Below, one piece after another: positions 1-64,000 of a stretch of 64,000 nucleotides of DNA. The first letter of the stretch is position 1, and each line of letters starts with the position of its first letter. Where the stretch lies: NCBI RefSeq assembly GCF_003473485.1, contig NC_053046.1, positions 878,001 to 942,000 on the forward strand. The letters are read 5' to 3'. The DNA comes from Medicago truncatula. Lineage: Eukaryota; Streptophyta; Magnoliopsida; Fabales; Fabaceae. The translations under genes and the position numbers were made by a program. The notes under the pieces are model-generated. The model saw only the letters and a program-made list of their open reading frames with translations. It did not search any database and had not been told where the DNA came from.

Positions 1-134
1 ATGCTATTCCTTAATATCTACTTTGTCGAACTTCTTTTTTAATTGGTGGGGCAATAATGAACTGATCCTAGATTTCTTTTTTTCCAGTTTTGTAGTTTAC
101 CAAACATAACATCTTTACTTTGATATTGTTGTAG

Positions 135-1160
<1,026 letters not shown>

Positions 1161-1278
1161 ATCATTGTTTAAGGCTTTAAATTGCTTCACTTATGATTTT
1201 TCTTGAGAATTTTCATGGATATCGATTCAAATAAAATTTGCTGTATTCTGATTCTGTAATAAAACTTGTAGAAAAATC

Positions 1279-1300
1279 CTTGACCAAAAAAAAAAAAAAA
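1279..1300 (+). mobile_element. Minimal poly(A) retro-insertion with target-site duplication
   Basis: The 18-mer AAAACTTGTAGAAAAATC occurs at 1261-1278 and again, identical, at 1301-1318. Between the copies lies only CTTGACC plus a run of A. A perfect direct repeat around an almost pure poly(A) segment is what target-primed reverse transcription leaves when the inserted cDNA is cut to its tail. It lies in the 3' flank of the cysteine synthase gene. Confidence 0.7.
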
Positions 1301-1895
1301 AAAACTTGTAGAAAAATCGGATGGAATAAATATGGCATTTGTGAGTATTGTACTGTTTTTCTTAAAGTTAAGAATGAATAGTTGGGGAAGAATCTAAGTT
1401 CGAGGTCTAACTAGATTTTACATGTCTTCTAACCAAACTCTGGTAGTGTAATGTGTTTTTGTTATAATTTTTTTAATAAAGAAATTTTCAACGAAAGTTT
1501 CAAATGAAAAATCTCTTGGAATAATTTATCTTAAAATGTCATTCTAAGTATTTTATCATTTGGTTATAATTTTTTTTTACTAAAATTTTGAAAAATATCT
1601 CTAAAAAAAAACTATTTCAAATAGTTTTTCATAAAAATTATTTTTGAAAGATGTCATTTTGAAAAAATGTGATTTTTACTATGTAAAATTCCGAACAATG
1701 AATATTTAAGTTAGTGAATGTCAAAATCTCTTTTTTAACTTATATTAAATGAGTTTGAAATAACTTTTACTATTTTTTGAGTAAATTTAAAAAAAAAAAT
1801 CCATTTTTAAAAATACAAAGGAAAATCCATTTTTTTTTTAAATCTAAAACAAACGGGTCCTAGAACAAATCCTTAACTAGATTTACATACCTTCT

Positions 1896-1980
1896 TCTTT
1901 TTTGTGGTGGCTGGGTTTGAACCCCGGACCTTGCATATTTTATACATTATCCATACCAACTGAGTTATGCTCACGTGGGC
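1896..1980 (-). mobile_element. tRNA-derived SINE, minus strand
   Basis: An 85-bp insertion flanked by perfect 17-bp duplications AGATTTACATACCTTCT (1879-1895 and 1981-1997). On the minus strand it reads A box-like TAACTCAGTTGGT, B box-like GGGGTTCAAACCC, then an A-rich tail. A related but uninterrupted sequence at 1409-1440 (AACTAGATTTTACATGTCTT, then CTAACCAAACTC) shows the empty site. Confidence 0.9.
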
Positions 1981-2744
1981 AGATTTACATACCTTCTAAC
2001 CAAACTCGGTGGATTCTCAGTACTCAATTCCCTAAAAACCAAAGGGTTATTAAGGAAAAAAAAACTCCCTTTTTTATGGTAATCAATGGAAAAATATAAG
2101 GTGAATGTTCTATGGGTCCCTTAGCTTACTCTAAAGTAGCTCGGATTTCTTAGATCATAACTCTCAATTGTACAAAATCTATCGGAGGATACGATCTGAT
2201 CAACGTTTTTTTTTGTCGACTGTAACTTTTATTGGCTAATTTCAAAGGTTGAGCAATCCACTGACCCGATTGACATTTATTTTCTGACTGTAACTCCTGA
2301 TGGACCAATTTCAAAGGTTGAGGAATCCACGGGACGCAAAGACACAAAGAGCAAGCTTAAAAGGAATCCATGACCGATCCCTTTTATGTTTATGTTTGTA
2401 TGTGACATTTGACCTTCTACGTAGAGTTTAATGGTCATGTATTGTGTTTATGAAGATTAATTTTGCCTTTCAAAAGGGTTAAACGGGCAGAGCATGTTGT
2501 TCGTTTGTCTTTTATTAATGTTTAATTAATGATTGATTATATATAATGAGATAAAATAATAAGAAGTGTAGAGATTAATTGAGATTGGTATGCAACACAC
2601 ATAGAGTAGTGTTTGTTTGAGAAAATCCAAAAATAAGAAAGAAAGTGGGAAAAAGAAGAGAAAAGAAATGGTGGTAATCTAGAAAAGGACAAGAAAAGCG
2701 GGGAAGGGGAATTGTTAAGTGAAAAGGACAGACAGCTGTAAACA

Positions 2745-2900
2745 GAGAGAGAATTAGGGTACCGTACCGTACGGATGAATGTGAAATGAAATGAATAAAA
2801 AAGGAAACGTGAAATGTGTATAATCAATGTTTGAGGTAAAGTATTGAAGTAGAAAAGATTATTTGCATTTGCATGGTTGTTTTGTTTGAACATTTCTTCT
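2745..2900 (+). promoter_or_regulatory. Possible promoter of the C/D-RNA array
   Basis: Just upstream of the first RNA module is GAATTAGGGTACC (about 2751-2763), close to the telo-box core (AAACCCTAA on the other strand) common in plant ribosomal-protein and snoRNA promoters, and a TATAATCA stretch near 2819. The position suits a promoter for the whole array, but nothing else supports it. Confidence 0.25.
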
Positions 2901-2915
2901 TCTTCTTCTTCTTCT

Positions 2916-3027
2916 GGAGGCAGTGATGAACGGTTGTTGTGTTGTGTTGTGTTGTGTTGTATGGCGAGGCGTTTCTTCTTTCTAACGCAGCCACACACAC
3001 CCATTTTTTCTTTCTTTCTGAGCCTCC
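2916..3027 (+). ncRNA. C/D-like RNA module A0
   Basis: Terminal stem GGAGGC (2916-2921) / GCCTCC (3022-3027), C box GTGATGA (2923-2929), D box CTGA (3018-3021). Internal hairpin: TGGC (2962-2965), GAG, GCGTT (2969-2973), loop of 10, AACGC (2984-2988), single A, GCCA (2990-2993). A (GTTGT)n run lies between the C box and the hairpin. Length 112 nt. No guide target recognised. Confidence 0.7.
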
Positions 3028-3165
3028 CATCCTTTTCTTTGTCACCACATTGCATTTCAACTTTGTGAGTGAGTTTCTTACTTCACTTCACTCTCGCTTT
3101 GTTTCTCTCTTTTTCACCTTCTTCATTTCATTTTCTTTTTTTCTCTTCTTCTTCTCTTCGAGGAC

Positions 3166-3256
3166 GAGGCTGTGATGATCGATCAAAACAGAACAGAGTA
3201 GTCTCATGGCGAGGCGACTCCCGCAGCCATGCTTCTGTTCTCTCTCTCTGAGCCTC
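3166..3256 (+). ncRNA. C/D-like RNA module B0
   Basis: Terminal stem GAGGC (3166-3170) / GCCTC (3252-3256), C box GTGATGA (3172-3178), D box CTGA (3248-3251). Internal hairpin CATGGC (3205-3210), GAG, GCG, loop ACTCC, CGC, A, GCCATG (3226-3231). An outer arm AGAACAG / CTGTTCT pairs outside the hairpin. Only 91 nt, the shortest and cleanest class B copy. Confidence 0.72.
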
Positions 3257-3339
3257 CCTCCTTTTCTTCTTTCTACACCCCCTTAATACATTATTAGGGT
3301 TTCAAGTCTCTCTTTTTCACCTCATTTCTTACTTCTCAG

Positions 3340-3382
3340 CTACAAACAAATTTCATGATATTCATTTTCTTCAACAAATGAG
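3340..3382 (+). ncRNA. Putative host exon E1, unit 0
   Basis: Bounded by CTTCTCAG (acceptor-like) and AG|GTACATTTC (donor-like). It ends in TTCAACAAATGAG, matching the ends of E1 in the other units (GAAGAAATGAG). TTAGGGTTT, a telo-box-like motif, lies about 40 bp upstream. Confidence 0.45.
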
Positions 3383-3490
3383 GTACATTTCTCTTGCCCA
3401 TTTTCATATTAGTTATCAGAAATTGATTTTCTACTAAAAACACCTTCTCATTTGAACTAAGTTTTTAGATTTTTCTACTCTTCAGATTCT

Positions 3491-3529
<39 letters not shown>

Positions 3530-3809
3530 AAAAAAGCTTTAACAAACATGCTCTCATTTCATGTGTTGTAGACCCTCTATATTTGCCAAAGTAGTCTTGC
3601 ATTAGACATTAGTCTCAAATTCAAGAGTAAATATGGTTCCGGCAACAAAGAATCTACATATTGTCTTTTTTAGTTCATCCTTTATCTTTTATTGCTTCTA
3701 TGTGTGTATTCTGCAAAAATGTTTTATTCAGAATATTAATACTACCATCATGAATAAATATGTTGCTCATTCTTTTGATCTATTTCGCTATATATGTTTT
3801 CTTTTCCAG

Positions 3810-3881
3810 TGCTTTTGATTGTTGAATCTGAGCTAACCTATTTAGACCTGTTTCAATCTTTTAAATTGGATGAGCCCAAAG
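3810..3881 (+). ncRNA. Putative host exon E2, unit 0
   Basis: Starts after TTCTTTTCCAG and ends at CCCAAAG|GTACAAC. The block TGCTTTTGATT ... CTATTTAG ... CTGTTTCAATCTT ... GAGCC recurs in later units with the same borders. No conserved reading frame. Confidence 0.45.
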
Positions 3882-4072
3882 GTACAACACATTGATTACA
3901 TCTTCATACCCTTGGCAAAAAGTTAAATTCATAATCAACTCAAAACTTTGTTAATCTTTGATACAAGGTGTTGCAACCTTGTTTTGTTTTAGTTTTAATG
4001 GTTGTACAAATATCATTTCACTTTTGTGAACCTTCAATGTTTTTGCCAAAATAATATTGCATTGTGCATTTA

Positions 4073-4207
4073 GCAACACTCTCTAACACTCCACTCTTTT
4101 ATGGGATGAAATTAATGTGGATCCTACAATTTAGAAATGAATCCCACATAAAGTGGTGACATCCACATTGATTTCCTCCAATGAGAGTGAGTTTTAGAGA
4201 GTGTTGC
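4073..4207. mobile_element. MITE with TIRs in unit 0
   Basis: Terminal inverted repeats GCAACACTCTCTAACACTCC and, reading inward from the right end, GCAACACTCTCTAAAACTCA. TA dinucleotides flank it (4071-4072 and 4208-4209). About 135 bp. Other units lack it at the matching place. Confidence 0.75.
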
Positions 4208-4572
4208 TAGCACCCCTCTTTGGTCAAATATGTTGACACTTGTATATTGTGAGCAATTTAGCTAACAAAGTTAGCGGAGATGGAAGTGTCGCAACTTGGA
4301 TAAGGATTACATTTGGTTTTACTGCTAATAACAACAGTTTCTTCCCAAGGCTTTACCTCAATTCTAAGAGGCCAAGTAACATCTGTTAGATTTAACTGAA
4401 TTTTCATTGAATGGGAGTGTTAAAGTTATTGAATCATTCAACTCTTTTCTACTTTTACGTAGTACTTATTATTATGTATATCCTGACAGTAAGCATTGAA
4501 GATTTGCATTGCATGTAGTTGAATACTTGTTTCTTATTCTAATTTGTTAGATTTTATTTAATTGAATCGAAT

Positions 4573-4640
4573 GAGGCAATGATGATGGATGGTTGTGGCG
4601 AGGCGTTTCTGATGCAGCCACCGCTCTCTTTCTGAGCCTC
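4573..4640 (+). ncRNA. C/D-like RNA module A1
   Basis: 68 nt, the size of an ordinary box C/D snoRNA. Stem GAGGC (4573-4577) / GCCTC (4636-4640), C box ATGATGA (4579-4585), D box CTGA (4632-4635), and an internal CTGA at 4609-4612 that could be D'. Hairpin GTGGC-GAG-GCGT / ATGC-A-GCCAC, with a G-U pair in the upper arm. Confidence 0.75.
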
Positions 4641-4883
4641 CTTTTTTGTTGCCATTGCAAGTTTTTGAGTGAGGCTTTGAAGAGTTTCTCACTCTCATCG
4701 CCGATGATCATTCCTACTGCACTCCTGCCTACCACCACCACCACCACCACCTCCACCACCGTCAACTAAAACAACAAAAGCTCGCTTGCTTTCTCTTTCA
4801 GCAATCTTCATCATCATCATCATCCTCGTCGAACTCAATTCGACCTTCTTTTTTTCTTTCTCACTTCTTCTTTTGGATATAAC

Positions 4884-5045
4884 GAGGCAGTGACGATGTT
4901 TCATGCAACTGCATCAGATCAGACATTGTGAGTGAAGAAGAAAACAGCCGTGTCATGGCGAGGTGACTCCAACTTGCAGTGGCAGCCATGCTTGTGCTCC
5001 TCCTCTTCACTCTGTTCTCTGACAGTACACCTCTATCTGAGCCTC
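4884..5045 (+). ncRNA. C/D-like RNA module B1
   Basis: 162 nt. Stem GAGGC (4884-4888) / GCCTC (5041-5045), C box GTGACGA (4890-4896, one base off), D box CTGA (5037-5040). Hairpin CATGGC (4954-4959), GAG, GTGACT / AGTGGC with one mismatch, A, GCCATG (4985-4990). Outer arm AGTGAAGA / TCTTCACT (8 bp). Confidence 0.7.
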
Positions 5046-5469
5046 TTATTCTTATTCGAAACTCCCCACACTCTTACTCACCCCTATGCTATTCCTCTTT
5101 TCTACACCTCTTACCATTTCCTTTCCTTACTTGGATTTTTTTTTTTTTTTTAATTTCTTTAATTTGTTTTTTGAATCTCTAGCATTAACTATTTCCCCAA
5201 CTCTCCATCTGCCATTTCTCTTTGCGCTTTTTAATCAATTTAATTTTATGTTATTTCTTGATGATATTCTTTTTTCTGTTTTGTTTCTGAGTCAGGAATG
5301 AGAGGCTGATATAGATTAGGTTTTATGTCTGTCTGGTTTCAGTATGAATCAATGTTAAATCCAGAGACAAAAGACTCTTTAAGGATGAAATGAGTTATGT
5401 ATAACTCTCTCTCTCTCTCTCTCTCCCTCCCTCCCTCTCTCTCGTTTTTTACCGCTTCTTTCTTTTCAG

Positions 5470-5550
5470 GTTGTGGCACAAACAAAACACAAGATGTCAA
5501 TATCTGTAGAAGCTCAAGAAATTTGATATTTATTTTGACGAAGAAATCAG
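5470..5550 (+). ncRNA. Putative host exon E1, unit 1
   Basis: 81 nt between TCTTTTCAG and CAG|GTACATTTC. It contains ACAAGATGTCAATATCTG, shared with unit 2. Same length and borders as the unit 2 copy. Stop codons and indels between copies argue against coding. Confidence 0.5.
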
Positions 5551-5656
5551 GTACATTTCTTTTTCATTCATCTCATTGACAACCCCAAGTTCATATTATG
5601 CGGATATTAATATTCAGTTCATGTCCTGTAGACCTTCTAACTTTTGTCAAAGTAGT

Positions 5657-5741
5657 ATTTTTTTTTTTTTTTTTGATAAATCAAAAGCAAAATGACATCC
5701 AAAAAGAATAGCACCCAACTAAGTTGGTACCCTACTCTAAT
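5657..5741 (-). mobile_element. 5'-truncated poly(A) retroposon fragment, minus strand
   Basis: Flanked by a perfect 16-bp duplication CTTTTGTCAAAGTAGT (5641-5656 and 5742-5757). On the minus strand the 85-bp body ends in TTTTGATTTATC plus poly(A). Parent family not identified (SINE or LINE tail). Confidence 0.8.
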
Positions 5742-6261
5742 CTTTTGTCAAAGTAGTCTTGCATTACACAATAGTTTTAAATTCAAAGTGTGATCATGTT
5801 TTTGCTCTCAATACTTTACTCTTCCTACTAGAAATGCCACTCATTAACCTACTGCATTTAAGAAATATTGAACAGTTTGATATTGGGTAAAATTGATTAC
5901 TCACTTCTATAGAAAACAAGTATCTGGTCAAATATGTTGACACTTGTAAACTGTGAACAAATTAGCCAACCAAGTTAGTGGATATGCAAGTTTCATAACT
6001 TGGATTCAATCTTTTTTGGTTACAACGATTCAATCTGGTTTCACTCCTAATAATGATATTTTGATAATTTCATTAATTTACTAATGGATATGGATATCTG
6101 TTACTACGAATACCATTACCTTATCTGTATCCATTAACTAAGAGTTAATTGTGAATAATGTTTGAACTGAATGACGATAAGGTAAGTATTGAAGAAGATT
6201 TGCATTGCATGTAGTTGATTCAACACTGCTTCTTCTTTTATTTTTTCTTTCTAATTTGAAA

Positions 6262-6353
6262 GAGGCAGTGATGATTGATGGAAGGATGGTTGTGTGGCGA
6301 GGTGTATTTGACGCAGCCACCACTATCCTTCTGTCTCTTTCTTTCTGAGTCTC
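6262..6353 (+). ncRNA. C/D-like RNA module A2
   Basis: 92 nt. Stem GAGGC (6262-6266) / GTCTC (6349-6353, one G-U), C box GTGATGA (6268-6274), D box CTGA (6345-6348). Hairpin GTGGC-GAG-GTGT / ACGC-A-GCCAC: the upper arm changed from GCGT to GTGT yet still pairs. Confidence 0.7.
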
Positions 6354-6491
6354 CTTTTTTGTTGCCATTGCATTGCAAGTTTGTGATTTTGAGTAGGTGA
6401 GGCTTTGATGAATGAGTTAGTTTCTCACTCTCATTGCCAATGATCCATCGTTTCTATTTCTCTCTCTCTACTCTACACACACACACACACC

Positions 6492-6522
<31 letters not shown>

Positions 6523-6625
6523 GCAAAAGTGCGCTCGCTTTCTCTTTCTACTTCTTCTTCAACATCCTCGTCGTTGTTCGAACTCAACGCGACCTTTTTT
6601 TCTCTCTTCTTCTTTTTGATATTAC

Positions 6626-6780
6626 GAGGCTGTGATGATCCATGTTTCAGATCAGGCATTCTGAGTGTGAAGAACAACACAGCTGTGTTATGGCGAGGCG
6701 ACTCTGTCTGTTGCAGCCATGCTCCTGCTCTGCTTCTTCACTCTCTTCTCTAACAAACAATACACTTCTATCTGAGCCTC
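6626..6780 (+). ncRNA. C/D-like RNA module B2
   Basis: 155 nt. Stem GAGGC (6626-6630) / GCCTC (6776-6780), C box GTGATGA (6632-6638), D box CTGA (6772-6775). Hairpin ATGGC-GAG-GCGAC / GTTGC-A-GCCAT. Outer arm TGAAGAA / TTCTTCA. Confidence 0.72.
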
Positions 6781-6883
6781 CTATTCTTCTTCTACACCCC
6801 CACACTCTTAGTCTCTCTGGAGTGAGAGGCTGAGATAGATTAGGGTTCAGTCTGTCTTTTTCACCTCAGCTCCTACTTTTCAG

Positions 6884-6964
6884 GTGGTGGTACAAGCAAA
6901 ACACAAGATGTCAATATCTATACATGCTTAACAAATTTGATATTGATTTTGTTGAAGAAATGAG
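6884..6964 (+). ncRNA. Putative host exon E1, unit 2
   Basis: 81 nt between CTACTTTTCAG and ATGAG|GTACATTTC. Very similar to the unit 1 copy. GATTAGGGTTC (telo-box-like) lies about 45 bp upstream. Confidence 0.5.
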
Positions 6965-7019
6965 GTACATTTCTTTTACATTCATCTCATCTCATTCACA
7001 ACACCAACTTCATTAGTTA

Positions 7020-7345
7020 TTTAGAATGAAAAATCAGTTTTTTTTTGCTGAAGTTAGTTATCAGAAAACGATTTTCTGAGAAACTACTAAAAATTAGTTA
7101 TTTAGAGAGTAATTTTTGGAGATATTTTAAAAAAGCAGAAGTTGTTTTCTGTTTGTATACTAGAATGAAAAATCACTTTTTTAAAAATAAAAAAAAAATT
7201 TAGTTACCAGAAAATGATTTTCTGAAAAATTACTAAAAGCAGCTTCTAATTTGAAGCAGGTTTTAATGTTTTTTCAGATGGAGAAAAACTGCTAAAAGTA
7301 TTATTTTGTTTAAAAATGTGATTTTTTTATGAAAAAAGCTGTAAC
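7020..7345. repeat. AT-rich dispersed repeat inside unit 2
   Basis: Carries GAAAAATCAC, two related TCAGAAAACGATTTTCTGA-like palindromic blocks, and ends ATGAAAAAAGCTGTAACAAACATG. A shorter relative sits in unit 0 (about 3410-3560, around a long T run). Probably an old MITE present before the units duplicated; no clear ends found. Confidence 0.4.
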
Positions 7346-7658
7346 AAACATGCTCTCAATTTCATGTGACGCAGACCCTCTAACTTTTGCCAAAGTAGCC
7401 TTGCATTAGACATTAGTCTTAAGTTCAAAATGTGATCCAATTTTCTATGTGTGTATTCTGCAATGAATATGATTCTGCAAAGAAGAAATGTGGTTTCGGC
7501 AACAAACAATCTACATATTGTCCTTAGTTCAACTTTTCTTTCTTTTATGTGTGTATTCTGCAAAAAGTGTTCTATTCAGAATATTAATACCACCATCATG
7601 GATAAATATGTTGCTCTGTCTTGACCTAACTTTTGGCTATATATGTTTTCTTTTCCAG

Positions 7659-7750
7659 TGCTTTCGTTTGTAGTCTTTCAGAGTCAACTTTGGAGCTGCT
7701 AGATGACCTATTTAGCTCTTTTTAAATTTCAAAATGGGAAGAGGCTAAAG
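7659..7750 (+). ncRNA. Putative host exon E2, unit 2
   Basis: Starts after TTCTTTTCCAG and runs to GGCTAAAG, but the next bases are ATATAA where other units have GTACAA, so the donor looks lost in this copy. Confidence 0.4.
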
Positions 7751-7940
7751 ATATAAATTGATTAAAATCTTCATACCGATGGCAAAAAGGTAGATTCATA
7801 ACCAACTGAAAACATTGTCAATCTTTAATATAAGATGTTGCAACCTTGTTTTGCTATAATTTTCATGGTTGCGAACCGACACAGATTGGGAATGGTTCGG
7901 TTTGTTGAACTGTTTCTTGTGGTATGTTGGGTATGTATTT

Positions 7941-7993
7941 GAATGCGGATGTTGGATGGATGGTTCTGCCAAGGAGTTTCTATCATGAGCCGA
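7941..7993 (+). pseudogene. Remnant of an A-class module, unit 3
   Basis: GGATGGATGGTTCTGCCAAG, then GAGTTTCTATCATG, matches the 5' half of the unit 5 A module. The C box, right arm (ACGCAGCC) and D box are gone, and no B module follows. Confidence 0.6.
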
Positions 7994-8018
7994 AATATGT
8001 TTTATATATAAAAGGATA

Positions 8019-8205
8019 TTTTGTCAACGTTTCTGTTATTCTAAAATCTGGATGTGCAAAATACATATCGTGGCTACATATTTTGTCAACGTTTCTGTTA
8101 TTCTAAAATCTGGATGTGCAAAATACATATTGTGGCTACATATTTTGTCAACGTTTCTGTTATTCTAAAATCTGGATGTGCAAAATATGTTGCTCCTTGA
8201 CCTAA
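8019..8205 (+). repeat. 62-bp tandem repeat, three copies
   Basis: TTGTCAACGTTTCTGTTATT recurs at 8021, 8083 and 8145, with GGATGTGCAAAATACATAT in each period. The copies are almost identical, so the expansion is recent. It sits where the rest of the unit 3 modules should be. Confidence 0.9.
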
Positions 8206-8234
8206 CTTGTGGCTATATATGTTTCCTTTTCCGG

Positions 8235-8274
8235 TGCTTTTGATTGTCGTCTTCAAAATAGGAAGAGCCTAAAG
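8235..8274 (+). ncRNA. Shortened second copy of exon E2, unit 3
   Basis: TGCTTTTGATTGTCGTCTTC through GCCTAAAG|GTACAA, lacking the middle of E2 and with CCGG in place of the CCAG acceptor. It belongs to a local duplicate of 7620-8010 spanning about 8195-8500. Confidence 0.4.
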
Positions 8275-8884
8275 GTACAATAATTTTATTAACATCTTCA
8301 TACCCATGGCAAAGAAATAGATTCATAATCAACTGAACGTTGTCAATCTTTAATATAAGATGTTGCAACCTTGTTTTGCTATAATTTTCATGGTTACAAA
8401 CTGACACAGATTGAGAAATGGTTCGGTATGTTGAACTGTTTCTTCTCGTGTGTTGGGTATGTATTTGAATGAGCCTAAATATGTATTATATATATTAAAG
8501 GGTATTTTGTTAAATTTTTTATGTTGTCATCGTTTCAGTTAATCTAAAATCCGGTTGTGCAAAATACATATTTTCCTAAGGATCATTTTTTTGCCGTCCG
8601 GATTCTAAATTTTGCATAAAACGCGTTCGGATTTTAAAATCCGGACAATAATTAAAGAAAGACAAGCTTGTCCTTACAAACAGAAAGCGTCCTTCAATAA
8701 ATTGTGAGAAAGTGTCAACCAAGTTATCAATGCAGCCACTAGTTTCCGGTCAAATATGTTGATACTTGTATATTGTGAGCAATTTAGCCAACCAAGTTAG
8801 TGGAGATTCAATTGTGAAAGCTTAGATTAAATCTGGTTTTACTTCTAATAATAACAGATGCTTCCCAAGGCTTTAGCTCATTCT

Positions 8885-9455
8885 ATCCATGTTAAATAGG
8901 CACCCCCATTGTGACACCAATTAATACGGTGCCTATAAAGATGGGTGCTTTATAAGGCACCCTCTCTCTCCTATTACTCATGGGAATTAATTCTATTTTT
9001 TTCTTTATTCAATTGTTGTATTATTTTAATATTAAAAAGTAAATTATATATTAGTTGCAAGAGTAATATTTAATTGATCAACATTAAATTTTCAACAAAA
9101 ACTTTTTCTAAAACAAAAAATAATTTACCCATTTGAATAGGAAAAAAACAAAACAAACATACAGTGATTGTATTTAAACAAAACAACGAATAATTTACCA
9201 TCGTTTATTTTATATTGTTTTCTCAAGTTTTAACTTTGTTTATAATTTATAATTAAATTACTTCAATATTTTAAAAGTATATAAATTATTGTTAAAATTT
9301 AATGATATAGAGTTATTGCAGGGACCCAATTAATAACTATTTTGAGGTGCGGGGTTGGAGATATTGGGTGCTTATTAAGTATTAATTATAAAACGAATGG
9401 CGTGTACGGTCGGGGCCCGTTTAAGCACCCAAATAGAGTGCTGCATTGTGGATGG
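8885..9455. mobile_element. Non-autonomous DNA element of about 570 bp in unit 3
   Basis: Interrupts unit sequence that is continuous near 4370-4400 (AAGGCTTTACCTC then AACATCTGTTA). The ends are ATCCATG... and ...TGTGGATGG, with TCT on both sides (8882-8884 and 9456-9458). The interior is AT-rich with GC-rich ends containing GGCACC / GGTGC blocks. Superfamily uncertain. Confidence 0.6.
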
Positions 9456-9568
9456 TCTAACATCTGTTATATTTAACTGACTTATCATTAAATGGGAGTG
9501 TTAAAAGTCGAGTCATTCAACACTTTTCTACTTTTCCTATTACTTATTATGTATATTCTGATGGTAAG

Positions 9569-9792
9569 TGTTGAAATTTGGGGCCTAACTCATCCTTACA
9601 AAACCTGCTTGTAAGGTGAGGAATGCCTCCTCTCTATAAACTCTTCTCAAGAGTCCTATCTATCCGATGTGGGACTAAATCCACCCCCTCAAAGCCAACA
9701 CAATGAAGGTGTTGGAAGCTGCAATGAAGGCAAACCAAAGGCCGCAATTTAGGCCACAGGGGCGGACCGCAATAAAGGCGGGATTTCCAACA
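9569..9792 (+). mobile_element. Solo LTR (or TRIM-like) of a TG..CA LTR family
   Basis: Begins TGTTGAAATTTGGGG and ends GATTTCCAACA. The flanking 5-bp duplication is GTAAG / GTATG. The matching place in unit 0 (near 4489) is uninterrupted, so this inserted after the units duplicated. Related to 40618-40850; both contain CTTGTAAGGTGAGG and ATGTGGGACTAAATCCACCC. It is an isolated fossil end with no internal genes. Confidence 0.75.
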
Positions 9793-9882
9793 GTATGTAT
9801 TGAAGATTTGCAATGCATGTAGCTGAATACTTGCTTCTTATTCTAATTTTGTTGGGTATTATTAAATTGAATTAAAACGAAT

Positions 9883-9958
9883 GAGGCTGTGATGATGGAT
9901 GGATGAATGGTCGTGGCAAGGCGTTTCTGACGCAGCCACCACTCTCTTTCTGAGCCTC
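9883..9958 (+). ncRNA. C/D-like RNA module A4
   Basis: 76 nt. Stem GAGGC (9883-9887) / GCCTC (9954-9958), C box GTGATGA (9889-9895), D box CTGA (9950-9953). Hairpin GTGGC-AAG-GCGT / ACGC-A-GCCAC with a five-base loop; the bulge is AAG instead of GAG. Confidence 0.75.
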
Positions 9959-10181
9959 ATTTTTTGTTGCCATTGCAAGTTCTTGGGTGAGGCTTTCATG
10001 AGTTTCTCACTCATTGCTGATGATCATTCCTACTAAACTCCACTCTACCACCACCAACAATAACAACAACAAAAGCTCTCTCTCTCTCTCTCTCTCTGCA
10101 CCATCATCATCCTTGTCGCCATCGCCGTCGTTGAACTCGATTCGACCTTCTTTTTCTCTCTCTTCTTCTTTTGGATATAAC

Positions 10182-10343
10182 GAGGCAGTGATGATGTTTC
10201 ATGCAACTGCATCAGATCAGACATTGTGAGTGAAGAAGAAAACAGCCGTGTCATGGCGAGGTGACTCCAACTTGCAGTTGCAGCCATGCTCCTTCTCCAC
10301 CTTTTTGCTCTCTTTTCTGACAGTACACCTCTATCTGAGCCTC
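10182..10343 (+). ncRNA. C/D-like RNA module B4
   Basis: 162 nt, the same length as B1. Stem GAGGC (10182-10186) / GCCTC (10339-10343), C box GTGATGA (10188-10194), D box CTGA (10335-10338). Hairpin CATGGC-GAG-GTGACT / AGTTGC-A-GCCATG, fully paired with G-U pairs. Confidence 0.75.
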
Positions 10344-10417
10344 TTATTCTTCTTCAACACCCCCTACTCTCTCTCTCTCACTCACTCTTGTTTTTCACCT
10401 TATTACTTTCTTTTCTG

Positions 10418-10498
10418 GTGATGGCACAAACAACACTCAAGATATCAATATCTGTAGAAACATAAGAAATTTGATATTGATTTTGTTGAAGCTATGAG
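10418..10498 (+). ncRNA. Putative host exon E1, unit 4
   Basis: 81 nt matching units 1 and 2 (GATATCAATATCTGTAG), ending ATGAG|GTACATTTC. The acceptor reads TTTTCTG rather than TTTTCAG, so it may be skipped. Confidence 0.4.
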
Positions 10499-11124
10499 GT
10501 ACATTTCTTTTTCATTTATCTCATTGACAACACCAAGTTCATTGTCGTGTGGATATTCATATTCAATTTCATGTGCTGTAGAGTCTTGCATTACACATTA
10601 GTTCGAAATTCATAATATGGTCACATTTTTGCTCTTTTAGCTATGATACTTTACTCTTCCTACTAGAAATACCATTAATTAAACTACCACATTTAGAAAA
10701 TATCAAACAGTTTGAAGTGGGTAAAAGTAATTACTTATTACTTTTGTTTTATGGAAAATTAGTATCCGGTCAAATATGTTGACACTTGTAAATTGTGAGC
10801 AATATTGCCAACAAAGTTAGTGGAGATGCAAGTATCACAACTTGGATTCGGTCTGGTTTTACAGCTCATTACCGTGAAGCCAATTAACTCTGTTAGATTT
10901 ACTTTGTACATGATAGTTGGTCTGTCATTGCTGCTTATTAGTAGTTTCCGGCAACAAAGAATCTGCTAATTGTCCTTAGTTCATTTTTGATTGCTGTTAT
11001 TTGTGTATTCTTCAAAAGGTGTTTGATTCAGAATATTAATGCATACCATCATGGATAAATATGTTGTTCTTTACCTAACTTTTGGGTGTATATGTTTTGT
11101 TTTTCATTGCTTTTGATTTTAGGT

Positions 11125-11209
11125 TTCAAAAGATCCACTTCAGAGTGAACGTTGGAGCTGAGCACCTATTTAGGTCTGTTTCAATCTTCAAAATGTGAAG
11201 AGCCTAAAG
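11125..11209 (+). ncRNA. Putative host exon E2, unit 4
   Basis: E2 homology starts at about 11109, but the usual acceptor is lost. An alternative AG lies at TGATTTTAG|GTTTC. It ends GCCTAAAG|GTACAAC like other units. Confidence 0.4.
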
Positions 11210-11385
11210 GTACAACAAAATGACAAATTGATTAACATCTTCATACCCATGAATAAAAGATAGATTCAACAAACTGAAATTTTTGTCATTCTTTAATACA
11301 AAGTGTTGCAGCCTTGTTTAGTTTTAGTTTTAATGGTTGAGAACGGACACCGATTGGGAATGGTTTCGTTTTTTGGGTATTGAAT

Positions 11386-11475
11386 GAGGCAGTGATGATG
11401 TATGGATGGTTCTGGCAAGGCGTTTCTATCATGTTGACGCAGCCAGCCATCTTTCTCTTTCTGATTCTGAGTCTC
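11386..11475 (+). ncRNA. C/D-like RNA module A5
   Basis: 90 nt. Stem GAGGC (11386-11390) / GTCTC (11471-11475), C box GTGATGA (11392-11398), D box CTGA (11467-11470). Hairpin CTGGC-AAG-GCGT / ACGC-A-GCCAG: both sides of the outer arm changed together relative to GTGGC/GCCAC. Confidence 0.7.
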
Positions 11476-11627
11476 TTCCTTTGCAACTACGCATTAGTTT
11501 TTGAGGCTTTGCTGCTCTCAGAGATGATTCTGTCTGTCTTTGAGTTGCTTTCATTGCCAATGATCATTCCTGCTGTCTGAGTTTGTACAAACCACTATTG
11601 TTCCGTGATACACTATTTAGTCAAAAT

Positions 11628-11728
11628 GTTGTCAAATAGCGGCTATAGTGGTGTTATAGCACTCAAGCACTGTTACGTAGCAGAATCTGAACAATCTGCT
11701 ATTTGCCACCATCCACAATTGACAACAC
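11628..11728. mobile_element. Small inverted-repeat element, units 5 and 6 family
   Basis: Starts TTGTCAAATAGCGGCTATAG and ends ATTGACAAC, with GCTATTTGCC near the right end. Related copies occur near 12268-12345 and 13622-13740. All copies seen lie in units 5 and 6, so it probably entered their common ancestor. Confidence 0.5.
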
Positions 11729-11771
11729 TGCTTCTCCTCTCTCTCTCTACTCACAACAACAACACAATCAT

Positions 11772-11774
<3 letters not shown>

Positions 11775-11825
<51 letters not shown>
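11775..11825. repeat. (CT)n microsatellite
   Basis: About 50 bp of nearly pure CT between modules A5 and B5. The equivalent place in unit 4 (about 10075-10097) has a shorter CT run. Confidence 0.95.
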
Positions 11826-11826
<1 letters not shown>

Positions 11827-11895
11827 ATCCTCATCAAACTCAAACCCTAACCCTTCATGATCTTCAATCTTTCTTCTTCATCTTTTGAATATAAC

Positions 11896-12072
11896 AAGGC
11901 AGTGATGATACTTCATGTAACTGATTCAGACATTGTGGGTGAAGAAAACAGCCATGTACTGGCGGGGTGACTCTGTGTTTGTTGGTCCTTCCATAGACGC
12001 ACGTATTCGCAGCCATGCTCATGCTCCTCCTCTTCATTCTCATCTCTGACAAAATACCTCAATCTGAGCCTT
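11896..12072 (+). ncRNA. C/D-like RNA module B5
   Basis: 177 nt. The stem is AAGGC (11896-11900) / GCCTT (12068-12072), a paired change from GAGGC/GCCTC. C box GTGATGA (11902-11908), D box CTGA (12064-12067). Hairpin TGGC-GGG-GTGA / TCGC-A-GCCA around an enlarged loop. Confidence 0.65.
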
Positions 12073-12748
12073 GTATTCTTCTTCAACACCCTCCCTCTTC
12101 ATCTCTCACCCTCTCTTCCTAGCTTTATTTTCTTTTCTTGGAAAGCAGTAATAAAAAGCACTGCATTTCAACGTTTTCTGTCAAGTGTCATCTAATAGCA
12201 GTTATAGCTTGTAGCGCTATAGAACTACAACATAAGTAATTTGAACAAACCTCTATGTCTGTGATATGCCTATAATTGTTGTCAAATAGCGCCACTGTAT
12301 CATAGCAGAACTTGAGCAAACCACAATTTTCCATGATCCATCGCGGTTTCAGTCATCTTGACCCTATGCATGTTTTCTACACCTGTTATTATTTCCTTTG
12401 CTTTTTCCCCCATTAACGGCGCCATTCCCCCTTTTGAGCGTCCTATTTTTATTCAACACCCCCACACTTACTCGCCTACACGTTATGTATGATTTCTACA
12501 CCTGTTACTCTTTCCTTTGCTTTCTTTTTTTTAAAAAGAATCGACTATAGTTTTTGTATTTCCAGCAGATTTGTAGTAAACATGGTTCCGAATACAAAGA
12601 ATCTATAAGTTGTCCATAGTTTATCTTTTATTGCTTTTATGTGTGTATTCTGCAAAAAGGTATACTATTCAGAATACTGCCGCATATCATCATGGATAAA
12701 TATGTTCCTTATTGACCTAACTTTTGGCATACCTGTTTTCTTTTCCAG

Positions 12749-12855
12749 TGCTTTTGATTGGAGTCTTTCAAAAGATCCACTTCAGAGTGAACTTTGGAGC
12801 TGCTTGTTTACCTATTTAGGTCTTTTTCAATCATCAAAATGGGAAGAGCCTGAAG
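12749..12855 (+). ncRNA. Putative host exon E2, unit 5
   Basis: 107 nt between TTCTTTTCCAG and CTGAAG|GTACAGC. The fullest E2 copy, with TCCACTTCAGAGTGAACTTT in the middle. No E1 was clearly found in unit 5. Confidence 0.5.
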
Positions 12856-13037
12856 GTACAGCAAATTGATTAACATCTTCATACCCATGGAAAAGAGATA
12901 GATTCATATCAACTGAAAACATGGTCAATCTTTAATACAAGGTGTTGCAAGTTTTAATGGTTGAGAACTGACACAGATTGGGAAATGGTTCGGTTTGTTG
13001 AACTGTTTCGTCTGGTGTGTCGGGTATTGAATTGAAT

Positions 13038-13123
13038 GAGACAGTGATGATGGATGGATGGTTCTGGCGAGGTGCTTCTATATCTTGTTGACGCAGCCAG
13101 TGTTCTCTCTCTTTCTGAGTCAT
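13038..13123 (+). ncRNA. C/D-like RNA module A6
   Basis: 86 nt. C box GTGATGA (13044-13050), D box CTGA (13115-13118). The terminal stem is weakened (GAGAC / GTCAT, three inner pairs). Hairpin CTGGC (13064-13068), GAG, GTGC / ACGC, A, GCCAG (13096-13100). Confidence 0.55.
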
Positions 13124-13341
13124 TTGCAACTACTTATTGTGAGGCTTTGCCGCTCTCAGAGCTGACTATTTCTGTCTCTGAGTTGCTCTCATTGCCAATG
13201 ATCATTTCTAGTTCTGTTTTCTCTACCCATAGCAACAGCAACAACATCCATGTCCTTGTTCTCTCTCTTTCTCTCTTCACCATAACCAAACACAAACCCT
13301 TCATGATCTTCATTCTTTCTTCTTCTTCTTCGGGATATGAT

Positions 13342-13517
13342 GAGGCAGTGATGATATTTTGTACAACTGATTCAGATATTGTGAGTGAAGAGAAGAGCCT
13401 ATGTACTGGCGAGGCAACTGTGTCAGTGGATCCTTTCACAGACGTATGTAATCGCAGCCATGCACTTTGCTCCTCCTCTTTGCTCTCTTTTCTGATAAAA
13501 CATCTAATCTGAGCCTT
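13342..13517 (+). ncRNA. C/D-like RNA module B6
   Basis: 176 nt. Stem GAGGC (13342-13346) / GCCTT (13513-13517, with an end G-U), C box GTGATGA (13348-13354), D box CTGA (13509-13512). Hairpin TGGC-GAG-GC ... CGC-A-GCCA with a large loop. Confidence 0.62.
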
Positions 13518-14095
13518 GTATTCTTCAACACCCCTACTCTTCATCTTTTTCCCCTGTTCTAGCTTAATTTTCCTATCTAGAAAAGCAGTAAAGATTACCT
13601 GTTTTCAACATTTTCAATCCAGTGTTGTCAAATAGCGGCTATAGTGGTGCTATAGCACTACAACATAGCGGAATTTGAGCAAACTGCGATGTCCACCAAT
13701 GTTGTCAAATAGTGCCACTGTGGCATAACAGAATATGAGTAAAAAAATATTTTCCACAATCAGTGATTGACTACACAGTTTCATTCATCCCGCCCATATT
13801 TTCTTTCTTAACTGGCACTTTTACCACCTTTTTTTGAGTATCCAGCATTATTTCCCCCACATATTCTCCATTCGGCACTTCGATTTATGTTTTCCTTAGA
13901 CTTTTTTAATAATTCTACAATATTTGTGTGCCATTATTTGGCAATATTATTCCTATTTTGTTTGTGAGGTCGAGTGTGAGGCTGAGATAGATTATGGTGA
14001 GGGTCTGTCTGGTTTCCATCTGAACCATCTCTTAATCACCCACCTCTAACACTAACTCTGCTACATATGTTTTCATCTTATCTCTTACTTTTCAG

Positions 14096-14160
14096 GTGCT
14101 ACAAGCGGGACACGAGATCCCAATATATAAATGGGAAGTTGATTCTGCTGAAGAAATGGG
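14096..14160 (+). ncRNA. Putative host exon E1, unit 6 (end of array)
   Basis: Between TCTTACTTTTCAG and AATGGG|GTACATTTG. After it, recognisable unit sequence ends, so the array's 3' end is here or just beyond. Confidence 0.4.
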
Positions 14161-16295
14161 GTACATTTGCCATACGGATTTTCATATTCAGAAGAATCAT
14201 CAAGCCAAATAATAAGGATTCGTACGAGTACTCTTGATCATATATTGCAAGCTGGTCTGTCTTTGGGAGCTTGATCATAAAATCAGAAATTTGGTCCTCA
14301 ATTATTCTTCTCCAGTCAAGCCAAACTTGGTCCCCAAATTTTGGATGTTATAAATTGTAAATACGAATAAATTACATGCCCTGTAATTGTTATCTTCTTT
14401 ACTTTATACGTTTTGGGTATGAGTTACATTGTTCTCTTGGGTACAATTATGAGGGTAACTTCCATTTAAAATATTTCCATGGTTTATTTTTTTCTTTCAA
14501 TAATGATTCATTCCGTTTTGTATTATTGGAATAAGAGATGGCCGAAGTCAGGGAGAAAGAACTAATGAAGGGCATCAAACCTGTGTGTATGCTAATTGCT
14601 AACATGCTGTCAATGTTCTCCACCAGCTCTACCAACATAACATATAGCAGTTAAAAGAAGAGGGAAAATGGCAAACAATCATTTTGGCCTCTAAAAATGT
14701 AAGTCGGTGTCACATTAGTATTAAAATGTATTGAAACTGCAATTGCATCATTAGTGTCTCTTTTTTTTAGTAATTTCACAGACTAAATTGATCAACAAAA
14801 TATGCATTCGAGAACTAAATTAACAACTTAAAAACAATTAAACATAAAACATAAACTGATAAAAATATAAAACTTAACCAGAAATATTGGCAACACAATC
14901 ACATACATGACATGAGGACCGTATTTACATCGGTTGTAGCTTATACACATAAAATCAACATCTAAGCGTGTTACAAAGACCCAAATTAACATAAACTGAT
15001 TTATCTACTAAGAAACAAGAAGTTAGTGTTTTATATTTTTCATATTTGGGGAATTTTAAAGGAACCAATTTATGTTTTTCCTTTAGTTTTAGTCCCAAAA
15101 GACACATTAGCATTTCATTTGTCCTTCAAACTAGCCACGTTAGCTTTTTTCAATGAGTTAACGTCTCCTTTTAACAATAGTTGTTTATGACTAACAGAGG
15201 GCAGAAAGGAGGATTAAACAGTGTTTTCGTTTGAGTCGGGGACTAGTGTGGCAACATCTTAAACTTTTAAGGACCAAAATGGTGGCAAGCATAAACACCA
15301 TTGGTGCCGTTCGTAATTTCATATCGACAACCAAGAAATTACGTGTGTAGTCGCAGGACGTAGAATGAGTGAGAAAGGAAGCATCATGTGCTATGCAATG
15401 CACATAACCAATTCAGCTACCATAAGCAGCATGATCTTCAACACATACACATAGCAGCAAAATATTCCCTCTGCTAATAAAGCTTTGGAACAGTTAATTA
15501 CAAAGACCTGATCTTGAAGTTTAAATAAATCATTATTTACAAGGATCCCTCTTCACACGGTCCAACCCTGAATGTTTGTTAACTTAACAATGGCCGGCCA
15601 TCGAACACTTGCTTGCTACATTTACCATTTTAAGTTCTGCAAAGAGAAGAATCACAAGACTAAATAATAGTATGACCTGGTCTTGCTGTTATAATAATGA
15701 AAAGGATACACTCGGTCTAACCTCTGAACTAGTCGATGTACAACATTATTCATTCAACTCAACCGGGATAGAATTTCTTGATGATGCCCTTTCTGTTTAT
15801 TTTAATTTATCCATTTCTCATGCGTATATAAGATGAGTACCTAAGTATACAAGATGCATCATTCTGCTGACATGCATCAGCAGCATTCATGCTCTGTTCA
15901 TTCCTTTCAAGAAGCAAAAAACCTCTTTGAATTGGGTTAGCAATGATTCTCTGCAAATATATTTGTCATGAAGGCTCACAAAATAGACAAAGGCTTTCAA
16001 ATGAGGTAAAAGGGAGAATGAAATGAAAATAACAGATGAGTACAATGGATTCCTTTTCCATTCTCTTCTTTCAATTTCTTTTGGACTAAACACAGCTCAA
16101 CACACGACAGTAAATCACAAGTAGCAATATTTTATCAAAATCTAGCTTTATTTTATTAATAAAGGTGCATTACAGCAGCATCTAGATGGAGGAAATGTTC
16201 TTGTAACATTAACATATGTTTGGTGTTCTTAAATGATAATAAGGAGCATTTTTATTTATAATTAATTACAGATAACACATGCATTATCAAAGTAA
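14161..16295. other. Spacer between RNA array and VOC genes
   Basis: No gene recognised. It contains the Mutator-like MITE at 14679-15283. The other open frames are short and low-complexity. Confidence 0.6.
14679..15283. mobile_element. Mutator-like MITE with TIRs of about 45 bp
   Basis: The left end TCATTTTGGCCTCTAAAAAT is mirrored by the right end (inward: ACCATTTTGGTCCTTAAAAG), with similarity continuing for about 45 bp. The flanks GGCAAACAA (14670-14678) and GGCAAGCAT (15284-15292) resemble a 9-bp duplication with two changes. No transposase frame. Confidence 0.65.
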
Positions 16296-17274
16296 CTAGG
16301 AGTCTTCCTTGCTTGCAACCTCCAAGCCATTACCTACAAATACAATTATAGTCATTCATATCAGGGGGGGCAATAAACAACCAATTCACAGAGAATAATA
16401 ACAAATGCCAAATTTTACTGATGTCAGAAAATTACTACATAGTCTTACCATCAGGGTCAAAAAAGAAAACTTGTTTGATTTTGCCATTAGGCAGAGATTT
16501 CTCAAAAGTCTCAATGCCCTTATCCTGCATAAAACAAATAAACAAACACGTTAGACATATATATATATATATGGTTTCACTCAAATACAAAACTTTGCAT
16601 TACGGTGTCAAAATTGATTTCAGAATATTTAGAGTTAATTTCAACATGTTTAAATTTTCTCCCGTAAACGATTCTAACTTAAAACTAGACACAGTTTTAC
16701 ATGTATCTAACCACAATCAATAATGATTCAACACATTTTTAGTCCAAATCAAATTTTGTCACCTCAGAACCAAACACATACTCGTGTCTTCAATATAAGA
16801 GACAATTGAGTAAATAAAAGTTAATGTATTTGATACGACCAAACTTTGTCCTATATTTAGGACCATAGGAAATGAAAAAAGAAAACCTTGAGAGTTTGGA
16901 GGAAGGATTGGAAATTGGATACAGAGAAACAGAGATGATGGCCTCTAGGAAGATGGGAAGGGTCTTTAACAGGAGAGGTGGCACTCCATGGACCTTCAGG
17001 GAGATTGTTAGATGGGTTGCGCTCGATGAGGTGAAGATATAATGAAGAAGATGGAACACGTAGCCATACAACCTTAAACTCTCCGAACTTGGGGCTTTCT
17101 ACTTCTTCAAATCCAAATATCTGAAAATCATACAATAAAAAATTCCAAATATGTGAATTTTGATTGAGACAAACAAGTTGTTATGTGATCAGTGGTTACC
17201 TCTTGATAGAATTTGGCAAGGCGGTTTATGTCGTTGGACTCTCGAGATATATGATTCAGGCACACTCCTGCCAT
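16296..17274 (-). CDS. VOC/glyoxalase-I-like protein, copy 1
   Basis: Four exons, 140 residues: 17200-17274 (start codon), 16887-17120, 16449-16524, 16296-16333 (stop). All introns are GT-AG. The protein starts MAGVCLNHISRESNDINRLA and ends NGLEVASKEDS. Landmarks of the vicinal-oxygen-chelate fold are LNHIS at residues 6-10, GHHLCFSVSN near 90, and FFFDPDGNGLEV near the end; these histidine and glutamate positions are usual metal ligands. Length and layout fit small plant lactoylglutathione lyase-like proteins such as Arabidopsis At2g32090, named from memory. Substrate unknown. A paralogue in the same orientation lies 1.6 kb away. Confidence 0.9.
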
Positions 17275-17639
17275 TTCACCTTCACTCTTCTCTTTTTCCC
17301 TACTTTTTATATATATATTTAAAAGAGTTTTCTTCTATTATCTCAAAACTATGATAAACAAAAATAAATTAATAACTTTTTTTTATTTCAATAACAACTA
17401 ATGTTTTTTGCGTTACATTAGTTATTTGATTGAATATAAAAAAAATAACTTTTTTTGTTTGTAATAGTCATAAGATGAAACACTTAATAAGAAATCAAAA
17501 TTAAAACAAATGATAACTTTTATGTAAGAAAATCAATTTTAAATGGTTAATACTTCTCTGTATCATTCCAATTTAATACTCCATTTCTAAGTTGTTTTTA
17601 GTTTATGTTAGCTTTTCTGTAATTAATATATTATTTCTA

Positions 17640-18130
17640 TTGATAATTTTTTTTGAGTTGTAATCATTTTGGCAGCATGTGACATCTTATTTGGAATTGG
17701 CTTGATTTTTCTACGGTTGAACATACCATTTTTGGCAATTTGGTTTTCAAAGATCTATTGGGTCTTTTATGCATTTGATTTGGATATTTTGTGTATCGGC
17801 AACATGGAAAGACATAAATAATAAAATTTTCGACAACAAAGAATTCTAGTTGTCTCAATTGCTTGATAAAATTAAGCTACTATCTTTTTGGTTGTTAAAG
17901 GCAAACACTTCTAATTTTACTAAATTATCATTTTTGATGGCTTACCTCTTTATTGTGCATGGGTTATACTATGTAGCTTTTCTTATTTTCTTTTTTTTTT
18001 CTTCTTGAGACTTGGTTTTTTTGCTATCGTCCTTGCAATTAACTTTTCGTGTTCTATATCGGCACATCTTGTGTAGGGTAGAAACATTTGGTTTGTATTA
18101 ATATATTTTATTTTGCCTTGTTAAAAAAAA
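17640..18130 (+). mobile_element. LINE 3' remnant
   Basis: Conceptual translation gives scattered matches to the C-terminal zinc-knuckle region of plant L1 ORF2: a WLDFSTVEH-like block, a degraded W..RNNRIF-like block (NNKIFDNKEF), then LLDKIKLLSFWLLKANTSNF. Stops interrupt it. A typical tail follows (TTTGGTTTGTATTAATATAT then an A-rich stretch). A decayed 5'-truncated copy. Confidence 0.65.
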
Positions 18131-18597
18131 TATTATTTTAAAAAAATTATGGAACATGTTAATATAGTCCTTCACATTATTGATATTCTAAAATGATTCT
18201 TAAAATTTAAAATTTTATTCAAATTTCTTCCTCTTTTGGTATGTGTAAAGACTAGAATTGGAATGACATTACCTTTCAAAACAAAAAAGAGATTAGAATG
18301 GCATTAGGTCGATAATATAGATGAACATTTGAAACTAAGTTCCTTAAAAAAAAAAATTGAAACCATGTGAAAAACGTCTTTTTTTTTTCTTTTGAAGTGG
18401 AAGATATTCATTAAATAAAAAGATATGAATCCTTACGAATGTAGAGCAACAACAGTAGCCTCGGGACACATCCCACCCAAGACTTAGAACGAAGACAAGA
18501 TGCTTACAAATGTTTATACATCTCTTAATAAAAACAACATTGACATTAATTCTCATATAGAGGGATAATAATACAATCTGAAATTCTATGATCTAAT

Positions 18598-18629
18598 TTA
18601 AGACACCATCTCAACCTCAAGGCCATTGC
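18598..18629 (-). pseudogene. Orphan fourth exon of a VOC gene
   Basis: Minus strand reads GCTCAG|GC then AATGGCCTTGAGGTTGAG and ATGGTGTCTTAA, giving (G)NGLEVEMVS and a stop. The acceptor, the split-codon phase and NGLEV match exon 4 of both flanking VOC genes, but no exons 1-3 are nearby. It is either the relic of a third tandem copy or an alternative last exon of the gene at 18929-19721. Confidence 0.55.
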
Positions 18630-18928
18630 CTGAGCCAGAATAGGAGAAATTAAGATTTTTTTAAAGGTGTGTTGTAGATGTAACCGCAGGCAACATAGAA
18701 ACTAAAGGTGTTGTAAGTAGTCTGTTTGCACATGCCTATATTCGACCCTTCTTCTAAACAAAAACCCGACAAGAAATCACAAGTAGTAGCAAGCAGTATC
18801 ATTAATCAAAATGATTAGAGGGTAATGGAAAACAAGACTAGGTCAGGTTGATGATGATAGTTGGTCACACACAAATGCATCTAGTGCGTTATTTATTACT
18901 ATTATAGTTTCATGGTACACCAAAGTAA

Positions 18929-19721
18929 CTAGGAGGAGTCTTCGATGCTAGCAAATACCTCCAATTCATTCCCTGCATATACTATTAAAATTAGGGGATC
19001 ATCCCATAATTTCAGTAAATTATAGTACAAAAATTACTAATTAATTAGTCTTGATTACCATCAGGGTCATAGAAGAAAACTCGTTTGATGTTGCCATTAG
19101 TAGTCTCAAAAGTCTCAATACCCTTGTCCTGTAAATGAAAAAAAAAAAAAAAACTTGTGAAATAATTATAACACATATATAGTAATATCTAGCAAAACAC
19201 AAATCTAACAACAGTGGATGAAAATTGAAAAGAAAAGAGAAGTACCTTGAGAGTGTTGTGAAAGGAATGAAGATTGGAGATGGAGAAGCAAAGATGATGG
19301 CCTAAGCGGATATGAGAGGGGTCTTTAACAGGAATGGAGGATGATGGAGCCAGCTCGCCGTTGCTATGTTGTATGAGATGGATAAGTAAGGAAGAAGAAG
19401 GAAGGCGCAACCATATAATCTTTAACTCTCCAAAGTCAGGGGTCTCAACTTCCTCAAACCCAAACATCTGATAACTCGTTCAAATCAACAAGTGATATGA
19501 AGCATGAACACATACACGAACATTAGACAATCGATACAAATAATAATTTTAAAAAGTTACATAATTCAATGTGACTACATTTGTCAGTGTTGTATTGGTA
19601 TCAAACAAGATGATTCATAGGTTAAATGCTAACTAACCTCTTGGTAGAATTTGGAGAGTCTTTTTACGTCGGTGGACTCTCGAGCTATATGGTTCAGACT
19701 CACTCCTTCTGCTGCAGCCAT
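18929..19721 (-). CDS. VOC/glyoxalase-I-like protein, copy 2
   Basis: Four exons, 139 residues: 19638-19721, 19246-19467, 19059-19128, 18929-18972. It begins MAAAEGVSLNHIARESTD and ends NELEVFASIEDSS. Intron positions and phases equal those of copy 1, so the two arose by tandem duplication. It keeps LNHIA, GHHLCFSISN and FFYDPDGNELEV. It differs from copy 1 by a shorter middle (HSNGELAPSSS in place of RNPSNNLPEGPWS) and NELEV in place of NGLEV. Likely a cytosolic metal-dependent small-molecule enzyme; the reaction is unknown. Confidence 0.9.
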
Positions 19722-20129
19722 TTCTTCTATCTTTTCTAGAGAAAATATTTCTATTGATTTGGAAACAATAATGGTGGTGACCACTATCTAGCACCCTTTA
19801 ATTTCGTTGAGTATCCATACCCATGAAAGATGGCTTTATATGTGTGTTCCACTTACAATCCAATTATTTAAATAGTATACTTTTTTTTTGGTGGAAACAA
19901 TATATTTAAATATTCATAAAGGAAAGTTTTGAAGATTTAAATAATTACAAAGTAGTATGTCAAAAGAATAAACATCACACCACAAAAAAAAAAACATCTT
20001 CACAAAAATACAAGCACATAAAACATTTTTTTAGAAAACAAAGTACTTTTTTTTTTTTTGTTACAAAACAAAGTACTTTAAACATATTAACAGAAAGGAA
20101 AAAAAAAACTAAATTAGAAAACTAAATAT

Positions 20130-20252
20130 TACGAGCTTAGCTCAATTGATAAAAACATTCTATAATATACACAGAGGTCGTGATTCGAACCTCGAACATC
20201 TCACTTATTTACTTTAAAAAGGTGAATTTCTAACTATTAATTAAGCTGATTA
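20130..20252 (+). mobile_element. tRNA-derived SINE
   Basis: Has GAGCTTAGCTCAATTGAT (A box region), GTGATTCGAACCTCG (B box region), then AAAGGTGAATTTCTAACTAT, the 3' body typical of a common legume SINE. A-rich flanks make the duplication hard to define. Confidence 0.75.
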
Positions 20253-20754
20253 AAAAAAACACTAAACACTAAAAGTGGACAACACCACCAAAGCTCTACG
20301 TTTTTGGGGGGATTATTAATTAGAGAAATGATATTTGTACATTCATCTCCTAATAAATTTTGTGACAACTTTATCTCTCATACTCACATTATATTTTTAC
20401 TTTCTCTTTCTATTGTTTTGATTTTTGTGCCAACACATACTTTTCATTGTAAAAATATGGTTGTTAATATGATTGTCAACTAAATTGATGTTCAAATAAC
20501 ATTGTTCTACTAATTATGTTGCTAATTCTTTCAATGTCATTAAGGACTTGGTAGAACACATTGATACATTTATGTTGTCGCATGTTTTCAATCCAAATTA
20601 ATATGGTAAATCATTTAAAATCTCTTTTCGTAATCTAATAAGAATTCCTACCATGCACAAGATTTAAGCTTTATCCCCTCAAAAAAAAAAAAAAAAAAAA
20701 GATTTAAGCTTTTATTAAGCTAGCACACGATTTAAGTTGAGTTTTGAAAATTTG

Positions 20755-20905
20755 TACTCCCTCCGATCTCAAATATAAGAAACTTTTCACTTTTTAGGTT
20801 CACTCAATAAATGACGTATATGATTTATAATATGGACCACATACATCATTTATTGAATGAACTTAAAAAATGAAAAGTTTCTTACATTTGAGATCGGAGG
20901 GAGTA
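20755..20905. mobile_element. Stowaway MITE
   Basis: Near-perfect palindrome: TACTCCCTCCGATCTCAAAT at the left, and the right end ends GATCGGAGGGAGTA. TA duplications sit at both ends. About 150 bp. Confidence 0.95.
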
Positions 20906-20984
20906 TGATATAATTGATTTTTAAAATGTTGCACCCAAAATTTTGATAACGGGGTATCCTGATTTTTAATATTGACCATTTTTT

Positions 20985-21110
20985 TTGTCAAGTAGTCTAG
21001 TGGTTGGAGCTCACACATTTTAAATATGGAGAAGTGAGGTGTTCGGAGTTCGAACATCGACTTCTGCATAGATTATGCATTTGTTACAAATGGTATAGTT
21101 GGTTGGATAC
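20985..21110 (+). mobile_element. tRNA-like SINE
   Basis: GTCAAGTAGTCTAGTGGTTG (A box) and GTTCGGAGTTCGAACATCG (B box) at tRNA-like spacing, followed by a non-tRNA body. Confidence 0.7.
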
Positions 21111-21289
21111 TATATAGATATCAACTTCCTCTATCAAAACACGAATTTGATATCCATACTATCTCTTGAATTGATTGTGGCATGAGTATTTTATTACATA
21201 AGTGAAGCATTGATATTTTACAGCACAAGCAACTGGTTGATAATTTGTTTATTTGTCCATCATCCTCTTGAAAATGAGTTTTTTTTAGA

Positions 21290-21365
21290 GAATTGTGTAG
21301 CTCAACTGATTTGAGCTTATGGTCAAAGAAGTTGGATGTCTCGAGTTTAAATCTTAACATAGGAG
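21290..21365 (+). mobile_element. tRNA-like SINE, short
   Basis: TGTAGCTCAACTGATTTGAG (A box) and TCGAGTTTAAATCTTAACAT (B box), then GGAGGAAAAAAAA. AAAATGAGTTT to the left and AAAATGGGGTTT to the right may be a decayed target duplication. Confidence 0.6.
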
Positions 21366-21720
21366 GAAAAAAAATGGGGTTTCATGATTCATAATAATAG
21401 GAATAATGCACTTTATGTACATTAACAAAATGAAAGATGAACTAGATTTTCCCCTTTTATTAGGCCTTGAAATGCATAATCCATATATTCCACATATAGT
21501 AATAGAAATACTAGTTAACAAAAGGTAGAAGCAATTAATGCATTCCTACAAACTCTCCCTCTCCAACTCATTCATGTCATATAATTCCAAACATTTCGCA
21601 CATCAATTCTCATATACTCCACACATTATGTATATATACAATATACACTTCCTCTCATTTCTCTCCCACTCTTTGTGTGATGTTTGGACAACACACATAG
21701 AGAGAAAAAGGGTTCTTCTC

Positions 21721-22404
21721 ATGATGGATACCATCAATAGAGAAACAGAAACACTCTCTAGGATTAGGTTACAAGAGAGTATCATTTTGCTTCTCTCACG
21801 TTGGTATGCCCTTCAAATGGCCATTAAGAACCAATGGGGTGGTTGTGATTCCCTCCAAAAATCACACCAACTTGCTTCTCATTTATTCTCTTGGCTCTCC
21901 AAATCCAATGGTAATTGTGTTCTCGACTAATTTTCTATTTATTGATTCATCCTTCATTATGTCTCATTTATTTTTTTTCTTTGTTATATGTAAATTTGTA
22001 TTGATTACAGCACCGATTCGTATTGAAGATTTAGAAAATCTACTCTATGAGTCCATGTTGCTTACATTTAATACAGAGATAGAAGATGGCAGCATTGAAC
22101 AGGTATACATACACGCATATATCCTTTGCCTCTCACATTTTCCATTTCTAATTTTACCAAATTTTATGTTTGTCAAAGTTTTCAATTTGTTTGAAGTATG
22201 TGAAATATTATATATGTTTAAAATTGATCATTAATAAAGATTAACCAATTATGTTTAAGAAAATGTTAATTTGAGGTTTTTTTTTCCGCTGGATTCATTT
22301 TTTATTTTATTTTTAATTGTACTAATGTTTCCTAGTAATGTTACAAGGTAGCAGAACAGTTGCTAGCTATCCATGAAGATTACTTGTTACATCGGTCATA
22401 TTAA
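21721..22404 (+). CDS. TSR2-like pre-rRNA-processing factor, short form
   Basis: Three exons: 21721-21910, 22011-22102, 22348-22404; GT-AG introns; 112 residues. A core of IILLLSRWYALQMAIKNQWG then GCDSLQKSHQLASHLFSWLS, with the WGG motif, matches the TSR2 family, whose members escort ribosomal protein eS26 into the 40S subunit. The second exon gives the LENLLYESMLLTFNTEIEDG helix region. The third has VAEQLLAIHEDYLLHRSY and a stop where plant TSR2 proteins usually go on with an acidic tail, so this copy is short or uses unseen downstream exons. Start chosen at the first of two adjacent Met codons; an upstream in-frame Met at 21538 reads into apparent 5' UTR. Confidence 0.7.
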
Positions 22405-25096
22405 ATAAATGTTTGAAGGAAATTTCCTCTGAAATTAACCTTTTATAAAGGTTGCTCTGGTAAGCCACATTAGTCTAATGTTCTCTCTCTTATTATATAG
22501 TCTATTTATTTAGTTATAATTAAAAGGGAGAAAATTAAACTTCCTATATCCTAAACAAGTATATTTTTATGGATAGGTATGTGATCTACTTACTACCTTT
22601 GATCTTCCAGGAGCAAGGGAAATTGAACTTCAGGGTAACGATTATTTGTACCTCTATATAGCTAAACACATTTCGTTCAATTAGGAGCTTACAAGTGGCA
22701 AAATCAGGATCAATTATTCTTAATTTCATATGAATCTCTTACCTACAAGAGGTTCATGTGTTAATGTTGGAATCAGAAGTTTTCAACATGGAAAATTTAT
22801 TTATTTTCATCGCCAAAGGTTAACCGATTGATTGCCAATATTATTAGGCATTGAGTAGATGGGGAAATTAGTTTTCAATATGGAACTTTAAAGCGTGGTA
22901 AATGATTTTTAAACAATAAATATAACGTGGGTTAAAAAAAACCGAGTTGATGAATAGATAGAACACAATCATTCCTTAAAAAAAAAAAAAAAAAAAGATA
23001 GAACACAATCATGAAGTTGGGTTAAATCGGCACAAAGTTGATGTACAATGAGGTGATTGTTCGATAAATTCTTCAAATTACTCAACTGATCGGGTCAAAA
23101 ATTTTAAAAATATTTTATTAAGATTGTGAGCAATATGAGAAGGTTATTGATCATTAACCGTACAATGATAAGAGGGGGAAATAGAACCAAGTTTTATTGG
23201 GTCATTTATGACTCAATTAAAAAGTGAGCTACTTGGTTGTATCCAAAATTTTGAATAGGAAATAGGTTAAACAAAGTATCCTAATTTTTGTTGTCCATTA
23301 TAAATGGTAGTAATTGGTAGTAAATGATTGAAAAAATATACTACATCCGTCCTTAATTATAAGGTCATTTTGATATCTATACTATCTCTTTAATTGATTG
23401 TGGTCACGGATATTTTACGACATAAATGAAAGAGTTATCTTATTTGAACACTATTTTTTGGAACAATTTATTGTACAACAAAAATATACAAATAAATGTA
23501 GATATTGACACAAAAATCAAAGCAATAAAGAAAGAATAAGAACACAATGTGAGTATGATAGATAAAATTATCTTAAAATAATTGTGCAAATATCATTTTT
23601 TTAAATGAATATCATCCTCTTGACATGAGGAGATATGAGGTTTCATCGTTTTTTTTTTTTGCACACTAATTTATTTTTTTTTCTTTCTTTTGAATTTTTG
23701 TATTTAGTATGTGTGAAAGAAAAACAATTGCACCGCGGAGATCGATTTCATAAGATGCATGCAGAAATGTTATTGTTATGTGGAGATGAGAAGATAACCA
23801 TAAATAAAGTTTGCATCATCTTCAAGTTTCAAAAATTAGTATAATTCAGTTTTACGATTAAAATAGGTCATACAACTACTCCCTCTTTTTAATTATAAAT
23901 CTTTTTAAAAAAATAAAATAGTGGTATTTCCCCAATAAGATTTATTTATTTTTTAAAAAGGCACGATTAGTTTTTTTTCCAATATTTTACCTATAAATTA
24001 ATATTTATTCTACCTTATTATCAATGTTGCATTTAAATTATTATTTTTTATGAAAAGAAAGGGGCTAGGCCCCAGCAAAACAAACGAAGAAGCTAATTAA
24101 AAAGTGTGAGCAGAAATGATCATCAAAGGTACTATATCATTCGGTTCATATTTGATGAATCCATTACAACTTTATTTGCTTCACAAAGAATGTGTGGCAT
24201 TGCTCATACAATGGTGTATAGTGACTCAAAATGCTTTAGGTTTACCGGAAGATGGTTGTTCCATAATACACTATCAATCTGAAGGAATAATTATTTAATT
24301 TGGGTGCATGCATGTATTGCATGAAGCCAACCAAGTGTCGTATGAGCATATTTGGAGTTAGATGGAACTATTTGAGGGCACATACTTCTTGTACTTTCTT
24401 TTCTCAGAGCCCTTCTTGTACTTTATGTATTCAGGATTGAAGCGATGTACAAAGATTGTTCTATTTGCCAAAAACTTAAAAAATTGTCCTAATAAAAGAA
24501 ATTGTCAACTTCAATTTTCAGGATCATACTAATTACATTTTTTTTTCAATTCTACCTTCATTTTTTATCAAAACATTTCAGCTAATGAAGTTTGATGCAG
24601 TTGGTTATGAATTGCTTCGTAAGTATAACTTAGTTGGTGGCTGCAAAGATATTTGATATGTGAAGGGTGCATATATGCTTAAACGTGAGATTCATCATTT
24701 CTCTACATTTGAAATGCATGGTTCCAGTCAAATTAGTTGACAAAAAATACATATACCACTCTCAATATTTTGCATGATGCATAATGGTAAATACAAAAAA
24801 AAAAATCTGAAGTAATTGAGATTTGAATCTCAATCACAACGTCGACATTTTGATATACTTGTGAACAGGGACAAACTCCCCGTAGCCACACCAAGAATAT
24901 CACCCATTTTTTTACATATACTAGGCCTTACAAATTGATTATATATTAGGGTTAATAGGTCTTTACCCCTTGTAATATAGGCCACATTTGGTTTTCCCTC
25001 CTGTAAAATCTTTTTGTCAGATTTCGTCCTTGTAAATTTTTTTTGTTTTAGAATACCCCACCAGACCATCTGACTATATATGCATTTTTGCTGATG

Positions 25097-26110
25097 TTGT
25101 AACACCCCAATTTTTAATATTATTATTAGATAATAGTAGTATAAATGTTATTATTAGTATTGGTTGTTAGGTAGTATTAATTTAAATATTTAGTGATAGA
25201 TATGACAATTCTAAGTTGCTGCCTACGATAATAGTGATGTCTCTATTGTGGCAGGATGTAGCTCTTATGATTCCCAAAGTTAGGACTACAACATGAAAAC
25301 ATAATTAGCTCCTGTAGGATAAATACTTTAAATGATCTAGAATGCTGACATTGTGTTGTTTGGTTGTACGTTAACGTAATTTTGTAGGGTAAAGAATTTA
25401 AATATGTCTTGTTTTTTCCACTAATAAGAAACACCATGTAAATAGGATGCCCTATTTCGTTAACTAGTGATTGTGCTAATTTAAAATTCATACGATAGGG
25501 ATGAAGTAAGATTACGGTGTAAACTAAACCAGCTCCCTTTTAGCAATTTATATCGTTTATTGATAAAATAATAAAGTGTTATTTGTTAATTATTATTAAA
25601 TCATTTTGATGAATTATTCGATGATGTTTGTTGATGTGTTATTTAATGATGTTTAAATGATGAAATATTTGACGATGTGTTATTTGATGATGAGTTATTT
25701 AAAGATGTGTATTTGTCGAGTCATATAAAGATGTGTATTGTCAAGTCATTACTTGGTGTTCATGCATTCATGGTCAGTCCTATTTGACGATGTTGTATTT
25801 GACGATGGTGTGGGCAAGATCAGTAACATATCTCTGATGTCCAAAATATTTGACGATGATGATAGGTTTGGTACCACATAAATAGAGTCGAGTTAGGGAC
25901 ATTGCATTCATTGTCAAGCATATTTGAAGATGTAGTAGTATATTTGACGATGTAGTATCTATATATAAATATATATTTGAAGATGTATAAAAAAAAAAAT
26001 TAAAAAAAATAAATTTGACAGTATATATATATATATAGTTGAAGACAAGTTTATTTAAAGATGGTGATATGTTTGTGTTTATTAAATGATGAAAGATGAT
26101 TATTAAATGA
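25097..26110 (+). mobile_element. Possible LTR fossil, Ty3/gypsy-like
   Basis: TGTTGTAACACCCCAATTTT at the left edge resembles the start of many plant gypsy LTRs, and the GATG-rich interior fits a decayed LTR. The right end and duplication are not defined. Broken, old, no internal genes seen. Confidence 0.3.
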
Positions 26111-26114
26111 TGTG

Positions 26115-26149
<35 letters not shown>

Positions 26150-26159
26150 GTTAGTGTTT

Positions 26160-26245
26160 CTCATTTTTCTCTATAGTCTAGTGGTAGATTTAGTTCCCAG
26201 ATGAAACACACGTCCAGGATTCAACGCCTAGCTTTCATATTTTTC
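26160..26245 (+). mobile_element. tRNA-like SINE fragment
   Basis: TATAGTCTAGTGGTAGATTT (A box) and CCAGGATTCAACGCCTAG (B box) at tRNA spacing. Not a functional tRNA gene: no acceptor stem pairing found. Confidence 0.5.
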
Positions 26246-27498
26246 TACACTTTTTTTAGAGCAATGTTATTCATCGTGAAGGAAAATCCAACGAAACAAT
26301 CATGAAGCATATTCGCTAGTTTAAATGGTTCAATGACAAATGTGCCGAATTTGTGAAAATCGCGTAGAAATCATAGTATCAAATGATTTCGTGAAATATG
26401 TTTCGCCATACATATATTAGCTTTTTTTAAAAGTAATATTTTTTTAAAAAGTTAATCATAAAAAAGTTGATAACAAGGATTGAACTTTAGCCGTATGGGT
26501 GATGAATACAAACAAGCTTATTGCAACTTCACCATAGTGCTTAACAGGTCACAGTTTCACATAATTAATAACTATAAGTACCGTCAACCAAAGATAAATT
26601 AGAAGATAATCATTTAGTAAATATTTATCAAATTATCCTAATACACTACATCCATCGGTCACAAATATAAGAAAAAAACTATATTTTAGATTCTTTCAAT
26701 AAATGATGTATGTTGTCTACAATAAAGAAAAATTAATTTTATTTAAGAAAAATTAATATGCTGTAAGAAATGTATATAATATTAAGGTTTTTTCTAGATT
26801 ACTTTTGAAGAATGGTGGATAATTTATCCACCAACTAATGAAAATGAGCAATTTGTTGGTCGAGTCAAGATAGTTCATGGATACCACTTAAAATGTGCTT
26901 ATGTGGCTAATGTGTATTGGTTAGGGTAAATTACCTACCATTCTTCCATGGGTATCCTAATTGTCACCTAATATTAATTGAATGGTACAATTGAAAAAGA
27001 AAAAATTATTATTACATTGAAAAGTGAAAGTGACACACTAACATTCATTTTAAAACATTTTTTTATTAAAACCAAGCTCATTTTAAAACAAATGGATTAT
27101 CTTTTATTGTTTATTTTTTACGATGTTATTTTTTATTCTTTATTAGACGGGGTAATTTTTTGTCAACAATAACACCTTTGTTTTATTTGAAAAAAAAGAA
27201 AGTAACACCTTAATTTACTAACCATGCATGCATCCGTGTCTTATGTAAGTAGTAAAAAATTACACGTGAAAACCGTAATTAATGTCATTTGACCAAACAG
27301 TAACACCTATTCGATACAATGCATGAGTATCTTGGAAAAAGTAAAGTAAAATAACCCATCCATTGCATATAGCTACTCTTTAACGCCACCTTTCTTTCTG
27401 TTAATTTTGGTCAAAAACTCTCTCTCTCTCTGTAAAATTACACATCAATTTTCAGAATCGAATAGAACTCGTAAACCCTTGTTTGTTGAGTAATTGCA

Positions 27499-30308
27499 AT
27501 GGGGAGAAGCAAGAGAGGCGATACATTTACAGGGATGACTCTCCATCCAGTACCACCAGATGAATCAGGCGAAGGATTACCATATGCTCCTGAGAATTGG
27601 CCACAACAAGGTGACATCTGGGGATGGAAAACTGGTAAAAGACTTCATAACAATGGATGCTTTCAAGATCGTTATCTTTACTCACCGTCCCGATTGAGTA
27701 CTCAGAAAGGTGGATCCAGTCGCAAACATCGCCATATCTTTGCTAGCAAGCTCTCTGTTGAACGATACATCAAAGCCACTTTTCCTGATTCTGATATTGA
27801 TGCCTTCTTTTCTTCTTTCTCATGGAGGATTCCTTCTCTCAATGCTTCCAACGGTATTTTTTTTTATTTTATTTTTTATTTTTTATGATACTAGATAGCT
27901 AATTAATGTTTCTTAGATTTGTAGATTTGATTGCATAATTTTCATTTATATCTGTTGCGAGGATTTAGCATTTTCTGTATTGATTGATCATTTTAATTTC
28001 ATTTTTTGCTTCATTAATTTTATCGATCTGTAGTGATTTCAATGTGTCATTTTCGTGGGATTATAATTTAGATCTCTGCTGAGTTTAATTACGCCACATT
28101 TTCTGAATTGAATTTATATTAAGTAGCATTCAGACCTGCATCAATTTGTCTGCTCTTTATATTGCGCTGTTTGTTTATGAAATTTTATTAAATTTTTAGG
28201 TATGAATCTTTGTGATTTTCAAATCGTAACAAACCATGCTTATTCATATAGCATTCTTATAAGCAAATTTGTTTAATATTCCTTCTGGCCACTTTTACAA
28301 GCAAAACTGTTGCTGTATTTTTTTTTTTTTTTTTTTGAAGAAGGCTCAAATTGACTATTGAACCTGAGACCTTGAGGAGGAGTACACTCTGAGGTCCCAA
28401 GCCAATACCACTAGGCCAACCCAAATGGGTTAAAACGGTTACTATTATAAGCAAAAATTCACTTTTTAGATTCATTGAATAATTAATGTATTTGTTCTAT
28501 ACTATATACTAGATACATCCGTTATTCAATGAATTTTAAAAGTAAATTTTTGCTTATAATTGTGACCGGCGAGAGTAATATAATTGGAAGAATTAATGAA
28601 AATCTCTTATCTCCTTTATATATTGTTATAGATGCTAAACATGAATAACCTATGTTTTATATCTGAAAGAATTTTTTTTTTCTTCCATGGGTAAATGTCT
28701 CTTATCTCCTTTATATATTGTTATAGATGCTTAACATGAATAACCCATGTATGTTTTATATCTGACAAAAGACTTTTTTTTCTTCCGTGGGTAAATGTAG
28801 ATTTAGCATCTTGAGATGATGATCACTTTGCTAAATAACTCTTGGTGTTGTTTTAATTGTATGGTAGGATGCAATATGGTGCCGATAGCTGCGGTACCTC
28901 TTCAACAGATACCGTTGATAATAGAATCAGACTCTGATGACAGCAAGACCGATGTTGTTAGGTGCAAAGCCAGAAATAAAAAGTGCGACAGTCTGAAGTT
29001 GGACGTAGTAGAAAAACATTCGCCGGCCATGCCTTGTGATATATGTTGTTCTGAGTCTGGATTTTGTCGTGACTGTTCCTGCATTCTTTGTTGCAAAACA
29101 GTTAATTCTACTCTTGGTGGGTACAGTTATATCAAGTGTGGCGTAAATGTCGGTGAGGGAATATGCGGCCATGTTGCCCATGTGGAATGCGCACTTCGAT
29201 CTCTCTTGGCTGGCACGGTTGGGAAAAGTTTTGGATTAGATACTGAGTATCATTGTCGGCGATGTGATGGAAGGACCGACCTCGTCTCTCACGTTGAAAG
29301 GCTTGTTGAAATATGCAAAGCTGTTGACTTGAACGATGAGATTAAGAAGAAAGTTTTAGACCTTGGTGCTTGTCTCTTGCGTGGTTCAAAGAAACCCGTT
29401 GCGAAGGAGCTATTCAATCGTGTTGAACTGGCCATCGCAAAGGTATTTTTCAACTGAGTTTAGGTGATAGAAATGAATAATATCATGTTTGTGATGAGTG
29501 TAGGTGTTGAATTGCACATATTGTAAAGGCTTATTATGACCAAATTGATAACTTTGTATCAGCTAAAATGTGTGTCCAATGGTGAAGATATCAAGATGGA
29601 TGATGACAATCATATGGTTCATTCTGAAGGTAAAAGTTCTCTCTTACTCCCTAGTTGTCTAGCTTTTGCTACTTTCCGCTCACATCACAGCTTCTATAGC
29701 AATTTTGCATGCTTTATGGAGGTGTATAACTGCATATATGTCAGTTTTTTGGCTTCTTGTAAGACTTCATAGACATAAACATAAAGTGAACCTTTATAAT
29801 CCTTCACTTCTGCAACTGGCAACACTGCCGAACTTGTAAATTCAGTTTTATTTGCACCTTTGTATTAGGATTGAATATTTTGTGCTCATTATCAGGCTTA
29901 CCAGATCATGGCACTGATCCAATGGAAGTAACTATGAATGGAAGCCCTTCAAATGTTAGATTGAAGGAGGAAGCTTATGATTATCGTTCACATTCATTGA
30001 AATTTGAGGCTGACATTGATGACGTCATGGAGACTCTGAGAAAGTCGCAAGAGCTGGAATGTAAGGTGGTGGAAGAAAGACTCCGTGCACAACAGATTTA
30101 TTTGCAGGGTTTGTATGACCAAATCGACCGTGAAATGGCTGAATTGGAATGCCCGAACTTAACTCATTCAGAGCCCTTGTTCCGTGCTATCAGAGAAAGG
30201 AAAGAACAGATAAGACAAGAATTGGCGAAGTATGAAGATATGAAAAAGGTGGCCAGTGGTTTTAGTAGGACATCAAACGATATTTCAAAGGAAATTTTCA
30301 ATAATTAA
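27499..30308 (+). CDS. OBERON-like PHD-type zinc-finger protein
   Basis: Four exons: 27499-27853, 28868-29442, 29563-29629, 29896-30308; all GT-AG and in phase; 469 residues. The N-terminus (MGRSKRGDTFTGMTLHPVPP) runs into a conserved plant region. Exon 2 has a Cys/His cluster, CDICCSESGFCRDCSCILCC and later CGHVAHVECALRS and YHCRRCDG, which is an atypical PHD finger of the OBERON type. LVSHVERLVEICKAVDLNDE then follows. The last exon is a charged helix or coiled coil (from about DDVMETLRKSQELECKVVEE). OBERON proteins are nuclear chromatin readers that act in meristem and embryo development. The role of this member is inferred from the domain only. Confidence 0.82.
28277..28577. mobile_element. 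Stowaway MITE interrupted by a SINE, in intron 1
   Basis: Left part TATTCCTTCTGGCC..., right part ending GTGACCGGCGAGAGTA: decayed TACTCCCTCCGGTCAC-type ends in TA. The body TTCATTGAATAA / TTATTCAATGAA is palindromic. A SINE at 28307-28436 splits it near the left end. Confidence 0.75.
28307..28436 (-). mobile_element. SINE nested in the Stowaway element
   Basis: Minus strand: GGCCTAGTGGTATTGG (A box), CTCAGGTTCAATAGTC (B box), then a poly(A) tail (T run at 28320-28336). MITE sequence is duplicated around it: GGCCACTTTTACAAGCAAAA (28287-28306) and GGTTACTATTATAAGCAAAA (28437-28456), 16 of 20 identical. Confidence 0.8.
28604..28798. repeat. 95-bp tandem duplication near the intron 1 acceptor
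   Basis: CTCTTATCTCCTTTATATAT begins at 28604 and again at 28699. Both copies run through ATAGATGCT and GGGTAAATGT. It lies about 70 bp before the acceptor of OBERON-like exon 2. Confidence 0.85.
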
Positions 30309-31876
30309 AACTCGTGTTGGATTAGCTTTATAGAAATTTTTCAATAATTAAATCCAGTTTATATGATTCTTCAGCTACTCAAAAGTTTTAAAAAACTTGT
30401 ACTTGTTTTCATAGAAGTGGTAAATTGAAAAGATCGACATACAAAATTTAATTTTAATTTCTGCAATAAGTAGTTGTCTATAAAACTTGCAGTAATTAAA
30501 TTTATCAATGCGAGCTCTGAATTTATATAAATCTTTGAGAACTTTGTGACAATTTGAATTTTTTGAACTTAAAATTTGAATGAGTCTAACTCAATGCTTC
30601 TAAAGTTAGGGATGTGTTTCACTTATAAACACTTTTTTAGATTATATTTCATCTAACGTGGAAGTTTTCTCTTATTCATTGAGCCACCGGCATGGATATT
30701 TTTTATATAGAATTGATCTCCACTATTTAAATTGTTCAAAAGTCTCAGATTTATCAGATCGTAACTCTTGATCACACTATCTATTGGAAATTATGATCGG
30801 GTCATTGTATTTTTGATCAAGTTGTAGTTCTCCATCGGCTTATTTTTAGAGGCTGAGCAATTTGAGAGGCGGATAGAGCAATATCAATTTATTTTAATTT
30901 ATTTTATTTTTATAATAAGGGCTAAGCCAAAACGCCATGGATTTTTCACTCAAGCATATTGTCAAGTAACATTTTCCACCAAGCTGTTACACAAGACGTA
31001 AGTTTAGCAGGTATTTTGGGATGTATGTTAAGTGGAAAAATATTTTGATGAGACACGCTTGTAATTAGGGTGCAAATGAAATGGATTATTCGAAAGTAAT
31101 TTGGATTTGACTTGCTACTAGCTAATTGCCTAACTCAGGTTCATTTGTTCAATGAAAGCAAACATAAATGATTCAAGTTTGATCTACTAGATTTTTTTTT
31201 TATTGGTTTAAATACTACTTTGATCTCTTAATTTAAAGGTTCAGTTTGGCCTTCTAATCGGTCAATTTTGTTCCTTATATGTGTTAACACAACTTGGTGA
31301 TTTAATAGATAGATATGATAGTCTATTTTATTAAGTTAAGAGATCAAGATGCATTACTTACATAAGTTAAAAGATCAAACTGAACTTTTAATATAGATTA
31401 AAGAACCTAATTGATCGGACTTAAAGTTAAAGGACCAAACTAAATTGATCGTTTTTTAAAGTTAATGGGTCAAACTAAATTGGTCGATTTTAAAATAGAT
31501 GGATGGACCGAATTGATCAATTTTTTTTAATAGTTTTGAAGTCTAAAGTGATTGTTTTGATGACTTTATTTTATCCCGACACTACTAGAATAAAATAGGG
31601 TAAGACAGCGCACAATACATCAAAGAATTGTTGATCAAAGAATATTACAACCAACATAAATAATCTAGTTTTAACTATTTTACCCCAAGCTCTTATTAAC
31701 TTATTTTGATAAATTCTTGTGAAAAAAAAAACTTATTTTGATAAATTTCTCACAATAGTTTATAAAACAAATAATTAATTAAATTATTTACTTAAACATG
31801 TACAAACTAATATCTGTGAAGAAAATCCATCCTTTTCTGCTTCTGAAACAACAAATGTGCTTCATTTAAATATAGT

Positions 31877-32111
31877 TCTTCTCCTTTTTAAAATTACTCA
31901 TTCTTTTAAGTCAACGAGAGTTAACTCCCGTTCAACATTTTTTTACTTTGAGTTAACTTATGCTGACGCTTGTAAAATTGGTTCAATCACTTTTTAAACC
32001 GGTTCAATTGATCTTAAAAGTCTTAGCGTGAGTTAACTCACGCCGAAAAATGTCGAGCGAGAGTTAACTTCCATTGAGTTAAGAGAATAAGTAATCTTAA
32101 AAGGAAGAATA
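31877..32111. mobile_element. MITE with TIRs of about 65 bp
   Basis: The left end CTCCTTTTTAAAATTACTCA is mirrored by the right end (inward: TTCCTTTTAAGATTACTTAT). Both arms include GAGAGTTAACT and a CAACATTTTT/CGACATTTTT block. No clear duplication. Confidence 0.6.
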
Positions 32112-32148
32112 GCAATTTTCGCTTCATTTTCCCCATGTAGATAACATC

Positions 32149-32321
32149 GGATAACACTTGGGTGAGATTGTGGTTGGTGATATTGATCAACCACAATGTC
32201 ACAGGCGGTTTTCTTCTTTCTCTTTTACAAGTTTTTTTTTATTTTTTTATACACTTATAATATTGTGGTTGGCCGATATCACTAATGTTACCAACCACAA
32301 TTTCACTCATGCGTTATCTAA
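32149..32321. mobile_element. hAT-like MITE
   Basis: Perfect 8-bp duplication ATAACATC (32141-32148 and 32322-32329). TIRs read GGATAACACTTGGGTGAGAT and, inward from the right, TTAGATAACGCATGAGTGAA; both continue into ATTGTGGTTGGT. 173 bp. Confidence 0.8.
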
Positions 32322-33308
32322 ATAACATCACAGTATATTATGGACCCAAAAAAAACATCATACTTCGATAGCATCATCTATTGGACCCACATTAGAAGAA
32401 CCACATTCTGTCAATAAAGGAGAACCACATATATACTTGTAGGAATGATTACATAAACTGAAATTTGGAACAAGAAGTCGAAGAATTTGATGGTCCCTGT
32501 TAATTCATTCAAGGTCACAAACAAGCAAACTCATGTGCCCCCTTTAAATTCTAATCACCTTTGTTGCTGAAAGCAACTGATAATTAGAATGAACGCAAAA
32601 AGGTGAGCAAACATAACATATATTACACATGTCAGAAGATAAACCAATTAAATTGGTTGACATATCATAATAAATCACTTACATATATATAATAGAATGA
32701 AACGTATAATTGGTACATTGAACACCAGAATCTTGCTGCTATTGAGTAACAACAAATGCAACAACTATTGACATCTTAGGGTAATCAAAAGCCTTACGAC
32801 AACACAAATCAAATAACACAATAAAAATGTTAAGACAACACAAATCAATACCTCAACCAAAGTGGTGTCCTAAGATTTAATAGTCCAATCTCAATCCTAC
32901 ATGTATCATAACCTACTCGGAAACACGGAAGGTTTTGAGTTAAGACGTGAGTGTTCAATTGTCGGTCAAATGCAATGATCATGAGCCCCCTCATGATCCA
33001 ATGACCAATCAAAGGTTTGATCCGTGCCAGGTAAATCTATAGTTTAATTATTTAAATTAAAACTAAAATAACTAATGCTATCATTAAAACATCACACACG
33101 TGCGAAAGAATGAGGAAAATTGACAATGCCGCCAGACATGAAACCATAACAACACTGTTACCATGCGAACAAAAGAACACGAATTATTAAAAATGAAACA
33201 ACAGTCTGGTTGTGAATCCAACAATAAGTTATGTTTCAATTTTCAAATGAAATAAAATAACAAAACAACGTTCAATTATTATTATTATAATTTTAATCAA
33301 AACAAAAT

Positions 33309-33851
33309 TCACTGAACAAACACTAGTGTAGCACCACCACCACCAATAGGTTCAGGAGTGTTCTCATCGTCAAAAGCTTTAGGCACAGTGACGATGAGTT
33401 CGCCATCGACAAACACAGCAGTGGCGAGCTCCGGAACAACAGATTCTGGCAAACGAAACCTCCAGATATCAGGATGAAGATCATCCAAAGAAAAGTGAAG
33501 TGAGTGACTTGCCCTTACAACAATCTTAGTGACACCTGGATGGATATGAAGCGTGTGAGTCTCCACATGTCCGAGTGATGAGTCTGTTTCCGCCACAAAT
33601 CGGAAACAGGTAGGTTCTTCTTCTATAGACACGTCAGCATCCGACCGTAACGGAAGTTGGAGGATCCTGCTGAACACGTGAGGGAGACGTCTAAGTTTGT
33701 TGTTGTTGTTGGAGAAACCAGACATGGACAAGAGTGTTTCTGCTTGAGACAGTGGATTCATCATGTTGTATGCTATGCTTATGTTCCATTTTCTATTGCA
33801 CCTCATTGCTTCAAAAGAATCCATGCTATGCTGCACACGCACTCCTTCCAC
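33309..33851 (-). CDS. HSP20/alpha-crystallin-like protein
   Basis: Single-exon gene of 180 residues, or 171 if the second Met (MDSFEAMRCNRKWNI) is the start. A middle segment (LRRLPHVFSRILQLPLRSDA) leads to a beta-rich C-terminal domain with CFRFVAET, HTLHIHPGVTKIVVRA, WRFRLPESVVPELATAVFVD and GELIVTVPKA, the strand pattern of an alpha-crystallin fold. FVDGELIVTVPK matches the domain end in small heat-shock proteins. The C-terminus lacks a clear I-X-I motif, so it may be one of the diverged plant HSP20-like proteins rather than an oligomer-forming chaperone. A poly-Asn stretch lies near residue 47. Confidence 0.75.
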   Translation of the reverse strand: MEGVRVQHSMDSFEAMRCNRKWNISIAYNMMNPLSQAETLLSMSGFSNNNNKLRRLPHVFSRILQLPLRSDADVSIEEEPTCFRFVAETDSSLGHVETHTLHIHPGVTKIVVRASHSLHFSLDDLHPDIWRFRLPESVVPELATAVFVDGELIVTVPKAFDDENTPEPIGGGGATLVFVQ

Positions 33852-36800
33852 TTTGATTATACTTTTTCTTTTTTACAGTATTTGATGATAGATTAGATAG
33901 ATATTCTCTTTTATATTCTCTCTTACGCGTCTTTTTTTTTTTTTTAAAAGGAAAGAAAAAACATTTATTAAATATATTGAATACGCTATGTATTTGATCA
34001 ATATTATAGATGAAATACATTAATTATATTCGATCAATCTAAAAATATTTTATTTTTTTTATAATAATAATTGAATGATATATTACCAACTTCAATTTGA
34101 TTTCAAAATTTAAAGATAAGTTATTTGACCAACAACTTTTAAGTCAATCAAATACACATTTCATTTTAAAATACATGTTGCAATCACTTTACACATGTCA
34201 ATACACAACATTGACCCACCATTAATATGCTCTAAAAAAAACATTGACCATTAATATCTTTAATTATATATAATAAAAAATTATAAAAATTTGATATTTT
34301 AAAAATATTTATCAAGACAAATCAAACAACATCTTACGTAGTGCATATTATAAATTTGCAACATGTATTTTGAAGCAGATGGAATATTTACAAAGCAATA
34401 ATATGTATCGACATGAAAATCAAAATAATAAACAAAAGAATGTAAGAATGCTCACGATGAAGCTCTCCATTTTTTAGCATATAAGTGGATCTTATGTGTA
34501 CACCATTTTTTTTTCTTTTTTTTTAATAATAATATCTAATAAACACTTAATTCCACTAACCTAGCACCTACCGACAATTTCTTAAATGAGATTCACTACT
34601 AACTTTATAGTATCTATTAATAATTATATTTTTTTTGAGAGAATCTATTAATAATTATATATCATGACATTTCACTAATTTAATAATAAAATATTCTCTC
34701 CAAAAAAAATATATATGTGAGTCCGACTGAGAGAGATGGGGCTTCGTAAATCTCTCTCTATAAGTACCCTTTTTTATTTCTCTCGAATTGTGGTATCTAA
34801 CATGTACATATGCTTATTTGGTGAGATATCACCATTGGGATGGTTTAAAAATACAATGAGAGCATGAAAGAGAGAGAGTTGTCACAAAAATTATTTCAAA
34901 GTGGTTGTAAGCAAATCATTTCTTCAAATATAAGCGGATTTTTTTTTCTACGTTCATTGAATAACTATCCACTATCTTAAACGACGCTTAAAAAAGTAAA
35001 AAAAAGTAATTGATTAAGTATAAATTATAACTGGTGAAGGTTAGCCCTTTTCATAAGGGGTTCACTCATACCACACAATGACGTGGGGATCAACTTTTAT
35101 TGTAGATGTAAGGAGCTTGTTAGCGAGTAATCTGTATGTCAATCTTCAATGAGCTTTGAGGAATGTCATGAGTCCAACACACTTTCGAAATTCTTTTTTT
35201 TTTTTTGGTAAACCAAGACAACAATGTCCGCACACAATTGCATAAACTAACCTTCACCCTAACAACTTATATTCAATTAAAGGGTTCATCTCTTCAACAT
35301 ATTTTTTTCTTACACATGATTAAAGATCTTCACACATCTACAATTTGTGTCACATCATTTCACATCAAATTTTTATATTCACAATAAAAATAACAAATAT
35401 GAGCCCTCCTCTCAAGAACACAAATAACAAATAGCCATGCACACTCCTAATTGAAAACGTGATATAAGGAACCGTTTGTTTAAAGCAAATGCTAACATGT
35501 TGAAGAACTCAATAAAAAAATTATTGATCTCAAATGTTGTGTATTTAACTTTTAATAAAAGTTAAAATATTGTTCTATCAACGTAAAATTATTTACTTTT
35601 GAATTTTTTAACATGTGTCCTCATAATTCAAGTTAGCAAAACCGTTTGATTTAATGAAACTTCTCTTATTTGCATTTCTTTGGGAAAAGAAAAATGTGGA
35701 TGGCATGTCTTTATAGTTTGTTTTTTTTTTTATTGATAATAAGAGAAACAATACATTATAGAATATGACCAAAAGCATAAGAGCTGGCAGTGGGTTAGTA
35801 GAAGAAGAAAAAAAGGACTACTAGTGAGCCATGTTGTCTTCGCCAGTAGTGAGCCACGCCTTTTTATTGTGGCCTAACAAAACTAACACCAAGTTTGAAA
35901 AATGCTGTAAATAATTCAAAACACCTTTTAAAAATTCCTCTAGTGTCCTATGGATTTGAGATAGCCTTATTGAGGTTGTGAACTACTAATTTTACTCATT
36001 TGTCAACAAAAAAAACTACTAGTTTTACTTTGGAGATAAAAAATAACGCGGTTCAAATCCATCATGAATGCACGAAAACAAAAACTAGTCTTTCTTTGAT
36101 CAATGGAAAATTTAGGATCTAAGTACATTTCTGATTTGACATGTAAAGACAAAGAAGGAAGGTGCTATGATTCTTCCCGAAAACAAAACAAAAGGCAACT
36201 CAAACAATTTTTTTCTGTCTCTGGAACCAAATGTTACAAAAGCTACATTCTAATGTAGTGTAATGTAGGGAATGCAAGCAGTTGACTCTCGTACACGTTT
36301 CACATTAACCCACCCAATGGAAAAATCAAACAACAAAGGAGTAGTAAATTGTTCACTCTGTGTTTGATTATAATTATAGTAAGTATTATACTAAAGGAAG
36401 TATATTCAATTGAATTATTAATTTATCTACTAAACCAGCTCAATTGAGTTTTTTTTTGCCGTAACTCGATTTTCTCTTTGGGTTTCAAACTCAAATTGAA
36501 TTACAAGTATACTACAATTATGATTTGGTTAATCTAAAATTAGTAGTTAGTAAAGTTGAAAAACCAGTTACTGATATTTAAATCACCCATAATTATTATA
36601 AATGTGCATATGATATCGATGCTTACTTTTTTTTTTTCTTCGGAAATGGTATCGATCATTATTTGTTTTATCTACTGTTAGTATATATTTTTTTGTTAAC
36701 AAGTCTACTGTTAGTATTATACACCATTATACACCCTGCTCTCTAAAATGAGTTCCATAAATAAAGAGGAATGATATGTGAACAACCAAATTGTACAACC

Positions 36801-37577
36801 AACAACTTATTTGCTATTTTTAATGATATTTTGCATGATTTTGTTTTCCATGCTCCTCACAAAATTAAAAGTTGTTGCATTGGTTGTCCAATTTTAGATG
36901 TACAAATAACATAGCTCTAAATAAAACCCTCTAAAATGAATTACTAAGTTTAGATGAACCAGATCCTTAAGACTATACATGCTTATCGTCTTAGGGAGGG
37001 GCTATCCAAAATATAAACTTGGTTCCGTGTCTAGTTATGCACGGAAGATGGCCAGTTTACGCAAAAACAAAGGAAGATATATGCCAATACCACTGGCTGA
37101 ATTGATCACTACGAATATTTGTGTTCTTCATCTGCAATGATTTGTATCACATGTTGTCCTATGAGGCTATCGATCCACATCAGCCTTATCATTGCTACCA
37201 TCATTGCCGAAATTATTCACAGCTAACATGACATCTAAGCCTTTTATTATGAGGCCTATGTAGCATATGGACAAGACAGCGGTTACTAGTTCTACACTAG
37301 TAAAAACGTATGAGAAAAAGTAAAAGCTGATGATACATACAATATAGTAAACTCAAACAGAGCCATCCTCATAATAATTTGAGACATTTCTTCAAATATC
37401 GCATTATTTAAAGAGAGATAGATTCAAATATCATTATGAAGGCACTAGGAACTCTCTTCAGTTCAGTAATACCATTTGCAGAAATGGGTCAGATCTGAAT
37501 GTTGCTTAGAAATCAAAAGCACACATTTTACATTAGCCTCGCACATCAACATCGGCAAATGTTGGGTGACATGACAT
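33852..37577. other. AT-rich spacer
   Basis: No gene recognised. Contains a decayed Stowaway-like segment near 34925-35030, reverse poly(T)-headed retroposon debris near 35190 and 35720, and the repeat at 36240-36490 that is shared with 46160-46400. Confidence 0.5.
36240..36490. repeat. Dispersed repeat, copy 1
   Basis: Shares GAATGCAAGCAGTTGACTCT, CTCGTACAC, AATGGAAAAATCAAACAA and CTCAATTGAGTTTTTTT, in the same order, with 46160-46400 (same orientation). No terminal repeats found. Confidence 0.7.
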
Positions 37578-40500
37578 TCAAACAGCTGCTGCATGCTCTG
37601 AGTTTGAAAGGTCATCATGATCACGCATCCGATGCCTGCGGCGATGTCTTCTATGGCCTCGATGATGCGTCCCTGATGGTTTGTTTGGGGTATTAGGATG
37701 AAAATTCTCCTCCATTGGAGCACCATAACCAAAAAGACAATCAAGAGGGTCTACCTCTGACAAGACCTCAGAACCAGGATTTATCTGCAACAAAACAAGT
37801 GGAAAAAATAACATGCTGAAACCAAAAAACATCATACAAAAGAAATCCCATTGTAATTCATCATTTTAATTACAATTGAGCTTGCAATGGGGGTACAGCG
37901 ACTTTTTATAGCCTAGTTTTTCACACAAGAATTTGTTACAGACACAAACAAGTTGTAAACCGACCAATTATTGAAAATCTTGTCAAGGATATGTCCATCA
38001 TTCACATTAGTATTACCACTGCAAAAGAAGAGTCTGCTTGCCCAAGATTAAAATTCTAATTCTCTATTTACGTAATTCAATAAATCAAATGAACTCATAA
38101 TTATTATTTTTTTAAGCCAAACTAGCCCACCAAAATTGGCATTGGGGAGAATCGAACCTTAAACCTTGAGAGGAACTCATAATTCATTAATCGAAGGAAA
38201 AAGAAATATTTTCAATGAACAACTTATGCAATTGCCTTTGTGCATAAAAACATTAGTAATTTCTACTTTGTTCTTGTTAAAAAGTAATTTAGTTTTGTAC
38301 TTTATTTTTATACAATTGGTATCTTTCCAAAGTTTGAAAAGTGAATGGTTGAACTGAAGTGAATGTTGCCACTTCATTTCTTACTAAACTTAATGGATAT
38401 GCTGCACTAGAAGTATGTAATGGTCAAACCAAAGCAACATTATAATTGCGAACTAGTTAGGCCAGTAAGAAGTGTAACGAAAATATTGTCAAAGCGTACA
38501 CAGACATTGACCAGTCCATTGAATATAATTCGGCTTAGATAAAGTTTACTTATTGTTAGAATACACATTACACTAGAAGGGCGTGCACCTTTCTCAGCCC
38601 GGCATTTTAAGTTTAACAGTCCCTTCTCCAAACACGTATGAGATGGCCATGGTGAAAAATGGCCTCAAGGGAAGTTTATATTAGTAACTACTCCCATCTA
38701 AAGTATCTACATAATTAATTCAAGAAGAAATACTAATTTAAGAGTAAGTATAGGGTAGACTAAGAATACTTACAAAACTTTGCTTGGTACCACGAGTTGT
38801 CCTTTTGCTGTCAGTGATATTTTCAGACTTGCCTTGGGATTTTTCTAAGGAATCGGAAGCATAGGAATCATTGTGAGAGTTGCCTTGTGATTTATTATAT
38901 GAGTCATGATCCTGTGTCTTGTTTCCATTGATTACATTATCGCTAAAAAAATTACGGTATCGCCATCTTAATTTAGGAGTATTAGAGGCTGAATCGTCAT
39001 ATAATCTCTCCGAATAAAAATGCTTAGATATAAGCTTCATTAGCGAAGGATCATGTTGGTACTTTGTCACCAATCTGTCATTCAACAACAATAAAAATGC
39101 ACAAGTTATTATATGTTATGAAATAAAATCTTATGTAAAACAATATGCAGAAAGTAGGAGAGAGACCACAGGAAATATGTTCATTTTCTATCTCTTCATC
39201 ACCCCCGCTTTTCTTTTCTAGACTAGGAATGTAGTCGGTGATAAAGCAAGCTACACAATTTAAAGGATGCACGGACAAAATGTTAGTGGATGCTGGTGTT
39301 TGCTTCTACACCCACTTTCACTCCTGCTCTTTGGGTAGGTTAATTAACGTAAGTTATATTCTGCGCTGTGATTTTGGAGAAAGTATTCCTTTTATGACTT
39401 ACATTATATATAACAGCCAAGTTGAACTTAGATTTCAAATCCCAAATTATATCTGCCTATCAAGCTGCCAGTGAGGAAACAGCCAAAATGACATTAACCA
39501 AATTCCAAAAGGCACAAAACTAAACAAAAGATAGGAATTTAATTGGCCTGTAACAAACAGAATATAATAGTGGATAACTTTAGCACAGAAAACTAAACTT
39601 TCCATTACTTTACTTGTTTTTTTTTTTTTTAGGAATTTACTTGTTATAACTTCCACTATTATCAAATCCTTATTAGTTATACACTAGATCGCCGACCCGT
39701 GCGATGCACGGGTCATATCAACTATAATATATTAAAATAAAATATTTCATATTAGAGATTTGAAAAGATTATAAGTTGTATAATACAATTTAATTAACAT
39801 TAATATAATTAATCTTCATAATTAATAACTGATATGGTATCATATACTCCCTCCGGTCCTATTTACAAGAGAAAGTTGACTTTTTAGATATATTGAATAA
39901 TGTGTGTATCTAGTCAAGAACCTAAACCAAATACATAAATTATTTAATGTATCTAAAAAGTAAATTGTTTATTGTAAATAGAACCGGAGGGAGTATTAGC
40001 CAAATCCAATGTTGTCAAACTCGAGATCCTACCTTGGATTACGAGGGGGTGAAAAATCGTAACACTGATCATAAGATCCTACTAATCCTACGTAAAATAT
40101 CAAACTTTACTTATATAAATACATATGTATATATTAAAATAAAATGGACAACTAACCTTAAATTGAAAAAATAATTAAAGAGATACTAAAATTTAAGTAC
40201 CAATATATATATATATAGGCATTGTCCATGAAAGTTTTTTTACACTAACATCTAATCACATGATCCTAGAATCTAAAACACTATCCTGGAGAGATGTCTG
40301 TATCCCCGATCCTATCAGGGATGCAACATGGAGATGGGGGGACAGATCATAGGAATTATACAACCCAACGAGTAAATCGTGATTATGACGACGTTGGCTT
40401 AATCCCATAGCACTTATGTTTGAACTAATAACAGCTGCATCTTTAACAAACTGGAAACTGTAGATGGGGTCATGTTTTGCAATTCAAATGGATTTAACAA

Positions 40501-43024
40501 CCATGCTATCAGATTTTATATTGGGCCTAATTCATCCTTAACAAACTGCATCTTTAACGAACTGGAAACTGTAGATGGGGTCAAATTTTGCAATTGAAAT
40601 GAATTTAACAAGCATGCTATCAGATTTTATATTGGGCCTGACTCATCCTTACAAAACCGGCTTGTAAGGTGAGGGATGCTCAAGTTTTATAAACACTACA
40701 CAAGCCATATATGTTAGCAATGTGGGACTAAATCCACCCCTTCAAAGGCAACACAATGAAGGGCTTGAAGGCTGCAATGAAGGCAACTCAACTCAAATGC
40801 CGCAATTAAGCGGATAGGGGCGGACCACAATGAAGGCAGAATTTCCAACACATGCTGTTCTCAATTCACTTCAAATAAACGTCTAGGCATCTACTAACAA
40901 AGAATAATTATTTCCTCATTCATAAAACTCATCATTATCACTTCTACTCTACCAAGTGCATCCTAAGGTTTCCGTATCTTACTTGCAACAGGGTGTCAAT
41001 ACTCAATATCACTCCAATCCATTTAACAGGCTAGTTTCTACTTCGATTCACAGAGAAGAAACGATACTTGACATTGATTTGTTACACAAAGGACCATTGT
41101 GGTTTTATTTTTGTGGCCACCTATGGTGCAGAACACAGTAAGCAGTAAAAAAAGGTCTAGCTGACTGGCTCTGCTTAACTTTCGAAGGGGTTGGATCCTC
41201 TACATTCATTCCATACTCTCTACATCTCCATCTACAGTCTCTATATTTGTAATAAATTCTACTTCTCTTTCTCTTTAACTTGCTGGAGATGAACCATTTC
41301 AAATTTGTGAATGAGCATTTGTTATAATACGTTCTCGGGAATGTCAGAGAAAATGATAGTAATTGGAGCTTATTGCACAAACCAAAAGTGTTCATCAAGT
41401 GAATGCAATTGAGATGAGAAGACAAACATATTTGCTAACTCCTTCTGTAATGTACTGCCGTCCAGTGAAAGAATGTGATCTGCAGAAGAATACAAGGATC
41501 TACTAAATATCCTCAGTCCACAAAAAGCAGCAGCTCCTGCAAAATGATAAAACAACAAACATGAAGAATGGAATGAGGCCTTGGTAAACGATGTACAGAT
41601 AAGGAAAATGCATAATTTCTCTCACCTGCTGTAAGGTTTACTTGAAATGCTTTACCAAGTCTCCCAGTTACTGCCATAAAGGAATAATGATTATCAGCAT
41701 GCAAGACAAGTCGCAACAAAGGAAAAGAAATCAACTATATGGTGTAAGGAATAATAATAATCTGTTGTAACTAAAGTAGAATAAAAAAAATATTACAAAA
41801 ATCTGACTGCTCATACAGCTCTAGAATCAGGAGTAAGACAACGGTAACATCATGATGTTAAGGTAATACAGGATAGAAAGAAAGACGATTCTTTATAGCC
41901 AAGAAAACTTCACTATAAATCTCAATGTGAAGACACTTGGCAATAACATGAGAGAAATCTCAATGTGATTGCATCTACCCCATCTAGAATTGGGAAAGAA
42001 GGAGGGGAAGATCTTATCCTATTATCATTGGCATTTAAGAGAATCAAACCAACTTAAAGTAGTGGTTTCCTTTCTCTTCTTCGTTTTGTATGTGTCCTAA
42101 ATTCATGCAACTATGATCCAGGATTAATTGCTTGTAACATGAGTGTGTCATTCATATTCATTGTGTTATTGTCATGATGTGCAGCATATATTCTAACATA
42201 TAATATCAGAATATTTATTTATTTGTTTCTTACAATCGTGATTCCAAAAGATACAAGATGCAATAACCGGCGAAACAACTATTGTGTTGAACTACTAGCC
42301 TAGACCAGTTACCAATTAGATTTACTTAAACTACGATACATTAAAGATACCATGTTCCAAAATCAAGAAATTGTATGCACCATGGAAATAAGATTAATTG
42401 TAAATGTGCATAAAAGAAACCAAAGTGACAAACCTGTCCATGCAGCAGCACCGGAAACAAGTGAAAAAACAGTGAAATTTTTTATAGCATTAGTTTTGCA
42501 TGATTGAAGAATGTTTGCTTCATCAGGTGTCAATTTCGCCTAGAAAATAAAGAGGCAGAACTTTAAGAACGCATACACACACAGAGTAGTTTTTTTAAAA
42601 AGAATTATGAAGGCACATAAGCTCTGTTTGGATAAACAGTTTATGGCATACGTGCTTATGTATAATCTTTTTCTATGGCAGCAATAAGAATAAAGTAAAA
42701 TTGTTTTCCTACAAAATATAAACTGTTTTCATAGGCTATCTTGAATAACTTATGAAAAGATTATGAACAATGTCATAAGTTCTCAAATAAGTCGATCCAG
42801 ACCGACCCCTAATCAAATTCATCGATGATTATCCTCAAATACGATAAGAAAGTGATTCAATTCAACAAAAGTGAAAGTATTTATGTCGAAATTGCATGAA
42901 ATTAGAATCAAAAGTGGAATCAATTTTTGTATTAATTAAATTTATAGATAAATGATGATGATGATGATTTCCGTACCCTTTTGGAAATGAGAAGTTGTTC
43001 AAGATCGAACAATGCTTCGCCCAT
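37578..43024 (-). CDS. Uncharacterised plant protein with hydrophobic middle, 271 residues
   Basis: Six exons: 42977-43024, 42434-42539, 41626-41670, 41428-41536, 38774-39074, 37578-37784. All junctions are GT-AG and in phase, giving one 271-residue frame, which makes the model credible. Residues about 35-85 (from NFTVFSLVSGAAAWTVTGRL to AAAFCGLRIFSRSL) are hydrophobic and Gly/Ala-rich, enough for one or two membrane helices. Next is a conserved-looking block (KYQHDPSLMKLISKHFYSER), a Ser/Asn/Gln-rich linker, then DPLDCLFGYGAP and a His/Arg-rich tail (HHRGHRRHRRRHRMR) ending SEHAAAV. I do not recognise the family. A membrane or organelle location is a guess. Intron 4 (39075-41427) is filled with transposons. 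Confidence 0.72.
38103..38172 (-). mobile_element. 5'-truncated SINE in intron 5
   Basis: Perfect 12-bp duplication GAACTCATAATT (38091-38102 and 38173-38184). On the minus strand it holds the B box AAGGTTCGATTCTCC, then an A-rich tail. The A box half is missing. About 70 bp. Confidence 0.85.
39684..39714 (-). mobile_element. Helitron-like 3' terminus
   Basis: On the minus strand a perfect 9-bp hairpin GACCCGTGC-ATC-GCACGGGTC is followed six bases later by CTAG and then T, the 3' signature of plant Helitrons (hairpin, CTRR, insertion before T). The 5' end was not found. Confidence 0.6.
39845..39995. mobile_element. Stowaway MITE in intron 4
   Basis: TACTCCCTCCGGTCCTATTT at the left; the right end is AAATAGAACCGGAGGGAGTA. 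TA flanks. 151 bp including the TAs; near-perfect ends suggest youth. Confidence 0.95.
40435..40656. repeat. 111-bp tandem duplication
   Basis: CTGCATCTTTAAC begins at 40435 and at 40546. Both copies run through GAAACTGTAGATGGGGTCA and GCTATCAGATTTTATATTGG. The right part of each copy is the start of the neighbouring solo LTR, so the duplication happened after that insertion. Confidence 0.9.
40618..40850 (+). mobile_element. Solo LTR, same family as 9569-9792
   Basis: About 233 bp ending GAATTTCCAACA, with a perfect 5-bp duplication CATGC (40613-40617 and 40851-40855). It shares CTTGTAAGGTGAGG, ATGTGGGACTAAATCCACCC and GGGGCGGACC with the copy in the RNA array. An isolated end, no internal region; moderately old. 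Confidence 0.78.
42612..42800. mobile_element. Foldback MITE in intron 1
   Basis: Starts AGCTCTGTTTGGATAAACAG and carries CTTATG-rich arms pairing with CATAAG-rich arms near 42770. The same family as the elements inside the PPR gene intron. Confidence 0.5.
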
Positions 43025-43926
43025 TACGTTCCTTCCCTTTGCTGCCTGCCTGCTTCGCTGATCGCTAGTTAGTTTGGGTCATTTTGCTCTCACAATTTTT
43101 TTATAAACTTATTTCATTTCAAACATTATTTTTAAATTTTATTCATTTTCTAACAACAAATTGTTCAATGTTTGCCATTTTATATTACTAATTTACCCTT
43201 TGTGAGAAAAGCTAACAAGTGTCATTCGGGTAAAGGCATTTGATATGAAGTTTAAAATGAAAATTTTATTTTAAAACTTGTGTATTCGACATATTAAAAT
43301 ATCAAAAAATAAATTTTTTTTTGCGTGAAAGTTATCAATTATTTAATTATTTTTAATCTTTAGCAAGTGTTGTAATAAGACTTTTTTGTTTAAGGATTTA
43401 ATTTTGAGAAAATGTGTATTTGAGGAAGGTAAATATAAAATATGAGTGAATGTTTTTTTTAGTCCTAATATCTTTTTGGTCTTGGATTGAGGCATAATTC
43501 CTGCACCCTAAATTTAAATTGAAGGAGTATACAAATCCAAATTCGCTAAACACAAAAATGATGAATTTGTGAACAAACTCACAATATCCATATTAATATT
43601 TTACTTTTTGAAAAAAAAAATACTTTTTAAATTTAGAATCGTCTTGGAAACTCATTAGCAAGATCTAATAAAACACACTAAATCAAGCGAACAAATAGAC
43701 CACTTCTTTTCTCACACTCACACTTTTCATAGGTCTCTGATTTGTCTAAATTTTTACATGTACGGATTTTAAAATATTCCGGACAAACCAAAGTCCTATG
43801 AGGAATGTGGGGTGGGAAAAATAAATTAGAAACAAATAACATGAAGAAACAGAACAGAAGGCCCAATAGACATGGTTCCGGTCCATTCCATACATTTCTT
43901 TTGATTTTAGGTCTTTCAGTTCATCT

Positions 43927-43957
43927 CTATAAATAGACAAGCGCCGCGCCGCGCCGC
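43927..43957 (+). promoter_or_regulatory. Orphan TATA box followed by GCCGC repeats
   Basis: CTATAAATAG at 43927-43936 is an excellent plant TATA box, with GCGCCGCGCCGCGCCGC directly downstream, the only GC-rich patch in several kb. No coding gene follows on the plus strand, so it may serve an unannotated noncoding or intron-rich transcript, or be chance. Confidence 0.4.
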
Positions 43958-46159
43958 AAGCTCTTCATGCAATTCATATCAATCATGTTTTTTTTTGTTC
44001 GTTTATCTTTACTTAGCTACTATCAGTTATAATCATCTTTGTGTTTAATTTATCTTTGATTTTTGTTCATACTTCATATCATCAATCATGTGATGAGAAA
44101 ATAAAAAATAACTGCAACAATATGATGGGATTTATTTCCATGATTCCTATTATTTAACTTTCTCTGAAATTAACTTTTTTGATTCTTCATCGGTTTTTTA
44201 TTTATTCATTCATATTTTTTTAAACAGTAAAACTGGTTTTTTGAATTGAAAAAAAAAAAAAAAAAAAAAAAAAGAGAGAAATGACGAGCTTTACATTGGT
44301 CCGTGTTTCTGAATCACCGTGACCGACAAATCTTACCAATTTCTGATCTCTATTGCTAAAATAATTGATTTTATTAAGGTTAAGGTTAATTTAGAAGTTT
44401 GTTTATGATATCAGGCATGGAAAGAATTGGGAGACTAAGACATCTTGTGGTTTTTAATTTTATTTTTAGATTAATAGTTGAGTTGTAATATTCATGGAAG
44501 AAATTGGGTAAAATTGGCAGGTTTGTTTGTTTGCTTTGTATGTTGAATGTGCATGTCATCGACTATTGTTTTTGTAATTGACGAGAAATCACACAATAAT
44601 AAAGATAGCTAATTATGTCAGACGTTATTTCAAATAATACTGGAAATCCTTGGACAAGCGGTGTGGTGTGACTTCAGCTGGCTATATAATTGATATTAAG
44701 TGTTCTTACGTTGAATTGCGTGAATTTTTGTGTATGCACTTTGTTAATATATGATATTTATGTATGTCATCAGCATGAATATGCATATATTCACAGTGTG
44801 CAAGTTAGACTCGAGGATATGTCAATAATCTTAATTTTTTAAATTGTCTTTGCATCTTTGGTTAATGACATTCCTTCGTTAGGGACTTGGGTGCACATAG
44901 GCAGTCTTTGACGATGTAACCAAGTGAGAATCCTTCCATCCTTCATGATTATTTCTAATATTTCATTTGTAAGAGTAACAACAAGAATTGGTTAATCATT
45001 GTCGTCTGGTTTCTAGTAAGGTTTTACGTAAATAGTCATAATCTCCTCTTCGGATAAAATCTAAACACATGAATGAGAAATAGATGGTAAGATTAATAAT
45101 GTTGTAAATATAAGAATGAGGAGGATCTTGTAGTGCATTTACATGTGGTGATTAGATAAACTACTATTGTAGGTAGTTACTTATGTTTCATTCATTCACT
45201 TATAAACAAACCAGCAGTGCTATATGTCCATCCAGAATTACAACATAGGGAATTTACCGCGAAGAATTTCCCACATTAGATAGATAGATTATCCTTTGAT
45301 TGAAAAAGCGGATGGTGGGGATATAAAAGAGAGAGACAATAAGCAGTAAATGGAATACAACCACTCGGTCAGAGTAATTCAAAAATTGATAAGCAGCGAC
45401 TAATTTCGACAATGATCATTCAGTAATTGACAAACTTACAACATAAAGAAAAGGGAAGAAAAAATCTAACAATCAAATTCTCAATTCTAATTCTTCTTCT
45501 TCTTCCCTTTTTATGCTTCCTTTCCCTCAATCACAATGTTTGATTTGTACAAAATTTCAGTAACAGTAAGTTCGAGGAGGATATTGTGACAATTAATCTC
45601 CCGCATATATTTTCAGTGAAATCTTATGTTTTGAGTTTGGTTTTATTTGGAATTGTTTATGGGAAAAGGAATGGTGAATTCTTTCTTATAGAAACATTGG
45701 AAAATCTTCCATTTTCTGTGAGTTTCCTTGATCACATCCCTCATCAACAAATAGGAAACTCAATGTCATTAACCAACCATCTACCCTAAAATCTTTATGA
45801 TGACATATTCTAACAATGTTTCAAATCAAGTGTCTCAATATTCATATTTGTATGCAGACTTGGTCACTTGGAAAGTTTGGAATTAATTGATCTAATCCAC
45901 AAAGAATCATACTATGTTGAAACTGAGCTTATTAAATGGTTTATTGCGTGTATAATAAGATGCTGCAGATTGACCGATCATGTCCATTGTCCTTCTCAAT
46001 GCTAGGGAGTGCCACATTGCCCCTTCCAAAACTCAAGAACCCAACATTTTCAGTTGGAAGAATGTCAAACCAGAAGATTTAAATTCAAAAAGTTACAAGG
46101 ATAATTAATTATGTTGATGAAGTACCAATGAATATTGTTTGGAGTTCATCAACTAATAC

Positions 46160-46400
46160 TTATGATTTAACATTCTAATGTTGTAATGTATTAATGTCGG
46201 GAAATGCAAGCAGTTGTTGACTCTCGTACACAGCTCTTGTTTCTCAGTAACACAATGGGAAAAATCAAACAAGGGAGTGAAAGATTGTTCCCTTTATGTT
46301 TGATTATAAAGGGAGTATTTACAATTTAAATTATTAAATTATCCATTAAATAAACTCAATTGAGTTTTTTTATATAACTCAATTGAATTTATAGAGTATA
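46160..46400. repeat. Dispersed repeat, copy 2
   Basis: Matches 36240-36490 in order and orientation (AATGCAAGCAGTTGTTGACT, CTCGTACAC, AAAAATCAAACAA, CTCAATTGAGTTTTTTT), with small indels. Confidence 0.7.
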
Positions 46401-46792
46401 TGCTATATAGTAATAGTAATAAAATAATATAAGTATATGTTTTTACACGGAACTCATATTTATCACTTATCAATAAATTAAAATAAGTGTTCAAAAATGT
46501 ATTAACGGATTTTCGCATATAGAAAATTTTGTAGTACTAAATTGATTCTATGATTTTATTTTATAATATTACTATTTTTTAAAGGAGCTTGGTGCAAATA
46601 TTTTAACAAGTTTTTGAAGTTATTGACCTATTATAATATAATAATTTTGTCACTGCAAAATTAATTAAAATTAATAGCAAATGATAAAAATGAAAAATGA
46701 TTATAATTATAATAATTCTATAGCATAGCTAAAAACTATATATGTCCTCACTGATGATGTTTCACAATACAACGACATATGTTTCGCTGCGC

Positions 46793-46821
46793 TACCCGCG
46801 CTTTACCAGGGGTATCGCTAG
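46793..46821 (+). mobile_element. Helitron-like 3' terminus, decayed
   Basis: TACCCGCGCTTTACCAGGGGTA forms an imperfect hairpin, followed by TCG and CTAG, then T. The body would lie to the left; its 5' end is not identified. Confidence 0.45.
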
Positions 46822-47768
46822 TGAAGTTGTGAAATTAAATTGATATTAAAATTAAATTGATATTAAAATCACTCATACTTTATTTATAGTTAAAAACTTT
46901 TCTTATTAGTCAAATGACATGACCTACAATGTCCATCCTTTACTCGACTATACAGGTAGTGCATGAATTTCCCTTGTTGGGGTGATCATGGTGCTCCATA
47001 TTTTGGCTCTTAGCTTCCAATTTCACGGCATGATCTATTGACAAGGTCACAAACATTATTTATATCTATCGCCTTTTGTGGTTAAGGGTGATATAAAACA
47101 TTTGACCTCGTTGTCCAGTAGAGTTTTGACTTAGTTTGAGATCGTTAAACACACGTTCTTAGTCAATAGACTTGAGAGCAAATCAATTTTCCTTTGCTCT
47201 TATGTCCTAGCTTTTGCATAACCTTCCATTGATTGAAAGTTTTCCTTGCCTAATCATTAATTGTCTATCTATTGATGTCACTTAGAAGGATAATTATTTG
47301 TAGGCGTAAACAAAGATAAACTAGAATTCTCCCAAACTATAGGGAGTAAATTGTATTTAACCCTTTATTCCATACAATCAAAGGTAAACTAGCTATTTGA
47401 AAATTCTTGCAAACACCGTCTTCTCATAATATCGAAGGAGATTCCGTCTTCAATTTTCAGAAACTAACATTTCTCTCCCTCTCTGACATTTTATTAACAT
47501 TTCCCACTCCCCATACTAAAAATAAAAAATTGTGTCTGAAATGCAAGTAAACACGTAGAAAAGTGATAATTAGACAACTTTCTATCCAGAAGTTTTTATT
47601 TTTTTTGTTTTAAGTAAAAAGTTATCCCGTTTTTTATTGTTTAAACTCCTAAGGAAATGGCCAAAATTCTTATGCATAGCCTTGGACCAATTTTGTCTTG
47701 ACTCTAGTCTTGGGTATCCACTTTATAGTTCATTTCATATCATATGATATCTTTCCTCCTTATTGAGT

Positions 47769-50593
47769 ATGGCTATCGAAATGGCAATGACCACCATGTC
47801 CCACACACACAATCGCATAACAACACATCCTCAACTATTAACAACACTTTCATCTTCCACAACACTTTCTCACCTTAAACAAATCCATGCACAAATCCTC
47901 CACTCCAACACAACCCCCGAAAACACCAACACCCTCCTTTCAAAACTCGCTCTTTCTATTTGCACCCTCTCTTCTTCCTCCTCAAGCCTCCACTACGCTC
48001 TCTCCGTTTTCTCCCAAATCCCAAACCCACATACCCATTTCTCCAATCAACTCCTTCGTCATCTCTCTCGCAGTTCCTTCCCTGAAAAGACCATTTTTCT
48101 ATATCATAACCTTAGAGCTATTAACGCTTTCGCTCTTGACCGCTTTAGTTTCCCTTCATTGTTGAAAGCTGTTTCTAAAGTTTCTGCTTTTAATCATGGC
48201 TTGGAGATTCATGGTCTTGCTTCAAAGCTTGGATTCGTTGACGACCCTTTTATTCAAACCGGGTTAATTGCAATGTACGCGTCGTGCCGCCGCATAATGG
48301 ATGCACGGTTACTGTTTGATAAAATGTGTCACCCGGATGCTGTTGCTTGGAATATGATAATTGATGGGTATGCTATATACTAACATTAAGAGCTTATTTC
48401 GATTAACATATTTGAACTTATATACTAACATTAAAAGAAGGGGCATGTTTGGATTGGCTTATTTTAGGTTATCTATTGTCATAAGCACTTGTGGCACTGT
48501 TTAGAAGAACTTATGAAAATAGCATACAACATGTTCACGAGCTGTTTTCAGCTTATTTTCCATAAGCTTTCCAAGATAGTTTATAAAAACAACTTATTGC
48601 TTATATGAAAACAATTTTGACTTTATTTTATATTGTGTTATAGAAATAACTTATTCATAAACGCTTATATGATAAGCACTTACGCCATAGCCTGCATATT
48701 AAGTTGTTTGTCCAATCAAAGCCAAGTACTTCTAAAACTATTTGGGAGAGGTTATGGAAACAACTTATGATTTGTTATTAAGCTGTTTTTGTCTTATTTC
48801 CGTAAGCTATCCATGATAACTTATACGGAAACAATTTGACTTTATTTTATTTTTAGGTATAGGAATAGCTATGTATAAGTACTTATATGATAAGTGTTTA
48901 TAGTATAAGCATTTAATTAAGTTGTTTATCCTTAGAGAGCCTAAATACTCACAAGCATTCAAGTTGTTACTTTTTTTAATAAGATTTTTTTTGAAACAGG
49001 TACTGCCAGAATGGTCATTATGATGATGCTTTAAGGCTCTTTGAAGATATGAGGAGCTCTGATATGAAACCTGATTCTGTTATCCTTTGTACTGTGCTTT
49101 CTGCTTGTGGCCATGCTGGAAATTTAAGCTATGGCAGAACAATTCACGAGTTTGTTAAGGATAATGGTTATGCTATTGACTCACATTTACAGACTGCTCT
49201 CATTAACATGTATGCAAATTGTGGTGCAATGGATTTGGCTAGGAAAATATATGACGGACTCTCATCGAAACATTTGATAGTTTCAACTGCAATGCTTTCT
49301 GGTTATGCAAAACTTGGAATGGTTAAGGATGCTCGTTTCATATTTGACCAAATGATTGAAAGGGACTTGGTGTGTTGGAGTGCCATGATATCTGGTTATG
49401 CTGAAAGTGATCAGCCTCAAGAGGCTCTTAAATTGTTCGATGAAATGCTACAGAAGAGATCAGTGCCTGATCAGATCACAATGTTGAGTGTCATTTCTGC
49501 TTGTTCTCATGTTGGCGCACTTGCTCAAGCAAATTGGATTCATACCTATGTAGATAGAAGTGGTTTTGGAAGAGCTCTATCTGTTAACAATGCACTGATT
49601 GATATGTATGCCAAATGTGGGAACTTGGTCAAAGCAAGAGAGGTATTTGAGAATATGCCTAGAAAAAATGTGATATCTTGGTCCAGTATGATCAATGCAT
49701 TTGCAATGCATGGGAATGCAGATAGTGCTATAAAACTTTTCCGTAGGATGAAAGAAGTAAATATTGAACCCAATGGTGTTACATTTATAGGCGTCCTTTA
49801 TGCTTGCGGTCATGCGGGTTTAGTTGAGGAAGGTGAGAAATTATTTTCATCCATGATTAATGAGCATGGAATCTCTCCGACCCGTGAGCACTATGGTTGC
49901 ATGGTTGACCTGTATTGTCGAGCCAATTTCTTGAGAAAAGCTATTGAGCTTATCGAGACAATGCCTTTTGCGCCAAATGTTATCATTTGGGGATCCCTTA
50001 TGTCTGCTTGTCAAGTTCACGGGGAGGCTGAGTTAGGGGAATTTGCTGCCAAACGGCTTCTTGAGTTAGAGCCTGATCATGATGGAGCCCTTGTGGTTTT
50101 GTCAAACATATATGCCAAAGAAAAAAGGTGGAATGATGTTGGGCTGATCAGGAAATCAATGAGTTATAAAGGTATCTCAAAGGAGAAGGCGTCTAGCAGG
50201 ATTGAAATAAACAATCAGGTGCATATGTTTATGATGGCTGATAGATATCATAAACAGTCAGATGAGATATATGAGAAGTTAGATGAGGTAGTCAGTAAAT
50301 TGAAGTTGGTCGGCTACAAACCTAGTACTTCAGGCATTTTGATTGATTTAGAAGAGGAAGATAAAAAAGAATTGGTTCTATGGCATAGTGAAAAGTTAGC
50401 AGTTTGCTATGGGCTAATTAGTAGGAGGAATGAATCCTGCATTCGCATTGTTAAAAATCTTAGAATATGTGAGGATTGTCATTCCTTTATGAAGTTGGTC
50501 TCGAAGGTGTATCAAATAGAGATTGTTGTAAGAGATAGGACTAGGTTTCACCATTGTAGTGGTGGTATTTGTTCTTGTAGAGACTACTGGTGA
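47769..50593 (+). CDS. Pentatricopeptide repeat protein, PLS class with DYW domain
   Basis: Two exons, 47769-48367 and 49000-50593; 730 residues. Start chosen at ATG 47769; the open frame extends a few codons further only through a TTG. Degenerate 35-residue repeats run from about residue 60 to 540 (for example VVSWSS-type WSSMINAFAMHGNADSAIKL). E/E+ motifs (WGSLMSACQVHGEAELGE) follow, then a C-terminal DYW deaminase domain: HSE at about 662-664, CEDC at about 690-693, and the last three residues DYW. DYW proteins edit specific C residues to U in plastid or mitochondrial RNA. The layout resembles Arabidopsis At4g14820, named from memory. The SRIEINNQVH segment replaces the usual SWIE. The 632-bp intron is unusual for this class. 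Confidence 0.93.
48440..48945. mobile_element. Two foldback MITE-like blocks inside the PPR intron
   Basis: First block about 48440-48715 (GTTTGGATTGGCTTATTTTA to TTGTTTGTCCAATC), second about 48745-48945. Both have CTTATG/CATAAG-rich arms and a shared core ACAATTTTGACTTTATTTTA. Together they make up most of the intron. Confidence 0.6.
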
Positions 50594-51895
50594 TTCATTT
50601 GTATTAGTGAATGGAACTACACTGCTGCATCTCCATTTTTGTCTCTGTCCTGTACATATCATAGCATGTACTGGAACTTACTGAAGGTTCACTGCTACAA
50701 ATTGTCAAAAAAAAAATCTTAATTTTTGGATTCAAAATACTATGAAGTGGCTTGGAGGTAGATAGTCTTGCTCATTGGAAATTTGGCCACGTTATTTACA
50801 GGTATGCCACACCAATCTTGGAATATGGTTCTGAGCAAAGAGTTTATATAACTTAATGGTAGAGGTTTGAGATCTCACGAAGAGAAGTAATGTTCACCAA
50901 TCAAATATCCATTCAAGACTGAGCTTAGTGTTTGTATATGTGAAGCATAGGTCTAAACCTTGGTGAGAGTCAAGAGTTGTCTTAGATGATGACTGGTGAG
51001 TGTGTAGTGCGCGTTTCTCATCCATAATCAAAATAGGCGCAGCCTTAATTGTCAACTGTAGTTTTTCTTTTTTGACCATGCTATTGGTGTGAAGTATCCA
51101 AGTCAAGTTCCACTTGGACCAGCATAATGTTGCTATTGCCAATTATAGTTGGTATAATATAAGAGAGATCGGTGTAAAAAAAGTGTGGAAAAAATAAAAA
51201 TTTTAAAATTTAATAATCATTTAATGTTCTGCTTTGTTTATGGTTGAGAGCTTTGGCAAGATACTTTTGTGATATAATTTTGGTTATTGATTTATGTTGA
51301 CCCTCTTAGTAAAATATTGATCCAACTTGTTTAGTGGGAGTAACTTAAGATCTCACTCAAGGATCTAAAAAACTATATTTAAAGAGTGTGGCTGTCATTT
51401 GTTATTTGTGGAATATCTAACCTAACAATTAAAAAATTCATCAAACGTCACTTTTGACTTACGAAGTACGTTAGCTTCTTTTACATTTTTGAAAAATAAA
51501 AACAGATATGCAGTATTTTGTATCCATGTGAATCATTTGGAGAGGGTACTGTTGTTAAGATAACATGGAAAACAAAGTAGAAGATAACCCAAAATCAGAA
51601 GTGTTTGTGTGTTGAATGACTAAGTTTTGAGAGAGAATGGTTATTGATCATTTTCATGCAGAATATAATTGGGATTCACTTCTGTTGCCAAGAAAGGAAG
51701 CACAAACCATAGAAAGGTAAAAGGAAAAGAAAATAAACAGTTGGTATGAAATAAGAGTCCATAAATATACATACATACAAGAGGACAAAATGAAAAAGCA
51801 TAACCACAAAAAAGGTAATTAAACATTTATTTCAACCATACCAAAAACGGAGTGATGGTGTGTCCTATTCCAACCTTTCCAATCTCCTCTGTTTT
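50594..51895. other. 3' flank and spacer
   Basis: PPR gene 3' UTR, then AT-rich sequence. I see no gene or clear repeat. Confidence 0.5.
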
Positions 51896-52231
51896 TTATT
51901 CACCACCTACTTGGGAAGTGGAAGTTGACCTCGTACTGTGTTTGTTTGATGAAGACAACTCAGTTGACCTTCTCCTGAGTATCTGTCTCATACCATCAGC
52001 AACACAAACTGCAGGATTTGATTTAATCTTACGACAGAACAACATGTGAGCTTTTATTGCTTCTTCCATTGCAAATGTCTTTTTCCCTCTAATAGCTTCA
52101 TCTCTAACAGCTTCTGAACACAACCCACATAACCATTTTCCATCAAATTTTGACTTCACTTCACTGATGTAGTCTTGAGTGCAATCCTCTTTCAAGCCGC
52201 AACACTCACACTTCGCTGATTCGATTTCCAT
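51896..52231 (-). CDS. DUF1677 family protein
   Basis: Single exon, 111 residues, starting MEIESAKCECCGLKEDC. Two Cys pairs, CECC at about 8-11 and CGLC at about 35-38 (in KWLCGLCSEAVRDEAIRG), plus a later HMLFCR, are the conserved pattern of plant DUF1677 proteins and suggest zinc binding. The C-terminus is Ser/Thr/Arg-rich and probably disordered. Function unknown; the family is plant-specific. On the minus strand, a TATA-like region lies in the AT-rich stretch upstream near 52260-52290. Confidence 0.88.
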   Translation of the reverse strand: MEIESAKCECCGLKEDCTQDYISEVKSKFDGKWLCGLCSEAVRDEAIRGKKTFAMEEAIKAHMLFCRKIKSNPAVCVADGMRQILRRRSTELSSSNKHSTRSTSTSQVGGE

Positions 52232-52770
52232 ATCGAATGAAAAAAGCCGTTGGTATCTTATCTAAGGTTGAAGTTTTTATAAGGATGAGAATATTTGAAT
52301 GAAGAAGAACGACAGAATATTGCAACCCACGTGTTAGTTAGTTATTTTGGTTGGATTCAAGTTCAATGATGAGTGATGACAAAGAAGGGTTTTATTTATA
52401 TCTGGTATGTTGCTGAGTTTTCTAATTTGGGATTGATTGTGTTGTTAGTTGGTCCTTCAAGCACAAGCAAGTGTTTGTTGTTCAACAAGAGCTTTTATGG
52501 TGTTTGAAATGAGAGAAAAAGAGGTGCAATTATGCAAAAATGTAAGTAGGGAAGAGTGTAATAATTTCTTCCATGTTCTAAGGTACGTGGGGGCTATGGA
52601 TAATAAGACGAGGCATGTTGGAGGGGCCTTCTTTTTGGCCCTCCTTACCATGGAATGCCCAAATTGTTGTCAAATACTACTACTACTCTGTCTTTTTTAT
52701 AAGGATTAACAAATAGACTATTTTTAGTTTCTGATTATAACAAACATCAACCAATTTTTAAGAATATTAA

Positions 52771-53148
52771 CCGGGTAATAGTCACTTTGGTTGAATTTGT
52801 AACAAGTAATCACAATAGTCTTTCAATCTATCGAAATTCTGAAATAGTTCCTGAGTGTACACTCTGTTGGTCAAAATAGTAATTGACGCTAAAATAATCC
52901 TTCAATTCTCAAAATAAATCTTTTCATACCGGAAACGATATGACAGTAAATAAGTATTTGTAAAATTGATATGACAAAAAATAAATATATTGAATGACTA
53001 ATATGACAATATTAACAAAATATTTTATTGTGAGAGACTATTTTGATAAATAAAGTGTACAATCAAAGACTATTTTAAAATTTCGATACATTGAGGGACG
53101 ATTGTGACTAATATTTACACATTCAGGAACCAAAATGACTATTACTCC
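52771..53148. mobile_element. MITE with long TIRs (about 95 bp)
   Basis: The left end CCGGGTAATAGTCACTTTGG is mirrored by the right end (inward: GGAGTAATAGTCATTTTGGT), with homology continuing through CAATAGTC, TATCGAAATT and GTGTACA. Flanked by AATATTAA at 52763-52770 and 53149-53156. 378 bp, no transposase. Confidence 0.75.
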
Positions 53149-55179
53149 AATATTAATTTGAGTATAGAATTTATTTTAGGGTTTAATTGATATACACACG
53201 TTGTAAAAAAAATTATATGCTAAAAAGTGTTTAAATGTGTTGAACTCAAATATACAAGGATTTATAACCTTTCCACTACGAAAAAAAAAAAAATCTAACT
53301 ATGTAACCTTTCTCAAATGTATCTCCCTTAACTGCTAAGAAAATGAACAATCTCCTAACTCCATAACATGAACTGTCTACAAAGGACCAACAGGAAGGGT
53401 GGAATTGAGCTTTGAGGTGGGGGGGCCGCTTATAATATGAGTGAATAATTGCTATACTTGTCTCTACGTTCAAAATGTTCATTTATTTATCAGATCATAA
53501 CATGTGTTCATTGATTTTATATTTTCGCAAGAAGAAATAGAAAAGTAAAGCATTTTGTTGAAAATTTGTTCTTCAATCTTGATGATTTAGGTTTGATACT
53601 CAGACATATGGGAAGATAAAAACATTTTTTTTATTGATTAAAATTCATATGGATCTCACTAAATTATGTGAAACTCTAACGGCAAAATATAAGGTGTTTG
53701 TGGTGTATGTTGTTATCACTTTAAATAATAGTAATGAAAAAATAAAAATCTAACTCTTTGTTGATTTCTTATCGTATTAGGTTGGAGTTCTAATTGGGGG
53801 TGCCCAAACTCATTTTCATAGCTCATATACATATCATTTTAGTTTATACAACCACTTTCTTCTATTTTCCTTTCTTTCTTTATTTTTTTAACTTTTCCAT
53901 TTACTTTTCCAACTATCGACAAATCTACTTTATAAAACTGAGATGAGACAAGAACATGTTAATGTTGCGTAGTTGTTTTAGATATAAGAATCGTATGCCT
54001 ATTCTTTTTTCTTTTTTTTAATTATTGATCTATGATCTTAGTTAATACGTTTCTAAGCTTTCAATTTGTCTTCCTATTACTTGACTATGATCTTCTAATA
54101 ATCCTTTATTTATTTTCTAGATTCCAATGTTAAAGAAGAGAAAACTATGAGAAACTCTTAGAACGTTGCATCATAGACTGGTCTTGTTTGTTTGGTTACC
54201 TTAATTATATATATTCTATGAATGTTGACTAATATAATTAATATAATGATTTTTCTTATAGTGGCCATGTAATGGTTCATGCCCATTAGCTTAATTTACT
54301 TAATAATGTAAGGAAGGTCCTATCATATCATAATCAATAAAAAGCTTGAAGCAAACATCATTGACTACACGGCTAAGCAAACATCATATGTATGTAAATT
54401 TTAATCCTTTTCTCTTTGTATAGTCCTTTTCTTAATTATTGTCTGATAGTGCTTATATTCATGGTCATTATGAGAGTGTATCATCAGAGTTTTATGAGAA
54501 AAATCCATAAAGATTATAGTTTTGAATCTGGAAATAGCTCTTTTCTTGACGGTTCTCCACTGATTGTGACAAAACAGACCCATATGTGCGGTCTTCAGTC
54601 AATGAATGGAGATAGTATACATGTTTGAAGAAAGAATCATATTTCATACAAAACATTGTTAATATTCACTGAATCTTTGCAAAATTAAGGTAGAATTAGG
54701 GTAGTGATACCCTTTATATAAAATTTGTTTAATATTGTAATTTATTTTAAAATGTGACATGGTTGATGAGGGTGTATACTCAACAAAACTACATGAATAT
54801 TATTGTGTTCGCTTTATATAAATTAATTGGTTCCTGACATTCATATATTAAGTTCCTTAATAAATGATCTATATACAGAATAATAATGGAATCACCCACT
54901 TGAGATGGATCTAGAAAACTACTACTAAACAAGAGACGGAAAATTATCATAAGATCCATTTAAATTTTTTACTATATTTTTTTTACGAAACTACTCCTAA
55001 TTATTTAAAATCTTTTTATTATGCAATCCAAAATAATTTGATGAGTATATAATTTATAGGAAACCAAAAATATATGATGAGAAGATAAACTAATAAAATT
55101 TAAAGGTACCACCACCCTCAATTCGATTATAATCATATGTTATTGTTTGATGAAACATAACTGTTACTTATTTGTTAGA

Positions 55180-55450
55180 TTATTAAAAAGGGACGTTGGC
55201 TTATTTGGCTCTCAACTTTATGGGTGTTGTGGAAGGTTCGGAATGAGAAGACTTTTAATGGGAGAAATTTTGATGTGGAAGAGATAGTGGAGGAGATCAA
55301 GGTGTTGTCTTGGAGGTGGTTTTTGAGTAGAACTAATATCCCAGTGTGCCTTTTCTTTGAGTGGAGTTGGAATCCGATTTTGTGTCTTGGGAGAGAAGGG
55401 AGGAGGTAGGCGTGGCTGGAATTTTGGGCGTGTTTTAGCAGAGCTCCAAT
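55180..55450 (+). mobile_element. LINE ORF2 C-terminal remnant
   Basis: A frame reading LWKVRNEKTFNGRNFDVEEI, then VEEIKVLSWRWFLSRTN and CLFFEWSWNP, matches the last part of plant L1 ORF2 (W..RN...FN..., EEIK..SW.W). It is truncated on both sides. Confidence 0.7.
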
Positions 55451-55519
55451 CTTAAATATAAGAAAATGTAATAACTTTGATGATGCAAATTCTAAAATAC
55501 CCATAAAGTCATATACATA

Positions 55520-55697
55520 TTACTCCATCCGGTCATATATATAGGAAATATTTGACTTTTTTGATTCATTCAATAAATGATGTATTTGGTCTATATTCTA
55601 TACTAGATACATCAATTACTCAATGAATCTAAAATTAATGCTGAAATTAATTTTATTTTTTAATTAATACTATTTTTTTCAATTAAAACTATGGAGG
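55520..55697. mobile_element. Decayed Stowaway MITE
   Basis: TACTCCATCCGGTCATATAT at the left, TTCATTCAATAAATGATGTA inside with its inverted partner near 55615, and a degraded right end (CTATGGAGGTATTA). Confidence 0.55.
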
Positions 55698-55922
55698 TAT
55701 TACAAGTTACAAGCTACAAGCCTATCAAAACCTCCTACAAGTACATTTTTTTTGGTAATATGATACCAAACCAATTGAAACACATAATAATATTTGAAAT
55801 ATATTATCAAATAAAAAACTATAGTTATTAACACATTTTGATCAAATTTGGGGGGGGGGGCAAAAGAGCAACAATTCAATTGAATAAGAGAAAGCCGACG
55901 AGTATTACCAAACAATGCACTA

Positions 55923-55999
55923 AGCCCAAAACCCGTAAGCCCAAAAGGTTTAACCTGAATATATAACACAGCTTCATCTTTCATTCTAACATTAGGGTT
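55923..55999 (+). promoter_or_regulatory. Site II and telo-box promoter of the eS1 gene
   Basis: Two AGCCCA (TGGGCT on the other strand) site II elements at 55923-55928 and 55938-55943, a TATA-like AATATATAAC at 55958-55967, and the telo-box TTAGGGTT at 55992-55999. This set is known for plant ribosomal-protein promoters, where TCP and telo-box factors tie expression to cell growth. Confidence 0.7.
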
Positions 56000-56056
56000 T
56001 CAGGTTTTGTGCATTTCTTCGACTGTCAGCAGCAGCAGCACCTCGAGAGCACAATC

Positions 56057-58301
<2,245 letters not shown>

Positions 58302-58662
58302 TCCATTTCATAATGCATTTTTGTTTGTTTAGGATGCTTCTCCTGCTTTTACCGATATTTATTCCAAAGTTTTGTTGTTGACTTGAATGTTTTTTTACTG
58401 TAATTTAAATCTGGATTTTTGGCATGTCATTTTCTAGTAATGGTATGGTATTTTAGACCTAAGCGTAAGAAGCACCTATTAATGCCTCTATTGTCTTTTT
58501 ACTTTGCTTGGCTCTTATTTTGATTCTTAACTAGGCAAACAATGCATTTTTATTTTCTATGTTACAAACATCAAATATAAAAAATTGGAACAATAAAAAT
58601 AGATTCAACTTTGGCTTTACTTGATTGTAATGGTATTTGTCATATTTTGTGCTTTGTTTAAA

Positions 58663-58899
58663 TCACATTACATTTTGGATAACTTCTACAAACTCTACTG
58701 AAGAAATAGGGCATCCTGTTAGACTGTTTTGGCCAGGGCTTGCAGATCCTTCTGAACTCATTTCATTCATTACTGATGAATCCTGGTTGTTCCCCATTTC
58801 GTGAGTTCCACCTGCTTGTAGTTCCTCCTTGTAGTTTCTGCTTGAATATGAATCTCTTTGACAAAAATCAGTTATAACAAGCTTTTGCATATTACACAA
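58663..58899 (-). pseudogene. Unrecognised C-terminal protein fragment
   Basis: An open frame (SSRNYKEELQAGGTHEMGNN ... CPISSVEFVEVIQNVM) with protein-like composition, Ser/Glu-rich and not low-complexity. No matching upstream exon seen on the minus strand. It could be a last exon or a gene relic. TTATAACAAGCTTTTG occurs both at its upstream edge (58871) and again near 58999. Confidence 0.3.
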
Positions 58900-59593
58900 G
58901 ATTCATTCGTTCAAGGTTCCTCCGTGAATATTACAAGATTTTGGCAACCGATTTTGCTCAAGTCTATCTATATAAGTCAGCCAACTCAAATTTTCAAGTT
59001 ATAACAAGCTTTTGACTCCATTTTATTTGCATGTCGCTGAAAACAGACTAACATTGAGTTTAAATTTGTTGGAGAACATCGAATTTCCAGTTAGTCTTCC
59101 ATGATGATAGACATAGTTTGAATAAAGATCATCTTGTTTTCTAAACGAATATGAACATCTAATTTCTTTTTTTCAACGACAGAGGTAAGAACCATCATAT
59201 GCATCAGTAGTCTCAATATCCATCATTAGTTTATGTTTAACACAATGAATTGAATTCCAATTTTCTATTTCAAGGTAGAGGAAATTTGATTTTGACATTC
59301 AAAAGATATTACAGCGAATGATAGATTGGAAAGAATTAGACATAGGAAGCCATCCAAATTTGGTCATGCTCTGCTTGCAAGACAGAAAATCCTGTGCAGC
59401 AAAATATGTTAGATTGGGCAATACAGAGGGCTGCATTTCAATAGTCTTTTAAAATCCACCAAATAAGCAAAAGCTAAAAAGCATATACAACTTAAATAAT
59501 AGATGTCATAGAGATGGAGAACACATCATCTATCTTAATGTGTGTGATTTTGTCATAGGGTGAAAATTCTCCTATATTTTCCAAACAATTGAA

Positions 59594-60166
59594 TCATAGT
59601 TGGGGATCAGTAAAGAGAACACTGGAGATGATCATATCTCTACTTTTTCCTTTCATGACCAAATATTTCCTAAGAACTCCCTCTTTTTGGAAACCAGCTT
59701 TCTCCAAAACTCTTTGAGACCCAGCATTTTCCACATCAACAAGAGCTTCAAGCCTTTCCAAGTAAGACAACTCACAGAATGCAACCTTAACCACTTGTTT
59801 CACAACACAAGTGGCAACCCCTTTACCCCAATATTTAGAGCCTAGAACATAGCCAAGTTCTGCACATTTGTTCCTGGATTTATCACCAGGTGAACTCGAG
59901 GATAGAGAAACACACCCAATTGCACGATCATTGATGCATATTGCTTTGCACCATAGAAACTTGGTAGCAATATTTTCAATGAAGTTGATGCCATCATCCT
60001 TGCTGGTGTAGAGTTCCCAAGAGCAGAACTTGGCCACTTTTTCATCAGTTGTCCATATCATGAGATCATCAAGGTCAGAAAGATTAAGGGGTCGGAGTGT
60101 GATTTGGGTTAGATCAATTCTCTCTTCTTTGGCACCTGGTTTGGAAGAAATAGAAGTTATCTCCAT
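59594..60166 (-). CDS. GNAT acetyltransferase (RimJ/RimL type), copy 1
   Basis: Single exon, 190 residues, beginning MEITSISSKPGAKEERIDLT. The ITLRPLNLSDLDDLMIW start of the domain, YVLGSKYWGKGVAT (the Q/R-x-x-G-x-G/A acetyl-CoA loop region) near residue 110-120, LEALVDVENAGSQRVLEKAG and FQKEGVLRKYL form the full Acetyltransf_3 pattern. Such proteins move an acetyl group from acetyl-CoA to an amine; the plant clade's substrates are mostly unknown. It is followed on the right by two paralogues in the same orientation with similar upstream regions. Confidence 0.9.
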   Translation of the reverse strand: MEITSISSKPGAKEERIDLTQITLRPLNLSDLDDLMIWTTDEKVAKFCSWELYTSKDDGINFIENIATKFLWCKAICINDRAIGCVSLSSSSPGDKSRNKCAELGYVLGSKYWGKGVATCVVKQVVKVAFCELSYLERLEALVDVENAGSQRVLEKAGFQKEGVLRKYLVMKGKSRDMIISSVLFTDPQL

Positions 60167-60258
60167 CTCAACACTTGTTTCTTTCTTTTTTTAGTGCTTA
60201 CTCTTGTGTTTTCTTTTATCTTGGTTAATTTGGATGCATTAAAGTGTTGAATTTTAGG

Positions 60259-60415
60259 CTATTTATATAGGTCATGGAAATGAAAAAAAGGACAAGTAGA
60301 GTTAAAGGAAGTTGCACGGAAGAAGGTATCAAGCAAGAAAAAGGTAGTAAATAGTAAGGGATTTCAAGGCTGCTTTATGTCTCTGCCTGCCATGGTTGAC
60401 TTGAATATGCATTAA
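60259..60415 (-). promoter_or_regulatory. Promoter of GNAT copy 1
   Basis: TATA box CCTATATAAATAGC on the minus strand (about 60258-60271), about 95 bp before the start codon. Upstream are blocks shared with copy 2: AAGTTGCACGGAAGAA, TTTCAAGGCTGCTT, TGTCTCTGCCT and TTGACTTGAATATGCATTAA (plus-strand reading). Confidence 0.65.
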
Positions 60416-61622
60416 AATGGATCCAAGCCTATGAAATTCTTTATATATGCTAGCAAAAATTATATTATTTTTTTAATACTTGTAGAGAAAAATAAATTAA
60501 TCATCCATTATTGATATATAACTATAATCATCGCAATTAACCAAAAAAATATTTGTGATCAAAATACAAAATGTAATTGTTTTTATCTAAATCATATATA
60601 CTCCAACACCTAAGTTATTTTTGGACAGGTTTTGACCCCTATGCTACGTTATCAACAAAATTATCATTAAGACTGTAAAAAAAAAAAAAAATTATCATTA
60701 AAAGAACTCAGAATAATTTAGACTATTTTATTTTATTCTAAATCTTGGCTCTATCCAATAACCAACAATTGAAAATCACTTTTAATAAATTATGTCTAAT
60801 GTTAGTTAATTTGGTGTCTTCTCTCTTATTACCATGATCTATGAATAACACGACTTTTAAATTTAGTTTATCAAGAGACAACTCTAATCAAGGGATGGAG
60901 TTTCTCATGAACAGAGGGAGGGCCGCGACCCGATAGAAGAAAATATTTCATATGGAAATTATTAAATTACCCTGATTTGTTTTAAAAATAAAATTACAAG
61001 AGTTATACATCATATTTAGTAGACAAGTAATGAATTTGTTTTGGTCTAATGATAGTTAAAAAGCTTTTAATATTTGATATATGCATATAGTTGAAAAATT
61101 ATCCAATAGATTTCATGAGATATTGAAAAATCATAGATAGGAAGTGATTTTGTTGTTTTGTGTGAATAACGACGATTCAAGAGATGGCATGTGCGACAGT
61201 GCGAGGTGTGGGTGGGTTTGTAGAGAGCAGAAACAGAATGGATAAGGCATCACCATTTTTTTGTATACATTTGATCTTCCTAGGACGCATGTTCAAATGT
61301 ATATGCGAAGTATCTCATATTAGTCAATAGTCATGTACAATATGTTTTTTTGTTAGAGGATGTAAAATCTGTTTAAAGAAAAAAAGAAATTACATACATA
61401 TGAGTGGAGCATCGTTACTTTAAAACGTACACATACATATACTTTTTCAATTTTAAAGCATCTAAATCAATACCTTAATTACTTGATAGGAGATTGTACG
61501 ATGATATATCTGGATCATGGTTCAATTAGATTGAATCGGACAACCAATAAATTAATAAAATAAAATAAAAAAAATTAAATGATAAATGCAAAGTGTCCTT
61601 TAATTTTGTTACATATATTTAA
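60416..61622. other. Spacer between GNAT genes
   Basis: AT-rich, no gene. The block TGAGATATTGAAAAATCATAG, then GAAGTGATTTTGTTGTTTTG (about 61107-61160) recurs upstream of copy 2 near 62868-62915, so the duplicated unit includes this flank. Confidence 0.6.
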
Positions 61623-62204
61623 TCATAGTTGAATATCAGTAGAAAGAAGACTGAACATGATCATATCTCTGCTTTTTCCTTTAAAGAATACATACTTTCT
61701 AAGAACTCCCTCTTTTTGAAAACCAACTTTTTCAAGTACTCTTTGTGACCCAACATTATCCACATCAACAAGAGCTTCAAGCCTTTCCAAATATGAAAAT
61801 TCACTGAATGCAAATGTAACCATAACCATTTGTTTCACAGCACACGTGGCAATCCCTTTACCCCAGTATTTAGAGGCTAGAACATAACCAATTTCTGCAC
61901 ATTTGTACCTGCTCTTATCATGAAGTGAACTCGAGAACAACTTAATACACCCAATAACATGATCATTATGGCATATTGCTTTGCATTGTAGTAGATATTC
62001 ACTTTCTATATTTTCAATGAAGTTGATGCCTTGGTCTTTGCTGGTGTAAGGTTCCCCCCAGAACTTGGCCACTTTTTCATCAGTCTGCCACACCATTACA
62101 TCATCAAGGTCAGAAAGATTAAAGGATCGGAGTGTGATTTGGTTCAAATCGATGATCTCTTCTTCTTTGGCACATGGTTTGGAGGAAATAAAAGTTTCTT
62201 CCAT
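61623..62204 (-). CDS. GNAT acetyltransferase, copy 2
   Basis: Single exon, 193 residues from ATG 62204 (MEETFISSKPCAKEEEIIDL). An in-frame Met 12 codons earlier (62240) exists, but the TATA box ends only about 23 bases beyond it and the paralogue starts at the equivalent of the later Met. Domain as in copy 1: ITLRSFNLSDLDDVMVW, IGYVLASKYWGKGIATCAVK, LEALVDVDNVGSQRVLEKVG. Differences cluster before the acetyl-CoA loop (LWCKAICIN versus LQCKAICHN; SLSSSSPGD versus KLFSSSLHD), where substrate contacts lie in GNATs. Confidence 0.9.
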   Translation of the reverse strand: MEETFISSKPCAKEEEIIDLNQITLRSFNLSDLDDVMVWQTDEKVAKFWGEPYTSKDQGINFIENIESEYLLQCKAICHNDHVIGCIKLFSSSLHDKSRYKCAEIGYVLASKYWGKGIATCAVKQMVMVTFAFSEFSYLERLEALVDVDNVGSQRVLEKVGFQKEGVLRKYVFFKGKSRDMIMFSLLSTDIQL

Positions 62205-62262
62205 AACTTGTGTTTCTTTTATGAGTTTATTTGGATGCATTCAACAAGTGTTTATTTTTAGG

Positions 62263-62278
62263 CTATTTATAAATAAAG
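62263..62278 (-). promoter_or_regulatory. TATA box of GNAT copy 2
   Basis: CTTTATTTATAAATAG on the minus strand. Transcription would begin about 30 bp downstream, near 62235, which favours ATG 62204 as start. Upstream blocks match copy 1 (AAGTTGCACGGAAGAA, TTTCAAGGCTGCTT). Confidence 0.65.
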
Positions 62279-63181
62279 TCATGGAGATGAAAAAAAGGAA
62301 GTTGCACGGAAGAAAGGTCGAAGTTGGGATCAAGCAAGAAAGTGAAGTAATGGATTTCAAGGCTGCTTCATGTCTCTGCCTACCTTGGTTGACTTGAATA
62401 TGCATTAAATGGGATCCAAACCTATGAAGCTCACATCCATGAAAATGAAAGTATTGTAGTTCTTTATATATGCTAGCAAAAACTATATATATAATTGTTT
62501 TTATTCTTGTAAAGAAAAATAAATTGATCATCATTCCTGTGTATCTTGTACGGTTCTATTTATATATATATTAAAGTGTTATTGAAAAACAATTACAATA
62601 ATTTTTTTTTTTGTCTTCTTTCCGAATGTGCAACAAGTGGGGTTTTGGCACTCCTTGTGCTGAAATCTCCAAATTTTCAGTAATATAATCCATTTTAACT
62701 TTTTCAAAAAAAAATGAATTTGATAATTCTAAGTTGTGCTTTGGCTCTAATGATAGTTAAGAAGTTTGTTTTTTTAATACCGATACTATATGCACTATAT
62801 GCTGTTAGAAAGAAAAAAAAAACCATATGGACTATAGTTTAAAAATATTATCCAATGGATTTCATGAGATATTGAAAAATTATAGATATGCAACAAGTGA
62901 TTTTAGTTGTTTTGTGATTCAAGAGATGGCTTGTGGGATGGGTTTCTAAAGAGCAGAAACAGGATGGATAGGCATCACTGCATCAATTACGGTGGTCTCT
63001 AATCTATAGCTAAGCTACTAGTGTCTAATAATTTGATAATTTCAACACCATTTTTATGTATATCATTTACATCTTCACTAATCTACCACAATTTTATATA
63101 CCTTTGATCTTCCTAGGATGCACCTTATAGACCTAAGCATAAGCAGCACCTTATAGAGATTACTCATAATATAATATCTAA

Positions 63182-63728
63182 GAGTGTGTTTGGATGGGGA
63201 AATGTTTTGAGGGAATGTATTGTTTTGAGGGAATTCAAATACTTTGGGGTGAATTCCATTGTTTGGATAATAATTTGAAGCATTTTCAAAATATGGAAAT
63301 TTATGAAGTATTTTGTTCAAGTTAAATTTAGAGGATTTCAAATGACACCTAAAAGCTAAGAATTTCAAATTTCTTCATTGTTGTTATTTTTCATATTTTG
63401 CATTTTGGTCCTCAAATTTTCCAAAAATTTCAAATTGACCCCAATAAATTTCCAAAAATTGCAAATTGGTCCCTCAATTTTTTCAAAAATTATAATTTGA
63501 CCCCTCAAATTTTTAAAATTTACATTTTGACCCCTAATTTCAATTTTCAAATTTGACCCAAAAAAATTAAAATTTATAAAAGTTGTCCAAAAATGATGAC
63601 AATGAATTTTTTTATTACTTCATCCAAACAAAAGAATTGAGAAATGAAAGTAATTTAATTAAATCATTTAAATTGTCTAGAATTCTAAATTCTTTAAAAT
63701 TTCTCAATTACCTCATTCAAACACACTC
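63182..63728. mobile_element. Tourist/PIF-Harbinger-like MITE
   Basis: TIRs GAGTGTGTTTGGATGGGG and, inward from the right, GAGTGTGTTTGAATGAGG. A perfect TAA duplication flanks them (63179-63181 and 63729-63731). 547 bp with subterminal inverted similarity. No transposase. Confidence 0.85.
63405..63560. repeat. Minisatellite inside the MITE
   Basis: About five degenerate units of the type TTTGGTCCTCAAATTTTCC / AAAAATTTCAAATTGACCCC, 30-35 bp each, expanded within the element. Confidence 0.75.
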
Positions 63729-63953
63729 TAAAACTGTTTTAACTTCGCTTGCCTATTACTTTCCTTTCTTAACAAGGCAAACCTCAAATATCACAAAAAA
63801 AGAAAAATGTAATACATCAGAATTGATTCTAAAGATAGATTTCAATATTAAAAGAAAATTATGATTGAAAAATGAAACGTATTAAAGTTGGAAACTCAAG
63901 GAGGCCAAGATGCCTAAGGGTGAATATTTTCCTATGATTTCCAAACAAATGAA

Positions 63954-64000
63954 TCATAGTTGGAGATCATTAGAAAGAACACTAAACATGATCATATCTC
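63954..64000 (-). CDS. GNAT acetyltransferase, copy 3, C-terminus only
   Basis: The last 15 codons on the minus strand, DMIMFSVLSNDLQL then TGA, match the ends of the other two copies (DMIISSVLFTDPQL, DMIMFSLLSTDIQL). The rest lies beyond the window. Confidence 0.85.
   Translation of the reverse strand, partial: DMIMFSVLSNDLQL

Follow-up and report, generated by a model that had tools for sequence, protein, structure and literature searches.

Tandem box C/D-like RNA modules with a common internal hairpin in Medicago truncatula

Background

Most of what is known about arrays of orphan box C/D RNAs comes from mammals, and what they do there is debated. A 64-kb stretch of Medicago truncatula DNA, called the window here, contains a series of tandem modules that open and close in the manner of box C/D snoRNAs. 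Such modules could be ordinary methylation guides, the two ends of longer noncoding RNAs, pieces of a repeat, or RNAs whose conserved part does something else. The layout of the array, the structure within the modules and the sequences around them were compared with what each of these would lead one to expect.

Results

Layout of the array

Twelve box C/D-like modules were found between positions 2917 and 13517 of the window, all on the + strand (Table 1). Each has a 5-bp end stem, a box C and a box D. Short (S, 68–110 nt, odd-numbered) and long (L, 91–177 nt, even-numbered) forms alternate six times in the order S–L. The 5' arm of the stem is exactly GAGGC in ten modules (M10 has AAGGC and M11 has GAGAC), box C is an exact RTGATGA in eleven (M4 has GTGACGA), and box D is CTGA in all twelve. 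The 3' closing arm is GCCTC in seven modules, GTCTC in two, GCCTT in two and GTCAT in one. The two arms pair in 59 of 60 cells, whereas the five positions immediately flanking them pair in 31 of 60. The original prediction described modules that open with GAGGC plus RTGATGA and close with CTGA plus the complement of the stem. The twelve modules are present, with the variants counted above, but that description omitted a single base (A or T) that stands between the stem arm and box C; GAGGC fused directly to RTGATGA, allowing up to two mismatches, has eight matches in the window and none inside the array.

A descriptor combining stem, box C and box D had ten matches on both strands of the 64 kb, every one of them a module of the array on the + strand, and none when the region was shuffled 200 times with its dinucleotides kept. 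The other two modules, M10 and M11, fail its cut on G+C. A covariance model from which M1 had been left out still recovered M1 (E 6.5e-11).

Successive short modules are 1656, 1689, 3621, 1503 and 1652 nt apart. The proposed alternation of short and long forms in units of about 1.6 kb is seen in all six alternations, except that one interval, of 3621 nt, is longer and contains a decayed short module at about 7945–7995.

Table 1. Modules, exon-like blocks and related features of the array, in window coordinates
Feature	Position	Strand	Basis or remarks
M1, short	2917–3026	+	GAGGC-A-GTGATGA ... CTGA-GCCTC; internal hairpin
M2, long-type, reduced to 91 nt	3166–3256	+	module elements
Exon-like block B, after M2	3340–3382	+	aligned copies, AG before, GT after; putative splicing
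Exon-like block A, before M3	3810–3881	+	AG and GT present; putative splicing
M3, short, smallest (68 nt)	4573–4640	+	module elements
Type-case hairpin of M3, TGGC GAG GCGTTTCTGATGC A GCCA	4596–4620	+	equivalent in all 12 modules
M4, long, box C GTGACGA	4884–5045	+	module elements; RNAalifold long set
Exon-like block B, after M4	5470–5550	+	aligned copies
M5, short	6262–6353	+	module elements; folding z −3.73
M6, long	6626–6780	+	module elements; RNAalifold long set
Exon-like block B, after M6	6884–6964	+	aligned copies
Exon-like block A, before relict	7659–7750	+	5' GT lost
Relict, decayed short module, thirteenth	~7945–7995	+	nhmmer short profile and alignment
Block A, truncated, before M7	8235–8274	+	3' AG lost
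M7, short	9883–9958	+	module elements
M8, long	10182–10343	+	module elements; RNAalifold long set
Exon-like block B, after M8	10418–10498	+	3' AG lost (TG)
Exon-like block A, before M9	11108–11209	+	3' AG lost
M9, short	11386–11475	+	module elements
M10, long	11896–12072	+	end stem AAGGC/GCCTT, a compensatory change; RNAalifold long set
Exon-like block A, before M11	12749–12855	+	aligned copies
M11, short, most degenerate	13038–13123	+	end stem GAGAC/GTCAT, 4/5 pairs; folding z +1.41
M12, long	13342–13517	+	module elements; RNAalifold long set
Exon-like block B, after M12	14096–14160	+	aligned copies

A hairpin common to all modules

All twelve modules share an internal hairpin, TGGC-RRG-GY...GC-A-GCCA, that went unreported when the modules were first described. 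It has a 3×1 internal loop, in which an invariant RRG lies opposite an A between TGGC/GCCA and GY/GC. To our knowledge, no named motif has a 3×1 loop of RRG opposite A. A second kink-turn was considered for this loop and rejected by eye, since RRG faces a single A and the next pairs are Watson-Crick or wobble, with compensation.

Across the modules, 160 of 168 cells of the 14 shared pairs can pair, and in 12 cells both partners have changed. None of 2000 partner shuffles reached either count (their maxima were 159 paired and 11 double-changed), a narrow margin in a control that ignores the relatedness of the modules. Because relatedness is ignored, the 12 double-changed cells represent only some 4–5 events. 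Compensatory variants are found at pairs 1 and 4 of the end stem (G-C, G-U and A-U) and at the hairpin pair adjoining TGGC (A-U, G-C and C-G), and an upper hairpin pair is U-A in short modules and A-U in long ones.

With no structure given as input, RNAalifold recovered the end stem, the hairpin and its loop from the short set (aligned without M1), and the same elements plus further outer helices from the long set (aligned without M2 and the short forms). Its covariation terms were weak, +1.52 and −0.02 in the two sets, and in the short set it counts too few end-stem pairs for M5 and M9, whose 3' ends are misaligned. An outer helix of the long forms, which RNAalifold found independently, pairs in 44 of 45 cells under a pattern that favours pairing and with M6 reframed. 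The folding energies are unremarkable – the mean z is −0.91, only M5 is below −2, and M8 and M11 are positive – with a mean z of −0.48 and 15% below −2 in 60 non-module control windows from the array.

Guide potential of the modules

No Rfam family matched the array at the curated gathering threshold. When E values up to 5 were admitted, three snoRNA families matched there and no others, all sub-threshold: SNORD63 (22.3 bits, cut-off 43), sR3 (15.8 bits, cut-off 41) and sR1 (15.4 bits, cut-off 45). In the original prediction, too, the modules could not be matched to a known guide snoRNA. Rfam does place a canonical guide snoRNA, snoZ199, at 44083–44169 of the window.

The 12 nt before box D are CTCTCTTT-like in the short modules and CACCTCTAT-like, drifting to ACATCTAAT, in the long modules. 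A pyrimidine stretch before box D is common to the short modules and could be a guide. CTGA occurs internally in eight of the twelve modules, at several places; its position is shared by M4, M8, M10 and M12, so there may be a D' box at that site. C'-like words are present in seven modules, and no internal C'/D' pair common to all twelve was found.

It is unlikely that the modules are standard guides for 2'-O-methylation, or copies derived from a single such guide, with a target in rRNA or snRNA and a hairpin that merely positions box D and the guide. They do have the canonical boxes and end stem, and the eight modules with a possible D' box fit this explanation, as does the narrow range of many plant C/D families (PMC5122169). 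However, the stretch in which a guide would be expected differs between the short and long forms, the best-conserved interior is base-paired with compensatory changes, and both a universal C'/D' pair and an Rfam guide family at cut-off are missing.

Exon-like blocks and spacers

Two exon-like blocks, A and B, were recognized by alignment, with five copies of each in the array. The 3' splice AG is retained in three of the five A copies and four of the five B copies, and the 5' splice GT in four and five, respectively. Blocks A and B flank the S–L pair in three of the six units (2, 4 and 6). Five aligned spacers (unit 1 excluded), inspected by eye, have no conserved splice-site pair between S and L, and an exon at this place was rejected.

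Three ORFs of at least 120 aa touch the array: 13054–13512 (+), 2537–3055 (−) and 13134–13544 (−). As there is no further array ORF of this length, the units have no long reading frame in common, and a coding host gene was rejected. The original prediction was right that no coding frame is kept between units. Its repeated noncoding host gene is partly supported by the recurring blocks, but the splice sites are only partly kept and half of the units lack the complete pair of blocks.

An S and an L module that share an intron might remain together, with two C/D RNPs capping a fragment of about 340–690 nt, as in the sno-lncRNAs of the Prader-Willi region. This is a rather improbable product of the array. 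Plant snoRNA clusters are commonly processed to single RNAs, the spacer is strongly variable in length and less conserved than the modules, and the splice sites are partly lost. What speaks for it is that S and L are paired in six of six units, 139–420 nt apart, that the aligned spacers lack a conserved splice-site pair while A and B bracket the modules of units 2, 4 and 6, and that Arabidopsis lncCOBRA1 (PMC9175010) is a precedent.

Conservation and a decayed copy

Identity among units 2–6 (10 of the 15 unit pairs), which are quoted because unit 1 aligned badly, is 655/778 (0.84) for the core elements, falls to 1144/1506 (0.76) for the remaining module sequence and is 2683/4460 (0.60) outside the modules. 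Over all 15 unit pairs the values are 0.787, 0.690 and 0.573. Of 50 core positions, 28 are invariant across the twelve modules.

The decayed short module stands about 1687 nt after M5. An nhmmer search with the short profile matches positions 7949–7985 (E 0.00079), and the alignment shows that the end stem, box C and hairpin are broken and the box D side is lost. Its flanks are still similar to those of units 5 and 6, with blocks of 74–78% identity. Tandem duplication produced the array, and one copy has decayed.

It is very improbable that the modules are fragments of some repeat, such as a transposable element, tandemly multiplied, with an inherited C/D look and no present function: duplication of the entire 1.6-kb unit including flanks and spacers, the resemblance of GAGGC...GCCTC to a short inverted repeat and the ordinary folding energies would suit such an origin, but the core elements are better kept than their surroundings and change in step, the effect of drift is visible in the relict, the inverted arms are 5 bp long and enclose boxes C and D, and the module covariance model has no match outside the array in the 64-kb window at E up to 1.

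Searches beyond the window

The bare-hairpin pattern matched viral contigs in at least 120 stretches and at least 80 loci among the matches listed; the pattern is short, and these are taken as chance. A longer pattern matched six bacterial records and no plant among genome contigs, also taken as chance. A conserved eukaryotic LSU rRNA word had no matches in the viral contigs. No publication on the locus was found in the CC-licensed literature. Of six core words, one 14-mer also occurs in two Trichomonas papers.

Discussion

A preferred explanation

The modules, their stems, the covariation and the conserved loop are features of the array itself. That they represent tandem box C/D-like RNAs is well supported at the level of sequence, where the descriptor, the covariation, RNAalifold and the decayed relict agree. 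Beyond this, the modules are probably orphan box C/D RNAs that have been amplified, that come from a noncoding transcript and in which a docking hairpin replaces the guide. The two related forms, short and long, would most likely be excised from one noncoding transcript of the + strand. In C/D snoRNAs the core proteins set the ends of the RNA and protect it from exonucleases. The end stem and boxes C and D of the modules would bind the same proteins – 15.5K/SNU13, NOP56, NOP58 and fibrillarin – which would fix the module ends and shield the RNA from exonucleases. The hairpin, rather than an antisense stretch, would be the working part and would dock a specific protein or RNA, and the array would provide a structured RNP of the nucleolus or nucleus in many copies. 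The modules may thus be an RNA family with a job other than the usual.

A more far-reaching form of this explanation is offered tentatively, as a possibility that we would not call probable: a lineage-specific class of C/D RNP in which the core is a stabilising cap only and the RRG/A hairpin binds a dedicated partner, the two forms having been amplified and possibly released as snoRNA-ended pairs.

A plant array that keeps a structured interior, and not a guide, would be an experimentally easy system in which to study C/D function without a methylation target. Twelve variants and a decayed copy would be at hand from nature, and the motif is defined sharply enough to be mutated or used as bait.

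Comparison with known systems

The modules have the terminal stem, box C and box D of canonical plant C/D guides such as snoZ199. They differ from these guides in having no Rfam match at cut-off, in that the conserved part is a base-paired hairpin, and in the sequence before box D, which is not the same in short and long forms. In U3, U8 and U13, too, the interior of a C/D RNA is structured, and their role is other than guiding methylation, as is proposed for the modules. The modules do not match the U3, U8 or U13 Rfam families, either at cut-off or at E up to 5, and we know of no equivalent of the RRG/A hairpin in these RNAs.

Tandem copies of C/D RNAs within a plant transcription unit (a putative unit here) have a parallel in maize Zm-19, five C/D snoRNA repeats at 138-nt intervals within an intron, and in rice tandem duplication expanded half of the snoRNA families (PMC6172812). 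Zm-19 is one short RNA at close spacing, whereas the array here has two forms, units of 1.5–1.7 kb and exon-like blocks. Arabidopsis lncCOBRA1, a stable RNA of the nucleus about 500–600 nt long, contains two snoRNA domains (PMC9175010), and the S–L pairs could similarly be the two snoRNA ends of one RNA. lncCOBRA1 lies between genes and has two annotated snoRNAs, while there are six tandem pairs here and the long product is hypothetical.

The original prediction likened the array to mammalian SNORD115 and SNORD116, which are tandem, non-identical C/D-like RNAs in SNHG14 with no known targets and a long noncoding host (PMC11608373). The likeness extends to the tandem arrangement and the orphan-looking RNAs. 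SNORD115 and SNORD116 are encoded singly, one per intron, in 29 and 48 tandem introns; the array here has a lower copy number, twelve modules in S–L pairs, with two different modules in one stretch between exon-like blocks, a putative host, and a conserved hairpin inside every module.

Structure and layout of the array

Twelve box C/D-like modules (M1–M12), all on the + strand, alternate between short (68–110 nt, odd-numbered) and long forms (91–177 nt, even-numbered), making six pairs, one per repeat unit. The start of each module is an arm of 5 nt (ten modules have GAGGC), a single A or T and then box C, which is RTGATGA in 11 modules; the end is CTGA and the complement of the opening arm. 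The tandem short/long alternation and these 3’ ends had been predicted originally and were located in all six pairs. The predicted opening had both elements right but omitted the base between arm and box C; because of that A or T, a literal search for the joined wording retrieves no modules. Likewise, the predicted units of about 1.6 kb agree with a pair-to-pair distance of 1.5–1.7 kb, save for a single 3.6-kb gap.

Common to all 12 modules is TGGC-RRG-GY, a variable loop, and GC-A-GCCA – a hairpin of TGGC/GCCA, a 3x1 internal loop, GY/GC and up to three further pairs on top. Next to TGGC on its outer side, four modules have A-U, three G-C, two C-G and three no pair, while an upper hairpin pair is U-A in five short modules, A-U in five long ones and unpaired in two. 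Pair 1 of the end stem is G-C, G-U or A-U among the modules, as is pair 4. Of the 168 cells that make up 14 shared pairs, 160 are paired, and in 12 both partners have changed. Neither value was attained in any of 2000 shuffles, a control that takes the modules as unrelated, though the maxima (159 and 11) were close. RNAalifold, with no structure imposed, recovered the end stem, hairpin and loop both from five short modules plus M2 and from five long modules, the latter with outer helices, with weak covariation terms (+1.52 and −0.02). The folding energies of the modules (mean z −0.91; a single module below −2, two with a positive z) do not stand out from those of 60 control windows from the array (mean z −0.48, 15% below −2), which counts against the reading favored below.

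Searched with a descriptor that combines the stem with boxes C and D, the two strands of the 64 kb gave 10 matches, always at array modules on the + strand, and 200 dinucleotide shuffles of the region gave none; M10 and M11 lie below the descriptor's G+C cut. A covariance model trained on six modules recovered M1, which was held out (E 6.5e-11), matched the five remaining long modules (E 3.9e-5 to 0.65), and found nothing outside the array within the window at E up to 1.

Conservation and a decayed copy

In the ten pairwise comparisons of units 2–6, identity was 655/778 in core elements, 1144/1506 in module parts beyond the core and 2683/4460 outside modules. The relict, a decayed short module, has a broken arm, box C and hairpin and has lost its box D side; its flank aligns to units 5 and 6 in 74–78% blocks. 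To judge from these remains, it shows the fate of a module copy released from constraint.

Features of the window
Feature	Position	Details
Module array	2917–13517	+ strand
Exon remnants	1–1160	possible synteny anchor
Inverted repeat	4071–4209	between M2 and M3; MIR5269, 59.8 bits (cut-off 60); weakly MIR807, MIR6140
Short–long spacers	4641–4883, 6354–6625, 9959–10181	conserved GAGTGAGGCTTT..CTCACTC stretch, could form small hairpin
Relict	about 7945–7995	in 3.6-kb gap, some 1687 nt after M5
62-nt unit, three head-to-tail copies	8016–8201	in 3.6-kb gap
62-nt unit, fourth, diverged copy	8519–8580	in 3.6-kb gap
OBERON-like PHD and DUF7081 coding pieces; PPR protein with DYW deaminase	27499–29457, 47763–50593	
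snoZ199	44083–44169	Rfam, 53.8 bits (cut-off 47)
SNORD18	44276–44350	Rfam, 41.6 bits (cut-off 41)
ORF	59594–60166	− strand; Acetyltransf_3, E 9.4e-27 (the one scanned of the two similar ORFs)
ORF	61623–62240	− strand; similar to preceding ORF

Possible host transcript and neighboring features

Two exon-like blocks recur in the array, each in five copies: A upstream of units 2, 4, 5 and 6 (twice in unit 4, the first copy beside the relict) and B downstream of units 1, 2, 3, 4 and 6, so that units 2, 4 and 6 have one block on each side of their short–long pair. The splice AG is retained in three A and four B copies, the GT in four A and all five B copies. A spliced noncoding host is a plausible candidate; the recurring blocks and partly kept splice sites lend the repeated host gene first proposed partial support. 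The five aligned spacers between short and long modules showed no conserved splice-site pair, so the two modules of a unit may share one intron.

The inverted repeat looks like a MITE insertion; MIR5269 is a Medicago entry. snoZ199 and SNORD18 lie 106 nt apart, and some 150 nt upstream of them stands a word resembling TATAAATAG; together they are probably a plant dicistronic snoRNA gene of the usual kind. The final frame of the exon remnants resembles a cysteine synthase C-terminus, and the two − strand ORFs are probably GNAT acetyltransferase paralogues. The OBERON PHD and PPR-DYW genes make a plant the likely source of the DNA.

Guide or orphan RNAs

An Rfam search of the array placed no module at any family cut-off, the best snoRNA scores being about half of the cut-off or lower, in keeping with the original failure to match a known guide. 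Ahead of box D the sequence is rich in pyrimidines; the short modules resemble one another there, and the long ones differ from them and drift. Eight of the 12 modules have an internal CTGA, and its single common position in M4, M8, M10 and M12 means that long modules could conceivably carry a D’ guide. On balance, and reaching beyond the structure observed in the modules, we favor orphan box C/D RNAs with a capping core and a docking hairpin. Transcription and every later step we infer: the C/D core would be a cap protecting the RNA, and a partner would dock on the hairpin, whose internal loop is invariant.

Comparison with known systems

A search of CC-licensed literature found no publications on this array. 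Maize Zm-19 comprises tandem intronic C/D snoRNAs in a plant (PMC6172812), so tandem amplification by itself is not new; lncCOBRA1, likewise from a plant, combines two snoRNA domains in one RNA (PMC9175010); and a survey of snoRNA families in plants describes many with a narrow range (PMC5122169). The likeness to SNORD115/116 originally proposed holds as regards tandem, seemingly orphan C/D RNAs (PMC11608373).
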